A DNA stretch of 64,000 nt from Armatimonadota bacterium (lineage in GTDB: Bacteria > Armatimonadota > Fimbriimonadia > Fimbriimonadales > Fimbriimonadaceae), in assembly GCA_037138755.1 (NCBI GenBank), contig JBAXHT010000001.1:1211805-1275804 (forward strand). The letters are read 5' to 3'. The notes beneath the pieces are model-generated. The model did not search any database and was not told where the DNA came from. It worked only from the letters and a program-made list of their open reading frames with translations. Positions 1-64,000 of this stretch are shown one piece after another; within the stretch, counting starts at the first letter, position 1; the number at the start of each line of letters is the position of its first letter. A program made the position numbers and the translations under genes.

Positions 1-1
1 G

Positions 2-448
2 AGAATCCCGGCTGATGCGTTCGCTCTCGACAAACCAGTTGTTCTCAAACTGAACGAACTCTACATGTATGGAAACCTGAAGCTTCTGGCATCAGACAGG
101 TTCACACTACCAATCCCAGTCTTGGAAGAAGTCACGAGACAAGACACCTTGGAAATCCACGTTCCCGTCGCCGCTGAGATTTTGAAGGGTCGAACACTCG
201 TAACCGGCGTTTACTCGCTGCTTCACGATCAAGCAGCCGTGTTACCGCTTCGTTGGGGTGCGCCGCGTATCCTTGTCCTCACTTCAGGGTTTCTGGAGTC
301 TCTTGGTGCAAAGCTGGACCAGGAACTGACACCACTTTCAAGGAGGTGGTGGTACGAGTTCGACCCTCTCACAGACCTAGTCGTCTCACCATTTGCTCCT
401 GAAGATTCAGGGGCAAATAGCCACAAAAGAATAGAGCTGGTCGAGTAA
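2..448 (+). CDS. 5'-truncated conserved protein, function unknown
   Basis: The reading frame is open from base 2, so the gene starts upstream of the window; the ATG at 65 is internal. The visible 148 residues include MYGNLKLLASDRF and a C-terminal part rich in W and P. A second, shorter copy of the same family lies at 27610-27867 and shares the stretch from RIP..FALDKPVVL to HVP with clear similarity, which confirms that the upstream frame is coding. I do not recognise a functional domain. Its company (recombinases, the small protein that follows convergently) suggests a mobile-element passenger. Confidence 0.7.
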   Translation, partial: RIPADAFALDKPVVLKLNELYMYGNLKLLASDRFTLPIPVLEEVTRQDTLEIHVPVAAEILKGRTLVTGVYSLLHDQAAVLPLRWGAPRILVLTSGFLESLGAKLDQELTPLSRRWWYEFDPLTDLVVSPFAPEDSGANSHKRIELVE

Positions 449-527
449 ATTGTGCTGAAAATCGCAAATTCAGATTCAGATGCACTTCTCTCGGGAACAG
501 TCAGACTCTTCCCTAGCTATACCGAAT

Positions 528-559
528 AGAAAATAGGCGATCCCATATGGGATCGCCTT
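528..559 (-). terminator. Rho-independent terminator
   Basis: Perfect inverted repeat with 11-bp arms (535-545 and 548-558) and a 2-nt centre, GC-rich at the base. On the minus strand it is followed by a T-rich run. It sits immediately after the stop codon of the minus-strand gene 561-842. Confidence 0.75.
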
Positions 560-560
560 C

Positions 561-842
561 TTAGTACTCCTCTGGGAGAAGAATGGTTGTTGAGGAGCGA
601 TCGGCCTCCGTGATAATCCAGAACTTGGTCCCGGATGTAGAGACATAGCTAGAGAGGATTCTGTTTCCAACGATGACCGCATTGTTATTCAGAGCCTGGT
701 CTTCAGAGCAGACTTCACCCCAGTCGCCTCTTAGGTGAGATGAAAGAGCTGAGCTGACGTCCTCCGCAGAGAGGACTTCACGAGCGATCATTGTGATGAG
801 AATCGAGCCGGGAGAGAAAAGTGGGTTTGCTAGTAGTTTCAT
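561..842 (-). CDS. Small conserved mobile-element-associated protein
   Basis: 93 residues from an ATG at 842. The C-terminus reads TKFWIITEADRSSTTILLPEEY in two blocks (TKFWIITEADR and SSTTILLPEEY) preceded by HLRGDWGEVCSEDQ. This is the hallmark of a small family of unknown function common on plasmids, ICEs and islands, often annotated only as hypothetical. The N-terminal part (NPLFSPGSI..) also matches the family layout, so the protein appears complete. It is convergent with the truncated gene at the window start and has its own terminator. Function is unknown; assignment to the family is from recalled motif similarity. Confidence 0.75.
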   Translation of the reverse strand: MKLLANPLFSPGSILITMIAREVLSAEDVSSALSSHLRGDWGEVCSEDQALNNNAVIVGNRILSSYVSTSGTKFWIITEADRSSTTILLPEEY

Positions 843-1034
843 GTGTGCACCGCAAGTGGGTTCACGTCCGGGTCACTCAGGACTCCTGTTTTCTGATGAC
901 GCGAACCCACCCAGGGGCACGGGCACAATATCTCACACCCTTAACTTGGGACACAAACCCCGACGCTTTCAAGCAAGGATTGCACCAATCAGGAAGTCTT
1001 GGCCCTACCAGCGCTTAACTGCTGAAGTTGAAAC

Positions 1035-1304
1035 ATGAACTGCTATACCTGCGGGAGATACTTCCTCCCCGAAGAAGCCCATCTGAGACGCCGGGTCAAG
1101 ACCGGTGAGAAGTACCGGAAGCAATACAAGTCAAACAACGTCGAACTGATTCAATCTAGCTACGGGATGCGAATCGTATGCAAGAACTGTGCGAGTTACA
1201 TTGACAGACTAGAGGCAAAAAAGGAACTGATGAAACACATTGGGACGCTAACTTTTCTTTGCGCAGTTACGCTCACGGCGCTCCTGTTTCGCATCTCGCG
1301 CTAG
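1035..1304 (+). CDS. Small zinc-ribbon-like membrane protein
   Basis: 89 residues. Two CxxC pairs (CYTC near residue 3 and CKNC near residue 49) form a likely zinc ribbon, followed by a charged linker and a hydrophobic C-terminal helix (about residues 69-87, IGTLTFLCAVTLTALLF) that would anchor it in a membrane. The amino-acid pattern looks coding rather than random, but there is no strong ribosome-binding site and I do not recognise the family. It could equally be a remnant of a larger gene. Confidence 0.5.
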   Translation: MNCYTCGRYFLPEEAHLRRRVKTGEKYRKQYKSNNVELIQSSYGMRIVCKNCASYIDRLEAKKELMKHIGTLTFLCAVTLTALLFRISR

Positions 1305-1523
1305 CTAGTAGCTGTGATCCAGCGGGCTTTCCGAAAGAGACTGCAACAATGCAAGAAAGACCTAGTGGCAAGAAACATCCTCGCTTGCAACGAATACAAC
1401 AAGATAGGGGGCATGCGAGGGCATGATCGACTCCTAGGATATGGTCAGAACTGGATAACAAAGAAAGTAGGGTGCGGTAGAAACCGCAAGAATCGGTAGT
1501 TAGAGTTTGAACCCTACTGGGTC

Positions 1524-2231
1524 TTACTCTAGCGACCCAATATAGCGGTCAAGCAAAGACTGGATGTAGGCCTCTTGCTCACGATGAAAGTGGCGATCTG
1601 CCTTATCTTGCTCAAGCTTCTGCCGGAAGGCTGTGAGGTTCTTGTCAGTAGACCTTCTCATGTCAATCAGAACGGCTTGCTCAAACGCAGCAAAAGCTCG
1701 GATCGGATCGGATTGTCTGAGGAAAAAATCGTGAAGTTCCAAGCAGGATTCGGGGTCTTGTAGGACTTCGGCCACGCGTATAAGCACTGCGACTCGCTCC
1801 AAATTTTGAGAATCCGATTTCATACGTGCTCTATAATTCACGGCGGCTAGGTCTGTGAGGAGTTCGATTTCTGAATTCGCACGCCGTTCAGATCGAGCCT
1901 GTTCCGACATTGAAGCAACTCTGGAGCTAAGGGATAGGGAAAGTAGACGCTTGTAGGTCGGACTTGAAGAAGTGAATTCGCCGTTCTCAGTCAGTTTCCG
2001 TACCGTAGCAACTAAGATATCTGCTCTCTGCTCTGCGGATAGAAACAAGGGCGTCCCCTCATTCCTCGAATCTGAAGACCAAGCCTTCGAAAGCTGCTTC
2101 TCATATTCGAGCAATAGCTGTTCTTCACTGATGTTACGAGAAGCTGATTGGAAGATACTGCCCTGCTCGGACCTACAAGCGAAGGTGGTTGACCATCCTA
2201 AACTGAGGATCACAAGTGCACGTATGTTCAT
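1524..2231 (-). CDS. Hypothetical secreted protein
   Basis: 235 residues with an N-terminal signal peptide (MNIRALVILSLGWSTTFAC). The Cys at residue 19 could be a lipidation site, but TFAC is a poor lipobox. The mature part is highly charged and helical and contains a TPR-like phrase near residues 165-190 (SCLELHDFFLRQ..AFAAFEQAVLI). It is divergent from the pseudopilin-like gene at 2266 with only 34 bp between the two starts, so they may share control signals. No specific function can be given. Confidence 0.65.
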   Translation of the reverse strand: MNIRALVILSLGWSTTFACRSEQGSIFQSASRNISEEQLLLEYEKQLSKAWSSDSRNEGTPLFLSAEQRADILVATVRKLTENGEFTSSSPTYKRLLSLSLSSRVASMSEQARSERRANSEIELLTDLAAVNYRARMKSDSQNLERVAVLIRVAEVLQDPESCLELHDFFLRQSDPIRAFAAFEQAVLIDMRRSTDKNLTAFRQKLEQDKADRHFHREQEAYIQSLLDRYIGSLE

Positions 2232-2265
2232 AATGGTGTAAGTTTGTACGCAGTGGAGATCAAGA

Positions 2266-3147
2266 ATGTCTGTAAAAAAACAAAACGATCCTCAAATTCA
2301 AGCTGATGCTCTACCCTCAACCTCACACCTCAGAAATTTTGGTATGGCTCTACTAACCACTGGGCTTCTCACACCGGCAGTTATTCTGGGGGTGAAATTC
2401 ACGTGGTTTCGCAATGATCTCGATGCTTGCCTTTCGAACGTGCAACGGCTTGGAAACGCGTTGGCATTATATTCGGCTGACTTTGACGAGACGTACCCTG
2501 CCTCGATCCGCCTGCAACAGGGCGAGACGTGCCTCGTAGACGAGAGACGGACAAATGAGGGGGTGAACGTCTATCAGTTTAAAAAGAGCGGCTTATGGAA
2601 CGTTGTCATCGGGGGATACTTGAAGGGATCCAAGCCCTTCAAGTGTCCGGGTGAGCCGACGGGTTTGTACAAGCTTTATTCCAGTCTCAGCTACACCCCG
2701 CTTGTTGGCCCAACATCGCTTATCGATCCGAACACCTGCGAGCAGCTCAACGGCATTATGGGGAGAAACTGGGGTGCACGCACATCCCAGATCACAACCC
2801 CATCCGGAACGGCTCTCCTATTTGAGATGATTAGTTCCATGAGTAAGGACTATCAGCTACCCGCCGGAACCACAGAAGATCATCCGTGGCGGGTTTACGC
2901 ATCAAACACCTGGTGCGGCACCTTATCGGGAAGCGCGGTATTTCCCAGGCGTGACATCGTTTTCCATTATGACGAGGGCAACGGCTTTCAAGGTCCGCAT
3001 CTTGGAAAGTTTTCAGTGGGATTCGTTGATGGGCACGTTGCAAGTCTTGGATGGGAACAGGCCACCTCGGGTGGAAGTGACAACTGTTCCAGTTTGGCGT
3101 TGAAAAGCGTGTTCGACAGGCGCTTCCCAATGGGGGATGCAAAGTAG
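2266..3147 (+). CDS. Pseudopilin-like protein lacking a prepilin leader
   Basis: 293 residues. A single N-terminal membrane helix (about residues 26-47) is followed by CLSNVQRLGNALALYSADFDETYP, the conserved block found after the helix in the DUF1559/H-x9-DG class of Armatimonadota and Planctomycetes pseudopilins. Near the C-terminus FVDGHVASL is the other family landmark. The usual prepilin peptidase site (GFTLIE) is missing: the segment before the helix reads STSHLRNFG. It may be an anchored relative that is not processed by a prepilin peptidase. GGAG lies 7 nt upstream of the ATG. The next gene begins directly after its stop, so the two are probably co-transcribed. Confidence 0.75.
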   Translation: MSVKKQNDPQIQADALPSTSHLRNFGMALLTTGLLTPAVILGVKFTWFRNDLDACLSNVQRLGNALALYSADFDETYPASIRLQQGETCLVDERRTNEGVNVYQFKKSGLWNVVIGGYLKGSKPFKCPGEPTGLYKLYSSLSYTPLVGPTSLIDPNTCEQLNGIMGRNWGARTSQITTPSGTALLFEMISSMSKDYQLPAGTTEDHPWRVYASNTWCGTLSGSAVFPRRDIVFHYDEGNGFQGPHLGKFSVGFVDGHVASLGWEQATSGGSDNCSSLALKSVFDRRFPMGDAK

Positions 3148-4287
3148 ATGAAATTTGTGACTGTTCGCATGATCTTGGGCGGATCGACGTTGGTATCTTT
3201 GTTAGTTATCCTTGCGCTCTGGCCGTATCGATCTTACACGCGTCAACGATCCCTCTGGGGCTATGAGGTTCATGATTTCGGTCGATCTCCTGGTGCTGAC
3301 TATGAGGTCCTGTACCTCGGAGCACTTGGTGGGAAGCACACGGTTTATCACGGCGGATGCATCTCAAACGGGGTGGTCGGTGTTTCAATCAACCTTCCCA
3401 ACAGATCAGAGGCTTATGAGCCGCGGCCTGCAATAGCTAGTTATACGGTTCTGCCTGTAAATCCTCAAGTCCTAGATATTCAAGATCAGCACATTGGAGG
3501 GATAGTGTATGGGATCAATAGCCAAGGGCAAGCGACAGGCGTTATTGGTAAGAATGCGTTGTACTTCAGCGGAGGAACGGTTACTGCACTAAAACCTCCT
3601 CCTGGATTTGAGAAAGCCGAGGCGCGAGGGATTAATGCCGGCTCTGTTGTTGCGGGCTTCTGTGATCCAAGCGGTGAAGAGGCGTATCTCCGGCAGCATG
3701 CCACTATTTGGAAGAGCGGAACTCCGACCGATATTGGTGTTCCGGAAGGATGCGTGAGTAGCCGGTGCAATGGAATAAATGACGCCGGGCAAATAGCAAT
3801 CACAGCGATAACAAAGGCAAAGCGCACAAGATCTTATAGATGGCAAGACGGGAAGTTTGAAGATTTAGGCTCCCTTGGAGGAGTTGCCACAGTAGCTCAA
3901 GCGATAAACAATCGCGGCCAGATTGTTGGCACCTCCGAGGTCTCGCCGAAAATTTTCCACGCATTCTTGTGGGAAGAGGGCGCGATGGTTGATTTGGGTT
4001 CTCTGAGCAAAAATCATACGTATGTGAAAGCCACTTCGATTAACAATAAAGGTGAGGTTGTAGGCTGGTCCGGGATAGGCGAGGGTTGGAACAGCACGAC
4101 CCGTCCCTTTGTCTGGGACAAAGTCAATGGAATGCGAGACTTGACAAAACTCGTCGGCTACATGTCCCCGTTTCAGCCTAGAACGGCCTACAGCATCGAT
4201 GAGAACGGGGACATCCTTGTTTATGGGTACCGAAAACAGTTTTGGAACACGGTGCAGGCGTTGGCAATTTTACGAAAAACTCCCTAA
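3148..4287 (+). CDS. HAF-repeat extracellular protein
   Basis: 379 residues. An N-terminal membrane helix or uncleaved signal (about residues 8-26) precedes a series of HAF-type repeats: phrases such as DLGSLGG, AQAINNRGQIVGTSE, HAFLWEEG and SINNKGEVVGWS recur with a spacing of about 45-50 residues from residue ~110 to the end. Such proteins (probable extracellular repeat, HAF family) form beta-propeller-like surface proteins of unknown ligand. The start codon abuts the stop of the pseudopilin-like gene, so the two form a transcription unit. Confidence 0.85.
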   Translation: MKFVTVRMILGGSTLVSLLVILALWPYRSYTRQRSLWGYEVHDFGRSPGADYEVLYLGALGGKHTVYHGGCISNGVVGVSINLPNRSEAYEPRPAIASYTVLPVNPQVLDIQDQHIGGIVYGINSQGQATGVIGKNALYFSGGTVTALKPPPGFEKAEARGINAGSVVAGFCDPSGEEAYLRQHATIWKSGTPTDIGVPEGCVSSRCNGINDAGQIAITAITKAKRTRSYRWQDGKFEDLGSLGGVATVAQAINNRGQIVGTSEVSPKIFHAFLWEEGAMVDLGSLSKNHTYVKATSINNKGEVVGWSGIGEGWNSTTRPFVWDKVNGMRDLTKLVGYMSPFQPRTAYSIDENGDILVYGYRKQFWNTVQALAILRKTP

Positions 4288-4330
4288 ATCACAGCTATTG
4301 CATATATAATGCTCTCGTTCGGAGCTAGAG

Positions 4331-5197
4331 GTGGTTATTAAGTCGTCGGCGTTCACACTGATAGAGTTGCTTGTCGTGATTGCGATTTTATCAATCCTTG
4401 CTGCGCTACTTTTTCCGGTGTTTGCCCGCGCGAAAGAGAGTGCGTTCAAATCAACAGATTTGTCCAATTTGCGTCAGATGGGAATGGCTACAGTCATGTA
4501 CGCAGGGGATAGTGACGATACCACTCCATTCTGTGTTTGGCCTAATTTCGAAGCAACTGCTGCTCGAATACTGCCTTACGCCAAGTCAAAACAGATTTTT
4601 GTTCATCCCAAGTCTAAGTTCGAAATAGGCGCTTGGAACTACCGGAATGGGTGTGGAAATGATCCAACTTGTACAATTGGAAACACTATGTATGCGCCTG
4701 ACTCTGGATGCGTGGGAAGCTTTGCAGTATCTGTGCTCGGTAAGCTGAATCTCTTTGCCGATATTTACTTTCCGTTAGACTACGAGTGGAATGATTCCCT
4801 CACCGAGTCTGGCCGAAAGTCGGTTAAGTGTCAACCTGAATCGGGACTGCCCGAGGCACTGATTGCTGACGACGGGATCAGTTTAACAAGCACGAATTTT
4901 AGCAGCGTAGCCAAAGCGGTGATGTGGGCAGACTTTCCGACGTCAGGTGGACGATGGCCAGGAGGTTGTGTGGACAGCAATTGCGACAACGGAGGCCAAT
5001 CAGACTTTTGGGGTAACAATTTCAAAGGTTACTTCTCAGGTGGTAGCAACGCAGTCATGGTAGATGGTCATGCAAGGTGGTTCAACTACTCTAAAATGCA
5101 CCCATGTAGGCACGAGATATGTAGAGAAGGTGGCGATGCAAAAGCAACAGATTGGAAAGCATGGGGTTTTTCATGGGCGGACTCGAGCGTTCGATAG
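4331..5197 (+). CDS. Type II secretion/type IV pilus-like pseudopilin
   Basis: 288 residues from a GTG start with GGAG upstream. The N-terminus is a canonical class III signal: short leader, then [22 protein letters not shown], where cleavage is before F and the Glu is at position +5. LFPVFARAKE follows, the phylum-typical continuation. The C-terminal landmark MVDGHAR is present. Unusually many cysteines occur in the globular part (about residues 115-140 and 210-225), suggesting disulfides, which fits the DsbA genes that follow within 5 kb. It would be inserted in the inner membrane and processed by a prepilin peptidase not seen in the window. Confidence 0.9.
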   Translation: MVIKSSAFTLIELLVVIAILSILAALLFPVFARAKESAFKSTDLSNLRQMGMATVMYAGDSDDTTPFCVWPNFEATAARILPYAKSKQIFVHPKSKFEIGAWNYRNGCGNDPTCTIGNTMYAPDSGCVGSFAVSVLGKLNLFADIYFPLDYEWNDSLTESGRKSVKCQPESGLPEALIADDGISLTSTNFSSVAKAVMWADFPTSGGRWPGGCVDSNCDNGGQSDFWGNNFKGYFSGGSNAVMVDGHARWFNYSKMHPCRHEICREGGDAKATDWKAWGFSWADSSVR

Positions 5198-5293
5198 GGC
5201 CCTTCAGAGTTTACTGATCTAGATCGCTGTGGATTCTCTACTTACTAAGTCTAGGATCTAGGCACAACAATTCTAAGACTCTAAGCTCCAGAG

Positions 5294-5686
5294 TCATAGA
5301 TTGAGGACCTTAAGAATCTTCCTGCCATCGGGTAACTCAATAAGTAGCGAAAGAGGATTTGAGTGATTCGTTCGCATTGAGTGCCTAGAGATGGTAGTAG
5401 GCAGCATTGGCACTAGGGTGGTGTCGGGAACATCTTCCATGGAACAGGTTTCGTGCGGATGGATATGGAGGAACTTACGTGTGAATCCTAAATTGACCAC
5501 AGTTACTTGCGCATCATAGGACTCACCTGATGGATCAATATGCTTTGTTGCGGAGACCAGCAGAACTCCTTCCGGAGAGTTTAGATAGAGACACCACCAA
5601 AGCATTGCAAGCGCAAGAATAGAAAACAACCTGGAAAGCCGTCGGGAGGCAAGTCGCAACGCTGCTGATCGCCCTTCAACTGCCAT
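5294..5686 (-). CDS. Hypothetical single-pass membrane protein
   Basis: 130 residues with one N-terminal membrane helix (about residues 19-37) and a short extracytoplasmic beta-type domain (VSATKHIDPSGE..AQVTVVNLGF..LHIHPHETC). The start overlaps the end of the O-antigen-ligase-like gene by 11 bp, so the two are translationally linked. The V-x-N-x-G pattern recalls DUF1573-like immunoglobulin-type modules, but the match is weak. A degraded relative appears at 9181-9636, next to the second cassette, sharing the phrase TKHI-P, so this domain seems to belong to the duplicated system. Confidence 0.6.
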   Translation of the reverse strand: MAVEGRSAALRLASRRLSRLFSILALAMLWWCLYLNSPEGVLLVSATKHIDPSGESYDAQVTVVNLGFTRKFLHIHPHETCSMEDVPDTTLVPMLPTTISRHSMRTNHSNPLSLLIELPDGRKILKVLNL

Positions 5687-6851
5687 CTCGACTCACCCTT
5701 AGCAACAAACTTGAAAACAGACCCAGAAGTCCTGTGAGGACTTCTCGACCGACGACGAAGAATGCCGTGTCGACTAACAAAAAGACACCTAATGTTATGA
5801 ATACTCCTAGCAGTCCCGGTCGATCAATTGTATCCAAGGCGCAAAGTGTTAAACAAAGCATCGCGCAATAAATAACTGCAACAATTCCACCGATGACTCC
5901 AAAGGCTGCGAAAATTTGAAGGAACTGATTCTTTGTGTCCACGGCCTGGACAATTCCGGATCTTCCGTCTGAGAGTTTCGCGGAAATGGGAAAGGAAACA
6001 CCGCCCGCACCCAAACCCTCTGGTCTGGACCAAATTAGCCTTACCGCTTGTTTCCACTGTTGAATGCGGCTACTGTTTGCCCTTGAGGTCGATTGAGCGC
6101 GTTCAAAGCTTGATACTCTCATGAAGAATGGGGACGACAGACAAGATAAGACAATCAGCCCAGTCAACAACTGTTTAGGTTGCCGTATTTCTTTGAATGA
6201 ACCATAAAGTGTACTAACTGCCCCGATCGCGCCAGCCAAACAAGCTATGCGAGACCAAGTCAGTATGAGTGCGGAACCAATGAACAGCACCCTAATCCAT
6301 GGGAAAATCCCTTGAATCCCCTTTAACTCCGCAACAGCTAGCGAAAAACTGCACGCCAACACTAGGCTTGCCACCTGTGGCAAGCCTAGTGTCCCTCCTG
6401 GCCGCAACATATCTGCAGAATAGACTGCCCCAGTCTTGGTCACGGCTTGGTACAGAACGACCGAACTTTGGATCAACGCGAGGCCAAGAAGAAGTCTAAT
6501 AGTCGATTTTCCCGAAATCAGAATGCCACAAATTATCCCAGCAAGAAGGTAGAGAGCCATAGCCACAACCGAGTCGTGTCTCACGGATGGCTTCAACAAC
6601 TCAAAACTTAAACAAAACGTTGCCGCGGCCCAAGGGCAAAGCACAAGTACTAGCTCGCTTGAAAACTCTGAAACTCGTCGACGAATCAGATATAGCGACC
6701 ACACGAGCATCAAAGCACAAACACAGACTTTGATCCAAGACGGACTCCGAGTCGTGAGTTCAAACTGTCGGAGAGGTACGATCAATAATCCAAGCAGAAA
6801 CACGCAGATCGCTGTTTTAAGTGTATTTTCTTTGAGTGAGTTTAGGTTCAT
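5676..6851 (-). CDS. O-antigen ligase/polymerase-like membrane protein (copy 1)
   Basis: 391 residues, about ten membrane helices, with the Wzy_C-type signature region SRPEGLGAGGVSF (about residues 272-284) preceded by SSRIQQWKQAVRLIW, as in WaaL/Wzy/PglL proteins. The family transfers lipid-linked glycans, or polymerises them, on the outer face of the inner membrane. PglL-type members glycosylate secreted proteins, including pilins. A paralogue lies at 11993-13177; both belong to the duplicated Cys-rich-peptide cassettes, so a role in modifying those peptides or the nearby pseudopilins is an inference. The coding sequence contains a perfect 34-bp palindrome (6359-6392). Confidence 0.8.
   Translation of the reverse strand: MNLNSLKENTLKTAICVFLLGLLIVPLRQFELTTRSPSWIKVCVCALMLVWSLYLIRRRVSEFSSELVLVLCPWAAATFCLSFELLKPSVRHDSVVAMALYLLAGIICGILISGKSTIRLLLGLALIQSSVVLYQAVTKTGAVYSADMLRPGGTLGLPQVASLVLACSFSLAVAELKGIQGIFPWIRVLFIGSALILTWSRIACLAGAIGAVSTLYGSFKEIRQPKQLLTGLIVLSCLSSPFFMRVSSFERAQSTSRANSSRIQQWKQAVRLIWSRPEGLGAGGVSFPISAKLSDGRSGIVQAVDTKNQFLQIFAAFGVIGGIVAVIYCAMLCLTLCALDTIDRPGLLGVFITLGVFLLVDTAFFVVGREVLTGLLGLFSSLLLRVSRDGS
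6359..6392. repeat. Perfect 16-bp inverted repeat inside a coding sequence
   Basis: Arms 6359-6374 and 6377-6392 are exact reverse complements (ACACTAGGCTTGCCAC on the left) with a 2-nt centre. It lies in the O-antigen-ligase-like gene, encoding part of the phrase TLGLPQVASLVL. A similar CACTAGG...CCTAGTG hairpin lies in the gene at 7447. Confidence 0.9.
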
Positions 6852-6953
6852 ACACGACTGTCTTCAACTCTGAGGGGCAAGCACTAACTTTCCCGGTTTG
6901 CTTATCCCCTTTGCAGGATTTGATCCATGAGACTAGCACCATTCAAAGCGTAA

Positions 6954-7016
6954 TTGTCAAAAGAAATGACAAATTCAAAACTCCTATTGACAAGTTTGCT
7001 TCGAGAGGAGTAATTT
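6954..7016 (+). promoter_or_regulatory. Promoter and operator-like repeat of cassette 1
   Basis: A TTGACA box at 6987-6992 is followed after 17-18 bp by GTAATTT, a plausible -10. The ATG of the Cys-rich peptide lies about 65 bp further on. Just upstream, TTGTCA (6954-6959) and TGACAA (6967-6972) form an inverted repeat that could bind a regulator. The region is shared with the divergent ligase-like gene. Confidence 0.45.
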
Positions 7017-7081
7017 TGACTCGTGGCTGAATTGCACGCAGGTAAGAGAAGCAGCATTCGCGCCAATAAAGGAATCGCAAA

Positions 7082-7447
7082 ATGAAATCTCGTCTAGCCA
7101 ACCCCGCCGCTTTCCTCGCCGTCCTATCGTTTATCAGCGGCAGTGTCGCTGTTGCACAGGGTTGCCCTGGGAATATGCCTCCAAGATGTGCATCAAGTGA
7201 AGGCTATTTGTGTACGGTAGAACCTTGCGGGCCAACAAATGTGATCGATGGAGCTTGCACACCCTTTGTTCCATCAAGCTACGGCCCTGCTAGCCAGAAC
7301 AGCACTTTTATTGATTGTCCGATAGTGGACTGTATCGACCACGGTGTTTTTAAAGTCTGTGAAGGAAATCCCAACGCAGTCGAGCGATACTCGACATTCG
7401 ATTGCTACTTGGATCATTATCCTTGTTCAGGCGGTTGGGGCGGCTAA
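7082..7447 (+). CDS. Secreted Cys-rich peptide (copy 1)
   Basis: 121 residues with a clear Sec signal peptide (cleavage near VAVAQ, about residue 26). The mature part of about 95 residues carries ten cysteines (GCPGN, PRCAS, YLCTV, EPCGP, GACTP, IDCPI, VDCID, KVCEG, DCYL, YPCSG), enough for five disulfides, and ends in a Gly-rich tail (GGWGG). No family recognised. Its stop overlaps the next start by one base (TAATG), and a DsbA-type oxidoreductase follows two genes on, so oxidative folding in the periplasm is the natural reading. A second Cys-rich peptide with the same kind of neighbours lies at 10636. Confidence 0.75.
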   Translation: MKSRLANPAAFLAVLSFISGSVAVAQGCPGNMPPRCASSEGYLCTVEPCGPTNVIDGACTPFVPSSYGPASQNSTFIDCPIVDCIDHGVFKVCEGNPNAVERYSTFDCYLDHYPCSGGWGG

Positions 7448-8445
7448 TGCTCTCCCAGGGGTTGAGCCGATTCGGAGCAGTTTTTGTAGTAACGTACTTG
7501 GGATCGTCGGCACTAGGTGGGCTTCCACCTAGTGCCCCCTCTACTTATGTTTTGAATTACCGAATAGAAATCTCCAATCCTCTAAGTGGTACCGGGAAAG
7601 CAATAGGCACTCTTCATTTCTGGGAGAAGAAGGGTTCGCTCGGTTGGCTTGTTACAATCCCGAACGAGGATCCGAAGTGCTTTATCTTTGACGGTAAGAA
7701 AAGCTTCGTGTATGCCTCAAAAAGTTCGATATGGCTAGTAGAGGGGTTTAGTTTCTATCAGGCTTACATACCTCTAGTCTTCCCATTTAACTTCGCAAGT
7801 TATAGACTGTTTATCGATGTGCCGGAAGGTGCAAAGTACTTACCTCCGGGGGTGCCTGCTTCTCAGTTAGAAGAGTTCCCCTTTGTGCTGCATAGTAGAA
7901 TTGGGTCTACTGATATTGTGGATGGTGTTAGTCTTACTGAAAGAAGCGCTGCTGGGGTTCAGAGTCTAGAAATTGGGGCAAAAGATGCTCCACTTGTAAA
8001 GGCGACTTACTCTAAATTTCAACAACTTGGCACTTTGGCTATCCCCCGCGAAGTAACAATTAGTTCGATGAAGCAAATTTTTGATCACAAGACGAAAACC
8101 ACTCGTTCTGAGTCACGAGGAGAATTCAAGTTAATTCTCCTAGATTGCTCGTTGAATCTTGGACCCAAGGCGGCTTTAGCACCCGAACAGTTCCTTGGTA
8201 AAGGATCGCTCATCCAGTGCTCGGATAGTCAGGCTCGTTGGTCAGTCGCGTTCGACCCAACTTCGGGTTCGCTCGACAAGCAGAGTGCTGCATTAAAACA
8301 GTCACGAATGTTATTCGAAGCTGATAAGAAGCGAGAAGGTGGGTCCGCCAAATCGTCACGACTCACGATACCGGTTATTCTGACCGTAATCTTTGGTGGA
8401 CTTTCTATCTTTTTCCTCATCAAGGGACGCAAGGAAATTGAATAG
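7447..8445 (+). CDS. Secreted protein with C-terminal membrane anchor (cassette 1)
   Basis: 332 residues from the ATG at 7447, which overlaps the previous stop (TAATG); the longer upstream frame is not needed. It has a signal peptide, then a large beta-rich domain (from YVLNYRIEIS onward), a hydrophilic linker and a C-terminal helix LTIPVILTVIFGGLSIFFL with a basic tail: an extracytoplasmic protein held in the membrane. The opening resembles LolA/LppX-type lipoprotein-carrier folds only loosely. The paralogous position in cassette 2 (11085-11996) is held by a protein of the same architecture. Function unknown. Confidence 0.7.
   Translation: MLSQGLSRFGAVFVVTYLGSSALGGLPPSAPSTYVLNYRIEISNPLSGTGKAIGTLHFWEKKGSLGWLVTIPNEDPKCFIFDGKKSFVYASKSSIWLVEGFSFYQAYIPLVFPFNFASYRLFIDVPEGAKYLPPGVPASQLEEFPFVLHSRIGSTDIVDGVSLTERSAAGVQSLEIGAKDAPLVKATYSKFQQLGTLAIPREVTISSMKQIFDHKTKTTRSESRGEFKLILLDCSLNLGPKAALAPEQFLGKGSLIQCSDSQARWSVAFDPTSGSLDKQSAALKQSRMLFEADKKREGGSAKSSRLTIPVILTVIFGGLSIFFLIKGRKEIE
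7509..7536. repeat. Perfect 12-bp inverted repeat inside a coding sequence
   Basis: Arms GGCACTAGGTGG (7509-7520) and CCACCTAGTGCC (7525-7536) with a GCTT loop, within the signal-peptide region of the gene at 7447. It shares the CACTAGG/CCTAGTG arms with the larger palindrome at 6359-6392. Confidence 0.85.
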
Positions 8446-9100
8446 TTCTTTTATCAAGCAAAAGAAGTTTCCGTCCTCCGGTGAATTGTTAGCATCGGTA
8501 TTCTTGGCAGGTTCTGCCATTTGCTTAGCGCTTTTTATGTCAGGGATTCCAATCGGCACTCGCTCTCCAAAAGGTTCCGAATCGGAGCGGGTGGATATTG
8601 CGCCCAATTTTCTCATAAGACGAGAGAGCCTCTTACTTGGGAGCGAAAGTGCATCGGTGAAGTTGGTGGTTTTCGGGGACTATGAGTGTCCTCCGTGCCG
8701 CGCGGAGTGGCCTCATGTTGCCGAACTGTATGCGAAGAATCCCAACCGAATAGCTGTTTATTTCAGGCACTTCCCCCTCCGGCAAATACATCCACTTGCG
8801 CTCAGTGCGGCGTTATTGGTTGAAGCCGCAAAGAAGAAAGGAGCATTCCTTGCAATTCACGAGCAGTTATATGCTAGTCCACTTACGCAAACTGGCATGA
8901 GAAGAATAGGAGTTTCTCATCAGATTCAGGGGTTAACCAACGATGAACGTTTTGAGTATATGAAGGAAGTAGTCGCTGATTTGAATGCAGCGGAACGACT
9001 TGGGTTGACGGGCACTCCGACTATGTTCTTAGTAGAACAAGGAGCCGTTTTCCGCGTTTCGTCGACGAAAAATGTCAGTGAAGTCTTGTTTAACAAGTAG
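8438..9100 (+). CDS. Membrane-anchored DsbA-like thiol oxidoreductase (cassette 1)
   Basis: About 220 residues. An N-terminal membrane helix (LLASVFLAGSAICLALFM) is followed by a thioredoxin-fold domain with VVFGDYECPPCRAEWP, where CPPC is the redox-active pair, and the cis-Pro loop LTGTPTMFLV near the end, as in DsbA/DsbG-type proteins acting on secreted substrates. I chose the TTG at 8438, which overlaps the previous stop; an upstream in-frame start at 8393 lies deep in the previous gene. The start is uncertain. The likely substrates are the Cys-rich peptides encoded beside it. Confidence 0.8.
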   Translation: MNSSFIKQKKFPSSGELLASVFLAGSAICLALFMSGIPIGTRSPKGSESERVDIAPNFLIRRESLLLGSESASVKLVVFGDYECPPCRAEWPHVAELYAKNPNRIAVYFRHFPLRQIHPLALSAALLVEAAKKKGAFLAIHEQLYASPLTQTGMRRIGVSHQIQGLTNDERFEYMKEVVADLNAAERLGLTGTPTMFLVEQGAVFRVSSTKNVSEVLFNK

Positions 9101-9180
9101 AGCATCCGTATTCATAGCTTTGAATTTCTCGGTTCGGCCGTTGCAGACGAATGCCTCAGTAGGTGTCTTTTGTTCAGAAT

Positions 9181-9636
9181 CTAATCCAGACAATCTCCTC
9201 GATAACTTCTTCGCAGAGCTGTATCGACTCGATGCAGTCGAGAGAATACGCGGAACCCAGCTGGAAAGGAAAACACTTTGGCATGATCAGGATCCCTTTG
9301 CCCAAGTACTTTGGGAAACATTGCAATTCCGAGATCAATGGCTGTGAATGTGACAGATTGGAGCATTCCGGTGATGATAAGAGGAACGACTTGAATATTC
9401 ACACGACCGTCTGATAGAATTTTGACGCTTGACACGTAAGTCAGAGGAGCAATATGCTTCGTTAGCGTGAGTATGCAAAGCGGCCCCTGTTTTCGCTTGA
9501 CAATGTCCAGGAAAATTTTTGGTATGAAGTTAACTGAGAACAGCTGGAGGCATCTCTCTTCGGTAGAGAATTTATTGAACCCGCTAAGGGTTGCCGCTTG
9601 GCCCCTAGTCTGCACCTGTCTATTCGTTGCGGTCAC
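9181..9636 (-). pseudogene. Possible remnant of a cassette-associated hypothetical gene
   Basis: A minus-strand frame of 151 codons contains GPLCILTLTKHIAPLTYV, which resembles the GVLLVSATKHIDPSGESY region of the protein at 5294-5686. Nucleotide similarity is also visible around CAATATGCTT. The rest does not align, and the frame overlaps the start of the MauE-DsbA gene on the other strand, so I read it as a decayed copy of that gene at the equivalent position of cassette 2. An intact but diverged gene cannot be excluded. Apart from this, 9101-9523 holds nothing I can support. Confidence 0.35.
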
Positions 9637-10621
9637 GACGAAACTTCAGAGCTATGATCTCTTTTGTCGGTTTGTTTCAGCCTCGCTCGGACTGAACCCC
9701 GCTTTCTCTCGCCTCCTAGGCTGTGCACTGATTGTCATTGAATTGGCAATTCCGCTGGCCTCCTTGCACAAAGCAGTTGCCCCTCTAGCCTATCTGAGTG
9801 CTACAGCACTGTTCTGCTGCTTTACCGTGTTTCACTTGAGTCGGGCATTTGCAGGAAACTACTTGCCCTGTTCGTGCTTTGGCGAGCTTTTGAAGTTATC
9901 TCCATTCGCATTTGCAATGATAACGGGAATGTTGGCGTGTGCCTCCCTGCTGAGCTCTTCCGGAGTCGTTGTTCTGGCGCGCTCAGGATCAGAGCAAAAG
10001 CTCCCAGCAGTTGCTCGAGCATTCTGGCTGTGCACCGTCCTGTGCCTCATCGGTGTTGAAGCAAAGTATGTTTATCGCTTTGCCAAACCTGCACCATCGG
10101 GGCAAATTATGAAGATTTCTACCTCTTCGGCAGCCCTACTCGACGATGCTGAGCTTCTATCAGGTTCGCGATCGAGAACAAATGCAATTGTGATGTTTGG
10201 AGACTATCAATGCCCTTTTTGTCGAAATGCGGTCACAGATTATCATTCATATTCTGGAAAGAAGCCTTGCATTTTTTGGAGAGAATTGCCTCTAGAGTCG
10301 ATACACCCGGGATCACGTGGATTAGCTCTCGTGAGTCAGATCGCTTCTGCCCGTGGCATACTACCAAAAGTGGCTCCCGTTATGTTTGACGCTGGCTTAG
10401 TGCGTGCAGTTCAAAGTGATATCGAGAAGCACGTTCTTGGATCATCGATAAGCCGAGAAGAAAAACAGTCTGCGTCCTTGAAACTCGATCTTCATTTTAA
10501 GTTGGCCAAACATTTGAAGGTTACCGGAACACCTGCAATATTTGTAATACAGGGCTCCAAAGTCTATCGTGCTTCGGATATGATTAGTGCAATAAAGTTT
10601 TCTCAACCGCTTCGCAACTGA
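9524..10621 (+). CDS. MauE/DoxX-like membrane domain fused to a DsbA-like domain
   Basis: 365 residues from the ATG at 9524 (the frame is open further upstream but the sequence there is not family-like). Residues ~15-180 form several membrane helices with a conserved CSCFGEL motif, as in the MauE subgroup of DoxX-like proteins that supply electrons to periplasmic disulfide chemistry. The C-terminal ~170 residues are a thioredoxin-fold domain with FGDYQCPFCRNAV (CPFC active site) and cis-Pro loop VTGTPAIFVI. The fusion suggests a self-contained oxidoreductase coupled to the membrane. It is followed at once by the second Cys-rich peptide. Confidence 0.8.
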   Translation: MKLTENSWRHLSSVENLLNPLRVAAWPLVCTCLFVAVTTKLQSYDLFCRFVSASLGLNPAFSRLLGCALIVIELAIPLASLHKAVAPLAYLSATALFCCFTVFHLSRAFAGNYLPCSCFGELLKLSPFAFAMITGMLACASLLSSSGVVVLARSGSEQKLPAVARAFWLCTVLCLIGVEAKYVYRFAKPAPSGQIMKISTSSAALLDDAELLSGSRSRTNAIVMFGDYQCPFCRNAVTDYHSYSGKKPCIFWRELPLESIHPGSRGLALVSQIASARGILPKVAPVMFDAGLVRAVQSDIEKHVLGSSISREEKQSASLKLDLHFKLAKHLKVTGTPAIFVIQGSKVYRASDMISAIKFSQPLRN

Positions 10622-10635
10622 CCTCGATTAGAACC

Positions 10636-11028
10636 ATGAAAAACAGATCAATATTGTCCGCGTGTGCGGCCTTCGTCATATCAGCAATCGCTCTTGCCGC
10701 TACACCTTGTGGGTATCCTGACGAACCCGTTTGGGATCCCAACGAGGGAACTTGTCAGGGGTCCTTCTCACCGAGTTGCCAGGACACAAACCTACTTACG
10801 GATGGAAAGTGTTCAGGATCAGGTAATCCAAAGGAGTGCGTTACCGTGACACGCTATAAGAGCAAAAAAACATACGTTCCTCGGTACTCTAATAGGGGTT
10901 GTGGGGCCAGTAACCCATGTGTCCTGTTGAATGAACCGCATCCGCCATTAATTACATACAAAAACCCAGGAACGACTGACTGGGACTGCATTAATCAAGA
11001 GTCTGGCACTCCGGGCTCTCCTCAATAA
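10636..11028 (+). CDS. Secreted Cys-rich peptide (copy 2)
   Basis: 130 residues. The Sec signal peptide ends near ALAATP (about residue 22). The mature part holds eight cysteines (TPCGY, GTCQG, PSCQD, GKCSG, KECVT, RGCGA, NPCVL, DWDCI), i.e. up to four disulfides, plus a Lys/Tyr/Arg patch (YKSKKTYVPRYS) and a Gly/Pro tail. It lies 14 bp after the MauE-DsbA gene and before a membrane-anchored secreted protein, so it mirrors cassette 1. Sequence identity with the peptide at 7082 is low; what is conserved is size, secretion and Cys content. Confidence 0.75.
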   Translation: MKNRSILSACAAFVISAIALAATPCGYPDEPVWDPNEGTCQGSFSPSCQDTNLLTDGKCSGSGNPKECVTVTRYKSKKTYVPRYSNRGCGASNPCVLLNEPHPPLITYKNPGTTDWDCINQESGTPGSPQ

Positions 11029-11084
11029 CTCAAATCCCGACTAAGAAATTGCCGTCGAGGCATGCTCTCGACGGCAGAAGCACT

Positions 11085-11996
11085 ATGCGCACACTATCCC
11101 TCATTATCTTTACGATCGCACCGTTCATACTGCATGCGAACCAGTTACCGTTTACCATTACGTATGAAGTAGCTGTTGATCAGCCACGATCAGCCAAGCT
11201 TGGATCAGTTTCAATCACCACAGGGGGCGGCAATACTTTAATTGCCATTACGAATTCCGGGATAAACTCCAGCGTCTTCTATTCAAAAGAACTATGTGTT
11301 ATTCAGGAAGTGGAAAATCAATCTATCCTTGCCGAAATCAGACCGAGCCAGACAACAGGAAAATCAACGCTTTTGCCTCTACTTCCGTCTGAAATAATAA
11401 CGCTCAATTTAGTGAAACCTGAAAAGCGATCCACTGGAACTTCTTATTCGATTGCTGACCCAAGCGTAGTTGCATACGATGATGGGATTCCTTTCGAGCC
11501 AGCCGAGATCAAGCATCAAGTACTGTTGGGCGCGAAGCGGATGACTGAGATTCGCGTTTTACACGACAAAAAGTTATCAGAAACATGGTCTTACCTAGAC
11601 TACAGAATTGTAGGCGGAGTGGCTGTTCCTGGAAGAATCACTCATCATCGATTCAAAGCCGGAGGGTTGAACATTTCCGAAGATGATACTACGGAATGGC
11701 GACTAATTCAGGCAGATCAGATTCCTGCTAACAAGATTCCGACTGCGGAATCCTTTCTAATTGATGATACCACCGTCCAAGACAATCGTAACCCAGCAGA
11801 GCCATTCGCGTTTGCATTTCAAAAAGGAAGAGGTACACTCGAAGAACAATTACAACTAGCTCGTAGATTGAAGGTCAGTCGACAGGGGGATCGGAATTCT
11901 CCTGCGTCAGCGAGCCCGTTCGTTCCCATCCTGGTCGGCATCATTGGAACAGCGATAGGAGTAGCATCTTATCGTCGGCATCAGAAGCGAGCATGA
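11085..11996 (+). CDS. Secreted protein with C-terminal membrane anchor (cassette 2)
   Basis: 303 residues from the ATG at 11085, which begins a clean signal peptide (MRTLSLIIFTIAPFILHA). The beta-rich extracytoplasmic domain starts LPFTITYEVAV and includes WSYLDYRIVGGVAVPGRI. The C-terminus is a helix (SPFVPILVGIIGTAIGVASY) with a basic end. The layout matches the cassette 1 protein at 7447-8445. The stop overlaps the start of the ligase-like gene by 4 bp, so they are co-translated. A LolA-like bowl fold is possible but not demonstrated. Confidence 0.7.
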   Translation: MRTLSLIIFTIAPFILHANQLPFTITYEVAVDQPRSAKLGSVSITTGGGNTLIAITNSGINSSVFYSKELCVIQEVENQSILAEIRPSQTTGKSTLLPLLPSEIITLNLVKPEKRSTGTSYSIADPSVVAYDDGIPFEPAEIKHQVLLGAKRMTEIRVLHDKKLSETWSYLDYRIVGGVAVPGRITHHRFKAGGLNISEDDTTEWRLIQADQIPANKIPTAESFLIDDTTVQDNRNPAEPFAFAFQKGRGTLEEQLQLARRLKVSRQGDRNSPASASPFVPILVGIIGTAIGVASYRRHQKRA

Positions 11997-13177
11997 AGGC
12001 TTTCAAATCATGGAGAGCAAAACCTTTCTCACTTGTACTAATCATAAGTCTCTTGCTAGCATTCGGAGTAAGAGTTCCATCGACAATATCATTGTCTCAG
12101 CTTTCCAAGTATGTGCTCTTTCTGGGGGTATTGGGGACAGTTGCCACAATCGCCCTTCGATCTAGAGGGGATCCTAAACGGATAATCGCAGTCACCGCTC
12201 TCTCGAGTTACCCCATCGCATTGTTGCTAAGTGTCCTCACAACAGGTAAAGTTGGTCAGAGTGTGAGCGGTAGTTTTCTTCCGCTTCTTTGGATGCTGGG
12301 CCTGATATGTGGATCCCTTATTCCAAAAACTGTTGCTGAGCTTCCACTGATATGTGGAGCATTGTTCTTGTCGGTTTTTGCTGTATATGGGTGGTTAACC
12401 AAGACGAATGTTTTCGTCTCGGGTGATCTTTATCGAGCCCAAGCACTTGACGGGGGACCCCTTTCGCTGAGTTTCTTTGCGGGAGTCGCCTGCCTGACCG
12501 CCTTTAGTGTTGTCCGAACTAAACCGGAGGCGACGTCCTACGGAATAATCGGCTGGGTGTTGTTGAGTGTCGTCATAATCACCTTTACTCGGGCCGCGCT
12601 GCTTGGACTCACGGTAGGCGGTTTGATCTTGCAACTTGGTGCGTCGAAAGGGCAAAAGCTTCTCTATTATTCAATTGTGCTTGCATTGATATCTATATCG
12701 CTTCTTCGGAGCCAAGGAACTGCAAACGGCAGAAGTGCCATGGATTCTGCTCTAAGTCGCCCTCGCATTTGGTATTCAGCCGTATGCGCATTCATAAAGA
12801 GTCCAGTCACCGGAGTCGGTGCCGGGGAGTTCACGTATGCATACACAACCGAGGTCGGGGAAACAAAAACGCAACATGGATTGGCAGAACCGAAGAGCCT
12901 ATACTTGTTACCCATTGTGGAACTTGGATTAGTCGGACTCATTGCCGTATCTATTGGATCAGGCTCGCTTTACCTGCTTGCGCGTTCGCATTTGAACTTG
13001 GGAGATACCTTCGTGCCTGCGACGCTGTCATTTGTGGCTACCTATAGCTTTTTTGATACACCTGCATTTGCACTAGGAACATATCAAGGCACGGTCGTCT
13101 TAGGGTACTTGATTGGAGTCTCTTGCCAGCCGCATATCCAAGCTGAAACTTCTAACCAACAAGCCCCGCTAGTTTGA
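11993..13177 (+). CDS. O-antigen ligase/polymerase-like membrane protein (copy 2)
   Basis: 394 residues with about ten membrane helices and the Wzy_C-type region ALSRPRIWYSAVCAFIK followed by SPVTGVGAGEFTY (about residues 252-283), parallel to the same region in the paralogue at 5676-6851. Its start overlaps the preceding gene (ATGA), placing it in the cassette 2 operon: MauE-DsbA, Cys-rich peptide, anchored protein, ligase-like protein. Known activities are glycan ligation or polymerisation outside the inner membrane; PglL-like protein O-glycosylation is a possibility suggested only by context. The last 26 bases overlap the decayed integrase on the other strand. Confidence 0.8.
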   Translation: MKAFKSWRAKPFSLVLIISLLLAFGVRVPSTISLSQLSKYVLFLGVLGTVATIALRSRGDPKRIIAVTALSSYPIALLLSVLTTGKVGQSVSGSFLPLLWMLGLICGSLIPKTVAELPLICGALFLSVFAVYGWLTKTNVFVSGDLYRAQALDGGPLSLSFFAGVACLTAFSVVRTKPEATSYGIIGWVLLSVVIITFTRAALLGLTVGGLILQLGASKGQKLLYYSIVLALISISLLRSQGTANGRSAMDSALSRPRIWYSAVCAFIKSPVTGVGAGEFTYAYTTEVGETKTQHGLAEPKSLYLLPIVELGLVGLIAVSIGSGSLYLLARSHLNLGDTFVPATLSFVATYSFFDTPAFALGTYQGTVVLGYLIGVSCQPHIQAETSNQQAPLV

Positions 13178-14110
13178 TCCTTGTATCCACATGGAGAAGT
13201 GCAGGAAGTAAAACATAATCGTGAAATCTAGTCCTAACAATCTCGCTCAGCTTAAGCCTGGTTGCCCTTTGGTCATAACCTTTGGTTGTCCTGTCGTCAA
13301 CGTGTCCCGCTATTCTCTGAGCTGTCTCGAGCTGACAGCCATCCTCCAGAAACGTAGTAATCCCAGTCGCCCGGAAGCTGTAGTTGGAGAACAAAAGTGG
13401 AAGCCCCGCTCGCTTCAGCCTGCGCTTCACCATCTTCAGGCACTCGTCTCACTGAATGGGCTCCGTGCTGAGCTGGTCATGAGCCGGTCCTGAGAATGCC
13501 GGAAAAAGGGGTACATTCCCTGAAAACCCGCTGACCCTAGCCGCTCATTGGGATACAATGTGAATGGAGGGTGGCAGGGGATCTCTCTCTCCACTCCGCC
13601 CTTTTCCCGCAGTCTGGGAAAAGTCTGTCTTCCAAGATCGATATAGTCAGATGCTGTCAACCGGCAAGCTGCCGCAACTTTTCAAAAGCGTACGCCATGA
13701 CTCCGATAAGATCTTTGTCTCGGAGGTCAATGAGTTTCTCATTCCCAATGCACTCAAACAGAATGAATATCCGCACCGGAGAAAGCGCGGGCATTTTCCC
13801 TCAGTCCTGCGAATCGGATGCCTCTTCAATTCTCCTGCAAAGTTGTAAGTCATGGCGCCGGTCGCGACCATGTATGAAAAAAGCATCCTTGGAGCTGACA
13901 GGTGCCGCTTAATGGAGGCCGCGCTCACCCGCTCCCTCGGCAAATGGTCCCGGTAGCCAGCGACTGGCACTGGAGAAATTGCTACAAGATTCGGGTAGTT
14001 TGCTGAGTTATGAGGCCGCAATGCGAAATGCATCGCGCGTGTACGCTTTACGGGCGTTCTCGTGGCAGATCCGAGAGGCTAAGAGTTCCTCAACCGCCCT
14101 TTGGGCCATC
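13152..14110 (-). pseudogene. Tyrosine recombinase (integrase), decayed
   Basis: Three minus-strand frames carry successive pieces of one integrase. 14110-13850 has the N-terminal part (HENARKAYTRDAFRIAAS, then RERVSAASIKRHLSAPRMLFSY). 13780-13650 has LIDLRDKDLIGVMAYAFEKL. 13620-13440 has EKGGVEREIPCH. 13433-13152 has the catalytic C-terminus with YSFRATGITTFLEDG, AGHVDDRTTKGYD. At least two frameshifts and a stop (before QHLTISI) break it, so it cannot make an active enzyme. It marks an older insertion event. Confidence 0.8.
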
Positions 14111-15469
14111 TCGCAGATGGGAATGCACGGAACGACCTTAGCGGCTTACTCGATCTGAGTGATGTCGCGCCTGGCCCGAATATCTAGCAAGTGGCTCAGT
14201 TGGTCTGAGATACCGTGAGTGCTCCAATGTCTAAGGCGAAGTACGCCATCTGCTGAGCCCAAACATCGACCTCATTGGATGTCAGCGCGTCGATCGAGTC
14301 GTTGGCCAACCCCTTTCTGCCAATGGTCATTTGCATCGCAAGGAACTTCTTGCGAAACTCCGGCTAGAGATGCTCGGGATCTTTTCTTGAAAAGTGATCG
14401 AGCCACGCTCTTAGCAGTCTCCCTTTGAGAGGAAGATCCCCAGCCGCCAAAGTGATTAGGGCTGCAATGACTCGTTCTGCCGCCGCTCTGCTCGACGGGC
14501 CACTTTTTTCAGTACTGGTGTCTCCTCTCCTACCGGCGGCGGCTACCTTGGATTTGGCTCGCATAAATGGAGTTATGAGAGGCGGTTAGGGAGAATTTTG
14601 GAGAATGACTCCTAAATGGGGTTATGAGGCATAAAATCAAGGGTTGAATACCGAGACAAATGGTGGAGCCTCGTTAAGCACTGCCGTGAGGCGAGATCAT
14701 CAACTTAAGAAGGTAAGGACCGAGTAGCTCCATGATCCAAGGATTGTTCTGGAGGATAGACCCAAAGCGTGCCAACCCGCTATGAACAAGGGTCGGCCTA
14801 GTCTCCATGGCTTATACCTCATTGACCAGTTCATGAAGTTGCTCTGTGTCCTGGCGCCTCTAATCGATCTCAGCATGAAGAGATGCAGGATCAAAACTGA
14901 TAAACTGAGTCGCACTTGATTGGTTTCCGACGATGCTTTGCGATACAGGAGTTTTAAAGGTGTAATTCGTAACGGGTGATACCGTTGCACCTGCACTCGC
15001 GTAGTAGGCATCTTTGCCAACGGTCTGCTGTCGAAAAACGGCTATTTCAACATTCTCGATCCGAAACCGCTTACCTGTTAACTCTGCCGTTAAAAGATCT
15101 CAAGAAAGCACGTCTGCTCCAGAAGGCAGCAGCAGACAGGATTCTTCTTTGTGATCACGTTCAAGTACGGAACCAACCACTTGTCGTTCTCGGACAATGG
15201 TGTGCTCGATTCCATGATGTTGGAGTGTCATTGAGAGTGGATTCATAGAACTCCTGACTTGTCGTTGGGAGAAGAACTCGCTCGCTCCAAAGACCAAGCC
15301 TGCAATCTTAAGATTATAAATATTGAAGATCGATAGCCTTAATCCATGACTGCAACTAATGAGCTATCTGTACGGTCTTCTTTGTCTACACTTCTATCGA
15401 ACACATAGTAGACCTAAGGCGTCATACTATCTAACCGGGATCAATCAGAAAAACTTGGTGCTCAGTCAA
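14111..15469. other. Non-coding or decayed stretch
   Basis: About 1.36 kb with no gene I can support. A minus-strand frame ending at 14364 (start around 14564) encodes a short Ala/Arg-rich segment that may be the far N-terminal end of the decayed integrase or of another lost gene. Other frames are short and look random. Confidence 0.5.
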
Positions 15470-16381
15470 ATGAAATTATCGAAGAAGCGAATCCGAACTC
15501 TTGAAGCCAACATTCCGGCTCAATTAACCAACGATCAGGTTGTCATCGTTAGCGATCCGCTCAGTGCCGAAGCATTGCACAAACTGGGATTCCCCAACGC
15601 AGTTCAGCCTGGGATGTCTCTGCTGCCGGCGATTGTCGGCCCAGTCTCTCGCTACAACGCAGAAGGCAAGTGGGATATCCATCGAGACCAACCAAAAGAA
15701 ACCTGCTACCGACAGGTCGAGTGGAAATGGATTGAAAAGCATGGCCAAGATGAAGTCGAGCAAAGTCGAACTGTTGATGTGCCCTATCAACGGTATCCGA
15801 GAACTCTTATCCCTCCACCTTGTCTCGCAGTCACATTAATTGAGCTTGAAGAGGGCATGGCGGCCGCCCTACAGCCACTCAAGGTTGACTTCCAGAATGG
15901 AACAACGTTGAAACATGCTCTGAACTTGTTCCTTGAGATGTTTGGCTCATGTACGCTTTTAAGGCTGTCCTTAGAGCCGGTTCAAGTAGCAGTAACTCAC
16001 CAGCTCAACTGGTCGATTCTGCCTCCAGGGGAAATGCCGTGGGGAAATCTCAAGAAACATCTCGCGCCTCTCTACGAAGGGCAATCTAAAGGGCGAAAGC
16101 CGATTACCCAGGAGCGTCTCGAATTCATTGCGAAGTTCACTCCGTCATTCACGGCCGTTGGAACGGGAGGCTTCTCCGGCTACATTGTCTTCGGGTTCCC
16201 AGATAGAAATCTCTACATTGTTGAGTGCACCAACTACGGGAATGCAACCTACGTCTTTAGACAAAATTGGGAGACTCTTTCACAGCTGACCAAGGCCGAA
16301 ATCTTGGTTGGCGAACTTCAAGAGGCGCGGTACATCCATCGAGAAAAGTGGCACGACCACGTCCGAGACCTGTTCAAATAA
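15470..16381 (+). CDS. Conserved hypothetical protein
   Basis: 303 residues from the ATG at 15470; the frame is open to 15359 but the first 37 codons look non-coding. Notable segments are KLSKKRIRTLEANIPAQLTNDQVVIVSDP at the start (a typical beginning for this uncharacterised family) and FGFPDRNLYIVECTNYGNATYVF near residue 240. It has no signal peptide or membrane helix, so it is cytoplasmic. No catalytic motif is obvious. It stands alone among decayed mobile DNA, as island cargo genes of possible defence or DNA-related function often do, but that is only context. Confidence 0.65.
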   Translation: MKLSKKRIRTLEANIPAQLTNDQVVIVSDPLSAEALHKLGFPNAVQPGMSLLPAIVGPVSRYNAEGKWDIHRDQPKETCYRQVEWKWIEKHGQDEVEQSRTVDVPYQRYPRTLIPPPCLAVTLIELEEGMAAALQPLKVDFQNGTTLKHALNLFLEMFGSCTLLRLSLEPVQVAVTHQLNWSILPPGEMPWGNLKKHLAPLYEGQSKGRKPITQERLEFIAKFTPSFTAVGTGGFSGYIVFGFPDRNLYIVECTNYGNATYVFRQNWETLSQLTKAEILVGELQEARYIHREKWHDHVRDLFK

Positions 16382-16525
16382 CTTTCCACTAGCGCAACAG
16401 TTAGGAAGCCTGAATGAAACAGCATGGTCATCACAAAGAGAAGGTGAGAGTGAGAGATCAGTGGCGATGTAGTCGGCTCGAAGCTCGTGCTCAAGCCCCT
16501 TGAAATGTAGAAGAGCGCTTGCTCG

Positions 16526-16891
16526 ATGCCTGTTATCGGACATTCGTTGGAGGCGATCCTGGCAGAACGAGCGCGTCAAGAGTCGGGCGAATTGGACAAC
16601 GAAATGAACCTGGTCTTCCTGAACCCTTGGGGACGCCCATTTGACGGCAAGTGCGTAAGCGACCGTCTGCACGCAGCTCTCGAGGTGGTTGGACAACCAA
16701 AAACCGGAATGCACTCGCTCAGTCACTCTGCCGCTACGTTCATGCTCATGGCCGGGCTTAACCTTCACCAGGTCAGTCGATACCTTGGACATAGCCAAAT
16801 CGCGTTGACCTCCAACTTGTACGGACATGTGTTGGAAGGGGCAATGCGCGATGCCGCCCAGAAACTTCAAGATGCTTACTTAACACTGTGA
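16526..16891 (+). pseudogene. Tyrosine recombinase C-terminal fragment
   Basis: 121 codons matching the C-terminal catalytic region of a site-specific recombinase: VFLNPWGRPFDGKCVSDRLHAAL, then HSLSHSAATFMLMAGL, YLGHSQIALTSNLYGHVLEG. The HxLRH motif reads HSLSH, so the catalytic Arg is replaced by Ser. The N-terminal core-binding domain and the first catalytic Arg are missing, with stops upstream. It is a dead fragment from a different integrase family than the one at 13.2-14.1 kb. Confidence 0.75.
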
Positions 16892-17560
16892 AGTTGACTG
16901 CGCGGTTTTTCAAACCAGCTGGAAAGAAGACGGTCGAAGCCAAATCATGTTCAACTTCGGCGGTAAAGACTAACATTACAAAGGTACTTGGACGCTCCTG
17001 ATGTAGTTTCTTGTCCTCGAGGCGGAGTTCCAGCAACTTTTGAAGCGGCGGGGAGAACAATCAATTCACCTGTAGCTAGCCGACTTGATTGAGAAGGCGC
17101 CCAAGGCGAGAATCTCGGCGTTAACAACTTTGCAGACGACTTTGAAATAGAGGTGAATATTTTGCAGAACGCCCTAACGTGGATTATCTCTGCGACTTTC
17201 ATGTGTGACAACCGAACACTGACATTTCAGCGCTCTTAGGTGATGAGTCATTGGAGTCGAGGTAAATCGCAAAGATCACTCTTCGTTGATGGCTCACCAT
17301 TGGAGAATTAACTAGTATTTCAATCGAGAACCACTCAGATTAGCATTGGTTTGCTCTAGAGAACCCATAGCATGTCACCCGCCCGTCGAGACGAAAAGTC
17401 CACCAGCACCAAAGCTTTTCATGAGCTGCCCTTCAATGGAGTCTCATGCTCCCGCGCCCCAGGATTCACATCTTTTTAGAAGCGATTCTGCAATGAGTTT
17501 TCCCACAACCTATTGTTTCAAGAGCAATAATTCAATCCTTTCAGGCATTATTATGTAACT
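16892..17560. other. Intergenic stretch without supported genes
   Basis: About 670 bp. Frames on both strands are short, with compositions unlike real proteins. The last ~60 bp before 17561 are AT-rich and probably contain the promoter of the following secreted-protein gene. Confidence 0.5.
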
Positions 17561-18880
17561 ATGCTCGCGGCCACACTCGTATTGGTTTGTTGCCTTGGTC
17601 AACCTTTGGAGATCGGTCCGCTTGCTATGGGGATGAGCCCGTTAAAAGTTGAGAGTGCGATTGGCCCGCTTGATTTAGATGTTTCGGGCACGATCCAATA
17701 CCTTCAGGGCTATAGGATCTTCAGACAACCAGACGGGGCAGATACGTTATTCATTTTGGGTTTCTACAACGATAAATTGGTTTTTCTACGAAAGCAAGAT
17801 GAGTTCCCGGAATCGTCGGTGTTTATGAAACCTAGAGGTGGGATCCGAAACTCAGATACCCAACTCAGTTCTCCTATCGACAGTAGTGGGAATCGTTATG
17901 AAGACACAGAGATAGCTGGCTTTGGTCCAGTTTCACTTTTTGCGGAAAGAATGAATGCCAATCCGTTCCAGTTTCGAAGCAGATCCTTCGGCAGTTATAA
18001 GCAATATGTTTCAACCCTGACAGTTCCCGAAGATCTCAAAAGTAACCTGTTGAGAACCACGCCCACGTTAGACATCGCGAGCATCACAAACGGACCTTAT
18101 ACCGTCACAGCCCAACTTCCGGGATCTCTTATCGTCTACGATCAAAGCGCTCGCGCTGAGATCGAAAGGGAACTTGATGAATTAAATCTCAAGCATCAAA
18201 CAAATGCTGCCATGTCCAATAGTACGAACATATGGTCATTAGCTCCACTTGACGCAAGTTCACCCCGGTTGGCACTATATGTTCGACCAGGAACTAACGT
18301 CCAAGAAATCGTTGACGATGTAAAAGCAATGGGGGCCGTCGTTCTTTATTCTGGAAACTCGGCTAGGGGTGGGGTAGTACTAATCGCTGTCCCCGCAAAG
18401 TGGTTGGATGCTTACAGAGGCTCGTTTTCCAAGCTCTCTTCAATCTTGCAGGTGATAAGAGTCAACCCCATAACAGCCAGTACTGACCCGACCACAATTT
18501 ACTTTCCGCCACAATCAAACGGCAAACAAATCGCCGTCCAGTCGAATGTCGATAAGCTTCAGAAGTTCCTAAAGAACTACTACCAAAAACCTGCTTTGAC
18601 GATTACTCTTCTTGGTCGGCAATGTGTGCGCGCCCAAATCTCCAAATTCAGGGGAGTCGTTATAGAGAACCGTAATTACTGGGAAAAACTTGACATTACG
18701 TTCTTTATTGAAACAGGGAGCATAGTTATGCTTCCGCAAGGCGAATATGCAACCGGGGCTGGCACAAAGCCCCCGTCTGATGATGGCTATCATCCAATTA
18801 CGGAGGAATATCCCAGAGCTTTTGCAAATTACCAGAATAAGCTTGTATCTGCGATTCAAAACTACATGAGGCATAACTAA
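17561..18880 (+). CDS. Hypothetical secreted protein
   Basis: 439 residues with a short signal peptide (MLAATLVLVCCLGQP). The first part (LEIGPLAMGMSPLKVESAIGP...ADTLFILGFYNDKLVFL) resembles the 'genomic' periplasmic lipoprotein style in which G-M-S/T-x-x-x-V-x-x-x-x-G introduces a SmpA/BamE-like domain. The middle has a beta-alpha-beta region (RLALYVRPGTNVQEIVDDVKAMGAVVLY). No enzyme motif is seen. The stop overlaps the next start (TAATG), so it is co-translated with the membrane protein at 18880. Confidence 0.65.
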   Translation: MLAATLVLVCCLGQPLEIGPLAMGMSPLKVESAIGPLDLDVSGTIQYLQGYRIFRQPDGADTLFILGFYNDKLVFLRKQDEFPESSVFMKPRGGIRNSDTQLSSPIDSSGNRYEDTEIAGFGPVSLFAERMNANPFQFRSRSFGSYKQYVSTLTVPEDLKSNLLRTTPTLDIASITNGPYTVTAQLPGSLIVYDQSARAEIERELDELNLKHQTNAAMSNSTNIWSLAPLDASSPRLALYVRPGTNVQEIVDDVKAMGAVVLYSGNSARGGVVLIAVPAKWLDAYRGSFSKLSSILQVIRVNPITASTDPTTIYFPPQSNGKQIAVQSNVDKLQKFLKNYYQKPALTITLLGRQCVRAQISKFRGVVIENRNYWEKLDITFFIETGSIVMLPQGEYATGAGTKPPSDDGYHPITEEYPRAFANYQNKLVSAIQNYMRHN

Positions 18881-19341
18881 TGAACGAATATAAACTGCGA
18901 AATGGAACTTGTGGAATCCTCGTCCTAGGTCACGTTGCGACTTGCCTTGCGTTGATTGTAATGTTTGCTCAGAGTGGCTTTACAGAAAGTGAATTCACGA
19001 CGAGCTTAGCACTTATCACTCCAGTGACCGGAACCCATGTTGCGGCCGGGATCCAATTTATTGTAAGGAACCGCCATAGAATTTCAATTCCCAAAAAACG
19101 GATTTCAAAGGCATTTGCGGCTTTGACCCTCTGTTTAGTTTTTGCCGTAACGGCATGTCTCATTTTACTGGTACTTGCAAAAGGCGCGAATATAGTCCCC
19201 ATGAAATTCGAAACTTTTAAAAACATTTTGCTGGCCTTTGAGACAACTTTTGGAGTCTATTTGACAACGGTAATCACAGGGCTCTATGATCTACCCGAAC
19301 CTCAAATCGTAGCCCATGGCAGTGAGAACAACGTACTGTAG
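18880..19341 (+). CDS. Small integral membrane protein
   Basis: 153 residues with about four hydrophobic helices (near residues 10-30, 41-60, 80-103, 120-140) and a basic loop (RNRHRISIPKKRISK). The start overlaps the previous stop by one base. No recognised family. The pair looks like a secreted protein with its membrane partner. Confidence 0.6.
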   Translation: MNEYKLRNGTCGILVLGHVATCLALIVMFAQSGFTESEFTTSLALITPVTGTHVAAGIQFIVRNRHRISIPKKRISKAFAALTLCLVFAVTACLILLVLAKGANIVPMKFETFKNILLAFETTFGVYLTTVITGLYDLPEPQIVAHGSENNVL

Positions 19342-19770
19342 AGACAATGGCTAAATCTGACTAGCTACTCACGGCATAAGCTAAGTTTCTACCACTTTCC
19401 GTCGGTCGTCATGTTCTCTTGCCGAAAGTTACAGACAAGGTCGCTTAAACGCCGCAGACTTGCATTTCCTACATGTCCAGTCTATTCTGTCTGCATCCGG
19501 TTCCGGATCGAGAGTTATTCGTACCTCTTCGAAATCTTATGCTACTCTGACTTACTAGAATCCGAACTCGCGCGGCTTCTGCTCATTATCATTGGTTACG
19601 TTGATCGAAGTGCAATCACTGAAACTTATTCAACTTCGAGAAACATCTCCTGCACTCGAGTTCGCATCTCCATCGTCAAATCTTGTCTGAATCCGGCCTA
19701 TGGATTTGAATACATGTCTTTTCTCTGTGAACCCTTTTCAGCAAACGACTGTTGGAAACCTAACCTGCAC
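19342..19770. other. Intergenic stretch between convergent genes
   Basis: About 430 bp between the membrane protein gene and the 3' end of the lanthipeptide-associated glycosyltransferase. No coding frame or strong hairpin that I can support; plus-strand open frames here continue antisense to the glycosyltransferase. Confidence 0.5.
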
Positions 19771-20523
19771 TCACTGCTTGCCGCCAGTGAAGTTAAGAAC
19801 ACCAAAGCTTTCCATCAAACCTCGCTGACGAGACAAGAAGTGCAAAATGTTTACCCCTTTCTCCTGAGCCTCCGCAATAGAGTGAAAAGCTCTTGGCCTG
19901 GCGTTCCATACATATGGCAATTCAGCAACTTTAACTCGCTGACTTGCCAGTGCTCTCACAAGTGCTAGTTGGTCTTCGGCTCCAAACTTTTGCCACTCAG
20001 AATGCCATGCACGAAACAGGCGTTCTATCTTCTTACTTTTTTTAAAATAGAGAACCCCGCTGTTATAGTAGGGGTGTTCCAGCAAATTCAATTCCTTGGT
20101 GTAACGATACTCTGGCTCTCTACGCACGGGATCATTTGAGCTGTACTCAAGCACATGAGCTACCGTCGGATGGAGATCAATTGCCATTGCGATATCCGTG
20201 TACCACTTGATCGGAAGAGTCGCTACATTTGCAAGCGGTACTGTGTCACTATCTAGGAAGAGCGTCCTCCTAAATCCATATGTGTATAGTGATGTCTTAA
20301 ATGTGCGCGACTCGAAGCTACCAGCTCCACAAGAACTGTTGACGACTTCTATGCTCAAAGACTTCAGTTCCACATTGCAATTGGTAACTAATCTGACAGG
20401 GCCGGTATAGCCTGCTTTTCTAAGGTACGAAATACTATTCAAGCACAGATCAGTGTATTCGGCACCTATGCCAAGATAGAGCACCCCAAACCCAGCTGTA
20501 CTTTGTTTAAGTAGTGTGTTCAT
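19771..20523 (-). CDS. GT8-like glycosyltransferase in the lanthipeptide cluster
   Basis: 250 residues from the ATG at 20523, which overlaps the previous stop (ATGA). GT-A fold features are visible: TLFLDSDTVPL (the metal-binding DxD), YYNSGVLYFKK, AEDQLALVRAL and VNILHFL, an order typical of glycogenin-like GT8 and related nucleotide-sugar transferases. It is the last gene of the minus-strand operon lanA-lanC-lanB-GT2-GT8. Co-translation with the preceding transferase suggests sequential sugar additions, with the lanthipeptide the most obvious acceptor. That acceptor is inferred from context; a surface glycan cannot be excluded. Confidence 0.75.
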   Translation of the reverse strand: MNTLLKQSTAGFGVLYLGIGAEYTDLCLNSISYLRKAGYTGPVRLVTNCNVELKSLSIEVVNSSCGAGSFESRTFKTSLYTYGFRRTLFLDSDTVPLANVATLPIKWYTDIAMAIDLHPTVAHVLEYSSNDPVRREPEYRYTKELNLLEHPYYNSGVLYFKKSKKIERLFRAWHSEWQKFGAEDQLALVRALASQRVKVAELPYVWNARPRAFHSIAEAQEKGVNILHFLSRQRGLMESFGVLNFTGGKQ

Positions 20524-21278
20524 TTTGATCGCGTAAACATAGGCTTCCAACCGAGAGTAGAAACATGGCTTATTGCGGCATTTCTTCGATCCAAATGATC
20601 AATTCGTCGCGAAAGCGCGAAGTCTGCTGGTAACTCTTCTTTATCGACCCGGGTCTCTGGATCGTCCGAAGAGGGCGTGAGAAAACATCCAAGTTGGTTG
20701 TACATCTGCATCGCTGCCGCCAACAGTATATCGTCCTCAGAATCTGCTTGAGAGGGAATCCCCATGCGCCAACGCAACTGCCCCAAGGCAAAGAGCATCT
20801 CAGTTCGTACAAAATATGCGCGAATTACGACGTCAACTTCCTCGAAGTGGCTGGTGCGTGCTACTCTTCGGGGACGATACTCGCCATCGGTGTCCAACCG
20901 GCGACCAAGCTGACCCAGCACTCCGAATTCTTGCCTTGCCGACATCTCAAGGAAGTGCTCTATGCACCGCTTCCCGGGGAGTAGGTCGTCATCCAGGAAA
21001 AACGTGTACTCTCGATCAAAGGCGAATGTAGGGACGTAACGGCTGTATGCTCCCAAGTTTTGATTCCAACGAAAGACCCGCCTGACCGAATCAATCACCG
21101 AATCTCTTATTGCGTATTCCGGTTCGGGGTGGCAGTCGCAAAGAGTGATATCGCAAGCTACTGACTGGTCTTGAAGTGCCGAAATAATTGCCTCTACGTT
21201 TCGGGGCCTCTTCCAGTTGATTATCACGGCCTCAACTCGCGTCGTCGAAGTACTACATGTCTGATTAGAGGGTTTCAT
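20520..21278 (-). CDS. GT2-like glycosyltransferase in the lanthipeptide cluster
   Basis: 252 residues. The N-terminus VEAVIINWKRPRNVEAIISAL is the nucleotide-binding start of a GT-A transferase; YTFFLDDDLLPGK carries the DxD metal site (about residues 92-104). SQADSEDDILLAAAM is consistent with the acceptor-side acidic motif of GT2-type enzymes. It starts 68 bp after lanB on the same strand and overlaps the next gene by 4 bp. Glycosyltransferases are rare in class I lanthipeptide clusters, which makes this one notable. The protein is soluble with no membrane helix. Confidence 0.7.
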   Translation of the reverse strand: MKPSNQTCSTSTTRVEAVIINWKRPRNVEAIISALQDQSVACDITLCDCHPEPEYAIRDSVIDSVRRVFRWNQNLGAYSRYVPTFAFDREYTFFLDDDLLPGKRCIEHFLEMSARQEFGVLGQLGRRLDTDGEYRPRRVARTSHFEEVDVVIRAYFVRTEMLFALGQLRWRMGIPSQADSEDDILLAAAMQMYNQLGCFLTPSSDDPETRVDKEELPADFALSRRIDHLDRRNAAISHVSTLGWKPMFTRSK

Positions 21279-21346
21279 TGGTTCTGTTCACAAAGATGTC
21301 TCTCAGTCGGTCCTAGCATGTGCAGCTTTTCGCACGATGCGGAAGT

Positions 21347-24300
21347 TTAAGAAAATTGCATTAATTTTAGCAGAGCAAGAGTTCTCCTGCATAGCCGTAG
21401 GTAACTCTCCTCTGTTGACCGAGTGGGTCCAAGAATCCGATTGAAGTGCATATGCAACAAAGATTGAATAATGGCCGAATGATCTCTTGTCAATGAGGGA
21501 CTTGGATCTAGCTGGCAGGCCTGTATAAGTTGATCTCTTCTTTCAATGGCTGCCAAGATCTGTTTGGTCTCATCGGTGAGATCCCGTTTCAGAATTAGCT
21601 TCGTGATCCTTGCGTTAACTCTCCTAAACATCTTCCCATCTTGAACACCTGGCGTGGGTAGAGCGCTGATAGCTGAGCTTATCGAGGAACCACATAGAGC
21701 GCACAAAAATAGAGCCGCACTCAGACATCTGACTGCAAGGGCGTCAGCGTAGCTGGCCTGTTTTGTGTATGAGTTAATGCTGATAGCACATAAACTGTCC
21801 AAGTGAAAAATCTCAAAGATCTTCTCACTGATGGCCTGGCCACCATATCTAAATGTTTCTTCATGGAAAGTCGTCAAATCAAAAAATGTTGCGCTCTCCT
21901 GCAAACACATTTCATGAGCCCAATTGATTCCGATCTCTTTGGCCGACTGTTCATCACTCTTCAGCATCGATCTAAAGCGTAGCCTGATATGAGGTTTGGG
22001 ATCAAAGTAGCGAACATAGAACCATTGACAGCCAGTTGGAAACCGCTTGGCAAGTTCAACAAGTTCCTCAATTAGGTTATCGATTGCGTACGCTGCACAA
22101 TACAAATGAATCGATGTCCAATCGGTACTTGGAAGATGCGAATTCCCCAGATCAGCTTCTGAAGGTAACTCCTTGTTGATCGGTACGTAAACAGGGGGTG
22201 AGTAATCCGAACGAAGTACAATAGGTACTACTAACTCGGCAGCATAGCTAAGACCATCTCGTCGTAACCAGCAGTTGGCAGAATTCTGGACGACTTCTTC
22301 TATATGGGCAATCTTATTTTTGCGAAGGACTCTTCTTAACTCTCGACACCCTCGAGGGGTCTCTAGATTGACTTGAAGTCGGCGATCTCCATCTATCAGA
22401 GTAACTGTACTCGGGACTGACATATCTTGCCGCCAAAGCTCCACCGAAGATAGACACTCTGTACACGTCTTGTGCCGCAAGATTTCGGGCGTGATTGTCC
22501 AGCGAGCAAGCGACAGAATTGTTCTGCCATACACTATGCGAGGTAGGTAAGGAAACCCACGTGCCGTACCCCAATCAAAGGCTTTTAATTGAGCCCGATC
22601 GTACATCGACAATTCGAGGAGCAACCTAGCGAGGACGTCAAGCCCATCGGGGCTAAGGACGTGGGTTGCATGAACAACAACTTCTTGGAGCTTGGCTTCA
22701 TAGTAGCGCACAAGGCGTAGCCTGTGCCCATCGTGCAGGAAAAAGAGATCTCTAAGCTTAACTACGTTCCGACCTTCACCAAACTGCGGTTCCAGGTATA
22801 GCGATCCTTCGTATTGACAAGGGCGTACTAAAACGTTCGCCATTCTTGGTTCAAGTGGTTCAGAGAACATCTCCAAGTGCAAAGAGTCCTGCGATTCGAA
22901 TCCGACTTTCCTTGAGATTTCTTGGAGCGCTTCAAAGCCTCCATTCAGGGTAAAGGCGAAGCGTCCAATTTGCCTACCCGCCTCAATTGCCCCGGTACCT
23001 GGGCCCACCAAAAGCTGGAAGTCACCATCATCTAGAGCTGCAGTATCTGCAGCCAGAACGGAGACGTTAATCTCGCATGAGTTTGACCAGAATCGCAGGT
23101 GAGAACCAGAGCTCAAAATCTCAATGTCTGCCTCATCGAGTATCACTGGATGGTTTCTGCCTCTGCGCAATGCTAAATCCTGGAGATGGCGCTGTCGATC
23201 GCCAAAGTTGGACTCAGACCTTTGCAACGTCGCTTCCCTTCGATCGAGGATCTCTATGCCAGTGTGCGGATCCACGGCCTGACAGACAGGCACGGGCCGA
23301 TCGCACCCGAAGTGCTCCAGGAAGCGCGATTGGTATGATTGTACTAAAGTAGTGTGATCTGAGCGGCTCATCTTGACAAGAGCTGTTGCAGCACGTGCTG
23401 CTTCTTCAGCAATCGATTCAGGTAACTCGATGACAAGGGGCCAAGCGGCGTCCACTTGAATTGAATCCAAAACAACGCTGGGCGGAAGGCGAAGTGGCCC
23501 ACCTGGGTTCGACAGGCACTCTTTGACTTGGACAAGATCGAGGCCAATCTGATGGATTTTGCCCTTAATCTCATCAGCAAAAATATCACCGAACGTTCTG
23601 ATTGTTTCTTCGAATGTTTTATCTACATCTAGAGTTGGGAAGGCATCAGGAATTAGAAGACCAAAATCTATCAGGCTGTTCAAAGTTGCTTCTACGCGGC
23701 TTTTCTCGATATGTGGGAACCTTTTCGTCGTCTCGTCAATGAGTTTCGGGAGTCCGATCTCGTGACGACACAGATCCAGCACGAAGTCGATTGCTTGTGT
23801 ACGCTTCAGTGATCGTGCCTCCAGTCCAGCACCTGGGGGCACGATAAAGATCCTACGACCACGCGAAACAGCCCAGGAGGATACACGGTATCGACGCCCG
23901 AGTCGAAAACCAGGATCCGTAGAAACTAACGCAAACAGGCGCCTGATTGCCCCGCCATCTACTCGGACTCGTCCAATCGGAGTCGGCTCGTCCCATTGGA
24001 CTTTTGTTGCAGAGTGCCACGAGCCGAGACACACTCCAGACCAGAAACCAAAAGGAGTACATCGACTCGACGCCCTCACCAAGTAATTCGTAAGCGATGA
24101 AACAACTTGTTCCTCCAGCCGTTTTTTGTTCCCACTCAGATAGTCTGTTATTTCCCCCATGAGTGCAGGTGAAGAAAGTCCGAGAGCCATTTGTACGATG
24201 GAAGTTGACAAAAGATCATAAAATTCTTTGCACTGTGCAGGATCTTCGGCGGTCGCAAGTGTTTCGGCAATTTCTATTGGCAATAGCGGCACTCGCGTCA

Positions 24301-24352
24301 GAAAAGGGCCAGAAACAGCAACATATTCAGGTCCGGGAGTGGCGTTATTCAT
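21347..24352 (-). CDS. lanB: Class I lanthipeptide dehydratase LanB, full length
   Basis: 1001 residues, the normal size for LanB with both domains fused. The N-terminal glutamylation domain carries LVRASSRCTPFGFWSGV; R93, R97 and T99 match the tRNA-Glu-dependent active-site residues of NisB in type and spacing. The C-terminal elimination domain (about 745-1001, SpaB_C) has WFYVRYFDPKPHIRLRFRS and LLHMHFNR, the conserved Arg and His of glutamate elimination. It dehydrates Ser/Thr of the precursor using glutamyl-tRNA. The start overlaps lanC by 4 bp. The symbol is a class name; the identity of the product is new to me. Confidence 0.93.
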   Translation of the reverse strand: MNNATPGPEYVAVSGPFLTRVPLLPIEIAETLATAEDPAQCKEFYDLLSTSIVQMALGLSSPALMGEITDYLSGNKKRLEEQVVSSLTNYLVRASSRCTPFGFWSGVCLGSWHSATKVQWDEPTPIGRVRVDGGAIRRLFALVSTDPGFRLGRRYRVSSWAVSRGRRIFIVPPGAGLEARSLKRTQAIDFVLDLCRHEIGLPKLIDETTKRFPHIEKSRVEATLNSLIDFGLLIPDAFPTLDVDKTFEETIRTFGDIFADEIKGKIHQIGLDLVQVKECLSNPGGPLRLPPSVVLDSIQVDAAWPLVIELPESIAEEAARAATALVKMSRSDHTTLVQSYQSRFLEHFGCDRPVPVCQAVDPHTGIEILDRREATLQRSESNFGDRQRHLQDLALRRGRNHPVILDEADIEILSSGSHLRFWSNSCEINVSVLAADTAALDDGDFQLLVGPGTGAIEAGRQIGRFAFTLNGGFEALQEISRKVGFESQDSLHLEMFSEPLEPRMANVLVRPCQYEGSLYLEPQFGEGRNVVKLRDLFFLHDGHRLRLVRYYEAKLQEVVVHATHVLSPDGLDVLARLLLELSMYDRAQLKAFDWGTARGFPYLPRIVYGRTILSLARWTITPEILRHKTCTECLSSVELWRQDMSVPSTVTLIDGDRRLQVNLETPRGCRELRRVLRKNKIAHIEEVVQNSANCWLRRDGLSYAAELVVPIVLRSDYSPPVYVPINKELPSEADLGNSHLPSTDWTSIHLYCAAYAIDNLIEELVELAKRFPTGCQWFYVRYFDPKPHIRLRFRSMLKSDEQSAKEIGINWAHEMCLQESATFFDLTTFHEETFRYGGQAISEKIFEIFHLDSLCAISINSYTKQASYADALAVRCLSAALFLCALCGSSISSAISALPTPGVQDGKMFRRVNARITKLILKRDLTDETKQILAAIERRDQLIQACQLDPSPSLTRDHSAIIQSLLHMHFNRILGPTRSTEESYLRLCRRTLALLKLMQFS

Positions 24353-25605
24353 TGAAGGCAGAATAGGCGCGCGGTCGGCGACCGGAGTACTGAAAGGCTT
24401 GATTCGATGGAAAGAAGTATCCCTGACAGACCGTCCAGGAGTCCGATTCCCGCCGGATCTCCAGATTCATCCCGATAACAGAATGGTTGGCTGGCATCAA
24501 TGAATGTTAAAATGCGCTCAAGTTCGAGGTGTAAGCCGCCTTGAAGACTTTCATCATCCCATCGTTCGGACAGTTGCTTCAGGATCAAGAGAAATCCAGA
24601 GTAACCATGGCAGAACGTTGGAGATGGTGTGCGTCGTTCACACAAACTACGCAGAAGAATCGCTTTTAAAGTTGTGCGGGCGAGATTTTCTAGAGCTCGA
24701 TCGCCAGTTACTATGGAGGCGTTTAGCAGAACCGCTGCGATTCCCGCCGGGCCATAACACCAGGCTGATCTAGTCGGGATTGTAGTTTCTTCCGCTGGTT
24801 CGAGGTGCACCGCACTCGGCCAAGAGGGACCATAAGAATCATAGATCACTTGCCCTGCAAGCCAATTAGCAAGTTTATCGATGGCTCGATCCATGCCAAT
24901 TAGCTCGTACCCCGCAACTCGGGCGATGGACAAAGTTCCGAGCATGCCTGCTACTCCATGAGCGAGTCCGCAGTTCAGAAGCCCGGATGGAAAACTCTCT
25001 CGCAGATACGCATCCGGAGTCTGAAAGGGATAACACTTCCAAGAAGGACTACTACCGTCGCTCTCGGCGAGTTTTACCATAAGCGTAAGCCACCCGACAA
25101 GTTCGTCTTGCTGTTCTCCACGGAGGTTACGACCGATTCGAGAGAGCGCAATGCCAGATAGCCCTGAAATGAGGTCCCACATTTCAGCTCTTAATCCATC
25201 GCTTCCTACCTCAGCAATCGCCTGCATCTGTTTACCTGCAAGTGCCCCAACTCTACGATCGAGTTGTTCAAGGAGAGAAGTATTATTGCAGTAGAAGGGC
25301 GTCTTAGACGCACAGAAAGCAACACCGGCCAGTCCGTCGAAGAGGCCCGATAGTCTCCATTGCCGAAGAGAAGTTGAACTTAAAATGAACCGGAGCAGCT
25401 TAGCGGCAAGTTCCCCAAGACTGGGATCTTCTCGTAGTTCCGCACATTGTCCGATTGTGAAGGCAACTCCGGTGAGCCCCCTTGACATCGAACAGTCTAG
25501 GAACTGCACTTTATCTGCGTCGCCGATGACACAATTGGCATAGTCTGCAATTCTTTCAACCAAAATATTGCGAACGCTCCTGAAAGCACCGTCTGAGAGC
25601 ATCAC
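24349..25605 (-). CDS. lanC: Lanthionine synthetase C-like cyclase LanC
   Basis: 418 residues, the usual LanC size. The zinc ligands are in place: AWCYG (C283) and FCHG (C332, H333), almost at the numbers seen in NisC (C284, C330, H331). NCGLAHGVAG (about 211-220) and repeated GLxG motifs (SRGLTGVAF, FDGLAGVAF, ISGLSGIAL, LDGLSGILL) build the double alpha-barrel. It catalyses Michael-type addition of cysteine thiols to dehydrated Ser/Thr, forming (methyl)lanthionine rings. It lies 18 bp after the precursor gene and overlaps lanB by 4 bp. Confidence 0.93.
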   Translation of the reverse strand: MMLSDGAFRSVRNILVERIADYANCVIGDADKVQFLDCSMSRGLTGVAFTIGQCAELREDPSLGELAAKLLRFILSSTSLRQWRLSGLFDGLAGVAFCASKTPFYCNNTSLLEQLDRRVGALAGKQMQAIAEVGSDGLRAEMWDLISGLSGIALSRIGRNLRGEQQDELVGWLTLMVKLAESDGSSPSWKCYPFQTPDAYLRESFPSGLLNCGLAHGVAGMLGTLSIARVAGYELIGMDRAIDKLANWLAGQVIYDSYGPSWPSAVHLEPAEETTIPTRSAWCYGPAGIAAVLLNASIVTGDRALENLARTTLKAILLRSLCERRTPSPTFCHGYSGFLLILKQLSERWDDESLQGGLHLELERILTFIDASQPFCYRDESGDPAGIGLLDGLSGILLSIESSLSVLRSPTARLFCLQ

Positions 25606-25623
25606 TTTAAAAAATGCCCGCTC

Positions 25624-25821
25624 TCAGCCACACCCACAGGTATCACAACTCCGTGTACAGCCACAGGTATCACAACTCCGTGTACATCCGCAGGTATCAC
25701 AACTGCGTGTACATCCGCAGGTATCCCCGCTAGCATTCAAAGCCGCACCTGGCCTGCCAAGATCCTCTTCTTCCCACCAAATAGATACGTCGAATTCATC
25801 CTTTTCGTTAAGATCGGCCAT
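25624..25821 (-). CDS. lanA: Lanthipeptide precursor LanA with four TCGC repeats
   Basis: 65 residues from the ATG at 25821, chosen because GGAG lies 9 nt upstream; a GTG 15 nt earlier overlaps that site. The acidic leader contains DEFDVSIWWEEEDLG, where FDVS resembles the FNLD-type box recognised by LanB and LanC. The core begins near GD-TCGC and consists of a nine-residue unit CDTCGCTRS repeated, ending TCGCG: 11 Cys, 7 Thr and 3 Ser, nearly one thiol per dehydratable residue. No GG protease site is present; the likely cleavage lies around ALNASG. It is the first gene of the lan operon. Confidence 0.9.
   Translation of the reverse strand: MADLNEKDEFDVSIWWEEEDLGRPGAALNASGDTCGCTRSCDTCGCTRSCDTCGCTRSCDTCGCG
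25634..25725. repeat. 27-bp tandem repeat in the lanA core
   Basis: Units at 25634-25660, 25661-25687 and 25688-25714 plus a partial unit to 25725. Neighbouring units differ at one or two positions only. All differences are synonymous in the lanA frame (Arg CGC/CGG, Cys TGC/TGT, Gly GGA/GGC). Confidence 0.95.
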
Positions 25822-25868
25822 TGAAAATATCTCCACTCTGTTGTCTTTGTTCTAACCATCCCACTTGT

Positions 25869-25903
25869 AAGGCATTGCCTTGCGGGATCAAGGATAATAT
25901 ACT
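25869..25903 (+). promoter_or_regulatory. Promoter with overlapping palindrome between lanA and LLM genes
   Basis: TTGCCT (25875-25880) and TATACT (25898-25903) are separated by 17 bp, a good sigma-70-type promoter for the plus-strand gene at 25932. A palindrome AAGGCA-T-TGCCTT (25869-25881) covers its -35, as an operator would. The lanA promoter must lie in the same 110 bp on the other strand, so one regulator could control both. Confidence 0.6.
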
Positions 25904-25931
25904 ATGAGAAGTGTGAACGAAGGGGGTATCC

Positions 25932-26801
25932 ATGGAGATTTTCTTGCTTGATCTTGGGCAGCCCCTTGAAGGAATTGGGGCAAGCGATAGAGTCCGTCTA
26001 GCCGTCTCGACTGCCCTCCAAATGGAGGAGATCAATGTCGACGGGTTTTGGGTAGGAGAACACCACGGCGAAGCAGCCTTTTCCGCTCCCGAAGTCATGA
26101 TCTCGTCAATTGCTAGCGCAACTAGTCGGTTAAGAGTGGGGTCTGGTGGAGTGTTGATTAGCATCCATAGCGTTTATGCCACTGCCGAGCGGTTCCGATT
26201 GCTTAGCGCTCTCTTCCCAAACCGGATCGAGATAGGAGTCGCTCGCGGAAAACCGCCTGACAACCTAATTAGTCAGTTCGGAGACTTCTCTAATGAAACT
26301 TACGAACAGCGAGTTAGGGGGCTCAGAACCGCTCTACTAGAGTCGCGTTCGGGTCCGCAGCCGAACGATTGCCAGGCTCCACCAATATGGCTTTTGGGAA
26401 TGGGTTCAAGGTCGGCATCCCTTGCTGGAGAACTTGGTGTCAACTACTGCCACGGCCTTTTTCTCAAAGGCGCGGAACCGTTGACTGCCGCTTATGAAAC
26501 ATACACTCGGGCGCTACCTGTAGGTTGCAATGGCTGCTTTGGCGTAGCGATGTCTGTTGCAATGTCTGGAGAGCAACCTGCTAGAATCTTTGCAGGCACT
26601 TATGCCAGGGTCAACCTTACAATTGACGAAGACCAAGTGATCGAAAACGCAATGTGCCTCGCCAGTGGCGTCGTTCTGTCGCGGACTGTATTCGTCTCCG
26701 CCGCAGCAAGCGCAAAGGCATATGCGTCAATCGCCAGTCACCTTCCAGGTGTTGCGGCAACTTTGGGTTGTTTCAAAAGCTCCGCTGTCACATGTAAATG
26801 A
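25932..26801 (+). CDS. Luciferase-like flavin/F420 oxidoreductase
   Basis: 289 residues, slightly shorter than the usual ~330 of MsnO8-type luciferase-like monooxygenases. Family blocks are visible: LALxD-style start MEIFLLDLGQPLEGI, FWVGEHHGEAAFSAPEVMIS (about 38-58), LRVGSGGVLI, FPNRIEIGVARG and PPIWLLGMGSRSASLAGELGV. FMN- or F420-dependent members act in many natural-product pathways; F420-dependent LanJ-type reductases that turn dehydroamino acids into D-amino acids belong to this superfamily. It is transcribed away from lanA over 110 bp, with AGGGGG as ribosome-binding site. A tailoring role in the lanthipeptide is inferred. Confidence 0.8.
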   Translation: MEIFLLDLGQPLEGIGASDRVRLAVSTALQMEEINVDGFWVGEHHGEAAFSAPEVMISSIASATSRLRVGSGGVLISIHSVYATAERFRLLSALFPNRIEIGVARGKPPDNLISQFGDFSNETYEQRVRGLRTALLESRSGPQPNDCQAPPIWLLGMGSRSASLAGELGVNYCHGLFLKGAEPLTAAYETYTRALPVGCNGCFGVAMSVAMSGEQPARIFAGTYARVNLTIDEDQVIENAMCLASGVVLSRTVFVSAAASAKAYASIASHLPGVAATLGCFKSSAVTCK

Positions 26802-27147
26802 TAGCGCGCGCAATGCTGGAGATGATCTTTGAATTTCAATTTGCGATTTTCTGGTTGCGAAGTCTAAGGGTGATTTTCACAGTTTCTTTGAAAAGCGAGG
26901 CCACGCAACTCAGGAACACGTGAAAATGGGCGAGGCCAAATCTAAGAGCGGCACAGCCAAAGCTAATTTGGGTTAAGCTGCATTTTGCCGGAGATTGCGT
27001 ATGTTACTTGGAAAAGCTCACCACCCCAAGGCAAGCGCATTCTAAAAACAGACACCGAAAGGAGTTCTGTTATTGTGACTGACGTGTTCAGGGTCGTGGT
27101 GTGTGGAGAAGTCAAATTTTATAAGTTTCGCTCCACGGTGGCGAGAC

Positions 27148-27182
27148 GAAATCGGTTTGACTTATGTACGTAAACCGATTTC
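27148..27182. repeat. Inverted repeat, 11-bp arms
   Basis: GAAATCGGTTT (27148-27158) and AAACCGATTTC (27172-27182) are exact reverse complements around a 13-nt loop. There is no T-run after it. It could be a regulator site, an RNA hairpin or an element end. Confidence 0.8.
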
Positions 27183-27513
27183 AGCGGTTGCTACGGTCGT
27201 AGTGATGTCTCTGTCGTTAAAAACGCAACAAGTACGACTAGGTGCTTTCAGCAGATTTACTTTGCCCAATCTACGCAAAGAGAAATCTTCATCTTGAAGG
27301 GGCACGTAAGGTCGATTCAATGCTTGTTCCGGCGGAGTAGTTACTGTTTACACATAGACATTTTGTCCTAAAACTTGCTCTGGACTAGCTTTTGGGCGTT
27401 TCTGCTCGTCTCAAGACAATCAGGTTTTTTTGAATACGAAGAGAAACGTGAGCAGCCCGGGTAGTTTCGGACTCATCGTTACTGTTTAGCAAACGTGCAG
27501 CGACTGTACTTTG

Positions 27514-27561
27514 GCGAAAGACCGACTTCGAGACTGCTAAGTGGCCAAACTGGTCTTTCGC
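27514..27561. repeat. Inverted repeat, 10-bp arms
   Basis: GCGAAAGACC (27514-27523) and GGTCTTTCGC (27552-27561) are exact reverse complements separated by 28 nt, about 50 bp before the truncated gene at 27610. Confidence 0.8.
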
Positions 27562-27609
27562 GTTGCGCGATCTACTTTTGGATTGTTCGCCAGTAGATAG
27601 TGAGTTTTT

Positions 27610-27867
27610 ATGATAGAGACGGTTCTCCGTCTTGTCATGTCATCACTAACCTTATCCCAACCAATAGAACTTGTGCCTTTCTCTCGGGTCTCACCGGTGA
27701 GAATTCCGCCCAACACCTTCGCCCTGGATAAACCTGTCGTTCTTCAGCTGAACCACCTCTACATGTATGGAAATTTGAAGCTGCTGGCGTCAGATCGCTT
27801 CACTGTACCAATCCCAATTTTTCAGGTAGCAAGCAGACAAGATATCTTGAACGTTCACGTTCCTTAG
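27610..27867 (+). pseudogene. Truncated paralogue of the gene at the window start
   Basis: 85 codons. RIPPNTFALDKPVVLQLNHLYMYGNLKLLASDRF aligns with the same stretch of the protein at 2-448 in two blocks and continues to NVHVP, where the other copy goes on for ~95 more residues and this one stops (TAG at 27865). It supplies the N-terminal portion that is outside the window for the first copy, including about 20 residues before RIP. Similarity is high but far from identical, so the duplication is not recent. Its 3' end abuts a second truncated gene on the opposite strand. Confidence 0.75.
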
Positions 27868-28171
27868 CCCCAGCGAGTTCGACCTGGAGTTCTGCGCGAA
27901 TAGCTTCACGTTGTGATTTGGCCGCTTCGTTGAGTTTGCTTGTAAGTTGTTTGGTGACTTCGGACTGAATCTCTGCCTTTGCTACTTCAATCTCTTGGCG
28001 TTCTTTTGCTAGGAGCTGCTCAGTTTCCTGTTTGGCTTCAATTGCTTCACGAAGCTTTTTCTCGGATTCACGCTTTGCTTCAGCGATCAGTGGAGCGGCG
28101 ATCGTCTCAGAAAGCGGAATCTCAGTCCCACATTTCGGGCGAGTTAGAGCTGGGGTTTGCATATCATTCAC
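27866..28171 (-). pseudogene. DUF2130-type protein, N-terminal fragment
   Basis: The first ~100 codons resemble the N-terminus of DUF2130 proteins: RPKCGTEIPLSETIAAPLIAEA followed by a long Glu/Lys/Gln-rich coiled coil. The family usually has ~400 residues with a nuclease-like C-terminal domain; here the frame runs out into unrelated sequence at about 27866, exactly where the opposite-strand fragment ends. The first Cys of the usual CPxCG is an Arg. It is a broken gene. Confidence 0.65.
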
Positions 28172-28261
28172 GTTTGTTGCTTCAGTCTTACCATAGCATG
28201 TTGTGCTTTAAGTACGCATGAAACCAGATATCAGTAGTCCATTTACGGAAACTACGCAGTA

Positions 28262-29830
28262 TCAATCTGTTGTGAGGTCGGGTTCAGTAAGCAATGCGGT
28301 TCGGATTTTGTCCACCAAGGGCAGCCAAACATTAAATTCTCGAACTGGATGCCCTTCTTTGTAGCTCTGGAAGCTACTCTTCAGAGGTTCGAAAGCGATG
28401 ATTTGTCCGATGATTGGATCGGGCTCAATTTCCACGTTTTCCAGAGTGAGAAAGTAACTTCTGGCTAGTTGTCGCAACATGACTTGTCGCATCTGCGATG
28501 ACAAGTCTTCGAGGCATTGGGCTTGTTCGAGAAGAGCAAGTCTGTTTTCTATCTGCCTAGCGAGGGAGTTTTTAATAGTCGCTTCACGAGCGCTAGCTGT
28601 TTTCAGTTCTGTCAATTCGCTTTCGATCTGAGTCTTCAGTTCTTTGTACTCTGCTGCCTCGATCTCATCATCGAGGCGCATTTGATGAAGCCGCTTAAGG
28701 CGTCGCCCGAGCTTGGAGACCTTTTCTTTGGTTAGGTTCACAGATTGACCTTCCGCAGATTCAATTTTTTCGATGTATTTCTTGAATTCGGTCCCAGCCC
28801 AGGGGAGTAATTCGGGAGGTAGCTTAAACTGCATGATCGCTTGCCCAAGTCGGCGATCTAGTTCGGTCTCGGATACGCTACATTTCCTACAACCTCTCGC
28901 GCCCGTGCAGTGATAGTAAACGTAGTTTGCGACCCGGTTGGTGGTCTTATAGTGCTTCGTCTTGCGTTCCGCAGTAATTGAGCATCCACAATAGCGGCAC
29001 TTCAGTAGTCCAGCGTACGTGAAGTTGTGCTTAGAACGGTTCGATCTGAGTCTCCCTGATAGGATGTCATGGGCCCTATCGAACTCAGCTTTAGAGATCA
29101 TTGGCTGGTGAGCGCCTTGGTATGTCTTTCCTCGAAACTCAAATTTGCCGTAGTAGAACGGATCAGCGAAGGCTTTGTATAGTTTGCTCCGTGGTACGTG
29201 ACCACTTTGAAACAGATGTCGCATACCTAGCTCTTCTGCATATTTGACGGCTCTTGCTACGGTCGCATTGCCAGTAAGGATCAGCTCCCAACATTGGCGA
29301 AGGATTGCGAACTTGGCCGGATCGATCACAATTTCATGGGTCTCTTTGTTGTATCGATAGCCAATCGGTGGATGGGTCGGTTTCCAGCCACGCTCGGCCT
29401 TACCAATCATTCCGCGAATCGTGTTACGACGAAGATCTTGGATAAAGCTTGTCGCCATTCCGTTCTCGATGGAGATGAGGAGCGCACTATCATCCGGGTA
29501 GTAGGTTCGCTCAGGAGTTTTGATGAACTCAAGCCTCCCGCAATGCAGGAGGTGAGCAATTTGTCCGCCCTCCAACATGTTCCGGCTAAGGCGGTTCATG
29601 TGCCATACCAATAGACCAGCGATCCCGCCTGATTCAATCTTTTGAATCAGCTGCGAAAAGACTGGGCGAGTTCCCGGCTGTTTAGCCGACTTGGACTCTT
29701 CGAGAATCTCGGTAACGTGAATCCCATTTCGCTTGGCGAACTCTAGCAGGACCTTCTTCTGATCTTCAAGACTCTGAACTTGACGATCCTCGCTCTCGCT
29801 GGATTTGCGGATGTAGATAGCGACTTGCAT
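28262..29830 (-). CDS. Large serine recombinase
   Basis: 522 residues. The N-terminal resolvase domain has MQVAIYIRKSSESEDRQVQSL with the catalytic Ser at about residue 10, and WHMNRLSRNMLEG carries the helical Arg motif. The recombinase domain (about 160-280, GYRYNKETHEIV..., FADPFYYGKFEFRGKTYQGAHQPMIS), a zinc ribbon (CRYCGCSITAE ... CTGARGCRKC) and a long coiled coil (about 360-450) complete the normal layout. Such enzymes integrate and excise phages and elements at short att sites, or work in casposon-like and SCCmec-like elements. It appears intact. The small gene 29766-29969 overlaps its start. Confidence 0.9.
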   Translation of the reverse strand: MQVAIYIRKSSESEDRQVQSLEDQKKVLLEFAKRNGIHVTEILEESKSAKQPGTRPVFSQLIQKIESGGIAGLLVWHMNRLSRNMLEGGQIAHLLHCGRLEFIKTPERTYYPDDSALLISIENGMATSFIQDLRRNTIRGMIGKAERGWKPTHPPIGYRYNKETHEIVIDPAKFAILRQCWELILTGNATVARAVKYAEELGMRHLFQSGHVPRSKLYKAFADPFYYGKFEFRGKTYQGAHQPMISKAEFDRAHDILSGRLRSNRSKHNFTYAGLLKCRYCGCSITAERKTKHYKTTNRVANYVYYHCTGARGCRKCSVSETELDRRLGQAIMQFKLPPELLPWAGTEFKKYIEKIESAEGQSVNLTKEKVSKLGRRLKRLHQMRLDDEIEAAEYKELKTQIESELTELKTASAREATIKNSLARQIENRLALLEQAQCLEDLSSQMRQVMLRQLARSYFLTLENVEIEPDPIIGQIIAFEPLKSSFQSYKEGHPVREFNVWLPLVDKIRTALLTEPDLTTD

Positions 29831-29969
29831 AGAGTTGGATAAAAGCTATTTGTAAGATTCTTGTTGCGGCGTCTTGGGACTCTTCCAAAGTCAATTCTAG
29901 TTGGAATTCGTTTTTCATCAATGCCTGAAAGTCTTTGACGCCTTGGGGTGAAGGGTGTGGGAGGAACAT
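29766..29969 (-). CDS. Small element-associated protein upstream of the recombinase
   Basis: 67 residues from the ATG at 29969; an upstream start at 30104 is possible but the extra residues look random and overlap the divergent gene. The core VKDFQALMKNEFQLELTLEESQDAATRILQI resembles a family of tiny helical proteins found next to serine recombinases and plasmid genes. The end overlaps the recombinase start by 65 bp, so they are translationally coupled. Function unknown. Confidence 0.5.
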   Translation of the reverse strand: MFLPHPSPQGVKDFQALMKNEFQLELTLEESQDAATRILQIAFIQLYASRYLHPQIQRERGSSSSES

Positions 29970-30085
29970 GCCCTCAAAACTACTCGGGGCTAACGGAGGC
30001 GAAAATTCGCTTTCACCTCGCGCAAACTTTGCGTAAATGCGAATGCACTTGATCTCCCTTGGACTCGGTATGAGATCTTGGTGGC

Positions 30086-30514
30086 ATGTTACATCCACCA
30101 CCACAGCAGGGTTACGGCCCGGTCATCAACCGCATCGCGGACGTGATGGCTCACCTCAACAGATACATGTTCAAGGGAACGACCAGGCTTGCCGAAGATG
30201 CAAGGGTTAATCCCTCCACCATTTCCAGAGTCCTTAACAACCAGCTCAACCCCTCGTTCGCGCTCGTAGCGCGTATCACGGCCGCTATTGAATCCGAATT
30301 TGGCATCCAAATCGATCCACGTAACCTGGTTGCTGAAAACGGCGACTTTCTGACTCCATTTACCTGCGACCTAATGGCATGCAAAGGTTGCTTGCCTGAA
30401 TCTCCGCTTGATGAGTTTGGCGACCTCAAGCCCGCATTCACCGATGTTTCAAAAGGCAAATGGGTTACATCTCGTTATCCAAAAGGCTTTATCCCGGGAA
30501 GGAACTCCCGATGA
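30086..30514 (+). CDS. XRE-family DNA-binding protein
   Basis: 142 residues with a helix-turn-helix at about residues 28-62 (GTTRLAEDARVNPSTISRVLNNQLNPSFALVARITAAIE). A C-terminal part with CDLMACKGCLP suggests a small metal site. Mobile elements often carry this type of regulator divergent from the recombinase, as here. Its stop overlaps the next start (ATGA), so it heads an operon of three or four genes. Confidence 0.8.
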   Translation: MLHPPPQQGYGPVINRIADVMAHLNRYMFKGTTRLAEDARVNPSTISRVLNNQLNPSFALVARITAAIESEFGIQIDPRNLVAENGDFLTPFTCDLMACKGCLPESPLDEFGDLKPAFTDVSKGKWVTSRYPKGFIPGRNSR

Positions 30515-31026
30515 CCAACACCGCAATCATGAAAATGCTGCAGACAGCTTCACTTCATTCTCTTTTGATGATGACCAGCAAGGCACTCAGCCGATCTGGG
30601 TTTGGAGATGTTCAGATTCTAGATCGCAGGGAAGCGAAGCAGAAATCCCGCCACGGTGGGCATGAGCTGCTCTGTGTCACCACGATCGGTGGTGTCCCGC
30701 TTCGAGTTGTCGTCAAAGTGATTCGCGACTCATTTAGAGTCCGCATGTTTGATGAACTGGCTGGGGTCGTTCTTAGGCAGAACGCCGACATGGGGATTCT
30801 CATCTCGCCTCAGCAGGGTAACGAATTAGGGGTGAAATGGCAACCGAAATATCGACCGCTTAAGATCTACTCGATGGACGGCCATGCCCTCTCTCGCATG
30901 ATCTCACGTTCTAGGATCGGAACGAAAGACGGTCTCACTCCGGACTACGCTTTTCTAGAAGAGCTGGAAGAAATGGGGGCACGTGTTCGGTCCTTCATGA
31001 ACGCAAAGGAGGCTCATGTCGCATGA
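30511..31026 (+). CDS. Mrr/restriction-endonuclease-like protein
   Basis: 171 residues from the ATG at 30511 (GGAA upstream; 4-bp overlap with the XRE gene). HELLCVTTIGGVPLRVVVKVIRDSFRVRMFDELAGVVLRQNADMGILISP has the order of beta-strands and the 'a-x-x-G-ILIS' helix of Mrr-like PD-(D/E)xK domains, where the Lys of VVVKV would be catalytic. The acidic residues are less clear, so it may be an inactive or DNA-binding relative. Position in the element suggests a role in its maintenance or in defence. Confidence 0.5.
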   Translation: MTNTAIMKMLQTASLHSLLMMTSKALSRSGFGDVQILDRREAKQKSRHGGHELLCVTTIGGVPLRVVVKVIRDSFRVRMFDELAGVVLRQNADMGILISPQQGNELGVKWQPKYRPLKIYSMDGHALSRMISRSRIGTKDGLTPDYAFLEELEEMGARVRSFMNAKEAHVA

Positions 31027-31435
31027 TCCAGCTGTTGAACTGGCCAAGGAGCTGCACCTGCTTGGTATCAGTCACGTCGGCATTGTCGAGGTGATGTCCC
31101 AGTACTCGCACGAGCGGATTCGTCAGCAGCTTGCATACCTTCCATATCGCCGCGCCAAGCGCCCCGAAGCTTTTCTCATCGAGGCCGTCCGCAACAACTA
31201 TTCACCACCCAAGGAGTACTTCCATGCCCAAGCTGAGATTAGGCGTTCCGCTTCTGAGCAACTCGTGGACCAAGGTTCCGAACATCGTGCTCGACAAACT
31301 GATGCCAACTCTGAAAGATACGGAGCTGAGGGTGCTCCTGGTCCTGATCCGCTCGACGGCGGGTTGGAACCGGACTGGGAGTCCCGTGATCTTGCCATAC
31401 CGTCAGCTAATGAAGAGAACAGGTCGGGGGTCTGA
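31016..31435 (+). CDS. Small helical protein overlapping the replication-type gene
   Basis: 139 codons. Residues 1-75 look real: AKELHLLGISHVGIVEVMSQYSHERIRQQLAYLPYRRA followed by FLIEAVRNNYSPPKEYF, the last being a motif often found just before or inside replication proteins of mobile elements. Beyond residue ~75 the frame runs through the next gene (31224) in another phase and its composition becomes random, giving a 212-bp overlap. Either the natural stop has been lost or the two frames are normally joined. The start overlaps the previous gene by 11 bp. Confidence 0.55.
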   Translation: MSHDPAVELAKELHLLGISHVGIVEVMSQYSHERIRQQLAYLPYRRAKRPEAFLIEAVRNNYSPPKEYFHAQAEIRRSASEQLVDQGSEHRARQTDANSERYGAEGAPGPDPLDGGLEPDWESRDLAIPSANEENRSGV

Positions 31436-31568
31436 GGCAATCGCCTCTGCCATCGCCGGACTCTCCGCACTCGGACTTATCCACAAGCGGCAAACGATAG
31501 CGCAAACAACCACAAGGAAATCGAAGCACGAACGATGGGAAATCGAAGAGCAACAATACAAAGAATGA
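31224..31568 (+). CDS. Replication protein O-like winged-helix protein
   Basis: 114 residues from the ATG at 31224, supported by AAGGAG 8 nt upstream. WTKVPNIVLDKLMPTLKDTELRVLLVLIRSTAGWNR then PYRQLMKRTGRGSEAIASAIAGLSALGLI is the winged-helix pattern seen in phage replication protein O and plasmid initiator-like proteins of integrative elements. It probably binds the element's DNA at an origin. It is the last gene of the XRE/Mrr/small-protein group. The overlap with the preceding frame is unusual. Confidence 0.65.
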   Translation: MPKLRLGVPLLSNSWTKVPNIVLDKLMPTLKDTELRVLLVLIRSTAGWNRTGSPVILPYRQLMKRTGRGSEAIASAIAGLSALGLIHKRQTIAQTTTRKSKHERWEIEEQQYKE

Positions 31569-31660
31569 GATTAAAAAGAACAACGATCCCCGGCTGAGAT
31601 TTCCACAGCAGAGCAGAACACACAAGCCAGGGTGGGAGGGCGGGTTACTTCACCTCAGGG

Positions 31661-34600
31661 TTACCCAAGAAACTGGGTTCCCAAGAGTTCATCAGGGTCA
31701 CGAATGCTCGCCGATTTACATAGTGTATCGATGATATTCAGGCAACGAATTCGGACATTTGGACTTGAGGTTTGCTCGTACAGCCTTACAACTGCTTCAG
31801 TGTTGCGCTCCATAAATCTACCTGTACGTTGGTTTTCCGTTGGATCGGAGGCCGCGACCAGCTGGCTCGTTCTTTCAAATGCGTCTAAGACCACCTCCGG
31901 CAACCTACCTGATGTGGCTTTTAGTAACTCGAAGAAGCCGAAAGCATCATCCTCGAATGCTCGACTTTTGATGTAAGCAGAGATCATTTCTGTGACTTGC
32001 TCAAACGTCGCCGAGTCCATGTCAGTAAAGCACCGCCCGGCCGCTCTTCGCACCGACGAGTCTTCATCATCAAAGGCCAATACGAGAAGCTTCGAACATT
32101 CGCCTAAAAATCGCTCGTCGGAAATCCAGTCGCTGGCAACATCTGCGATGCCTAGGCGCGCTAAAGCACCAGAACGCTTTGCTTTAGCCATAAGCTCTCC
32201 ATCGTCCTTGCCGGTTAGGTAAAGAAAAGTCGATAACTGCCCTCCGTGGCTGACCGCGTCTTTATCTTCTGACGTCAACATTCGCACTATCACGTCCCTC
32301 AGTAGCTCAAGATGAGTTTCCATCGCATAGCGAAGGAAAAATGAAACGTACCTTGAACCCAGCAGCTGATCTGAATCGATGGAAATGAGCTGGAAAAACA
32401 GTTCAACGGCTTGATCTCGATCTACGTTTAGGATACGTATCAATATGCTTGCAGCCTGAGTTCGCACAGCTGGTGACGGATCAGTTACAAGCGACTCAAT
32501 CGTGGCTTTTAGTTCTACGTATAATCCGGGGACATTCCGAATCACGTTTTGAACTGCGGTTGCAATCGCTCCTCTGTCTGAATTCAAGCCTACATTATCA
32601 AGATCTGTCTCAGAGCCCTCCTCCGGTAGTTTGATATTTTCGCCGGTTTCTCTCTCGAGTTTGATTAAGAACGCCAAGATATCCTGAGGAACACCTTCGA
32701 ATTCCATAGAGTCAAAACTGTGGCAAATTGCGCGACTTGCCTCTGAGCTACCGTACTTGCAGGCGATGCGTATCAGCCCCCAAAGAATATCTTCATCTAC
32801 GTCTTTGATCGATTTCACTTTGTAAAGAGCTTCTACAACGTAGCAACATGGTGCGCTTGCTGGAAGTCTGGCAAGCACAGATACGAGTCTGTAGGGATCA
32901 TCCTGCAACTCTTCAACCATGTGGCGCGCCAACTCTCGTTCCCCGCCCCGATCCCACCTTCGATCCTTTCTCTCGGGTAGCGAACACTTCTCGATTGCTC
33001 TTAACCACTGTTCATCTGAAAGGATGCCGGGATTTGCGTTAACTGGCGAGGTCGTGAAACGAGCCACAACTACCCCCTTTGGTCCAGCGGTTTCGGGGAT
33101 TCCAAACTTACGCTCCAACTCCTGCCATCGCCTAATCACATTAGGCGGATAAAGTGAAGTATCGATAGCCGAAAGCAATTGAAATTGAGAGAATCCAAGT
33201 GCTGACCCTCTCAAGCTGCTTAGTCGCCCCCGAGGATCATCCTTCTGCAGATATTCCCAAGACTCGTAGTGCTCGAGAACTGCTTCAAACAATCTTCCCA
33301 ACTGTACTTCAGTCAGGAAAGGCGTTATAGATGCGATCAGAAGCCTTGACTCCCAATTGTAGCAGTCTGACCAGGACTGTGACCTGGACGCGGGTACGGA
33401 TGTTAACAGCTCAACGGCCTGATTCGCGAATGCTTCTCCATTGCTATGCAACATGCGAACAAGAATCCAACAACAAACATCGAGATCAAGATTTGCTATC
33501 AGCTGATTGATATAGTCTGAACAAGTTTCTGGAGACTCTGCCCCAAGCTGTTGAAGCGAGAGAACTAGGCCCTCCAGAATATCATCTGACAAATCCAAGT
33601 GGGAACCGTACGACTTGATACACCAGATTGAGTCGGTAAGTAGTTCGTTTTTATACCGCTCCTGAACGTTCTCTCGGGCCAACGAAATGACAGTAGGTAG
33701 AAAGTAATTCGCAAAGCCACCAGGGCAACCCTCAGCAATTTTTAGTACATCCTCAGAGCTACCAAAACGGTAGGAAGAATAGACTTCTGGATCACTTTTG
33801 AACGGGTTTACGACATCTTTTGAACGCGCCTCATCTAGCACTCGTTTAAACCACCCCTCGAACACTTGCATTGCTTTAGCAGGTGAGCGTGTCGCCAATT
33901 CAAAAGTCATCATTCTGGTTTGTGAACCAAAGGGCATCTCATCGAGAGGAAGGAGTGCACGGTCAAGCATCTTCAGGTAGAGCTCGGCAAGTCCTTCCGC
34001 CTCGTCGAGTTCAAGGTAATGCAAAATCTTAGCTGCGTGGCTTGGTATCGGTTCTCTCAGGTCTAGCCAGGACTCCAAAATTGACGGCACGGCACTCGCG
34101 CGTTCTCTTGCCACACTCCAAACTAGATTTACAGCCAAATCTGCCGTTGTCTCGCTGTCCCCTTCTATCCATTTTTGCAATAACCCCTGTCCGTGTAGCA
34201 AATCGAACCAAGCCGGAGAGCGAAGAGCGGTCTCGCTCCAATGAGTCAGTGACCTATCGCCACTGTTCCGGCATTCCATGAGGACGTCCAGCTCCTCATC
34301 GCTTGGATCTGGCAGACTGCGTAGCCAATCAAAGATGCTCCGCTTGAGATGAAAGCGCACATTCTGGGTGCTGAGCAGCTTCTTAAGTGTCGTGATGTAC
34401 CTTCCGAAGTCTTCAGACCTCAAGAATGTAAGCACTTGACGTACCACGCCTCTGCTATGGAGCATTTGATCTTGATCTAGGATGTATCCGTAAAGATCTT
34501 CTCCAGAGTCGACAAAGTTCAGTGCAAAAACATAGTCGAAAAGGGATTCATGAAAGAACCCAATCATGCCTCTGGTATGACTCAGAATGCGCTCAGAGAG

Positions 34601-36181
34601 GAGAATATCAACCTCCATGCTGTATCGAGCTCTTAATGAGCTTTCCGACACTGACAGTGATTTGTTTGCCCGAAGAGTGCTCAAGAGAAGACCCACACAT
34701 TGTTCGACCCTCGCTCGAACCCCGTTCTGCGAGAGTTCCTTGCGCTTCGCGGACCAAAATGCTCCCAGCAACTCGTGCTCCGACCTAAAGGAGGTCGTTT
34801 CAGGCAAATCTGTGAAGATTTTCAAAAAGATTGGAGTTTTGAGGATGTTTAGCTGATTGGCGGACAGCCCACCTGACTCCTTTCCGGTCCGAGCAAGTGC
34901 GGCATTTACCTGGTCCCCGGTGAGTGTCCCGAGCTTGAGCTGAACCCCGATTCCACTCTTTTCATCAACGATTTTCCGTAGCCTGTCATCATTGGTCAAA
35001 TCGAATTCTCTACATGCCAAAACTATAAAACAATCTTCACGTCCCTTGACGTCCCGTAGTACCTGCTGTACAGATTCAAAAGCTCGAGGTAACCGACCAG
35101 ACGTGGTGCTCAATGCGTCTAACTGATCGATCAAAAGCAGTTTTTTTCGGCTGCTTCCCAATCCGTCCAATACTCGAAGTGGAGAATCAGGAAAGCCAAA
35201 CTCCTCACCGAGTTGCTTTTGAGTGTTGGGAGGCGCGTTTAGCCGATCCAGTCTGAGTCCCAATGCGAGCCAGCCTTCCTGAGTAGCAGATTCTAAAATT
35301 TGCGCACATACATTTGACTTGCCGCTGCCTGCTCCACCAGTGATGACAATAACCGATTTTTCGGATTGGGCTTTGAGTTTATCCAGCACCTCGCTGGCCT
35401 CGACTCGGTCGATACGCTCATCACCAATCATCATTTGGTGGATGGACTCTAAGTATTGCGAGTTTTGTTCGCTAATCGCAGCGAGAAGAGATTTCGGAAA
35501 GCTCCTCGTGGAGAGTTCGATTCCTAACTCATCCAGTTTCTGGTGCAACGAGACCAAGTCCCAATCTTGGTGCATTTCAGTTTGGGAAAGTTCCCTTAGC
35601 TTTAGCTCGAGCGATTGAGCAAAAGAACTATTCATCGTCAGAAGGTGACACCTGTCGCGGAGCATCTCACGCACCAACCTGTCAGGTCCACCGCGCACAG
35701 ATATTGCCCGCAGAAGTTGATAAGTTCTTTCGGCACTCAGCGCTGTCTTAGCGGCTATTTTGTTGAATTGCTCAGCTCGGCGTTTCACATTCAGATGGAA
35801 GCGTTTAAATTCGTCATAATTCGGAACGCTCCGAGCTTCTTCAGTCAGATTCCGAAGCTCATCCGACTCTCCCTGGCTGACAAAGACAAACTTTACTTCT
35901 GGCTCATTCTCAATAACGGTGGCAAACCCTTGAAAAACCCCTTCTTCAAGTAGTCTGGAAACATTCCAAGCACCCCTTGAGTGCTGCCTCTTGACCTGGT
36001 GATATTCAACTCCGCCCTCATTGCCTGTGAGTCTAAACTCAACAACACTATAGATGTCGCCCAGAGGTTCGAAGTGAATCGACTTGGCCTTCTCACTCAG
36101 AACCTGAAGCAAGCACAGGGCGGTCCATGTGTTTTCATAGTGATTACCAAGCTTTTCTGATTCTCCCCCAGAGAGTGCCAT
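31661..36181 (-). CDS. STAND NTPase with Cap4-like nuclease domain (Avs-like defence)
   Basis: 1506 residues. The N-terminal ~170 residues (GNHYENTWTALCLLQVL, GDIYSVVEF, GGVEYHQVKRQ) match the Cap4/PD-(D/E)xK-type effector, with D42 and Q62-V-K64 as likely active-site residues. A STAND-type P-loop domain follows: Walker A GGAGSGKS (282-289), Walker B LLLIDQLDAL (348-357), then a CREFDL sensor segment. From about residue 600 to the end helical HEAT/TPR-like repeats would form the target sensor. Known Avs proteins recognise phage proteins, oligomerise and cleave DNA. Carried alone in an island, as such genes usually are. Confidence 0.75.
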   Translation of the reverse strand: MALSGGESEKLGNHYENTWTALCLLQVLSEKAKSIHFEPLGDIYSVVEFRLTGNEGGVEYHQVKRQHSRGAWNVSRLLEEGVFQGFATVIENEPEVKFVFVSQGESDELRNLTEEARSVPNYDEFKRFHLNVKRRAEQFNKIAAKTALSAERTYQLLRAISVRGGPDRLVREMLRDRCHLLTMNSSFAQSLELKLRELSQTEMHQDWDLVSLHQKLDELGIELSTRSFPKSLLAAISEQNSQYLESIHQMMIGDERIDRVEASEVLDKLKAQSEKSVIVITGGAGSGKSNVCAQILESATQEGWLALGLRLDRLNAPPNTQKQLGEEFGFPDSPLRVLDGLGSSRKKLLLIDQLDALSTTSGRLPRAFESVQQVLRDVKGREDCFIVLACREFDLTNDDRLRKIVDEKSGIGVQLKLGTLTGDQVNAALARTGKESGGLSANQLNILKTPIFLKIFTDLPETTSFRSEHELLGAFWSAKRKELSQNGVRARVEQCVGLLLSTLRANKSLSVSESSLRARYSMEVDILLSERILSHTRGMIGFFHESLFDYVFALNFVDSGEDLYGYILDQDQMLHSRGVVRQVLTFLRSEDFGRYITTLKKLLSTQNVRFHLKRSIFDWLRSLPDPSDEELDVLMECRNSGDRSLTHWSETALRSPAWFDLLHGQGLLQKWIEGDSETTADLAVNLVWSVARERASAVPSILESWLDLREPIPSHAAKILHYLELDEAEGLAELYLKMLDRALLPLDEMPFGSQTRMMTFELATRSPAKAMQVFEGWFKRVLDEARSKDVVNPFKSDPEVYSSYRFGSSEDVLKIAEGCPGGFANYFLPTVISLARENVQERYKNELLTDSIWCIKSYGSHLDLSDDILEGLVLSLQQLGAESPETCSDYINQLIANLDLDVCCWILVRMLHSNGEAFANQAVELLTSVPASRSQSWSDCYNWESRLLIASITPFLTEVQLGRLFEAVLEHYESWEYLQKDDPRGRLSSLRGSALGFSQFQLLSAIDTSLYPPNVIRRWQELERKFGIPETAGPKGVVVARFTTSPVNANPGILSDEQWLRAIEKCSLPERKDRRWDRGGERELARHMVEELQDDPYRLVSVLARLPASAPCCYVVEALYKVKSIKDVDEDILWGLIRIACKYGSSEASRAICHSFDSMEFEGVPQDILAFLIKLERETGENIKLPEEGSETDLDNVGLNSDRGAIATAVQNVIRNVPGLYVELKATIESLVTDPSPAVRTQAASILIRILNVDRDQAVELFFQLISIDSDQLLGSRYVSFFLRYAMETHLELLRDVIVRMLTSEDKDAVSHGGQLSTFLYLTGKDDGELMAKAKRSGALARLGIADVASDWISDERFLGECSKLLVLAFDDEDSSVRRAAGRCFTDMDSATFEQVTEMISAYIKSRAFEDDAFGFFELLKATSGRLPEVVLDAFERTSQLVAASDPTENQRTGRFMERNTEAVVRLYEQTSSPNVRIRCLNIIDTLCKSASIRDPDELLGTQFLG

Positions 36182-36427
36182 GTACTTTAATCCTCCGCTT
36201 GAATGAGTTTACTGTAGCGAAAGTGTTGTTACTGACCTAGCCCCTTCCCTGGGGCCGAGTGGTTCGAGAGATCGAGTGATAGTAAGCCATTTACTGAGTT
36301 GAAGACGATGAGTGAGATGAACGGCTTTAGATGAGTGAATCGAATGAAGAGTCTGAAACGAAGTGAAGGATGATAGAACCGACTGAGAATCAGGAGGGTT
36401 GAGTCTGATATCTGCCCATTTGAACCT

Positions 36428-36462
36428 AAAACCCCCCAACCAGTGCTGGTTGGGGGTTTGGT
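36428..36462. terminator. Bidirectional terminator
   Basis: Strong GC stem: AAACCCCC..AACCAG pairs with CTGGTTGGGGGTTT (one bulged C), with A-rich sequence on one side and T-rich on the other. It sits directly downstream of the minus-strand HTH-TPR gene. The 36182-36469 gap otherwise holds only low-complexity GA-rich sequence with repeated GAGTGAAT-like words. Confidence 0.75.
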
Positions 36463-36469
36463 TGTAATT

Positions 36470-37624
36470 CTAGTCGGGGGTTGATCTAATCACTGTGTCA
36501 GCAAGTTCCACTTCAGCGAGCCATCCGTGATAGAAATCTTCGGCGTCGAAACAGTTGTCCGAAAGCACTCGAAGATGCCTAGTCGCCTTATCCAGATTTC
36601 CCGACTGGATCATGATTCTCGCCTCGACTATGCCGCACGATTCTAGTCCTTGTAGGTTCTTGACGTCTCCAGCCCGAAATGCCTTGATGAGCATCTCCTC
36701 GGCGGCAAACGTATCTCCAAGCCGGATGAGAACTCTTGCCAACAGAAATTGAATACCGAATCTCTTTTGATAACTCTTAGCTGGCACGAGCTCCTGACTC
36801 AACGTATCATGAAATGTTGCGAGTTCAGCCTCCTCAATTAGCACAACTCCTCGCTCGTCTAGTGTTAGACGTGTTGCAATCAGCGATCTTCTCGCAAACG
36901 CGTGAGTAGCCGTGGCGTACTTCGCCTCATTTCGCTCCTCAATCAAGTGTAGGGCGGACTCTATCCAAGCCATTATTCTGGTGACGCTGGCAACCTCAAC
37001 ATCTGGGAGGTGAACTAGTACTCTGAGCGTCTGAAGCCTTGCAAACACCATTCTTGGGTAGTCCCGATTTACTTCTGCCTCGGCAAAGATCGTCTCGGCA
37101 ATCTGGGCGGCCGAACCCGGTCTGTTCAACTTGTGATAGAGCCAGAACGCCCTGTCAAGGATCAGTTGCCGGAATTCACCCTCCTTGACCACTTCGACCC
37201 CAACCTGGATCAACTCAGTGGCTTGTATGAGCCTCTCTTCACGGATCAACCGGTCAACTCGTTTCAGGCTTGCGACAGTGAACTTAGCTGGCACTGTACC
37301 GCGCAACTTCTTGCCTCCTAGCTCAAGTCCGAAGCACTCGCGGTTCCATGCAATCAAGATTTGACGCTTCGCTTCTTTGCTCGGGATGAACTCTAAGAGC
37401 GTAGCCACTGTTTCTGGCTTCAGGAGCTCCGGCTTGCCCAGGATTTGCGAGATTCTGCCCTTTGTAACACCAAGGGTATCTGCGATGTCACCGTCCTGGA
37501 GACAGTCGTGGTGAACCTGAAAAGCCTCTCGAACTAGGTTTGCAAATGAACCTGGATCATGGGGCAGTTTAGCCCGGGCTAAAAAATCGGGGTCTTCACC
37601 TTTGGGGATTCTGGACGCTGCCAT
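36470..37624 (-). CDS. HTH-TPR regulator of the element
   Basis: 384 residues. An N-terminal helix-turn-helix (GDIADTLGVTKGRISQILGKPELLKPETVATLLEFI, about residues 44-80) is followed by ~250 residues of helical TPR-like repeats (LIREERLIQATELIQVGVEVV, LARVLIRLGDTFAAEEMLIKAF, MIQSGNLDKATRHLRVL). This layout is that of peptide-responsive or stress-responsive regulators. It is divergent from the TraG-like ATPase gene with about 25 bp between the starts, so it probably controls that operon and itself. Confidence 0.75.
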   Translation of the reverse strand: MAASRIPKGEDPDFLARAKLPHDPGSFANLVREAFQVHHDCLQDGDIADTLGVTKGRISQILGKPELLKPETVATLLEFIPSKEAKRQILIAWNRECFGLELGGKKLRGTVPAKFTVASLKRVDRLIREERLIQATELIQVGVEVVKEGEFRQLILDRAFWLYHKLNRPGSAAQIAETIFAEAEVNRDYPRMVFARLQTLRVLVHLPDVEVASVTRIMAWIESALHLIEERNEAKYATATHAFARRSLIATRLTLDERGVVLIEEAELATFHDTLSQELVPAKSYQKRFGIQFLLARVLIRLGDTFAAEEMLIKAFRAGDVKNLQGLESCGIVEARIMIQSGNLDKATRHLRVLSDNCFDAEDFYHGWLAEVELADTVIRSTPD

Positions 37625-37649
37625 ACGCTCTTACTCAAGGATAGACGAC

Positions 37650-39005
37650 ATGGTAGTTAGAGCAGACGGAAAACCCCTCGGGCACTGGATCGGAATACGA
37701 AAAGGATGGCAGGAGATGGGCTTGCCACTGGGCGAAGTGCTGGTTCCACTCCCGATCTCCTTGATGAGAACCCACAGCCTACTGATTGGTGCTACAGGTT
37801 CAGGAAAGTCCACCGCCATCCACCACTTAATTGCGCAGGACGTACTCACTGGACACCCATTTATCGTCCTCGACATGCGCGGGGACCTCGTTAATGCAGC
37901 TCTTGAAATCTGTGCTGGTTACGTTCCGCCATCCAGCATTGCCCTCTTCGACCTGAGAGAAAAAGAGAGACCTCTCGGATTTAACCCACTCTTTGGATCT
38001 GGGGAACCGCACTTCCGGGCACTGGGCGTCCTAGACGTGGTTGCGAGTGAATCTGACTCATGGGGAGTGCAACTCGCAGAAAGTTTACGCATGGCGGTTA
38101 TGCTTCTCGCGGAAACTGTTTGCTCACTCACCGACATTGAGAAGCTGTTTTTCAACGCTGGCTTTCGAGAACTCCTCATCTCAAAGTGCCAGAACGAACA
38201 AGTCGTAGGATTCTGGAATCGCTATGGCGCACTGAACACGGATCGTCAGCTCGCAATGGCGACGCCGGTGCTCAACAAGGTCAGCATCCTCTTTGCTTCG
38301 GAGTCTCTGCGACGAACACTTGGGAACCCCAAGCCTCTTGATCTCGGTCGTCATCTCAATCAGCCAGGCAGCGTGACCCTCATCTCCCTTGCCGCTGATG
38401 AACTCCACTCAGCAGGGCGCATGTTCGGCTCCATGATGCTCTCCAGCATCACCAGAGAGGTTTTCAGCCGCGTAAACATCCCCGAAGGCAAGCGGAATCC
38501 AGTTCACCTTTATGTCGATGAATTTGAGCATTTTGGAACGAAGGAGTTTGAGAACATCCTCGCTGAAGGTCGCCGCTTTGGACTGAGCCTCATTCTCGCT
38601 CACCAGACTCTCAGTCAGTTGAATCCGAAAATCCGGTCGATGATTCTCAACAATGTGGGGGTCAAGTTGGTGTTCCGCACCGGGCGCGAAGATGCCCAGG
38701 TTTTGAGCAAAGACCTCTGCGGCGATCCAAAGGCTTTGGATCTCACACAGCTTGCCACGGGTGAAGCAATTCTCTCGACAAGGCATGAGGGTCCAACCGT
38801 CATCGAAATCAACGCCCCGCTCTTCAAAGATGTTGGACGCAGAAGTTACGAGGCCGAAGAGTTCAGTAGGACGATCAAGGCACGTAATCCGGACTGGACC
38901 ACCCATGCTCCCATCATCGTCCCTCAACCGAAATCGGAGTCGGCCCCGGTCGTCCAGCCCGCACCCGACGCTGGGCACAAGGCTGACCTAGGAGACTGGC
39001 TATGA
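37650..39005 (+). CDS. TraG/VirD4-like DNA-transfer ATPase
   Basis: 451 residues from the ATG at 37650 (AGGA 8 nt upstream; the frame opens earlier at 37602 inside the divergent gene). Walker A GATGSGKS at about residues 47-54, Walker B LYVDEFEHFG near residue 290, then ILAEGRRFGLSLILAHQTLSQL and RSMILNNVGVKLVFRTGREDAQVLS, the C-terminal core of type IV coupling ATPases and HerA/TraM-recognition proteins. No other conjugation gene is nearby, so the element may be mobilisable only, or the protein may act in its replication or partition. Confidence 0.8.
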   Translation: MVVRADGKPLGHWIGIRKGWQEMGLPLGEVLVPLPISLMRTHSLLIGATGSGKSTAIHHLIAQDVLTGHPFIVLDMRGDLVNAALEICAGYVPPSSIALFDLREKERPLGFNPLFGSGEPHFRALGVLDVVASESDSWGVQLAESLRMAVMLLAETVCSLTDIEKLFFNAGFRELLISKCQNEQVVGFWNRYGALNTDRQLAMATPVLNKVSILFASESLRRTLGNPKPLDLGRHLNQPGSVTLISLAADELHSAGRMFGSMMLSSITREVFSRVNIPEGKRNPVHLYVDEFEHFGTKEFENILAEGRRFGLSLILAHQTLSQLNPKIRSMILNNVGVKLVFRTGREDAQVLSKDLCGDPKALDLTQLATGEAILSTRHEGPTVIEINAPLFKDVGRRSYEAEEFSRTIKARNPDWTTHAPIIVPQPKSESAPVVQPAPDAGHKADLGDWL

Positions 39006-39670
39006 TCCTTCAGCCCCGTGATATCTCGCTCGTGAAAGACGTGTCGCTCTCGCACGTTTTGAGCCGGAATCAGGTTATCAACCTTGGCTATTTCTCAACG
39101 GTGACCCGGGCAAATACCCGCTTGCGTGAACTCGTGAAACTTGGCTACCTCGCCAAGCTCGCCACTCCATTCATGACCCAGCACTTGTACGTTCCGGGCA
39201 AAAAGGCTCCTGAGATCGTCGACTACAGGATTGCAAACCTTATTCGCAATCGAGGCGAGTCACCTAGATTCATTCAGCACGCGCTCAACACTACAAACGT
39301 CCGAATCTCTCTCATCGCCAAGGGCGCAACCGACTGGCGGTTTGAACAACAGCTTTGGCGAAAGCTCGAAGGGCTGGAGGTGCGCCCGGACGGACTTGCC
39401 ATCACAACCAAGCTCCCGATGTTCATCGAGATTGATCTCGGACACGTCTCGCCCCAAAAATTCAAATCTAAGCTCCTCAGCTACGAAGCTCTAGCCGTTT
39501 CCGGGCAATGCCAATCCCTGTATGGCTTCGACAAGTTCCGGCTCCTCACCATCACCACCGGATCTAAGAGGGCCAAATCGCTTTCCCGTCTCCTTCCGAA
39601 CCCTTCCTATGACCACTTGGTGCAAACCTTTGCGGACTTAGGCGTTGTTCCGGTAGGAGCGTGGAGTTAA
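39002..39670 (+). CDS. Replication-relaxation family protein
   Basis: 222 residues; ATGA overlap with the ATPase gene. The N-terminal winged helix (LVKDVSLSHVLSRNQVINLGYF..RANTRLRELVKLGYLAKL) and the C-terminal restriction-endonuclease-like portion with FIEIDLGHVSPQKFKSKLLSYEAL are typical of replication-relaxation (MarR-like) proteins of plasmids and integrative elements, which pair with TraG-like ATPases. Its role is taken to be strand opening or relaxation at the transfer or replication origin, by analogy with the family name. Confidence 0.75.
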   Translation: MILQPRDISLVKDVSLSHVLSRNQVINLGYFSTVTRANTRLRELVKLGYLAKLATPFMTQHLYVPGKKAPEIVDYRIANLIRNRGESPRFIQHALNTTNVRISLIAKGATDWRFEQQLWRKLEGLEVRPDGLAITTKLPMFIEIDLGHVSPQKFKSKLLSYEALAVSGQCQSLYGFDKFRLLTITTGSKRAKSLSRLLPNPSYDHLVQTFADLGVVPVGAWS

Positions 39671-39672
39671 CC

Positions 39673-40023
39673 ATGAAGGAAATTCAAACCCTACCCCAGA
39701 GTCTCCAGACTCAAATTCAGAAAGCCCAGAACCTCCTCGCGAGAAGTGAACAGCACAGCGAGGAAGGTTATCACTCCCTCGCTGTCCAAGAAGCTCGGCA
39801 AGGCATGAACGCTCTCGTCGAGATTGCTCAGCGCAGTCCAGAACTCGCAGTTTTGGTGTTAGGCGCGATGCAGGGCTACGGCGGCATCGAGTTCACGACC
39901 ACTGAGCGAAACACCTACTACGAGAAGGTTGAAAAGCTCGTTTTCGGCATCCCGGTCGGAACCAAATACGTTCCGATGACCACCACGAAAACCACGACCA
40001 GAACCATCCGGTTCACGAAATAG
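39673..40023 (+). CDS. Small hypothetical element protein
   Basis: 116 residues from the ATG at 39673 (GGAG upstream), two bases after the previous stop. The first half is helical (SLQTQIQKAQNLLARSEQHSEE), the second has a segment of Thr repeats (MTTTKTTTRTIRFTK). No recognised domain. It belongs to the operon ATPase, relaxation protein, this gene, excisionase, integrase by spacing. Confidence 0.55.
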   Translation: MKEIQTLPQSLQTQIQKAQNLLARSEQHSEEGYHSLAVQEARQGMNALVEIAQRSPELAVLVLGAMQGYGGIEFTTTERNTYYEKVEKLVFGIPVGTKYVPMTTTKTTTRTIRFTK

Positions 40024-40027
40024 GACC

Positions 40028-40231
40028 ATGAATACACCACAGAAGCTCGCTTACACAGTTAAGGAGGCATCCAGCCTGCTCTCGCTCTCCCGTGCTCAGC
40101 TCTACCGACTCATGGATCAGGGCGATATCAAGTTCGTCAAGATTGGCCGAAGTCGGCGGATCACTGCTGAACAACTCCAAGCATTCGTATCACTTGCTAC
40201 GAACTACGGAAAACTGGAGGTGATTGCGTAA
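40028..40231 (+). CDS. Excisionase/MerR-type HTH protein
   Basis: 67 residues. YTVKEASSLLSLSRAQLYRLMDQGDIKFVKIGRSRRITAEQLQAFV is the standard helix-turn-helix of the excisionase family (DNA-binding, SinR/Xis-type). It lies 4 bp after the previous gene and 47 bp before the tyrosine integrase, the normal xis-int arrangement, so it probably directs excision. Confidence 0.85.
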   Translation: MNTPQKLAYTVKEASSLLSLSRAQLYRLMDQGDIKFVKIGRSRRITAEQLQAFVSLATNYGKLEVIA

Positions 40232-40278
40232 AGGTCTGAGAACTTTTCTCGATTGACCGGAACCCGCATGTTGGAATC

Positions 40279-41415
40279 ATGGCTAACCGAGCTGATAATA
40301 ACGACGGTTCCTGCCGTGAAATCTTAACAGGAAAACACAAAGGAAAGTGGAGGGTGCAGCACATCCTCTACTTCCCGGACGGAACACAAAAACGAATATC
40401 CAAACTCTTTAGAACAAAAACCGAAGGCAAAGAATATCTTCGGTCTCTCGTCCGCGGAGACAAGCAGGTAGATGTGCAGTCCAACCGGGAGATGACCCTC
40501 GGGGATTGGTTTGATTGGCTCGTTGAAAATGACTGGCCAGAAAGTCTTGCGGAAGTTACGATTGAACAGCGTAAGCGGCGATTCAGAAAATACGTGGCAA
40601 AACAGTTTGGTGAGCTACCACTTTCAAAGATTGATCCGCTGAAGGTGCGCATGTTTTACAAGACGCTCAGAGAGAACGGTGCAAGTGAATCGCTTGTAGC
40701 TTCCGTCAAGGCTGACCTCGTTCGAGCCTTCAACCTAGCGGTTTCGCCGTACGGAAAGGTTCCAGTGACGATTGCAAATCCGTTTCGACTCACAATTCCC
40801 GCCCCCAGACTTCGAACTGCAGTTGCTCTGAACCCAGACCAAGTACGAGTTGCGGTTCACTCACCAAATATAGAACTGCCTCAACGAGCAATGCTCGCAG
40901 TCCTTCTGCTTGCCGGTCTCAGACTTGGCGAAATGATGGCACTAACTAAGAGGCAGCTCAAGTTCGAAGATGATCAAATCCTGATTGATCAAGCAGTGAG
41001 AGTCGAGTTTTGCGGAAAGCAATCCGTGGGATTGCCCAAAGGCAAAAAGATTCGGCATGCGGTGATGTGCAATGCCTTGAAATCAATTCTTCGTGAATAC
41101 ACAAAGAATATGTCGGACGATATGTTTCTGTGGTCGGCTCAAAACGAGAATCAGCCGCGCATGAAAAAGCGGATCTATGACACATGGCGCAGTATTATCA
41201 AAACGACAGGGCTACCTTCGGACATGTCACCACACGACTGTCGGCTGACGCATATCAACATTATCGAGAAGTTGATGCCAGAAGTTTCAGCGACGACGCT
41301 AAAAGAGCATGTTGGCCACTCTGCCGAAGGGGTAACTCAGGTGAGCTACACGAGGCCACTAAACTCTGCGCAAATCATCCTTCGAGATGCACTAGGATGT
41401 GTCTTTCGACTTTAA
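40279..41415 (+). CDS. int: Tyrosine integrase
   Basis: 378 residues, complete. An N-terminal arm-binding domain (KWRVQHILYFPDGTQKRISKLF), a core-binding domain (about 70-170) and the catalytic domain with R215 (LAGLRLGEM), a Lys in LPKGKKIRH, H319-x-x-R322 (HDCRLTH), H347 (EHVGHS) and Y357 (SYTRP). It is the only intact tyrosine recombinase in the window, and the tRNA-Val 3 kb away with its 3' end facing it is the best candidate attachment site. A terminator follows directly. Confidence 0.9.
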   Translation: MANRADNNDGSCREILTGKHKGKWRVQHILYFPDGTQKRISKLFRTKTEGKEYLRSLVRGDKQVDVQSNREMTLGDWFDWLVENDWPESLAEVTIEQRKRRFRKYVAKQFGELPLSKIDPLKVRMFYKTLRENGASESLVASVKADLVRAFNLAVSPYGKVPVTIANPFRLTIPAPRLRTAVALNPDQVRVAVHSPNIELPQRAMLAVLLLAGLRLGEMMALTKRQLKFEDDQILIDQAVRVEFCGKQSVGLPKGKKIRHAVMCNALKSILREYTKNMSDDMFLWSAQNENQPRMKKRIYDTWRSIIKTTGLPSDMSPHDCRLTHINIIEKLMPEVSATTLKEHVGHSAEGVTQVSYTRPLNSAQIILRDALGCVFRL

Positions 41416-41424
41416 TCTTCTCCG

Positions 41425-41458
41425 AGCCCACAGCACATAGCTTGGGCTTTTTCTTTCT
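41425..41458 (+). terminator. Rho-independent terminator after int
   Basis: AGCCCA (41425-41430) pairs with TGGGCT (41443-41448), with an inner AGC/GCT stem, followed by TTTTTCTTTCTT. It lies ten bases after the integrase stop codon. Confidence 0.8.
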
Positions 41459-41462
41459 TGGC

Positions 41463-43106
41463 TTAAGATGGACACTCAAGATTGTACCTAGAGTGTCTGA
41501 GGAGACTCCTAAAAAATGCCCACTCAGGAATATCATCCTCTGATGCGTCTATGAAACGTGGAGTTAACACCTTTCTAAGCTCATCGTTGTGCCAGAAACA
41601 GTCTGAAATTCTGGCGGCACTGAACGAGTCCGTGGCATCAATTATAAGTTCGACACACTCCTCGGAGAGGATCGTCAATCTAACGTGCCAAACAAATCTA
41701 GGGAGTGGCTTACGCAAATGGTCGATGATATCTCCTCTATGTTTAAGCCGGGTCTTCAAGTCTCGCTTAAGATCTCCTGATGCCCAAAGCTTAATATCCC
41801 ATTCAACCGATTCGTTGGGAACCGTGGCTACTTCCTTAACTAGCTGATCTAGGAATTCGACCCATTCAACGATGTGCACGAAATTGAGACGAATTTTGTG
41901 ATAGACGGGAACAATAATCATGTCTGGAATGTAATGATCATCAAACCCACTTTTTTTAGTCGGCGCACGGTGTTGGAGGAGAGCAGCTTGCTCAGGATCC
42001 CTTGGGTTGAGGTAGAGACGTGAAAACGGCCCAACCCCATCATCGTGAGCGTACAATTCTGTTAAATTACTGCCTACCAGGTTGAGTTCGGGTTCTGTTT
42101 GATCAACAAGCTGCTTTTTGGTGCGTGTACTTCTCTTAACTTTGGCTGGTTGATTAGTTAAATCGATCCGGTATCCGGCTACCGTAATAGCATGCTTATC
42201 TTCCGTCTCTCCATTTGAGAAGCATTCAACACCAAGAAAAACAGGTAGCTTTGCATTCAAGTAAGCGTAAATTAGAGCGAGCCAGAAGCTTCGACCTTTT
42301 TCTTCGATTGCATGTACTTCGAAAAGTTCAGGTTCTAGACCTGCTTCCCGTATAGCGGAGCAAACTTCTTCAGCGAGTAGCCCCGTTGAGGGAATTGTCC
42401 TGCCGCGTCTTGGCAGCGATGAGGTCATCGTGATTTGAGCTGGTTTTGCCGCGCGGATTCCAAACAATCGTGCTGCGTGTACCAGGCAAGACCAAAGAGC
42501 TACTGTGGCACAAGCAGAGACTACAGAGTCTTGCTCTTGGAAGGGCAAAGATTCGATAGATAGTTCGATTCCGAGTAAGTTTACGGGGTACTTTTGCGTT
42601 GCAGGATAATCTCTTTTTCCTTCTGTGCTCGGCCCATACGGCTTTAGGAGTGTGCGTCCTACTACTGCCTGAGTAAGAGGGCGGACTACAAGGAAGCCAA
42701 GATATGCCTTTCGAAACCTTTCCACTTCGTCGCTGTCATCCGGGCACAGAAGCAACTTGTTCAGGCTAGCTTCCGATAATCTTACTCCGTCACTACCGGA
42801 GAAGAAGTGCACTCGCTTGCACTTTCTTCGGTAGTCCTGGTGGCAGCGAGCATAAAAGGAGATATAGTCATCTAAGTAGTCTCCATCGATATATTCGTAC
42901 TCGATGATTATCCATTTTGCATTCAGGCTGCGGTTGGTAAGGTACTCGTGATAGAATTTAACCCTATCGTTGAGGAGCGTGCTGTCAGCCTCGATATATA
43001 ATTCTGATCTTTGCTCGGAGATCCCCAAAGAAGAGAGCGCCTCTCGGAGACGCTTTCTTGAATACTTGAAGACGGCTACGGCCGCCGGTACTGTGGATTG
43101 AGTCAC
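41463..43106 (-). CDS. Peptidase C39-like (papain-fold) protein
   Basis: 547 residues, no signal peptide or membrane helix. The centre has PFQEQDSVVSACATVALWSCLVHAA (about residues 190-215), where the Cys after SA resembles the nucleophile of C39/papain-like proteases, and KHAITVAGYRIDL about 100 residues later supplies the His. An N-terminal region (KWIIIEYEYIDGDYLDDYISFYAR) and a long C-terminal part have no match I know. Similar proteins occur as single cargo genes near integrases, where a defence role is suspected. That is context only. It is convergent with the integrase. Confidence 0.6.
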   Translation of the reverse strand: MTQSTVPAAVAVFKYSRKRLREALSSLGISEQRSELYIEADSTLLNDRVKFYHEYLTNRSLNAKWIIIEYEYIDGDYLDDYISFYARCHQDYRRKCKRVHFFSGSDGVRLSEASLNKLLLCPDDSDEVERFRKAYLGFLVVRPLTQAVVGRTLLKPYGPSTEGKRDYPATQKYPVNLLGIELSIESLPFQEQDSVVSACATVALWSCLVHAARLFGIRAAKPAQITMTSSLPRRGRTIPSTGLLAEEVCSAIREAGLEPELFEVHAIEEKGRSFWLALIYAYLNAKLPVFLGVECFSNGETEDKHAITVAGYRIDLTNQPAKVKRSTRTKKQLVDQTEPELNLVGSNLTELYAHDDGVGPFSRLYLNPRDPEQAALLQHRAPTKKSGFDDHYIPDMIIVPVYHKIRLNFVHIVEWVEFLDQLVKEVATVPNESVEWDIKLWASGDLKRDLKTRLKHRGDIIDHLRKPLPRFVWHVRLTILSEECVELIIDATDSFSAARISDCFWHNDELRKVLTPRFIDASEDDIPEWAFFRSLLRHSRYNLECPS

Positions 43107-43544
43107 GACTATCTCGTAAATCTAGAACGAAGAGTCGTGTCAGAGATAGTCAATGCCCTTTTTGTTTTTCGACGACGTAGTTTCATACGCTCTGCAACCC
43201 TTGCGTACGAAGCCTTTCCATCCGCATCTGAAAGGATGCGAAATGTTGAATTTTTTCTCATTTTCATTTCTATTGCTCCTCCCGGTACGCTGTAAAACCC
43301 AGAGGCTTGAGACAGTCCACCTGGGATGTCTCAAGCCTACGGCAAAACGGCATGCCCATCAAGTGAGCAGAGGCAGATATGCTGTAGTACCTGTTGCAAA
43401 AATGCGCCCTTGCTGAGGGCGCAATCGAGAACATATTGTACCAGACGTTTTCTTCACCTATTTCGCCTCATTCATTTTGAAGATCGGCGAAGCTTGAGAA
43501 TATCCTCACGGATATTCTCAGGCAAATGCTTATAATGAGCAATC
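43107..43544. other. Hairpin-rich non-coding stretch
   Basis: 438 bp without a supported gene but with four clean inverted repeats: CGCATC/GATGCG (43223-43240), AGGCTTGAGACA/TGTCTCAAGCCT (43303-43338, 12-bp perfect arms), TGCGCCCT/AGGGCGCA (43403-43423, followed by five Ts on the minus strand) and GAGAATATCC/GGATATTCTC (43496-43519, extended by one T-A pair). The density is well above what neighbouring gaps show. A structured RNA, stacked terminators or recombination sites are possible. Confidence 0.6.
43398..43423 (-). terminator. Terminator-like hairpin
   Basis: 8-bp stem TGCGCCCT/AGGGCGCA with a 5-nt loop; five T residues follow on the minus strand. There is no minus-strand gene immediately upstream of it, so it may end an unannotated transcript. 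Confidence 0.5.
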
Positions 43545-44156
43545 ATGCCTGAAGAGAAACCGTTCCGAGTTTTGGTTGAGTTTGCAAAGAGTCCGCCCAG
43601 CTCAGCCAAACCTTTGCAAGATCTCGCTCCCTGGATTGCCGCTTTCATCGCAGCCTGCGCCCTGCTATGGTCAGTTTGGGTGCGTCTCGTGGATCTTAAG
43701 TGGAAACGAGCAGAGACAGTGAGAACTCTGTTTACAACTGCTAGGGCAGAGGATCAGTTCAAAAATGCGGTGGCTATGCTTGATGTCAGTGGATACGAGC
43801 TACGGAACGATGCAAGTGATAAGGTGATTGCAACGATCGAGCACAAAGACATTTTGCCGGCCCTAGCCAAACTCTCGAATAACTATGAGGATGACGACCC
43901 AGATTGGGAGAGAGATCTGCGGATAAGAGAATGCTTCGACGGCCTTTTTGAGTTTATGACTGAATTGGAATTCGGACTTCGGGCGAATCTCTTCGGCTTT
44001 GGGCTTGTCGAAGACAGGTCAAAGTATTGGATTGAGTGCATTCTCCGCCTCGACCCAACGGCTCCAGTCGTAGTCAAGCAATATTGTAATTCGACCGGTT
44101 TCCACTTGGCACTCGCGTTCATGTCCAGGTTTTCGGATTTCAAGAAGAGCTTGTAG
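43545..44156 (+). CDS. Hypothetical single-pass membrane protein
   Basis: 203 residues with one membrane helix (DLAPWIAAFIAACALLWSVWV, about residues 26-46) and a cytoplasmic helical domain of ~150 residues (RAEDQFKNAVAMLDVSGYEL, ECFDGLFEFMTELEFGLRANL). The layout is like the DUF4760-type or 'SLATT-adjacent' small membrane proteins found near defence loci, but I cannot place it in a family. An 11-bp hairpin ends 25 nt before its ATG. It is the last gene before the tRNA and may be island cargo. Confidence 0.6.
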   Translation: MPEEKPFRVLVEFAKSPPSSAKPLQDLAPWIAAFIAACALLWSVWVRLVDLKWKRAETVRTLFTTARAEDQFKNAVAMLDVSGYELRNDASDKVIATIEHKDILPALAKLSNNYEDDDPDWERDLRIRECFDGLFEFMTELEFGLRANLFGFGLVEDRSKYWIECILRLDPTAPVVVKQYCNSTGFHLALAFMSRFSDFKKSL

Positions 44157-44376
44157 CACCTGGTGCGGACAGAAGAGTCCTTTGTGATATGACTTTCACT
44201 TACTCTTACTGACCGCAAATCTGTTCAACGAAACAAGAAGTAACAAGATGCAAACCCCATGTTCGATCAGGACAAGATTTCAACCAAATGTGACGGGCTG
44301 AGAGACCAACTGAGAGACTTGAATTTTCTTTGTTCGCCTACCGAACCTTGGAGATTGGTTTTTGAACCTGAAAAGA

Positions 44377-44451
44377 TGGTGGGCGGTACAGGACTTGAAC
44401 CTGTGACCCCTACAGTGTCATTGTAGTGCTCTACCACTGAGCTAACCGCCC
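44377..44451 (-). tRNA. tRNA-Val (anticodon GAC)
   Basis: 75 nt on the minus strand, GGGCGGTTAGCTCAGTGG... to ...GTACCGCCCACCA. The 7-bp acceptor stem GGGCGGT/ACCGCCC, D arm, anticodon stem CTACA/TGTAG with loop ATGACAC (anticodon GAC) and T arm with GGTTCAAGTCC are all present, and the CCA end is encoded. Its 3' end faces the accessory region and is the likely integration target of the island. Confidence 0.96.
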
Positions 44452-44642
44452 CCGGGTCACTGAGGCTATGTGCCTACAGGAAACTACTATTATCCTGATT
44501 CGGACGAGGCGGTGCAAGCCGGAGCGTGCCATAGGATTTACCAGAATTGGAAATCTTGCCAAATCACTCCAGGTTTTTCGTTGCTGACTGCTAGAATATC
44601 AATTGACCAGCGGTAGATTCGCCGTAGTGGGATGGAGTTATT

Positions 44643-45659
44643 TTGAAGCGCTTTGGAACAATCTGCGGGATCGCGACCCTTGCTCTACTTTCGACAAAGT
44701 CGGAAGCTTTGACATTTAACATTAACTGGACGGGCTCGACTACAGCTGGCTCACCGACTGCCATAGCATTCCAAAATGCAGCCAACCAGTGGGCGAGTCT
44801 CTTCACCGATTCGGTTACCGTCAATCTAAACCTGGGTACCGCTGCTCTTTCAAGCGGAGTTTTAGCGCAAGCCGGTAGCTCTTCGGTGAATGTTAGCTAC
44901 ACGAATTTCCGAAACGCCCTTAACGCCGATAAGACAACTGCAGACGACATTTTGGCGGTAAACAGCTTGCCGACCGGTTCGTCGTTCAGTGCAGTTTCAA
45001 ACTACTGGAGTGGTGTCGGAGCGACGCCAACTACGTTTAGCGGAATCAATACCGTCAACGTTAATCTGGCCAACGCCAGGGCACTCGGTCTCTGGACGGC
45101 GAATGACGGAAACACGGACGCTTCGATCACATTCAGTACGGCTTTCAACTGGGATTTGGACCAGTCCAACGGGATCACCCCCGGTCAATATGACTTCACG
45201 GGAATTGCGGTTCACGAAATCGGACATGCGCTCGGATTCGTGAGCGGAGTTGATGACGTTGACTTTAACGCGGTTGGTAATACCGGTTCACCCACGACTG
45301 GAGGTTGGGTCAACCCACTTGACTTGTTCCGTTTCAAGAGCGGGACTAACATCCCTTACTTGGCCGCAGACAACACCGCTAAGTATTTCTCGCTCGATTT
45401 GGGTGCGACGGGAGGAAGCCAACTGTTTTCCAATGGCGTTCAACGAGGCGATGGCCGGCAAGCAAGCCACTGGAAAGATAATTTGGGGCTTGGTGCCCTT
45501 GACCCGACTGCCGCGGCAGGAGAGTTGATTAGCATCTCAAACCTCGACAGGCGAGCGTTCGACGTGATTGGTTGGACTCCTGTCCCGGAACCAGCGACCA
45601 TGGTTGCTTTGGGTCTCGGCATCGCCGGGCTCGCCCGACGACGCCGAAAGTCGGTCTAA
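44643..45659 (+). CDS. PEP-CTERM metalloprotease, NF038122-like
   Basis: 338 residues from a TTG start with GGAG 7 nt upstream. Signal peptide (to about residue 22), a repeat-poor beta-rich domain, the zincin motif HEIGHALGFVSGVDD (about residues 190-204; HExxHxxGxxxGxxD) and a C-terminal PEP-CTERM sorting signal VPEPATMVALGLGIAGL with RRRRKSV. The protein is exported, sorted by an exosortase-type system and probably digests extracellular protein or matures surface proteins. It is the first gene to the right of the tRNA and overlaps the convergent esterase by 4 bp. Confidence 0.9.
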   Translation: MKRFGTICGIATLALLSTKSEALTFNINWTGSTTAGSPTAIAFQNAANQWASLFTDSVTVNLNLGTAALSSGVLAQAGSSSVNVSYTNFRNALNADKTTADDILAVNSLPTGSSFSAVSNYWSGVGATPTTFSGINTVNVNLANARALGLWTANDGNTDASITFSTAFNWDLDQSNGITPGQYDFTGIAVHEIGHALGFVSGVDDVDFNAVGNTGSPTTGGWVNPLDLFRFKSGTNIPYLAADNTAKYFSLDLGATGGSQLFSNGVQRGDGRQASHWKDNLGLGALDPTAAAGELISISNLDRRAFDVIGWTPVPEPATMVALGLGIAGLARRRRKSV

Positions 45660-46411
45660 CTCTTCGAAGCCAAGTCTTTGAAGAACTGTGTAAGCTGCCC
45701 GAGGGCTTCCTCGGGTAGCTCGTGCCCCCCGTCGGTCACATACCAGACGGAGGGAGCGTTGCCCTCCCAGATTGTTGAGTTGGGACCGTAGGGTTTTCCG
45801 TCGCCCGTGCCACCGTTATGGCGTTTCGCTCCATTAAACGAAATCTGCTGGCCTGCGAACTTGACGATCGGATCATTCCTACCGGAAACAGAAAAGATTG
45901 CCGTTGGCTTGTTCTCAGGCATCGTCCGCCCACCAGCGCAACACACTCCGAGACCCTTGAACAGCGATGGGTGGGAGTTCCAAGCGACCATCGTCATTGC
46001 GCCACCGTTGGAATGACCCATCGAGAAGATGTTTTTCTCGTCGAGTTTGTGGTTCTTCTTGACCCAATCCAACATAGCATCGAAGAACTTTTCATCTCGG
46101 CTGCCTTCAGTGTTCACTCGTTGTTGCCAGCCGTTTTTCTTTCCCTCTGGATCGGTCATCCCCTTCGTGGGCAAGCCCTGAGGGTAGAGAGAGATCGCTT
46201 GAGGCCACGTCTGATTAAACTTGAATCTCCTCAACGAGTAGTTCATGTTGCCGCCATGACCGTGGAAGGCGAACACCAAGGGCCTTGGGCGAGCATCCTT
46301 GGTGAGCGGAGTGTATGCAATGAACTGGCGTTCAACGCCGTCTACATTCAAAGTGACGGTCTGAGTTCCGAGGTCTTGTCCGGCGGCAAGTGCAATAAGG
46401 CTTGTGAGCAT
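45656..46411 (-). CDS. Secreted PHB-depolymerase/feruloyl-esterase-like hydrolase
   Basis: 251 residues from the ATG at 46411, which opens a short signal peptide (MLTSLIALAAG). Alpha/beta-hydrolase features are FAFHGHGGNM (oxyanion region), SMGHSNGGAMTMV with the catalytic Ser, SGRNDPIVKF (Asp) and TDGGHELP (His). This is the LpqC/polyhydroxybutyrate depolymerase-like class that cleaves esters outside the cytoplasm. The longer frame up to 46462 crosses a strong hairpin and is unlikely to be translated. Confidence 0.85.
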   Translation of the reverse strand: MLTSLIALAAGQDLGTQTVTLNVDGVERQFIAYTPLTKDARPRPLVFAFHGHGGNMNYSLRRFKFNQTWPQAISLYPQGLPTKGMTDPEGKKNGWQQRVNTEGSRDEKFFDAMLDWVKKNHKLDEKNIFSMGHSNGGAMTMVAWNSHPSLFKGLGVCCAGGRTMPENKPTAIFSVSGRNDPIVKFAGQQISFNGAKRHNGGTGDGKPYGPNSTIWEGNAPSVWYVTDGGHELPEEALGQLTQFFKDLASKS

Positions 46412-46431
46412 GTTTAGCCGAACGCTTCGGT

Positions 46432-46460
46432 GTGCCCGTGGTTCAGTGAACCACGGGCAC
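46432..46460 (-). terminator. Strong hairpin between PEP-CTERM and esterase genes
   Basis: Perfect 13-bp stem GTGCCCGTGGTTC / GAACCACGGGCAC with a 3-nt loop, 9 bp after the stop of the gene at 46469. No T-run follows, so it may terminate, stabilise the upstream mRNA or attenuate the esterase gene. Confidence 0.6.
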
Positions 46461-46468
46461 AATAGGAC

Positions 46469-47035
46469 TTAGTTCCTTCGCCGCCGCCCTGCGGCTAGCC
46501 CTGCCAGGCCGACGCCGAGAATTCCGATGGACAGCGGTTCGGGAACCGCGGCAACAAGGTTCGTCGATGGAGGTGTTGCGTTGAAGTTTGCTGCCCAGCC
46601 CCAGCCATCCCATGAGTTGTTGCTGAGCTGGCGTCCTCCCATACCAACCGGAGAGTCCGTCCATGAAGCCGGAGCCGAAGATGATCCCTCGGCTAGGTAG
46701 TACGAGAGATACCCGGCGGAACCTGGGTTGAACCCACCGACATTATTTCCTTTGAAGGAGAACCCGGTGAGGGCGTCGCCGAAAGAGTAATTGGTGATTT
46801 GAATTGAGATTCCCGTCGCTGCGTCAGCGGCGAGGGCTTGGATCATGTCCTGACCGGTTTTGGATCCACTAAACTGGTAGCCCCATACGTACGAGGGACC
46901 GCCGTTCTTGAAGTCAATAACGAGAGCAGCCCGGTTTGAACCGGAGCCTGTCCAGTAGCTGATGTCGCTGAATGCGAACTGGGCAAAGGATGCGGAGGAG
47001 AGAATGGCGAGAGCGAGAGTTGCAAGTGTTTTCAT
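46469..47035 (-). CDS. PEP-CTERM surface protein under cobalamin-riboswitch control
   Basis: 188 residues from the ATG at 47035. Signal peptide MKTLATLALAILSSASFA; mature domain with SDISYWTGSGSNRAALVIDF and SYVWGYQFSG..TGQDMIQALAADA; PEP-CTERM tail AVPEPLSIGILGVGLAGL and RRRRN. The W-x-G-x-G-x-N-x-A-x-L-V-I-D-F / WGY pattern belongs to a family of PEP-CTERM proteins I associate with corrinoid- or metal-linked loci. The gene begins two bases after the pseudopilin stop, so both share the riboswitch. A role in cobalamin capture at the cell surface is inferred from that regulation. Confidence 0.8.
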   Translation of the reverse strand: MKTLATLALAILSSASFAQFAFSDISYWTGSGSNRAALVIDFKNGGPSYVWGYQFSGSKTGQDMIQALAADAATGISIQITNYSFGDALTGFSFKGNNVGGFNPGSAGYLSYYLAEGSSSAPASWTDSPVGMGGRQLSNNSWDGWGWAANFNATPPSTNLVAAVPEPLSIGILGVGLAGLAAGRRRRN

Positions 47036-47036
47036 T

Positions 47037-47795
47037 TCAATTGAGGTCGAAAAGTTCGTCGGTGGCAAAGTTGCCGTCATTGTCGATTTCGCCGAGGTTA
47101 TTGGACGTGAAAGACGCGGTCTGAAAGATGCTGAACGGGGAGGTACGTAGCATCGGCCGTCGAGTCTTTGCGTGCCCATCTACCCAGGCGATTACGCCAT
47201 GTCCGTTTGCTCGGCCGTGGAAGGTCGAATAGTTTGAGCTTGGGGCTTCGAGGTAGGTGTTGCCTTGGAGTGCGCGACTGGAACCCCAGTCGATCTGGGC
47301 GCTACTCGCGAAAGCTACAGTGCTTGCCGGGTCGGCAGCGGAAGTCTGTGTGACTTGGCCGTTGCCCAGGTAGCGATAGTTGTAGCCGTACCCAGTGAGG
47401 CCCGTTGCCGCCCTCAATCGGTTGGGAAACAAAGGATCAGCCTGAATTCCTTTCCCTTTTGTGTAGGGATATAGCAAGCTCTCTTCTTCCACGAGCCTGG
47501 TGGTTGCCGAGTCGTAGCTTGCCCACCAGTAGCTGAATTTTGATCCTCCCATCCATGATCGCGGGATCATCATCATGTCGTCAGCATCGCCGGAGTACAA
47601 GATCCAGGAAATGCCGATTTGCTTTAGGTTTGAAATGGACTGCGTCTGCTTTGCAGCGGTCTTTGCCTGAGCAAAAACGGGGAAAAGGATGGCGGCCAAG
47701 ATCGCAGTGATTGCAACGACGACGAGGAGCTCGATGAGCGTGAATGCACGCACTCTGCCGGGAACTTTCCGGCGATTGTTGAGATGTTTTTTCAT
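47037..47795 (-). CDS. Pseudopilin under cobalamin-riboswitch control
   Basis: 252 residues from the ATG at 47795 (AGAGG upstream). A basic leader ([16 protein letters not shown]) precedes [22 protein letters not shown], the prepilin peptidase site and helix, then [33 protein letters not shown]. The C-terminal landmark WVDGHAKT is present. A longer frame to 47948 runs through the riboswitch and is not the coding start. Most pseudopilins of this class have unknown cargo; this one is unusual for being cobalamin-regulated. Confidence 0.88.
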
Positions 47796-47899
47796 GTAGC
47801 CTCTTTTGTTGAGGCCATCGATAATGAGGGTGCCGAACACGCCCCAGAAGGGGTGTTTGCGCGACCAATGCTCGTTGGCGACAGCTTCGATTTTCCATT

Positions 47900-48015
47900 C
47901 AGAGCGGGCATTCGGGCTCAGACATTTCTGCCTTGACCGTTGCGGCACAGCGCCGGACTTTCACCGGACTTTCCCCGTTCTTTCAGCGGCTCCACGACGG
48001 AACCGCCCCTGAGAT
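47900..48015 (-). promoter_or_regulatory. Cobalamin (adenosylcobalamin-type) riboswitch
   Basis: On the minus strand the core reads GGAAAGTCCGGTGAAAGTCC, then GCGCTGTGCCGCAACGGTC, and the B12 box AGCCCGAATGCC near the 3' end (47918-47907). These are the invariant blocks of the RF00174 class in the right order. It lies about 105 nt before the ATG of the pseudopilin gene. Between them, AACACCCC-TTCT-GGGGCGTGTT (about 47837-47860) could be the switching hairpin. Exact ends are approximate. Confidence 0.9.
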
Positions 48016-48077
48016 GTGTTCAGGAGGATACATCAAAACCCAACAGTTTTGCCGGCAATGGCGGTAGGGTTAAGAGA

Positions 48078-51000
48078 ATGAAATCTTTGGGAAGATTTGG
48101 TGTGATTGCACTTGCGATGGTGGTCTCCTCGGCTGCCTTTGCGGACGAACTGATCGGCGCGCGTTGGCTCTCGTTGAATCCAGACGGATCGCGCCTTGCG
48201 TTCAGTTATCAAGGCGATATCTGGGTAGCTCCTTCTGCGGGTGGAAGGGCAATTCGGATCACAGATAATGTGGAAATGGATGACCGTCCGGTATGGAGTC
48301 CTGATGGTTCAAAGCTAGCCTTCCAGAGCGACCGTTTTGGAAACTTTGACGTCTTTGTGGTAGACGCCGACGGTGGAAAACCGAAGCGGGTCACTTGGTT
48401 TACCGGAAACGACTTGCCGTATTCATGGGACGCGGACGGCAAGTCGGTCAACATCATTCGAACGTTTGACAATGGCTATCGGACTGTGATGTCGCTGAAC
48501 ACAGAGACCTTGGCACTGACCAGCCTCTTTAGCGACCAAATGCCGATAGATGCTCCGATGACATCACCCGAGGGCGACAAAGTCTTGTATTCCCGGCACG
48601 GATTTGCTTGGCAACGGGCACGTTACCAAGGATCAGGAGCGGCCCAGCTTTGGATGTTCGATAAAAAGACGGGCAAACGAACCGAGGTTCGCAACAACGG
48701 CTACCAACACCTGTGGCCAAACATCAGTCAATCGGGCATTTATGCCGTCACCATGACGGAGCCGGTAGCGAGCTCCAGCACATTGACCAAAAGCGTGGGG
48801 AAAGTGAGTTTTCCGGTCGGTGGAACCCCCAACGTGTACAAGATTGACGCAAAAGGCGGGGCAAAGCGGCTGACGAATTTTGCCGGAGACGGAGTTCGGT
48901 TCCTAGCCGCCTCTCGTGACGGTTCGACGCTCGCATTTGAGCGTGATGGCTCGGTTTACACCCTGAAACCAGGTGGACAACCGGTCAAGATTAGTCTGAC
49001 AGCGAATCTGGACGACAAGATTTCGACAGAAGAATCCGTCGTTCTGACCGACGGAGCAGACTCAGTCAGCCTGAGCCCGGACGGCTCAACTGCAGTGTTC
49101 TCGGCCGGAAGCGAGATCTGGTCGGTTCCGATCAAAAAGGGCGAGGGTCCGAATAAGGATGATGCGACAAGATGGACAGAATGGGAAGGACTGGATACCG
49201 GACCGGTCTACAGTCCCGACGGAAAAGCAGTCTTCTTCATCAGCGACCGAGATGGCGCTTCGATGGTCTACCGGCTCGATCTGGCGACCAAGAAGGCAAC
49301 CAAAATTTCTACTGAATCGGCTAGTGTCGACAACATTCAGGTGACCCCTGACAAGAAGTCGATCGCGTACCAACAGTACGGAGCGAAGGGTGGTATCTAC
49401 ACTGTGCCGATTGAGGGCGGAAAGCCAGCATTGGCGGTGTCTCGCCCCGGTCGGGCAAACCTGGAGTACAGCTTCTCGCCAGATGGAAAGTATGTCGCTT
49501 ACGTTGAGACGCTCAATGGAAGCGGGCTCTATCCTTGGGATTCGGGCAACAACGTGTTCATCGCTGAACTTGCGACTGGGGTCAAAACGAACGTGACGCA
49601 AACGAATATTGAGCACCACTCGCCTGCCTGGACACCCGACGGAAAGTATCTCTACTATCTTCGTGCCGGAGTCATGACAGCTTTGCCTCTCAAGCAGGAT
49701 GAGCTACGGCCCAACGAGCTGACGATGAAGTATGAGAAGCCAAAGGATGCGGTCACAGTTGAGATTGACTTCGAGGATATCGAGACTCGCGGTAGAAGGC
49801 TAGGCAACGCAAACGGTGGAATCGTCGCTTTCGATAAAGAAGATGGCTCGTTCTATTACCTTGCTCCTGACGCGGTATACAAGGCAGATTACAATGGCGA
49901 GAATATTCGTCGAGTGACGGACTGGTCGAACTGGTTCGAGCTGAGCGAGGACGGAAAGACGCTTACGGTAACCCAACGGGGACGTATCCTGAACATCAAC
50001 ACGAAAGCCCCGGGCTTCCCGGCAACTCCGGTTGCATTCCGGGCTGAATTCACTCGTGATCTCGGAAAAGTCCGAGCTGCGGCCTATCAGCAGTTTTGGA
50101 GAGCCTATAACGACTCGTTCTATGACCCGAACTTCCACGGACGAGACTGGGCGGCGATTGGCGAGAAGTATCGCAAGTTCCTTCCATCAGTTGGTCATCG
50201 TCGAGAAATGGCAACTCTGCTCGCTCAACTCACGGGTGAGCTCGAAGCATCTCACGCCGAAGTTTCCCCAGCAGGTGGTGGAGCGAAATCAGCGACTTCG
50301 GCGGTCCCTGGTTTTGTGATTGATTACACCCACACAGGCCCCGGAATCAAGGTTCTCGAGGTTCCGAAGCGAACTCCGGGAGCGTATGTCAAGACGAAGC
50401 TCAATCCAGGCGACGTGATCACAAAAATCAACGGTAAGGATGTCGTAGTCAGTGAGGCCCTGTTCCGAGACGTGCTCAACGACCAAGTCGGTCGTGAACT
50501 CAACATGACGGTGAAGGGCGCCGACGGAAAGGAGCGGGACGTCAAAACTCGCGGCCTTTCGGCTGGAGAATACAGCGGAATCATTCGTCAAAACAAACTA
50601 GAAGCAAATCGCAAGTGGGTCGAAGCAAACTCGAAAGGCGACTTCACTTACGTTCAGATTGCCGGAATGGATGGCGGCTCGCTCGAACGTTTCACTCAAC
50701 AGATCTGGCAGTACGCCCAAGGAAAGAAGGGAGTGATTATCGACGTACGAGGTAACGGCGGCGGGAACACGGCTGACCGAATCATTGACGTTCTTGAACG
50801 ACGGCAAAACATGAACTACGTGCCTCGCGACGAGCAGGTGATCACTGGCCCAGGGACGTTACTCAACATGCCTATCGTGGTGATGTGCGACGAGACGAGC
50901 TTCTCGAACGCAGAAATGTTCCCCGAAGCGATGAAAGTAAGGAAACTTGCCAAAATTGTTGGCTCGACGACCAGCGGGTATGTGATCTACACCTACGGAC

Positions 51001-51182
51001 TCCCCCTCGTTGATGGAACGCAAGGGCGTATGCCGAGTACGGGTGTCTTCCGAGTCGATGGGACCCCGATGGAAAACATGGGGGTCAAGCCTGACTTTAT
51101 CGTCGACATCACCCCCGAGCAGTATCTCAGCGGAAACGACCCTCAGCTTGCAAAGGCCATCGAGGTTCTGAGAAAAGGGTGA
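48078..51182 (+). CDS. Tricorn-like S41 protease
   Basis: 1034 residues from the ATG at 48078; the signal peptide (MKSLGRFGVIALAMVVSSAAFA) fixes the start. A series of PD40/WD40-like blades follows (ARWLSLNPDGSRLAFSYQGDIWV, VWSPDGSKLAFQSDR, YSPDGKAVFFISDRDGAS, WTPDGKYLYYLRAG), then a tricorn C1-type helical part, a PDZ domain (GIKVLEVPKRTPGAYVKTKLNPGDVITKINGKDV) and the S41 core VIIDVRGNGGGNTADR with the nucleophilic Ser in DETSFSNAEMF (about residue 943). It would degrade peptides in the periplasm. Promoter space is shared with the divergent riboswitch. Confidence 0.93.
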   Translation: MKSLGRFGVIALAMVVSSAAFADELIGARWLSLNPDGSRLAFSYQGDIWVAPSAGGRAIRITDNVEMDDRPVWSPDGSKLAFQSDRFGNFDVFVVDADGGKPKRVTWFTGNDLPYSWDADGKSVNIIRTFDNGYRTVMSLNTETLALTSLFSDQMPIDAPMTSPEGDKVLYSRHGFAWQRARYQGSGAAQLWMFDKKTGKRTEVRNNGYQHLWPNISQSGIYAVTMTEPVASSSTLTKSVGKVSFPVGGTPNVYKIDAKGGAKRLTNFAGDGVRFLAASRDGSTLAFERDGSVYTLKPGGQPVKISLTANLDDKISTEESVVLTDGADSVSLSPDGSTAVFSAGSEIWSVPIKKGEGPNKDDATRWTEWEGLDTGPVYSPDGKAVFFISDRDGASMVYRLDLATKKATKISTESASVDNIQVTPDKKSIAYQQYGAKGGIYTVPIEGGKPALAVSRPGRANLEYSFSPDGKYVAYVETLNGSGLYPWDSGNNVFIAELATGVKTNVTQTNIEHHSPAWTPDGKYLYYLRAGVMTALPLKQDELRPNELTMKYEKPKDAVTVEIDFEDIETRGRRLGNANGGIVAFDKEDGSFYYLAPDAVYKADYNGENIRRVTDWSNWFELSEDGKTLTVTQRGRILNINTKAPGFPATPVAFRAEFTRDLGKVRAAAYQQFWRAYNDSFYDPNFHGRDWAAIGEKYRKFLPSVGHRREMATLLAQLTGELEASHAEVSPAGGGAKSATSAVPGFVIDYTHTGPGIKVLEVPKRTPGAYVKTKLNPGDVITKINGKDVVVSEALFRDVLNDQVGRELNMTVKGADGKERDVKTRGLSAGEYSGIIRQNKLEANRKWVEANSKGDFTYVQIAGMDGGSLERFTQQIWQYAQGKKGVIIDVRGNGGGNTADRIIDVLERRQNMNYVPRDEQVITGPGTLLNMPIVVMCDETSFSNAEMFPEAMKVRKLAKIVGSTTSGYVIYTYGLPLVDGTQGRMPSTGVFRVDGTPMENMGVKPDFIVDITPEQYLSGNDPQLAKAIEVLRKG

Positions 51183-51193
51183 ATCTATTCACT

Positions 51194-51224
51194 CCGCATG
51201 ACAACCATCGCGGCTGTCATGCGG
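51194..51224 (+). terminator. Terminator-like hairpin
   Basis: CCGCATGACA (51194-51203) pairs exactly with TGTCATGCGG (51215-51224), 12 bp after the Tricorn-like gene. It lacks a long T-run, so factor-independent termination is only likely. Confidence 0.55.
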
Positions 51225-51246
51225 GGTTCGGTACGCTAGAGAGTAC

Positions 51247-51699
51247 ATGGCAAACAACTACTTCTTCCAGATCGCCCACACCCCAGACACCTTGATCCGA
51301 ATGGTAGACGCCATCCGACCAGAGCAATTTGATGTGGCGCTGGCGGCGGATAAGTTCACCTTACGTGAGGTCATCGCCCACTTGGCAGATCTAGAGGAAA
51401 CTTGGTTGAATAGGATCACCTCTGCTGTGGAGTACCCAGGGAAGGAAGTAGAGAACTTCGACGAGGATCAGCGAGCGATCGATCATAAGTATTCGTCGAA
51501 AGATATCCACCACGAGCTTGAAGTCTTCGATAATCGTCGCCGAGACACCGTTGCCTACCTAAGCGGCCTAGCTGAGGACGATTGGTCCTGCACCATCACC
51601 CACCCGACCCACGGATCAATGAGCGTGCTCGACATCGTGATGTACATCGTTGGGCACGATATGTATCACGTGCACCAAGTTAGCCAATATCTCAAGTAA
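51247..51699 (+). CDS. DinB-family protein
   Basis: 150 residues, soluble. The four-helix DinB/YfiT pattern is visible, with the metal-binding histidines in REVIAHLADLEETW (about residue 45) and GHDMYHVHQVSQYL (about 136-149). Such proteins are metal-dependent hydrolases or thiol-S-transferases (bacillithiol or mycothiol type) or have no known activity. It stands 13 bp before the large hydrolase gene, so the two are probably co-transcribed. Confidence 0.88.
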   Translation: MANNYFFQIAHTPDTLIRMVDAIRPEQFDVALAADKFTLREVIAHLADLEETWLNRITSAVEYPGKEVENFDEDQRAIDHKYSSKDIHHELEVFDNRRRDTVAYLSGLAEDDWSCTITHPTHGSMSVLDIVMYIVGHDMYHVHQVSQYLK

Positions 51700-51711
51700 T
51701 CTGCATCGCAA

Positions 51712-53937
51712 ATGCGATTCGGATTTTTGCCCGTGTTTCTCCTGCCAACGGTTGCAGTGGCGGGAGAAATTCAGTTTAGTGAGGGCGTTGCTCGCCCGAT
51801 TAACTCCAACCCTCGTACGGTTCTACGAGTCGATTCCGTTGAAGCAGATCTGATTGCCGGGCGGCTGGACACCTCTTCCTGGAAGCCAGTTGCCGCTGGC
51901 CAAAACGGGGTGTTTTCAGGGCAACCGTTTGGATCAGGCTACGCGCTTTTCAAGATTGAGTCTGATTCCGAGAAGTTTATGCTTCTTGAGGCTAAAGGCA
52001 ACGGGGTCGTTTATGCAAACGGCGTTCCCAGGGCGGGAGATGTCTATTCGTTCGGCTACCTATCTCTCCCTGTGAAGCTGAAAAAGGGGACGAACGAGTT
52101 TCTGTTTACGGTCGCGCGAGGTTCCTTTTCGGCCAAGCTCGTCGATCCTTCGGTGCCGGTTTCGCTTGATGCTCGAGATGCGACGCTTCCCGACATTGTT
52201 CGAGGCGAGAAAGAGACTCTCTTAGGAGCTTTGGTGGTGAGGAATGCGACAGGCGAAGACCTCGGGGATCTGGTTCTGGAAGCGAATGGCTCCAAACGTT
52301 CTGTGGGCTCCGTGATGGCGGAATCCAGCCGCAAAGTATGGTTTTCCTTCAAACCCAACTCGACCGGTGACTACACGATCAAGCTCCTACGCAAAGGAAA
52401 GTTGCTTGACCAAACTAAGCTCAAACTCCGACTAAGAGAAGCGAATCAAGTTCACAAACGAACGTTTTTAAGCAGGATTGATGACAGCGTTCAGTACTAC
52501 GCTGTTAACCCAGCCCAATCTGGCCCCGCGGGGCGGGCAATGGCCCTTTCGCTCCATGGAGCGAGTGTTGAGGCTCTCGGTCAGTGCGAGGCTTATGGAC
52601 CGAAGCAGAACTTCACGGTGGTTTGCCCGACGAATCGTCGGCCATTCGGTTTTGACTGGGAGGATGTGGGGCGGCTCGATGCGCTTGAAGTCCTCGAACA
52701 AGCACAAGCAAGGTTCAAACCCGACCCACAGCAGATGTACCTGACCGGACACTCGATGGGTGGGCACGGCACTTGGAACATCGGTGCCCTATTCCCGGAT
52801 CGCTTTGCGGCGATTGCTCCCTGTGCAGGCTGGATCAGCTTTAATACATACGCAGGCGGAGCAACCTACCCAGATTCTCCCATCGGAGACATGTTCCGAC
52901 GCGCAGGACTGTCGAGCGACACCCTTGCAATGAAATCAAACTTGCTGAGTAAGCCAATCTTCATCAACCATGGAGACGCCGACGATAATGTCCCGGTGAC
53001 TGAGGCGAGGCGTATGCGCCAAGAGCTTGCGGAGAACAAACAACTCCAATGGTACGAAGAGAAAGGTGGTGGCCACTGGTACGACTCTGATCCTGAGCCG
53101 GGAGCAAGTGTTGAGGATTTCGCGCCGATTTTCAGTCTATTCGCCCAGGCTAGAATTCCAGCAGCGAATTCGGTCCGCTCGATCAACTTCACCACTCCCA
53201 ATCCGTACATTTCTTCTCGGTGCCACTGGCTTATGGTGAACTCGCAGGAGAACATTGGCTCGGCTTCCAATGTACAAGCCTTGAGCTACCCGGGGCTGAG
53301 GAAGTTCGTGGTTGACTCAACCAATATTGCTAGCCTTAGCTTGGATGCCAGCGTTCTGCTCGGCACCGGTCCTGTCGAAGTTGTATGGAATGGGAAGACG
53401 TTGAAGCATGAACCCATCAATAACATGATCAAACTGGGCGTAGATGCTCAGATCGGAAAGGGATTCAAGGCAAGCTTGGATAACCGCGTCGTCCTGGTTT
53501 ACGGCACGAAAGGCACTCAGTCCGAGAACGCCTGGATTCGAAACAAGGCTCGCTTCGACGCCGAGCAGTTCTGGTACCGAGGAAACTCCGGTGTTAGCGT
53601 CATGTCCGACTCCGAGTACGCAAAATCGGGAACGGGAAGAAATGCGCTTTGCTATTCGATTGGCAAGGGCAACAGCGTCTTTAACTCAGCTATCGACTTG
53701 CCGGAGCGCTCTGCGGATTCGCTCTTGCTGAGAAGAGTTGACGAGGGCGGAACCTCGGTCAGCTTCTTCCATGCCTCGAACTTGCAAGCAGCGCGGCTGA
53801 GCGAGCGAATCCCGTTGTTCAGCGCAGGTGTTGCGATCCCGGATATCCTCGTCATCAATCCAAGCATGCTGAAGGACGGAATCAAGGGAGTCGAAGCAAT
53901 CGGCTTCACAGCTAAGGACTTGATTTGGAGCAAGTGA
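51712..53937 (+). CDS. Large secreted prolyl-oligopeptidase-type hydrolase
   Basis: 741 residues with a signal peptide (MRFGFLPVFLLPTVAVAGE). The N-terminal ~250 residues are beta-rich. The alpha/beta-hydrolase part carries MALSLHGASVEALGQ, MYLTGHSMGGHGTWNIGALFP (catalytic Ser), FINHGDADDNVP (Asp) and EEKGGGHWYD (His). This is the arrangement of putative esterases/peptidases of the S9 or PHB-depolymerase-like class that often have large accessory domains. The C-terminal ~200 residues have no recognised fold. Substrate unknown. Confidence 0.85.
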   Translation: MRFGFLPVFLLPTVAVAGEIQFSEGVARPINSNPRTVLRVDSVEADLIAGRLDTSSWKPVAAGQNGVFSGQPFGSGYALFKIESDSEKFMLLEAKGNGVVYANGVPRAGDVYSFGYLSLPVKLKKGTNEFLFTVARGSFSAKLVDPSVPVSLDARDATLPDIVRGEKETLLGALVVRNATGEDLGDLVLEANGSKRSVGSVMAESSRKVWFSFKPNSTGDYTIKLLRKGKLLDQTKLKLRLREANQVHKRTFLSRIDDSVQYYAVNPAQSGPAGRAMALSLHGASVEALGQCEAYGPKQNFTVVCPTNRRPFGFDWEDVGRLDALEVLEQAQARFKPDPQQMYLTGHSMGGHGTWNIGALFPDRFAAIAPCAGWISFNTYAGGATYPDSPIGDMFRRAGLSSDTLAMKSNLLSKPIFINHGDADDNVPVTEARRMRQELAENKQLQWYEEKGGGHWYDSDPEPGASVEDFAPIFSLFAQARIPAANSVRSINFTTPNPYISSRCHWLMVNSQENIGSASNVQALSYPGLRKFVVDSTNIASLSLDASVLLGTGPVEVVWNGKTLKHEPINNMIKLGVDAQIGKGFKASLDNRVVLVYGTKGTQSENAWIRNKARFDAEQFWYRGNSGVSVMSDSEYAKSGTGRNALCYSIGKGNSVFNSAIDLPERSADSLLLRRVDEGGTSVSFFHASNLQAARLSERIPLFSAGVAIPDILVINPSMLKDGIKGVEAIGFTAKDLIWSK

Positions 53938-54638
53938 AGACCTACCGGGCGACTCATAAACCTGGCATCGAAACGCTGGATGGGCGACTGGACAAGCTGC
54001 CCTGGATGGCGTGTGACTGGTCAGACGACTTTGTCGATATTGAAGGAGACATCAAACCAAATCCTCGCCACCGAACGCGCATGAAGATGTTCTGGGCCGA
54101 AGATGGCCTGTATATCGGAGCCGAGATGGAGGAGCCGCACCTCTGGGCGACCCTCACCGAGCACGACTCAGTGATCTTTCACGATAACGACTTCGAGGTA
54201 TTTCTCGATCCTGATAACGACGGGCTTGCCTACGCCGAACTCGAGATCAACGCACTGAACACGACTTGGGATCTCCTACTTATCCGACCATACCGTGAAC
54301 AGGGCCGAGGTGTGGATGGTTGGGAGATTCAAGGTCTCAGGACGGCAGTTCACCTGAAAGGCACACTGAACAACCCCAATGTTGCTGACCAAGGTTGGAG
54401 TCTAGAAATTCACATTCCATGGCACGCGCTCTGGGAAATCTCGAAGAGCGATGTGCCACCGAACGCCGGAGACAAATGGAAAATCAACTTTTCACGAGTG
54501 CAATGGCACCTGGATGTTGTCGATGGAAAATATCAAAAACGCCCCGGGCTTCCAGAGGACAACTGGGTATGGTCTCCCCAGGGCGTGATCGATATGCACC
54601 AGCCCGAACGATGGGGCTGGGTTGAATTCGTGGACTAA
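53925..54638 (+). CDS. CBM9-like carbohydrate-binding protein
   Basis: 237 residues from the TTG at 53925 (AAGG 7 nt upstream; a GTG at 53934 is the alternative). LDGRLDKLPWMACDWSDDFVDIEG, TRMKMFWAEDGLYIGAEMEEPHLWATLTEHDSVIFHDNDFEVFLDPD and WSLEIHIPWHALWE are the blocks of the family-9-like DOMON/CBM9 domain, which fills the whole protein. There is no signal peptide. The start overlaps the hydrolase gene, so they are co-translated. Binding to sugars or sugar-like ligands is the family role; the actual ligand is not known. Confidence 0.88.
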   Translation: MEQVKTYRATHKPGIETLDGRLDKLPWMACDWSDDFVDIEGDIKPNPRHRTRMKMFWAEDGLYIGAEMEEPHLWATLTEHDSVIFHDNDFEVFLDPDNDGLAYAELEINALNTTWDLLLIRPYREQGRGVDGWEIQGLRTAVHLKGTLNNPNVADQGWSLEIHIPWHALWEISKSDVPPNAGDKWKINFSRVQWHLDVVDGKYQKRPGLPEDNWVWSPQGVIDMHQPERWGWVEFVD

Positions 54639-55384
54639 AACATCACGGACTCGAGACCGACAACGAACCCGTTCATTTCCATCACCTTCTCACAAGCCAG
54701 GCAGATCCCTGATTCAAAAGAAGACCGGTCCAACGAATCGTGTCGAATTGTGAGAACCTCGCCTTGCCCGCCGAAGAGCACCTCTTGGTGAGCCAGCATT
54801 CCTCTAAGACGAACCGAGTGGACAGGTACTTCATTGACCGATGCACCGCGGGCACCCTCTGCCTTCAGAAGTGGATTAGGCAGGGCTAGCGGCGCGGAAA
54901 GACGAGATTCTTGTATGATTTGCGCCGTCCTCATCGCGGTTCCGCTCGGCGCATCCACCTTTTTCTCATGGTGAAGCTCGATGATTTCCGCGTCTGGGAG
55001 CCATTCCGCTGCAAGGCCCGCGAAGTGCATCATCAGCACTGCTCCGACGGCAAAGTTTGGTACGAGAAAGGCAGCGGAGCCCTCGACGGCCCCAGAAATC
55101 TGCTTTAGCTCAGAGTCTGGCAGCCCAGTTGCTCCGATCACGACGCGAATCCCTTTCCCCAAGGCCATCAGGCTGTGGCCGCCCGCGGTTCGTCCGGTTG
55201 TAAGTTCCAATAGAACATCTGGCTTGGTTTGATCTAGACACGACTCCAAATCAGTTTCGACTCCTTCTGCTGTCACGCGGCCGACTCGCCCAACCACTTC
55301 AAACCGAGGGTCAGTCGCCAGGCAACGAGAACCCACTGTTCCCATTCGACCCGAAGCACCAATAATCACAACTTTGATCGGCAT
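54635..55384 (-). CDS. dapB: 4-hydroxy-tetrahydrodipicolinate reductase
   Basis: 249 residues. The N-terminal nucleotide-binding motif IIGASGRMGT, the substrate-binding loop IELHHEKKVDAPSGTA (about residues 142-157, with the catalytic His pair and Lys) and PNFAVGAVLMM identify DapB. It reduces the cyclised product of DapA in the lysine and meso-diaminopimelate pathway, needed for peptidoglycan. It is not next to other dap genes. Its 3' end overlaps the convergent CBM9 gene by 4 bp. Confidence 0.93.
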   Translation of the reverse strand: MPIKVVIIGASGRMGTVGSRCLATDPRFEVVGRVGRVTAEGVETDLESCLDQTKPDVLLELTTGRTAGGHSLMALGKGIRVVIGATGLPDSELKQISGAVEGSAAFLVPNFAVGAVLMMHFAGLAAEWLPDAEIIELHHEKKVDAPSGTAMRTAQIIQESRLSAPLALPNPLLKAEGARGASVNEVPVHSVRLRGMLAHQEVLFGGQGEVLTIRHDSLDRSSFESGICLACEKVMEMNGFVVGLESVMF

Positions 55385-55466
55385 AAGACCGATTCAACAT
55401 ACCTTTTTGAGCCGCAAAGTGATAACATCCACGAAGCTAGCGGACGGGCTGGTGACAAGGTAGTCA

Positions 55467-56798
55467 ATGGGTTCCAACAATTTTTCTCGACGCGATTTCA
55501 TGAAGGCGACCTCCGCAACCGCGGTCGGTCTCGGACTTGGTCTCGGCGGTGCTATCGTAGAAGCTGCTCCAGCTAAGAAGCGGTCCAAATCCGCAAACGA
55601 AAAAGTCGTGTTTGGTTTGATCGGGTGCGGCGGCATGGGCGCGAGCAACATGCGGACGTTTATGGGCTATGAGGATGTCGAGATCGGTGCTCTGTGCGAT
55701 GTTGACAAAAATCGTATGCCGAACGACATCGCGGATGTCACCAAGAAATACGGTCGGGAGCCCAAGATTTATGACGACTATCGCAAGATGCTCGAGAACA
55801 AGGACATCAATGCGATTATTGTTGGATCACCGGACCACTGGCACGCTCTCAACTTGATCCACGCTTGCGAGGCGGGTAAGGACGTTTATTGCGAGAAGCC
55901 GATTAGTCACAACATTGTTGAGGCGAAGGCGATGGTCGGGGCAAAGCGACATTTTAAGAGAGTCGTGCAGGTCGGCACCTGGCAGAGGAGCACCAAGGAG
56001 TTTCACAACGCGATCGAGTACATCCGCGCGGGCAAGCTTGGAAAGATCGTCCACTGCCGAGCATGGATCTCGGACGGAACTCGACTTGGCAAGAAGCAAC
56101 CGATTCCTGTTCCGGACGGTTTCAACTACGATATGTGGGTTGGGCCAGCGGCAATGCGACCTTACCAGGATAACATCACTCACTGGAATTGGCGCTGGAT
56201 GATGAACACCGGTGGCGGATTGACCACAGACTGGGGCGTTCATATGATGGATATCGCTTTGCTCGGCATGAGCAAGGGACTAGACCTTCCGATGCCGAAT
56301 CGTGTGATGTCGAGCGGAGGTCTTTGGACGATTAAGGATGACGACCGCGATGCTCCAGACACGATCGAATCGATTCTCAACTTCGGTGATCCAGAATTTG
56401 CCATGACCTGGTCGGTTCTTCGCGACCACCCAGGAAAGCCCGGACACTGCACGGAGTTCGTGTCTGCCGACGGTCGGACTCTCCGCGCCTGGCGCGGCGG
56501 TTGGGAGATTGTGGACGGAGACGGCAAGCAGCTCCCGAAGGAAAATGCCGATCCACAGGAGTCAGGCCACTGGGAGAACTTCCTGGACTGTGTCAAGTCC
56601 CGACAAGCGCCTCGCGCTGATCTTGACTCGGTAGCTCAGACGACGATCGTCTGTCACTTGGTTAACGCTTCCTTGCAGGCCGGAGAGATGGTCCGTTGGG
56701 ACAAGGCGAAGATGGACATCGTTGGTAAGGCCGGCAGGAACACCGCCGCTTACAGTCGCCAGTATCGCAAGGGCTATAAGTTGCCGATCTACAAATGA
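55467..56798 (+). CDS. Tat-exported Gfo/Idh/MocA-family oxidoreductase
   Basis: 443 residues. A Tat signal (SRRDFMKATSATAVGLGLGLGG) leads to a Rossmann domain with VFGLIGCGGMGASN (about 48-61), DVDKN, GSPDHWHALNLIHACEAGKDVYCEKPISHN (the EKP motif) and the C-terminal beta-sheet domain. Members oxidise sugars, inositols or N-acetylated amino sugars with NAD; the precise substrate cannot be told. Tat-bearing versions are common in Armatimonadota and Planctomycetes. It overlaps the next paralogue by 4 bp. Confidence 0.92.
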   Translation: MGSNNFSRRDFMKATSATAVGLGLGLGGAIVEAAPAKKRSKSANEKVVFGLIGCGGMGASNMRTFMGYEDVEIGALCDVDKNRMPNDIADVTKKYGREPKIYDDYRKMLENKDINAIIVGSPDHWHALNLIHACEAGKDVYCEKPISHNIVEAKAMVGAKRHFKRVVQVGTWQRSTKEFHNAIEYIRAGKLGKIVHCRAWISDGTRLGKKQPIPVPDGFNYDMWVGPAAMRPYQDNITHWNWRWMMNTGGGLTTDWGVHMMDIALLGMSKGLDLPMPNRVMSSGGLWTIKDDDRDAPDTIESILNFGDPEFAMTWSVLRDHPGKPGHCTEFVSADGRTLRAWRGGWEIVDGDGKQLPKENADPQESGHWENFLDCVKSRQAPRADLDSVAQTTIVCHLVNASLQAGEMVRWDKAKMDIVGKAGRNTAAYSRQYRKGYKLPIYK

Positions 56799-58000
56799 GC
56801 GCGAACAACAAAGTCACCATTGGCGTGATCGGAACCGGAATCATGGGTCCGAGCGACATGACGAACTTGCTCAACGTCGAGGACGTCGAGGTCGCGGCTC
56901 TGTGCGATGTTGACGACGCGCAATTGGCTCCGGCTCTGGCTACCGCTGAGAAGCGTCAGTCCAAGATGCCGGACGCGTACAAGGACTACCGAAAGCTCCT
57001 TGAGCGAAAAGACATCGACGCAGTTGTGATTGCGACGCCGGACCACTGGCATGCGATCCAGTTCATCCACTCCGCTCAGGCTGGTAAGGATATCTACATC
57101 GAAAAGCCACTGAGCCACCATATCGTGGAGACTCAGGCGATGGTTAGGGCGCATCGACGTTACAAGCGGGTCGTTCAGGTTGGTACTTGGCAGCGGAGTA
57201 CCGGAGAGTTCGTTCAGGCGATTGAACTGGTCCGTGGCGGAACGCTTGGCAAAGTCGTTCACATTCGCACTTGGACAACCGACTCTCGGAACGTTGGTCG
57301 AAAGCCAATTACCGAGCCGCCGAAGGGGCTCGACTACGACGCTTGGCTCGGCCCGGCCCAGCCTCAGCCGTACCAATCGAATGTCGTCCATTGGGGATGG
57401 CGGATGCGGAAGAACACCGGTGGTGCGAGAACCACTGATTGGGGCGTTCACATGATCGACATAGCTTTGCTGGCGATGTCGAAGGACCAAGACATCGTGA
57501 TGCCTCACAAGGTTGTGGCTAGCGGCGGTAAGTGGTCGGCCGTGAATGATGATCGAGACGCCCCCGATAGTATCGACGCGATCATGACATTTCCTGAGCA
57601 TGAGTTTGCGATGACTTGGTCGGTCTTGCGCGATCACCCTGGTAAGCCGGAACATGGCATCGAATGGGTCTTTGCCGATGGCAAGACTCTTCGAGCTTGG
57701 CGAGGCGGAATCAAGCTACTTGACCCGGACGGGAAGGACCTTGGAGTGAAGAAGGAGCCTTACGGAGAGACCGGGCACTGGCAGAACTTTGTGGATTGCA
57801 TCAAGTCGAAAGAGCTTCCGAGGTCTTCGCTCGAGTCGATGGCTCGGACGACGGATGTTTGTCACCTGGCAAACGTTGCGGTTTACTCAGGCGAGCAGAT
57901 CGTTTGGGACAGCAAGAAGATGGACATCGTTGGCAAAGAAGGGAAGGACACCTGGGCTTATCGGCGCCCTTATCGCAAGGGGTATTCGCTTCCTTCATAG
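56795..58000 (+). CDS. Cytoplasmic Gfo/Idh/MocA-family oxidoreductase
   Basis: 401 residues, a close paralogue of the preceding gene (shared blocks such as PDHWHA, CEKP/IEKPLSHH, VVQVGTWQRST, DWGVHMIDIALLAMSK and MTWSVLRDHPGKP) but without a Tat signal. NAD-binding motif IGVIGTGIMGPSD. The ATGA overlap shows translational coupling. The pair probably acts on related substrates in two compartments, or one has been retained by duplication. Confidence 0.92.
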   Translation: MSANNKVTIGVIGTGIMGPSDMTNLLNVEDVEVAALCDVDDAQLAPALATAEKRQSKMPDAYKDYRKLLERKDIDAVVIATPDHWHAIQFIHSAQAGKDIYIEKPLSHHIVETQAMVRAHRRYKRVVQVGTWQRSTGEFVQAIELVRGGTLGKVVHIRTWTTDSRNVGRKPITEPPKGLDYDAWLGPAQPQPYQSNVVHWGWRMRKNTGGARTTDWGVHMIDIALLAMSKDQDIVMPHKVVASGGKWSAVNDDRDAPDSIDAIMTFPEHEFAMTWSVLRDHPGKPEHGIEWVFADGKTLRAWRGGIKLLDPDGKDLGVKKEPYGETGHWQNFVDCIKSKELPRSSLESMARTTDVCHLANVAVYSGEQIVWDSKKMDIVGKEGKDTWAYRRPYRKGYSLPS

Positions 58001-58056
58001 TCGGAAAATTGAAGGCCGGAGTTGGGACGACTCTCAGCTTCGACCAGCTTAAACCT

Positions 58057-59217
58057 CTAAAACAGCACAGCTCGTTCTCTCGTTCGCACATTCACTGCCA
58101 GACCTACCAGCGACATACAGAGCCAAATGGCTGTGCCGCCTTTGCTTAGGAACGGGCACCAGAGACCAACGACGGGGAAGATTTTGAGCACCATTCCGAC
58201 GTTCACAAAGAAGTGGAACGCGAAAACGGTCAGGATTCCGGCCAGAACCATTTGGTAGTAAAAGTCGGATGCGGCGAGCATGCCGAGCCATAGCCGATAG
58301 AAGAGAAGGGCGAACAGCCCGAGTAGCGCAACGCTTCCGAGAAGTCCAAACTCCTCGCTGAACACGGTGAAGATGAAGTCAGTCTCTTGCTCAGGAACGT
58401 TGAGCTTTTGGGTTCCTTTCAGGAAGCCGGTGCCGGCAAGGCCGCCGTTCGCGATTGCGTAAAACCCTTGTTGGACTTGGTAGTCATCGCCTTTAACAAC
58501 TCCCCGCTTCTTCTCGTCCGCGGTCTTTGTGCCTCCTTGAATCAACGCAAGGACGCGCTCTTCCTGATAGGGTTTAAGGACGGCTTTCCTCACTGGAGTG
58601 ACGAAGAGGACTAGACCCGCGAGAGCGACAACGACTCCAACGACGAGAGCAAGGAATTTTGGCGGCACGCCAGCGACCAATGAGAGAGCCACCCAAACGG
58701 CCACGAGCAAGAGGGACGCGCCTAGGTGAGGTTGGATGAAGACAAAGACGATTGGAACAGCCATGTGCAACAGGCCGATCGCAAATGTGCTGAACTCCTT
58801 CATTCGCTCCTGCCTAGACGCATAAAATGCCGCTAGCGTAATTACCAGCAGGATCTTCGCCATCTCGCTAGGTTGAAGCTGAATCGGACCAACTTTGACC
58901 CATCGCTCTGCACCGTTAACGGTTTTTCCCATGAACTTAACCGCAACGAGCGCGAGCAGGTTTAGCCCGTATACGAGCGGCATTATCTTCGCCCAAACTC
59001 TTGGGTGGATGAAGGCAAAGATGCTCAGTGGAACGACTCCAACCCCGATGTTCATCAGTTGATCTTTGAAGAACTTCGTCGTCTCACCGTAGTGTGAACT
59101 ATAAATGACCCCGAGGCCGACCAAGGTAAGCGCTACTGCTGAGACAATCAACCACCAGTCGATCCCCACGCTGGAGGAGCGGCTTTCACTGGTCGGCCGG
59201 AGGGTGATCGAAGCCAT
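58057..59217 (-). CDS. rodA: RodA/FtsW-family peptidoglycan polymerase
   Basis: 386 residues, about ten membrane helices. Family motifs are GKTVNGAERWVKVGPIQLQPSEMAKILLV (about residues 98-126), QQGFYAIANGGLAGTGFLKG, FIFTVFSEEFGLLGS and FPVVGLWCPFLSKGGTA (SEDS signature, usually VPFVSYGG). It polymerises lipid II during side-wall growth, working with a class B PBP. RodA rather than FtsW is chosen by length and lack of an N-terminal extension; the two cannot be told apart with certainty here. The lipoprotein genes behind it are on the same strand, 3 bp away. Confidence 0.88.
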   Translation of the reverse strand: MASITLRPTSESRSSSVGIDWWLIVSAVALTLVGLGVIYSSHYGETTKFFKDQLMNIGVGVVPLSIFAFIHPRVWAKIMPLVYGLNLLALVAVKFMGKTVNGAERWVKVGPIQLQPSEMAKILLVITLAAFYASRQERMKEFSTFAIGLLHMAVPIVFVFIQPHLGASLLLVAVWVALSLVAGVPPKFLALVVGVVVALAGLVLFVTPVRKAVLKPYQEERVLALIQGGTKTADEKKRGVVKGDDYQVQQGFYAIANGGLAGTGFLKGTQKLNVPEQETDFIFTVFSEEFGLLGSVALLGLFALLFYRLWLGMLAASDFYYQMVLAGILTVFAFHFFVNVGMVLKIFPVVGLWCPFLSKGGTAIWLCMSLVGLAVNVRTRERAVLF

Positions 59218-59220
59218 GAA

Positions 59221-59856
59221 CTACTCTTTGGGTTGGCGGATCGAGGTGCCAAATTCGCGCTTGATGATTCCGTAATCCTTCGTGACCCAGAATTTCATTG
59301 TACGAGATCGTGGATTTGGGGTGTCGGTGTAGATCTCCAAATCCACCGTGGTAAGGACCGCGCGAACGGACTTGCCTTGGTACGGGACTTGAGCATCCTC
59401 GGTGGAGATTTTCGCTTCCGCCGGGATCGGCTTAGATGGTGAAATCAGATTTCCCTTCCAAGTCCAGGAATCGCCGGCATACATGGGAACGCGGATGATG
59501 TCAATGGGAGGATCGTAAACTTCGTCACCCGCCTCGCGAACGAGGAGAGCCTTTTCGCCAATCTCGTACTGCTCGCGTTCGATGGTGACATCTTGATCTT
59601 TGATCTCGATTACCCTTGTTTCGCCTTTAGATTCGGTCCCGAGTTTGCTAGGGAGAATCGTCCCGTCGACGCAGAAGGATGTTTCGTTGCCAGGCGGACA
59701 AACTCGTCCGATGTCGGCGACCGAGCCGAGATAGGTTCCTTTCTTCGGCGTATGAATGGAAACCTGGTCGCAACCCCAAATCAATGCCAGTAGGAAGAGG
59801 CTACTTAACCTCTTCCATGACAATTTTATTGGTGGTTTTGCCTTCAATGGAATCAA
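59221..59856 (-). CDS. Lipoprotein, third of a tandem set
   Basis: 211 residues with lipobox LIWGC. The start is uncertain: TTG at 59856 or, better spaced from GGAG, TTG at 59847; both overlap the previous gene. The mature part contains IIRVPMYAGDSWTWKGNLI and ends with KFWVTKDYGIIKREFG, the same plan as the two lipoproteins upstream (a 'P-x-x-x-G-x-x-W-x' strand and a closing 'W-V-x-G-G' strand). It is probably attached to a membrane facing the periplasm. Function unknown. Confidence 0.7.
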   Translation of the reverse strand: MIPLKAKPPIKLSWKRLSSLFLLALIWGCDQVSIHTPKKGTYLGSVADIGRVCPPGNETSFCVDGTILPSKLGTESKGETRVIEIKDQDVTIEREQYEIGEKALLVREAGDEVYDPPIDIIRVPMYAGDSWTWKGNLISPSKPIPAEAKISTEDAQVPYQGKSVRAVLTTVDLEIYTDTPNPRSRTMKFWVTKDYGIIKREFGTSIRQPKE

Positions 59857-60496
59857 TCTCCGTCTTTACGGTCCCACGTCCCTTGACGAGCCAAAGTTTC
59901 GAGTTCAGTTTGAACGACCGTCCGCCTTGGGTTCCGGAAGCACTGACCGTGATGAGCAGCGCGTCCTTGTAGGTAGCAACGGGAGTCTTGACCTCTTGAG
60001 TTCCCACGACCTTATTTGTCCCGGTCATTTGCATGACGCTTTCCTTCGTTGTCTTGATGTCCCAAGTTTTCCCAGGGGTGAGTCCGGCTGGGAGCTCCCA
60101 AGTGGTTTGATCCGAGGTAATGGTGGCGTTGGAGGCAGCGCGGATGCCGCCTTTTTCGACTTTAAATGTTGCGGTGTCGAGGCCGACAAGCTCGTCGGAG
60201 GATTCGAGGTTATACTCTGCAATTCCGTTTTCGACTTTGACGAGCTTAAAGGTCTGAGTTCCGACTTTGTCGGCTTGCCCGGACTGCTTGATCGCCAGCT
60301 TCATCGGCTCGGTGCGACCGAGACCGTAGTAGTCAAACGCATCCGTCTTGAGGTCGGCGGGTACTTCGGGGGTTTGAAGGGCTTTGACTGGCGTATTCGA
60401 CTCGGGCTTGTTGGTGGCCGAGTTGGCAGCAGACGCGGGATCGCCACAGCCAACGACTATGGCGAGAGCAAACGGCAACAGGAAAACTCGATTCAT
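59801..60496 (-). CDS. Lipoprotein, second of a tandem set
   Basis: 231 residues; signal peptide with lipobox AIVVGC (Cys about residue 17). The mature protein has LPAGLTPGKTWDIKTT and LNSKLWLVKGRGTVKTEIDS, matching its neighbours in layout. The first ~35 residues after the lipidated Cys are a low-complexity linker (Asn/Pro/Thr). It starts at the stop of the upstream lipoprotein gene (1-bp overlap). Confidence 0.78.
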   Translation of the reverse strand: MNRVFLLPFALAIVVGCGDPASAANSATNKPESNTPVKALQTPEVPADLKTDAFDYYGLGRTEPMKLAIKQSGQADKVGTQTFKLVKVENGIAEYNLESSDELVGLDTATFKVEKGGIRAASNATITSDQTTWELPAGLTPGKTWDIKTTKESVMQMTGTNKVVGTQEVKTPVATYKDALLITVSASGTQGGRSFKLNSKLWLVKGRGTVKTEIDSIEGKTTNKIVMEEVK

Positions 60497-61224
60497 TACT
60501 TGATAGTGTAGCTCTTAAGGCGTAGCGTGAGCGAGCTTCGTCCGCCCTTGATCTGAACCACCTGTTTGAATCGGGCGAGACCCACGCCAGGGACGAACCA
60601 ACTGTTGTTGCCGACGACGCCTTCCGACTTTGACGTCTTGAAGGTTCCGCTTGACTCAATGAAAAGCCCGCTCATTCTTCCACTATCGGTATCAACTTGC
60701 TGCATATCGTGAGTCGAGAACTTGTAATCCATAGTGCCGGTCTCTCCGAGCGGCGTTATTCCCGTGCCCTTGTAGCTGGTGACCTCGTCCATCTTGATTG
60801 GGAACCTGACGATGGTTTGTTTTGGAGAAAAAGTGATTGGGGTTTTGCCAACGCTGATCTGGTGAACTCCGGTCGAGTCAGTCTCCCACACCTGCTCGTC
60901 CTTTTCTTTGCCTTCTTCGGTCATGGTAAGCACACCACGAGTCACGCCCGTGGCAGGATTGGAGACCGACTTCACTTCGTATCCAATCTCAACCGTTCCG
61001 CTCTCCGCAGGTTTGCCTTCGAGTTCGCGAGTGATTTCGAGCGCATAGGTCCACTTGTTTCCCACCTTTAGCGGATAGATCTGCTCAGGGGTGACTTTGT
61101 CGGCGACTTCGACCTTAGCCTCCTTGACAGGGACGGGCTTGTATTCGCCCTTTCCGCACCCAGTTGCTATGAGAGCGAGTGTTCCAACGGCTAGCTTCAA
61201 TTTGTAATTCAATAGAATCTCCAA
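60496..61224 (-). CDS. Lipoprotein, first of a tandem set
   Basis: 242 residues; lipobox LIATGC at about residue 23. QIYPLKVGNKWTYALEI and WFVPGVGLARFKQVVQIKG are the phrases typical of small Armatimonadota and other bacterial lipoproteins annotated only as hypothetical, where PLxxGNxWxY opens and VGxxR/K closes a beta-sandwich. Three such genes stand in a row, so duplication and divergence is likely. It lies 3 bp after the gene at 61228. Confidence 0.8.
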   Translation of the reverse strand: MEILLNYKLKLAVGTLALIATGCGKGEYKPVPVKEAKVEVADKVTPEQIYPLKVGNKWTYALEITRELEGKPAESGTVEIGYEVKSVSNPATGVTRGVLTMTEEGKEKDEQVWETDSTGVHQISVGKTPITFSPKQTIVRFPIKMDEVTSYKGTGITPLGETGTMDYKFSTHDMQQVDTDSGRMSGLFIESSGTFKTSKSEGVVGNNSWFVPGVGLARFKQVVQIKGGRSSLTLRLKSYTIK

Positions 61225-61227
61225 AAG

Positions 61228-62325
61228 TTATCTTGTTTTGACTAAGTCTACAGCTTCCTGAACAAGCGTCTTATCTGCAATCTGTTTAATCACCAGTTCT
61301 TTGCTATTGAGCTGTGATCCGACGGTCGCGGCCGCAATAGGAACGCTCTTGCTGACGACGATGATCTTCGTATTGGGATGTTCGCTGGAGTATTTCCAGA
61401 GCCGTGCGGCCCCCTCTTCTGACAGCTGAAGCTTTAGATCGTATGAGGTCTCTTTTTCGGTCTTGACTTCCTCAACGCTTGCTTTTTCGATCATCTTGAG
61501 ATTGGTAATGACGAGGGAGTGTTTCAGGATATTGAGGGCCTTCGCGTAGCCTTCTCCTCGTTCACCTTGCTTGAGCAGGTTGTCGATGAGTTCGGCTGGT
61601 TTTTCCTTCGAGATACCATCGTTCTTTGCGACGAACTCTTGGTAGAAGCGGTCAAGAGCTTGGGGGTCAAGGAACTTCGACTCGAGTTCTTTGTACAACG
61701 TGCTCATCGCTTTGGACTTGACGGGCACTGTGTTGAAGCCAATGACGGGCTTGCCGGAGGCATTTGGGACGTCAAAGGTGACCGGCACCTGGAGGCGGAT
61801 ACCGTTGTAAAACGCAATTCGGTTCAGCTTGCTGGGGAGCTTTCCGTCGATGCCGACGCCAAGATCATTCTCAAGCTTGGCTTTGAGGACCGGATCGCCA
61901 GAGATCGCTTTTTTGGCCTCATCAGTTGTCCAAAGGGGAGCTTCTTCGCTGACTTCTTCAGCGTTCTCTTTCTTGCCGAGCTTGTACAGAATCCCGGTGA
62001 TTCCCGAGGCGTCGCCGTCAAGAATTCCGAGCAGTTCTTTCATCGGGACTCTCGCTTTGATCGAACCCGAACTTGCGCCGCCGCTGTCGTTGCCGCCCGA
62101 TTTGAAGTCGTCGGACGCTTCGACGACTTGAACCATGCGGTTGACGGAGAGGATTTTGACTTTCGCTTCCTCGCTAATTGCGACCAAGCAGAGATCTTCG
62201 GCGACGATTGGATCGAGTTTGACTCCGCTCAGCTTGATCTGGGTATACAACTTTGAACCGCCGATGCCGACCGCGAGGAGAGCGGCAAAGCCGAGTGCGA
62301 TCTTGGTCGAAGGGCGAATTCTCAT
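61228..62325 (-). CDS. Membrane-anchored protein with SecD-P1-like tail
   Basis: 365 residues; one N-terminal membrane helix (KIALGFAALLAVGIGGSKLY). The extracytoplasmic part has a Gly/Ser linker around residues 75-90 and a C-terminal ~65 residues (LKLQLSEEGAARLWKYSSEHPNTKIIVVSKSVPIAAATVGSQL) that resemble the P1-head domain of SecD/SecDF in strand order and in the V-P-I-A-A-x-x-x-S-x-x phrase. No polytopic export domain is present, so it would be a stand-alone relative. It heads the lipoprotein operon. Function unknown. Confidence 0.75.
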   Translation of the reverse strand: MRIRPSTKIALGFAALLAVGIGGSKLYTQIKLSGVKLDPIVAEDLCLVAISEEAKVKILSVNRMVQVVEASDDFKSGGNDSGGASSGSIKARVPMKELLGILDGDASGITGILYKLGKKENAEEVSEEAPLWTTDEAKKAISGDPVLKAKLENDLGVGIDGKLPSKLNRIAFYNGIRLQVPVTFDVPNASGKPVIGFNTVPVKSKAMSTLYKELESKFLDPQALDRFYQEFVAKNDGISKEKPAELIDNLLKQGERGEGYAKALNILKHSLVITNLKMIEKASVEEVKTEKETSYDLKLQLSEEGAARLWKYSSEHPNTKIIVVSKSVPIAAATVGSQLNSKELVIKQIADKTLVQEAVDLVKTR

Positions 62326-62376
62326 ATCCTTTAGGGCAACGAACTAGACGATCCGCCTAGTTCCAGCTAAACCAGT

Positions 62377-64000
62377 TTACTCGGAAGGGTTGTAGTCAAC
62401 ATAGAACCTCCCGGCCAGCGAGGTGAAGAGCGCGACGATCCCGCACATGACACCGGCAGTGAGCACAGCGGGAACGAGTGGTGAGGTATGGATCAGTCCA
62501 ATGAAGAGCAGGAAAAGGCCGATGGCCGGCGCCATAACGAACACCATTGCCAGGAGCTGCATGAGACCCCGAAAGGAGCGCTGAGTTGGGTCGTCGAAAT
62601 CAGGGAACAGAACGACGACCAAGAAGACCGCGCTGACCATTCCGACGCCGATCGCTGGGGAGGCAATGAGTCCGGCGAGGTGGAATTGCCAGAGTCCCGG
62701 CTTGTAGATCAGGCCGATTGTGTACGGAACAAGTGCCAGGAGAATCGCGACAAATGACTTTGCTGCGACTTCATAGAACGCAATCTGACGAGACGTGAGT
62801 GGGAGCGGTTTGATGACTTCGACCCGGCGAAGGGTTTCTTGGAATCCATTGAGAGCGGCGATTGAGCCAAAGTTTGCAGTCATGAAACCGACAAGGCCCA
62901 GGTAGACGAATGGCAATACGCGCTCGCGCTTTTCCGGGATGCTGAGGAACATGACCGCCATAAACCCGAGGATGAGCATGAACACAAAACTCATTCCGAT
63001 CCCGGTGCGAGCCTGGATCAGCCACTCCTTGTAAATCAATGCCCAGCCATTCAGGAGCTTTACGTCCTGGATTTTTTGGGCGATCCGACCTCGCTTGACC
63101 TTCCCAGAGCGGGCATGTTCGGCCATCATGCCAGACATGTCGCCTTTGCGCTGCATGTCGCGCATTGTTTGGCCTTGGAATCCGCGGGTCGCGGCTTGAT
63201 CGTACATCCAGCCGCTGAGGTTGGAAGCGTAGCGGAGTGAGACCGCGATCAGGAGGCCGAGTGCCAAAACAGCCACCACTGTACTCATCAACGAACCACC
63301 GAAGGAGCCAACGGCAATCACAGTAGAGAGGTACGGAATGATCATGATCGCCCGGACGTGGGGCATCTGGGTGGTTGCCACGATTGTCTTCCATGAGGGG
63401 TCGATATACATTTTCGCACCGAAGGTGGCGAGAACGATTGCGACGGCAAGGGCGATTGTCCACCCAGATATTCGGAGAATCTTCCTGGAGTGCTTTTCGT
63501 TTTTGGCGAGATAGAACGAAAGCGCGTAGCTCAGCGCCACCCACACCGCCGCCATGAGCAGCCAAGAGAGAACCATCCCTCGAATCGCCAGATCAAACCC
63601 CTGGGGATCGCCTTTCTTGAGACCAGCGGCAAGACTGGAGAGCGGTTTGAATCCGAAGAACAGGATGATGAGAGGGAAGAAAAGTGTTAGGAAGTATTCG
63701 CGGAACAACCGGAAATACATCACGAGTCGGGATGAAACCGGGGTAGGAAACAAGACATCGACGTCGGCGGGCTTAAAGGTGTTTTTCATCGCGAAGACGC
63801 CAGCCGCCATAAGGATGCTGATGTTCATGAAGATGAGGAATACGACGGGCTCAACATTCGCTAAATCGAAGGTGATTCCTTTGGGAAGGAGTGGGCCACC
63901 CTTTTTGGTGAAGTCGGTTGGCTTTTCCCAGGGTCGCAGGAAGAAGCCAATGTAGTAGCCCAAACCTACTAGGACGGAGATGAGCCGCTTTGGCGAGCTC
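62377..64000 (-). CDS. ABC exporter membrane subunit, N-terminus outside the window
   Basis: The frame stays open to the window end (the TTG at 63963 is internal), so the start is missing. The visible 540 residues hold about twelve hydrophobic segments, with the phrase VDVLFPTPVSSRLVMYFRLFREYFLTLFFPLIILFFGF near the start and a second half beginning IYKEWLIQARTGIGM. This is the pattern of the putative ABC exporter (ABC_export) family. It would pair with an ATPase encoded upstream. The 3' end lies 51 bp from the SecD-P1-like gene. Confidence 0.8.
   Translation of the reverse strand, partial: SSPKRLISVLVGLGYYIGFFLRPWEKPTDFTKKGGPLLPKGITFDLANVEPVVFLIFMNISILMAAGVFAMKNTFKPADVDVLFPTPVSSRLVMYFRLFREYFLTLFFPLIILFFGFKPLSSLAAGLKKGDPQGFDLAIRGMVLSWLLMAAVWVALSYALSFYLAKNEKHSRKILRISGWTIALAVAIVLATFGAKMYIDPSWKTIVATTQMPHVRAIMIIPYLSTVIAVGSFGGSLMSTVVAVLALGLLIAVSLRYASNLSGWMYDQAATRGFQGQTMRDMQRKGDMSGMMAEHARSGKVKRGRIAQKIQDVKLLNGWALIYKEWLIQARTGIGMSFVFMLILGFMAVMFLSIPEKRERVLPFVYLGLVGFMTANFGSIAALNGFQETLRRVEVIKPLPLTSRQIAFYEVAAKSFVAILLALVPYTIGLIYKPGLWQFHLAGLIASPAIGVGMVSAVFLVVVLFPDFDDPTQRSFRGLMQLLAMVFVMAPAIGLFLLFIGLIHTSPLVPAVLTAGVMCGIVALFTSLAGRFYVDYNPSE

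Follow-up and report, generated by a model that had tools for sequence, protein, structure and literature searches.

A 65-residue open reading frame on the minus strand of the window (the whole stretch of 64,000 nucleotides analysed here) is very probably the precursor of a class I lanthipeptide, and we think it fairly likely that, as LanA, it is converted by the adjacent LanB and LanC into a single product with 11 thioether rings. The frame (lanA, 25624..25821) runs from an ATG at 25821 to a stop at 25624 and is preceded by a ribosome-binding-like GGAG, 8 nt 5' of the ATG. Its product is MADLNEKDEFDVSIWWEEEDLGRPGAALNASGDTCGCTRSCDTCGCTRSCDTCGCTRSCDTCGCG. Translation and the repeat and pairing analysis divide this peptide into a leader (residues 1-30) and a core (residues 31-65). 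The leader contains, at residues 10-13, the FDVS-type box described by the first-pass annotation; this stands for the FxLD/FNLD box and has Ser rather than Asp or Asn at its fourth position. The assignment to class I follows from the leader box, the adjacent LanC and the full-length LanB. A small peptide with an F-x-(L/I/V)-x leader box and a core of Ser, Thr and Cys, encoded beside lanBC, is what a class I cluster calls for, and the earlier proposal of a lanthipeptide precursor at this position is borne out by the 65-residue frame and by the lanC and full-length lanB genes directly after it. The search of lanthipeptide precursor sets that had been suggested gave no match to the curated Pfam and NCBIfam precursor models (FDLD, FxLD, elgicin, gallidermin/nisin), which delimit subfamilies and not class I itself. 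A tblastn search of plasmids and phages for homologues of the precursor returned weak matches only, the best (E 0.02) to unrelated phage genes. The DNA pattern for CDTCGCT was met 18 times in viral contigs, always as a single, non-tandem match, and these were taken as chance.

Both modification enzymes appear to be intact. LanC, a lanthionine cyclase (24349..25605, minus strand), matches PF05147 (7.6e-37) and the PDB entries 8byk and 2g02 (NisC), and the zinc and active-site motifs GLAHG, WCYG and FCHG are present. LanB (21347..24352, minus strand) is a full-length class I dehydratase that has both the glutamylation and the elimination domain (PF04738, 9e-110; PF14028, 7e-29) and NisB/MibB-like matches in the PDB. 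Its residues R93, R97, T99, D132, R790, R792, R835 and H967 are conserved with other LanBs and correspond to the glutamylation and elimination residues of NisB. The window thus encodes two parts expected of a class I cluster, a LanB with both domains and its catalytic residues and a separate LanC with the zinc-ligand motifs. The genes are contiguous on one strand in the order lanA-lanC-lanB, with lanC starting 18 bp after lanA and overlapping lanB by 4 bp. No LanT exporter or LanP protease was recognised in the operon or among the scanned open reading frames of the genomic island in which it lies, and no C39 peptidase was found in the genome; LanT and LanP are common in class I clusters, though not obligatory.

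The core contains a 27-bp tandem array (25630..25725, minus strand), for which Tandem Repeats Finder reports 3.6 copies with 94% matches and a score of 157, as against 46 for the runner-up array in the window. The first-pass annotation had described a nine-residue unit repeated in tandem with no spacer. This stands, but the phase given for it, CDTCGCTRS, reads better as TRSCDTCGC. From Ser31 the core is SGDTCGC-(TRSCDTCGC)x3-G, so that 11 Ser/Thr face 11 Cys in 35 residues; the earlier count of 11 Cys against 10 Ser/Thr had overlooked Ser31. The DNA copies of the unit diverge mainly at synonymous codons (CGC/CGG, TGC/TGT, GGA/GGC/GGG), and the sole amino-acid change inside the array is Cys to Gly in unit 1. 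Because the differences between copies are mostly synonymous, the peptide sequence has apparently been kept, as would be expected if selection acts on the peptide; the changes counted are, however, few.

There is exactly 1 perfect matching of all Ser/Thr of the core to downstream, non-adjacent Cys, whatever spacing is allowed, and it uses gaps of 2 or 3 residues only, which give the usual lanthionine ring sizes. Pairing in either direction with gaps of 2-4 again has 1 solution, and when adjacent pairs are permitted at any distance there are 128 matchings. None of 200,000 shuffled cores could be fully paired with a spacing of 2-3 residues, but the fairer figure is that 2.4% of permutations of a single unit give a closed pairing, since the units are copies of one another. 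The two ends of the array are also informative. Unit 1 has Gly at the position where, in each later unit, a Cys completes the ring begun at the Thr of the preceding unit, and a Cys there would be an orphan; the final unit stops ahead of a Thr that would have no Cys partner. Both departures from perfect repetition are thus precisely those required for full pairing. With the ends adapted in this way and no residue left over, tandem duplication could alter the number of units and still leave the pairing intact.

The matching predicts that each TRSCDTCGC forms three overlapping thioether rings (T1-C4, S3-C7 and T6-C9) and that the first half-unit, SGDTCGC, forms a bicycle (S1-C5 and T4-C7). The pattern as drawn may well be correct, though we stop short of calling it probable. 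In the proposed pathway, LanB would use the tRNA-Glu route to dehydrate the 11 core Ser/Thr, and LanC would then join each of the 11 Cys thiols to a dehydrated residue, forming one bicycle together with three interlocked tricycles of identical structure. Removal of the leader would leave one rod-like product with 11 rings and no free Cys, to be released and exported by some protease and exporter; we infer that this product is secreted and has an antibacterial-type function. Such a lanthionine ladder, with every core Ser/Thr and Cys bridged, is put forward a shade more tentatively than the pattern itself. The suggestion in the first-pass annotation of a string of identical rings suits this model, as a prediction from sequence.

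A quite different explanation is that the Cys-rich peptide is active unmodified, for instance as a metallothionein-like metal-binding or a disulfide-bonded peptide, and that LanB and LanC act on another substrate. The density of Cys (11 in 35 residues), the CGC motifs and the lack of a match to any Pfam or NCBIfam family would suit such a peptide. We nevertheless judge this to be most improbable, given that lanC and lanB come directly after the frame, that its leader holds a LanB-type box and that its core offers one Ser/Thr for each Cys at ring-compatible spacing; moreover, the genome has no lanB or lanC besides those of the window, and no better precursor was found within the island.

The same pairing bears on the second suggestion of the first-pass annotation, that several products might arise from one peptide. 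The preferred pairing leaves four bonds of the core outside the predicted rings (C7|T8, C16|T17, C25|T26 and C34|G35). With the C|T junctions between units free of rings, a protease cutting there could in topological terms release the three TRSCDTCGC tricycles as identical nine-residue peptides. There is, however, neither a spacer nor a recognition or cleavage motif between the units, and the operon has no recognisable protease gene; all Arg and Asp residues of the core fall within predicted rings. The adaptations of the end units would be expected for one continuous product. The suggestion is therefore unsupported, and we consider a multi-core precursor highly improbable.

A stronger challenge to the single 11-ring product is that a genuine class I precursor is modified incompletely or otherwise, giving about 7-10 rings, with some Ser converted to D-Ala by a luciferase-like enzyme or left as Dha/Dhb and with free Cys or disulfides. 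Lanthipeptides are often only partially dehydrated, and LanC can direct non-nearest pairing, both of which count against the 11-ring model. Elgicins lose just eight water molecules from a Ser/Thr-rich core, a product with eight dehydrations (PMC3337247). A candidate for the reducing enzyme is encoded divergently from lanA with its start 111 bp away (25932..26801, plus strand). This MsnO8-like oxidoreductase matches PF00296 (5e-21), TIGR03558 (4e-39, under the cut-off) and the PDB entry 4us5. PF00296 is also the family of the LanJC enzymes, by which Dha is reduced to D-Ala (PMC7268733). It is possible that the oxidoreductase is a LanJC-type reductase, or it may be unrelated. LanJC activity would remove some Dha by reduction, so that fewer than 11 rings could form; conversely, formation of all 11 rings would leave it no Dha. 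Against incomplete modification, the exact 11:11 stoichiometry and the compensating changes at the ends would be pointless if many residues remained unpaired, and the luciferase-like protein is only a partial MsnO8-type match below the cut-off. We regard incomplete modification as the less likely reading, though one to be taken seriously. The luciferase-like protein has no family match past residue ~196 (the last ~90 residues, its C-terminal third), and the gene may be shortened or decayed; inspection by eye revealed no frameshifted remainder downstream.

Two further genes, both GT-A-like, may contribute to the final structure. Putative glycosyltransferase gene A (20520..21278, minus strand) begins 68 bp downstream of lanB and encodes a weakly GT2-like protein with an FLDDD motif (PF00535, E 0.011, below the cut-off). 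It overlaps gene B (19771..20550, minus strand), whose product resembles GT8/nucleotide-diphospho-sugar transferases and has an FLDSD motif (PF01501, E 0.0016, also below the cut-off). Their possible role as tailoring enzymes, adding sugar to the lanthipeptide, would complement the 11-ring model and not replace it. The shared strand, the proximity to lanB and the mutual overlap of the two genes point in this direction, and glycosylated lanthipeptides occur in other classes, for example NAI-112 and cacaoidin (PMC10373908). On the other hand, both family matches fall below the cut-off, a single-sequence fold of protein A is unusable (pLDDT 33), no homologue of these proteins was found beside other LanBs, and the 11-ring model leaves no free Ser, Thr or Cys. 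Gene A is absent from 60 relatives. Protein B is 30.6% identical to a Kovacikia plasmid protein, alongside which no lan genes were found. On balance glycosylation seems doubtful.

A scan of 80 LanB loci revealed repeat cores on several separate branches. It had been stated that class I precursors usually have one non-repetitive core; this needs correction, because repeat cores are found in precursors of the elgicin/penisin family (five-residue units) and in an alphaproteobacterial lanA (four-residue units). The LanB tree does not unite the three types, namely the elgicin-type five-residue cores (Paenibacillus, Longirhabdus and Vallitalea), the alphaproteobacterial (TCxx)n and the window's nine-residue core. 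The elgicin/penisin family (NF033457, Paenibacillus elgii) resembles the window's system in being class I, with an FDLD leader, LanB and LanC, and a core of short tandem Cys units (CYSSx). It differs in having a five-residue unit, 7 Cys against an excess of Ser/Thr (13) with no 11:11 pairing, and a lanB that is distant in the tree. The P. elgii control matches NF033457 at 1.1e-39, whereas the window peptide does not match. In Paenibacillus sp. MZ04-78.2, lanB is preceded by four consecutive lanA paralogues with repeat cores (L028:6780-7825), whose units differ (CYSSx, CFSSx, CITSx and one that is more divergent). The alphaproteobacterial example, from the metagenome-assembled genome REEB62, shares with the window the order lanA-lanC-lanB, a tandem Cys/Thr core and a similar leader box, EFDID. 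Unlike the window's precursor, its lanA has a four-residue (TCxx)n unit, 16 Cys and a Tat-like N-terminal segment; its LanB is 26% identical to that of the window, and the system is uncharacterised. This candidate lanA (L007:6187-6570) is followed immediately by lanC and lanB. Its N-terminus is twin-arginine-like, and it gives weak matches, each under the cut-off, to the models for FxLD lanthipeptides and for Cys-Xaa-Xaa-Xaa repeats.

The closest analogy in ring topology is with nisin A, in which TATCHC forms the interlocked rings D and E around T-C-x-C. The SCDTCGC of the window is predicted to interlock in the same way, and the TCGC of the bicycle has this form; nisin, however, has five rings in a non-repetitive core, and the window's motif would be present in four copies, accompanied by an additional ring that links. 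The precursors of nisin, of the elgicin type and of Dictyobacter have Ser/Thr in excess over Cys, unlike the window core. Eleven rings, if formed, would exceed those of any characterised lanthipeptide in a survey that gives seven as the known maximum (geobacillin I) and eight as the highest prediction (a Tannerella peptide), and that notes modular duplications (PMC11251773). A large number of rings may not by itself set the window's peptide apart, since the core of the Dictyobacter candidate (L008:5014-5229, upstream of lanC and lanB), which is non-repetitive, holds 12 Cys and 15 Ser/Thr. The systems searched contained no match to the nine-residue, three-rings-per-unit, fully stoichiometric design. 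Repeat cores as such were already known; what is new here is the exact stoichiometry together with ends adapted to the repeat. If the model is right, the gene encodes an unusually ring-dense, antibiotic-like peptide, a rod of exact repeats with almost complete bridging. How LanB and LanC deal with a repetitive substrate would then have a natural test case, and the rod could serve as a modular scaffold, its length governed by the number of repeats.

Searches of relatives and of 291 genomes of the phylum, by BLAST and with the Pfam model, found no other LanB above the Pfam cut-off, and the identity of the window's LanB to any relative found is at most 29%. It is thus apparently the first LanB of its phylum (1 over the cut-off in 291 genomes), and it is carried on a mobile island. 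Pilin-like sequences suggest that the phylum is Armatimonadota. The LanB tree pairs the window's LanB with that of an Eremiobacterota genome (support 0.94). As the two branches are very long, we do not rely on this grouping; the candidate lanA of the Eremiobacterota genome is non-repetitive.

The lan operon is cargo of a mobile island inserted at tRNA-Val(GAC). A 47-bp exact repeat of the 3' end of this tRNA gene is found at 44375-44421 and at 1211510-1211556 of the contig (G000:C1), about 250 bp to the left of the window, and these direct repeats bound an element of ~44.7 kb, of which the window holds positions 1-44451. Most of the island has a G+C content of 0.46-0.52, with a single 2-kb bin at 0.54; beyond its ends the values are 0.525-0.57. 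The island encodes a tyrosine integrase (40279-41415), a coupling-protein-like ATPase (37602-39005) and a large serine recombinase (28262-29830). In the closest relative the tRNA and the right flank are conserved, and the stretch compared on the far side of the tRNA has no similarity to the island; since the left flank of this relative is on a different contig, the locus is only a candidate empty site. Elsewhere in the island, a 1506-residue NTPase with HEAT repeats (31661-36181) matches PDC-M54A, a candidate defence model of PADLOC (3e-26), has a weak match to Avs2, and is probably an anti-phage defence gene. The segment 5676-13177 may contain parallel modules, with Cys-rich exported small proteins (7082-7447 and 10636-11028), DsbA/thioredoxin-like genes near them (8393-9100 and 9467-10621) and two O-antigen-ligase-like genes, one with a Wzy_C match (11993-13177) and one recognised by eye only (5676-6851).
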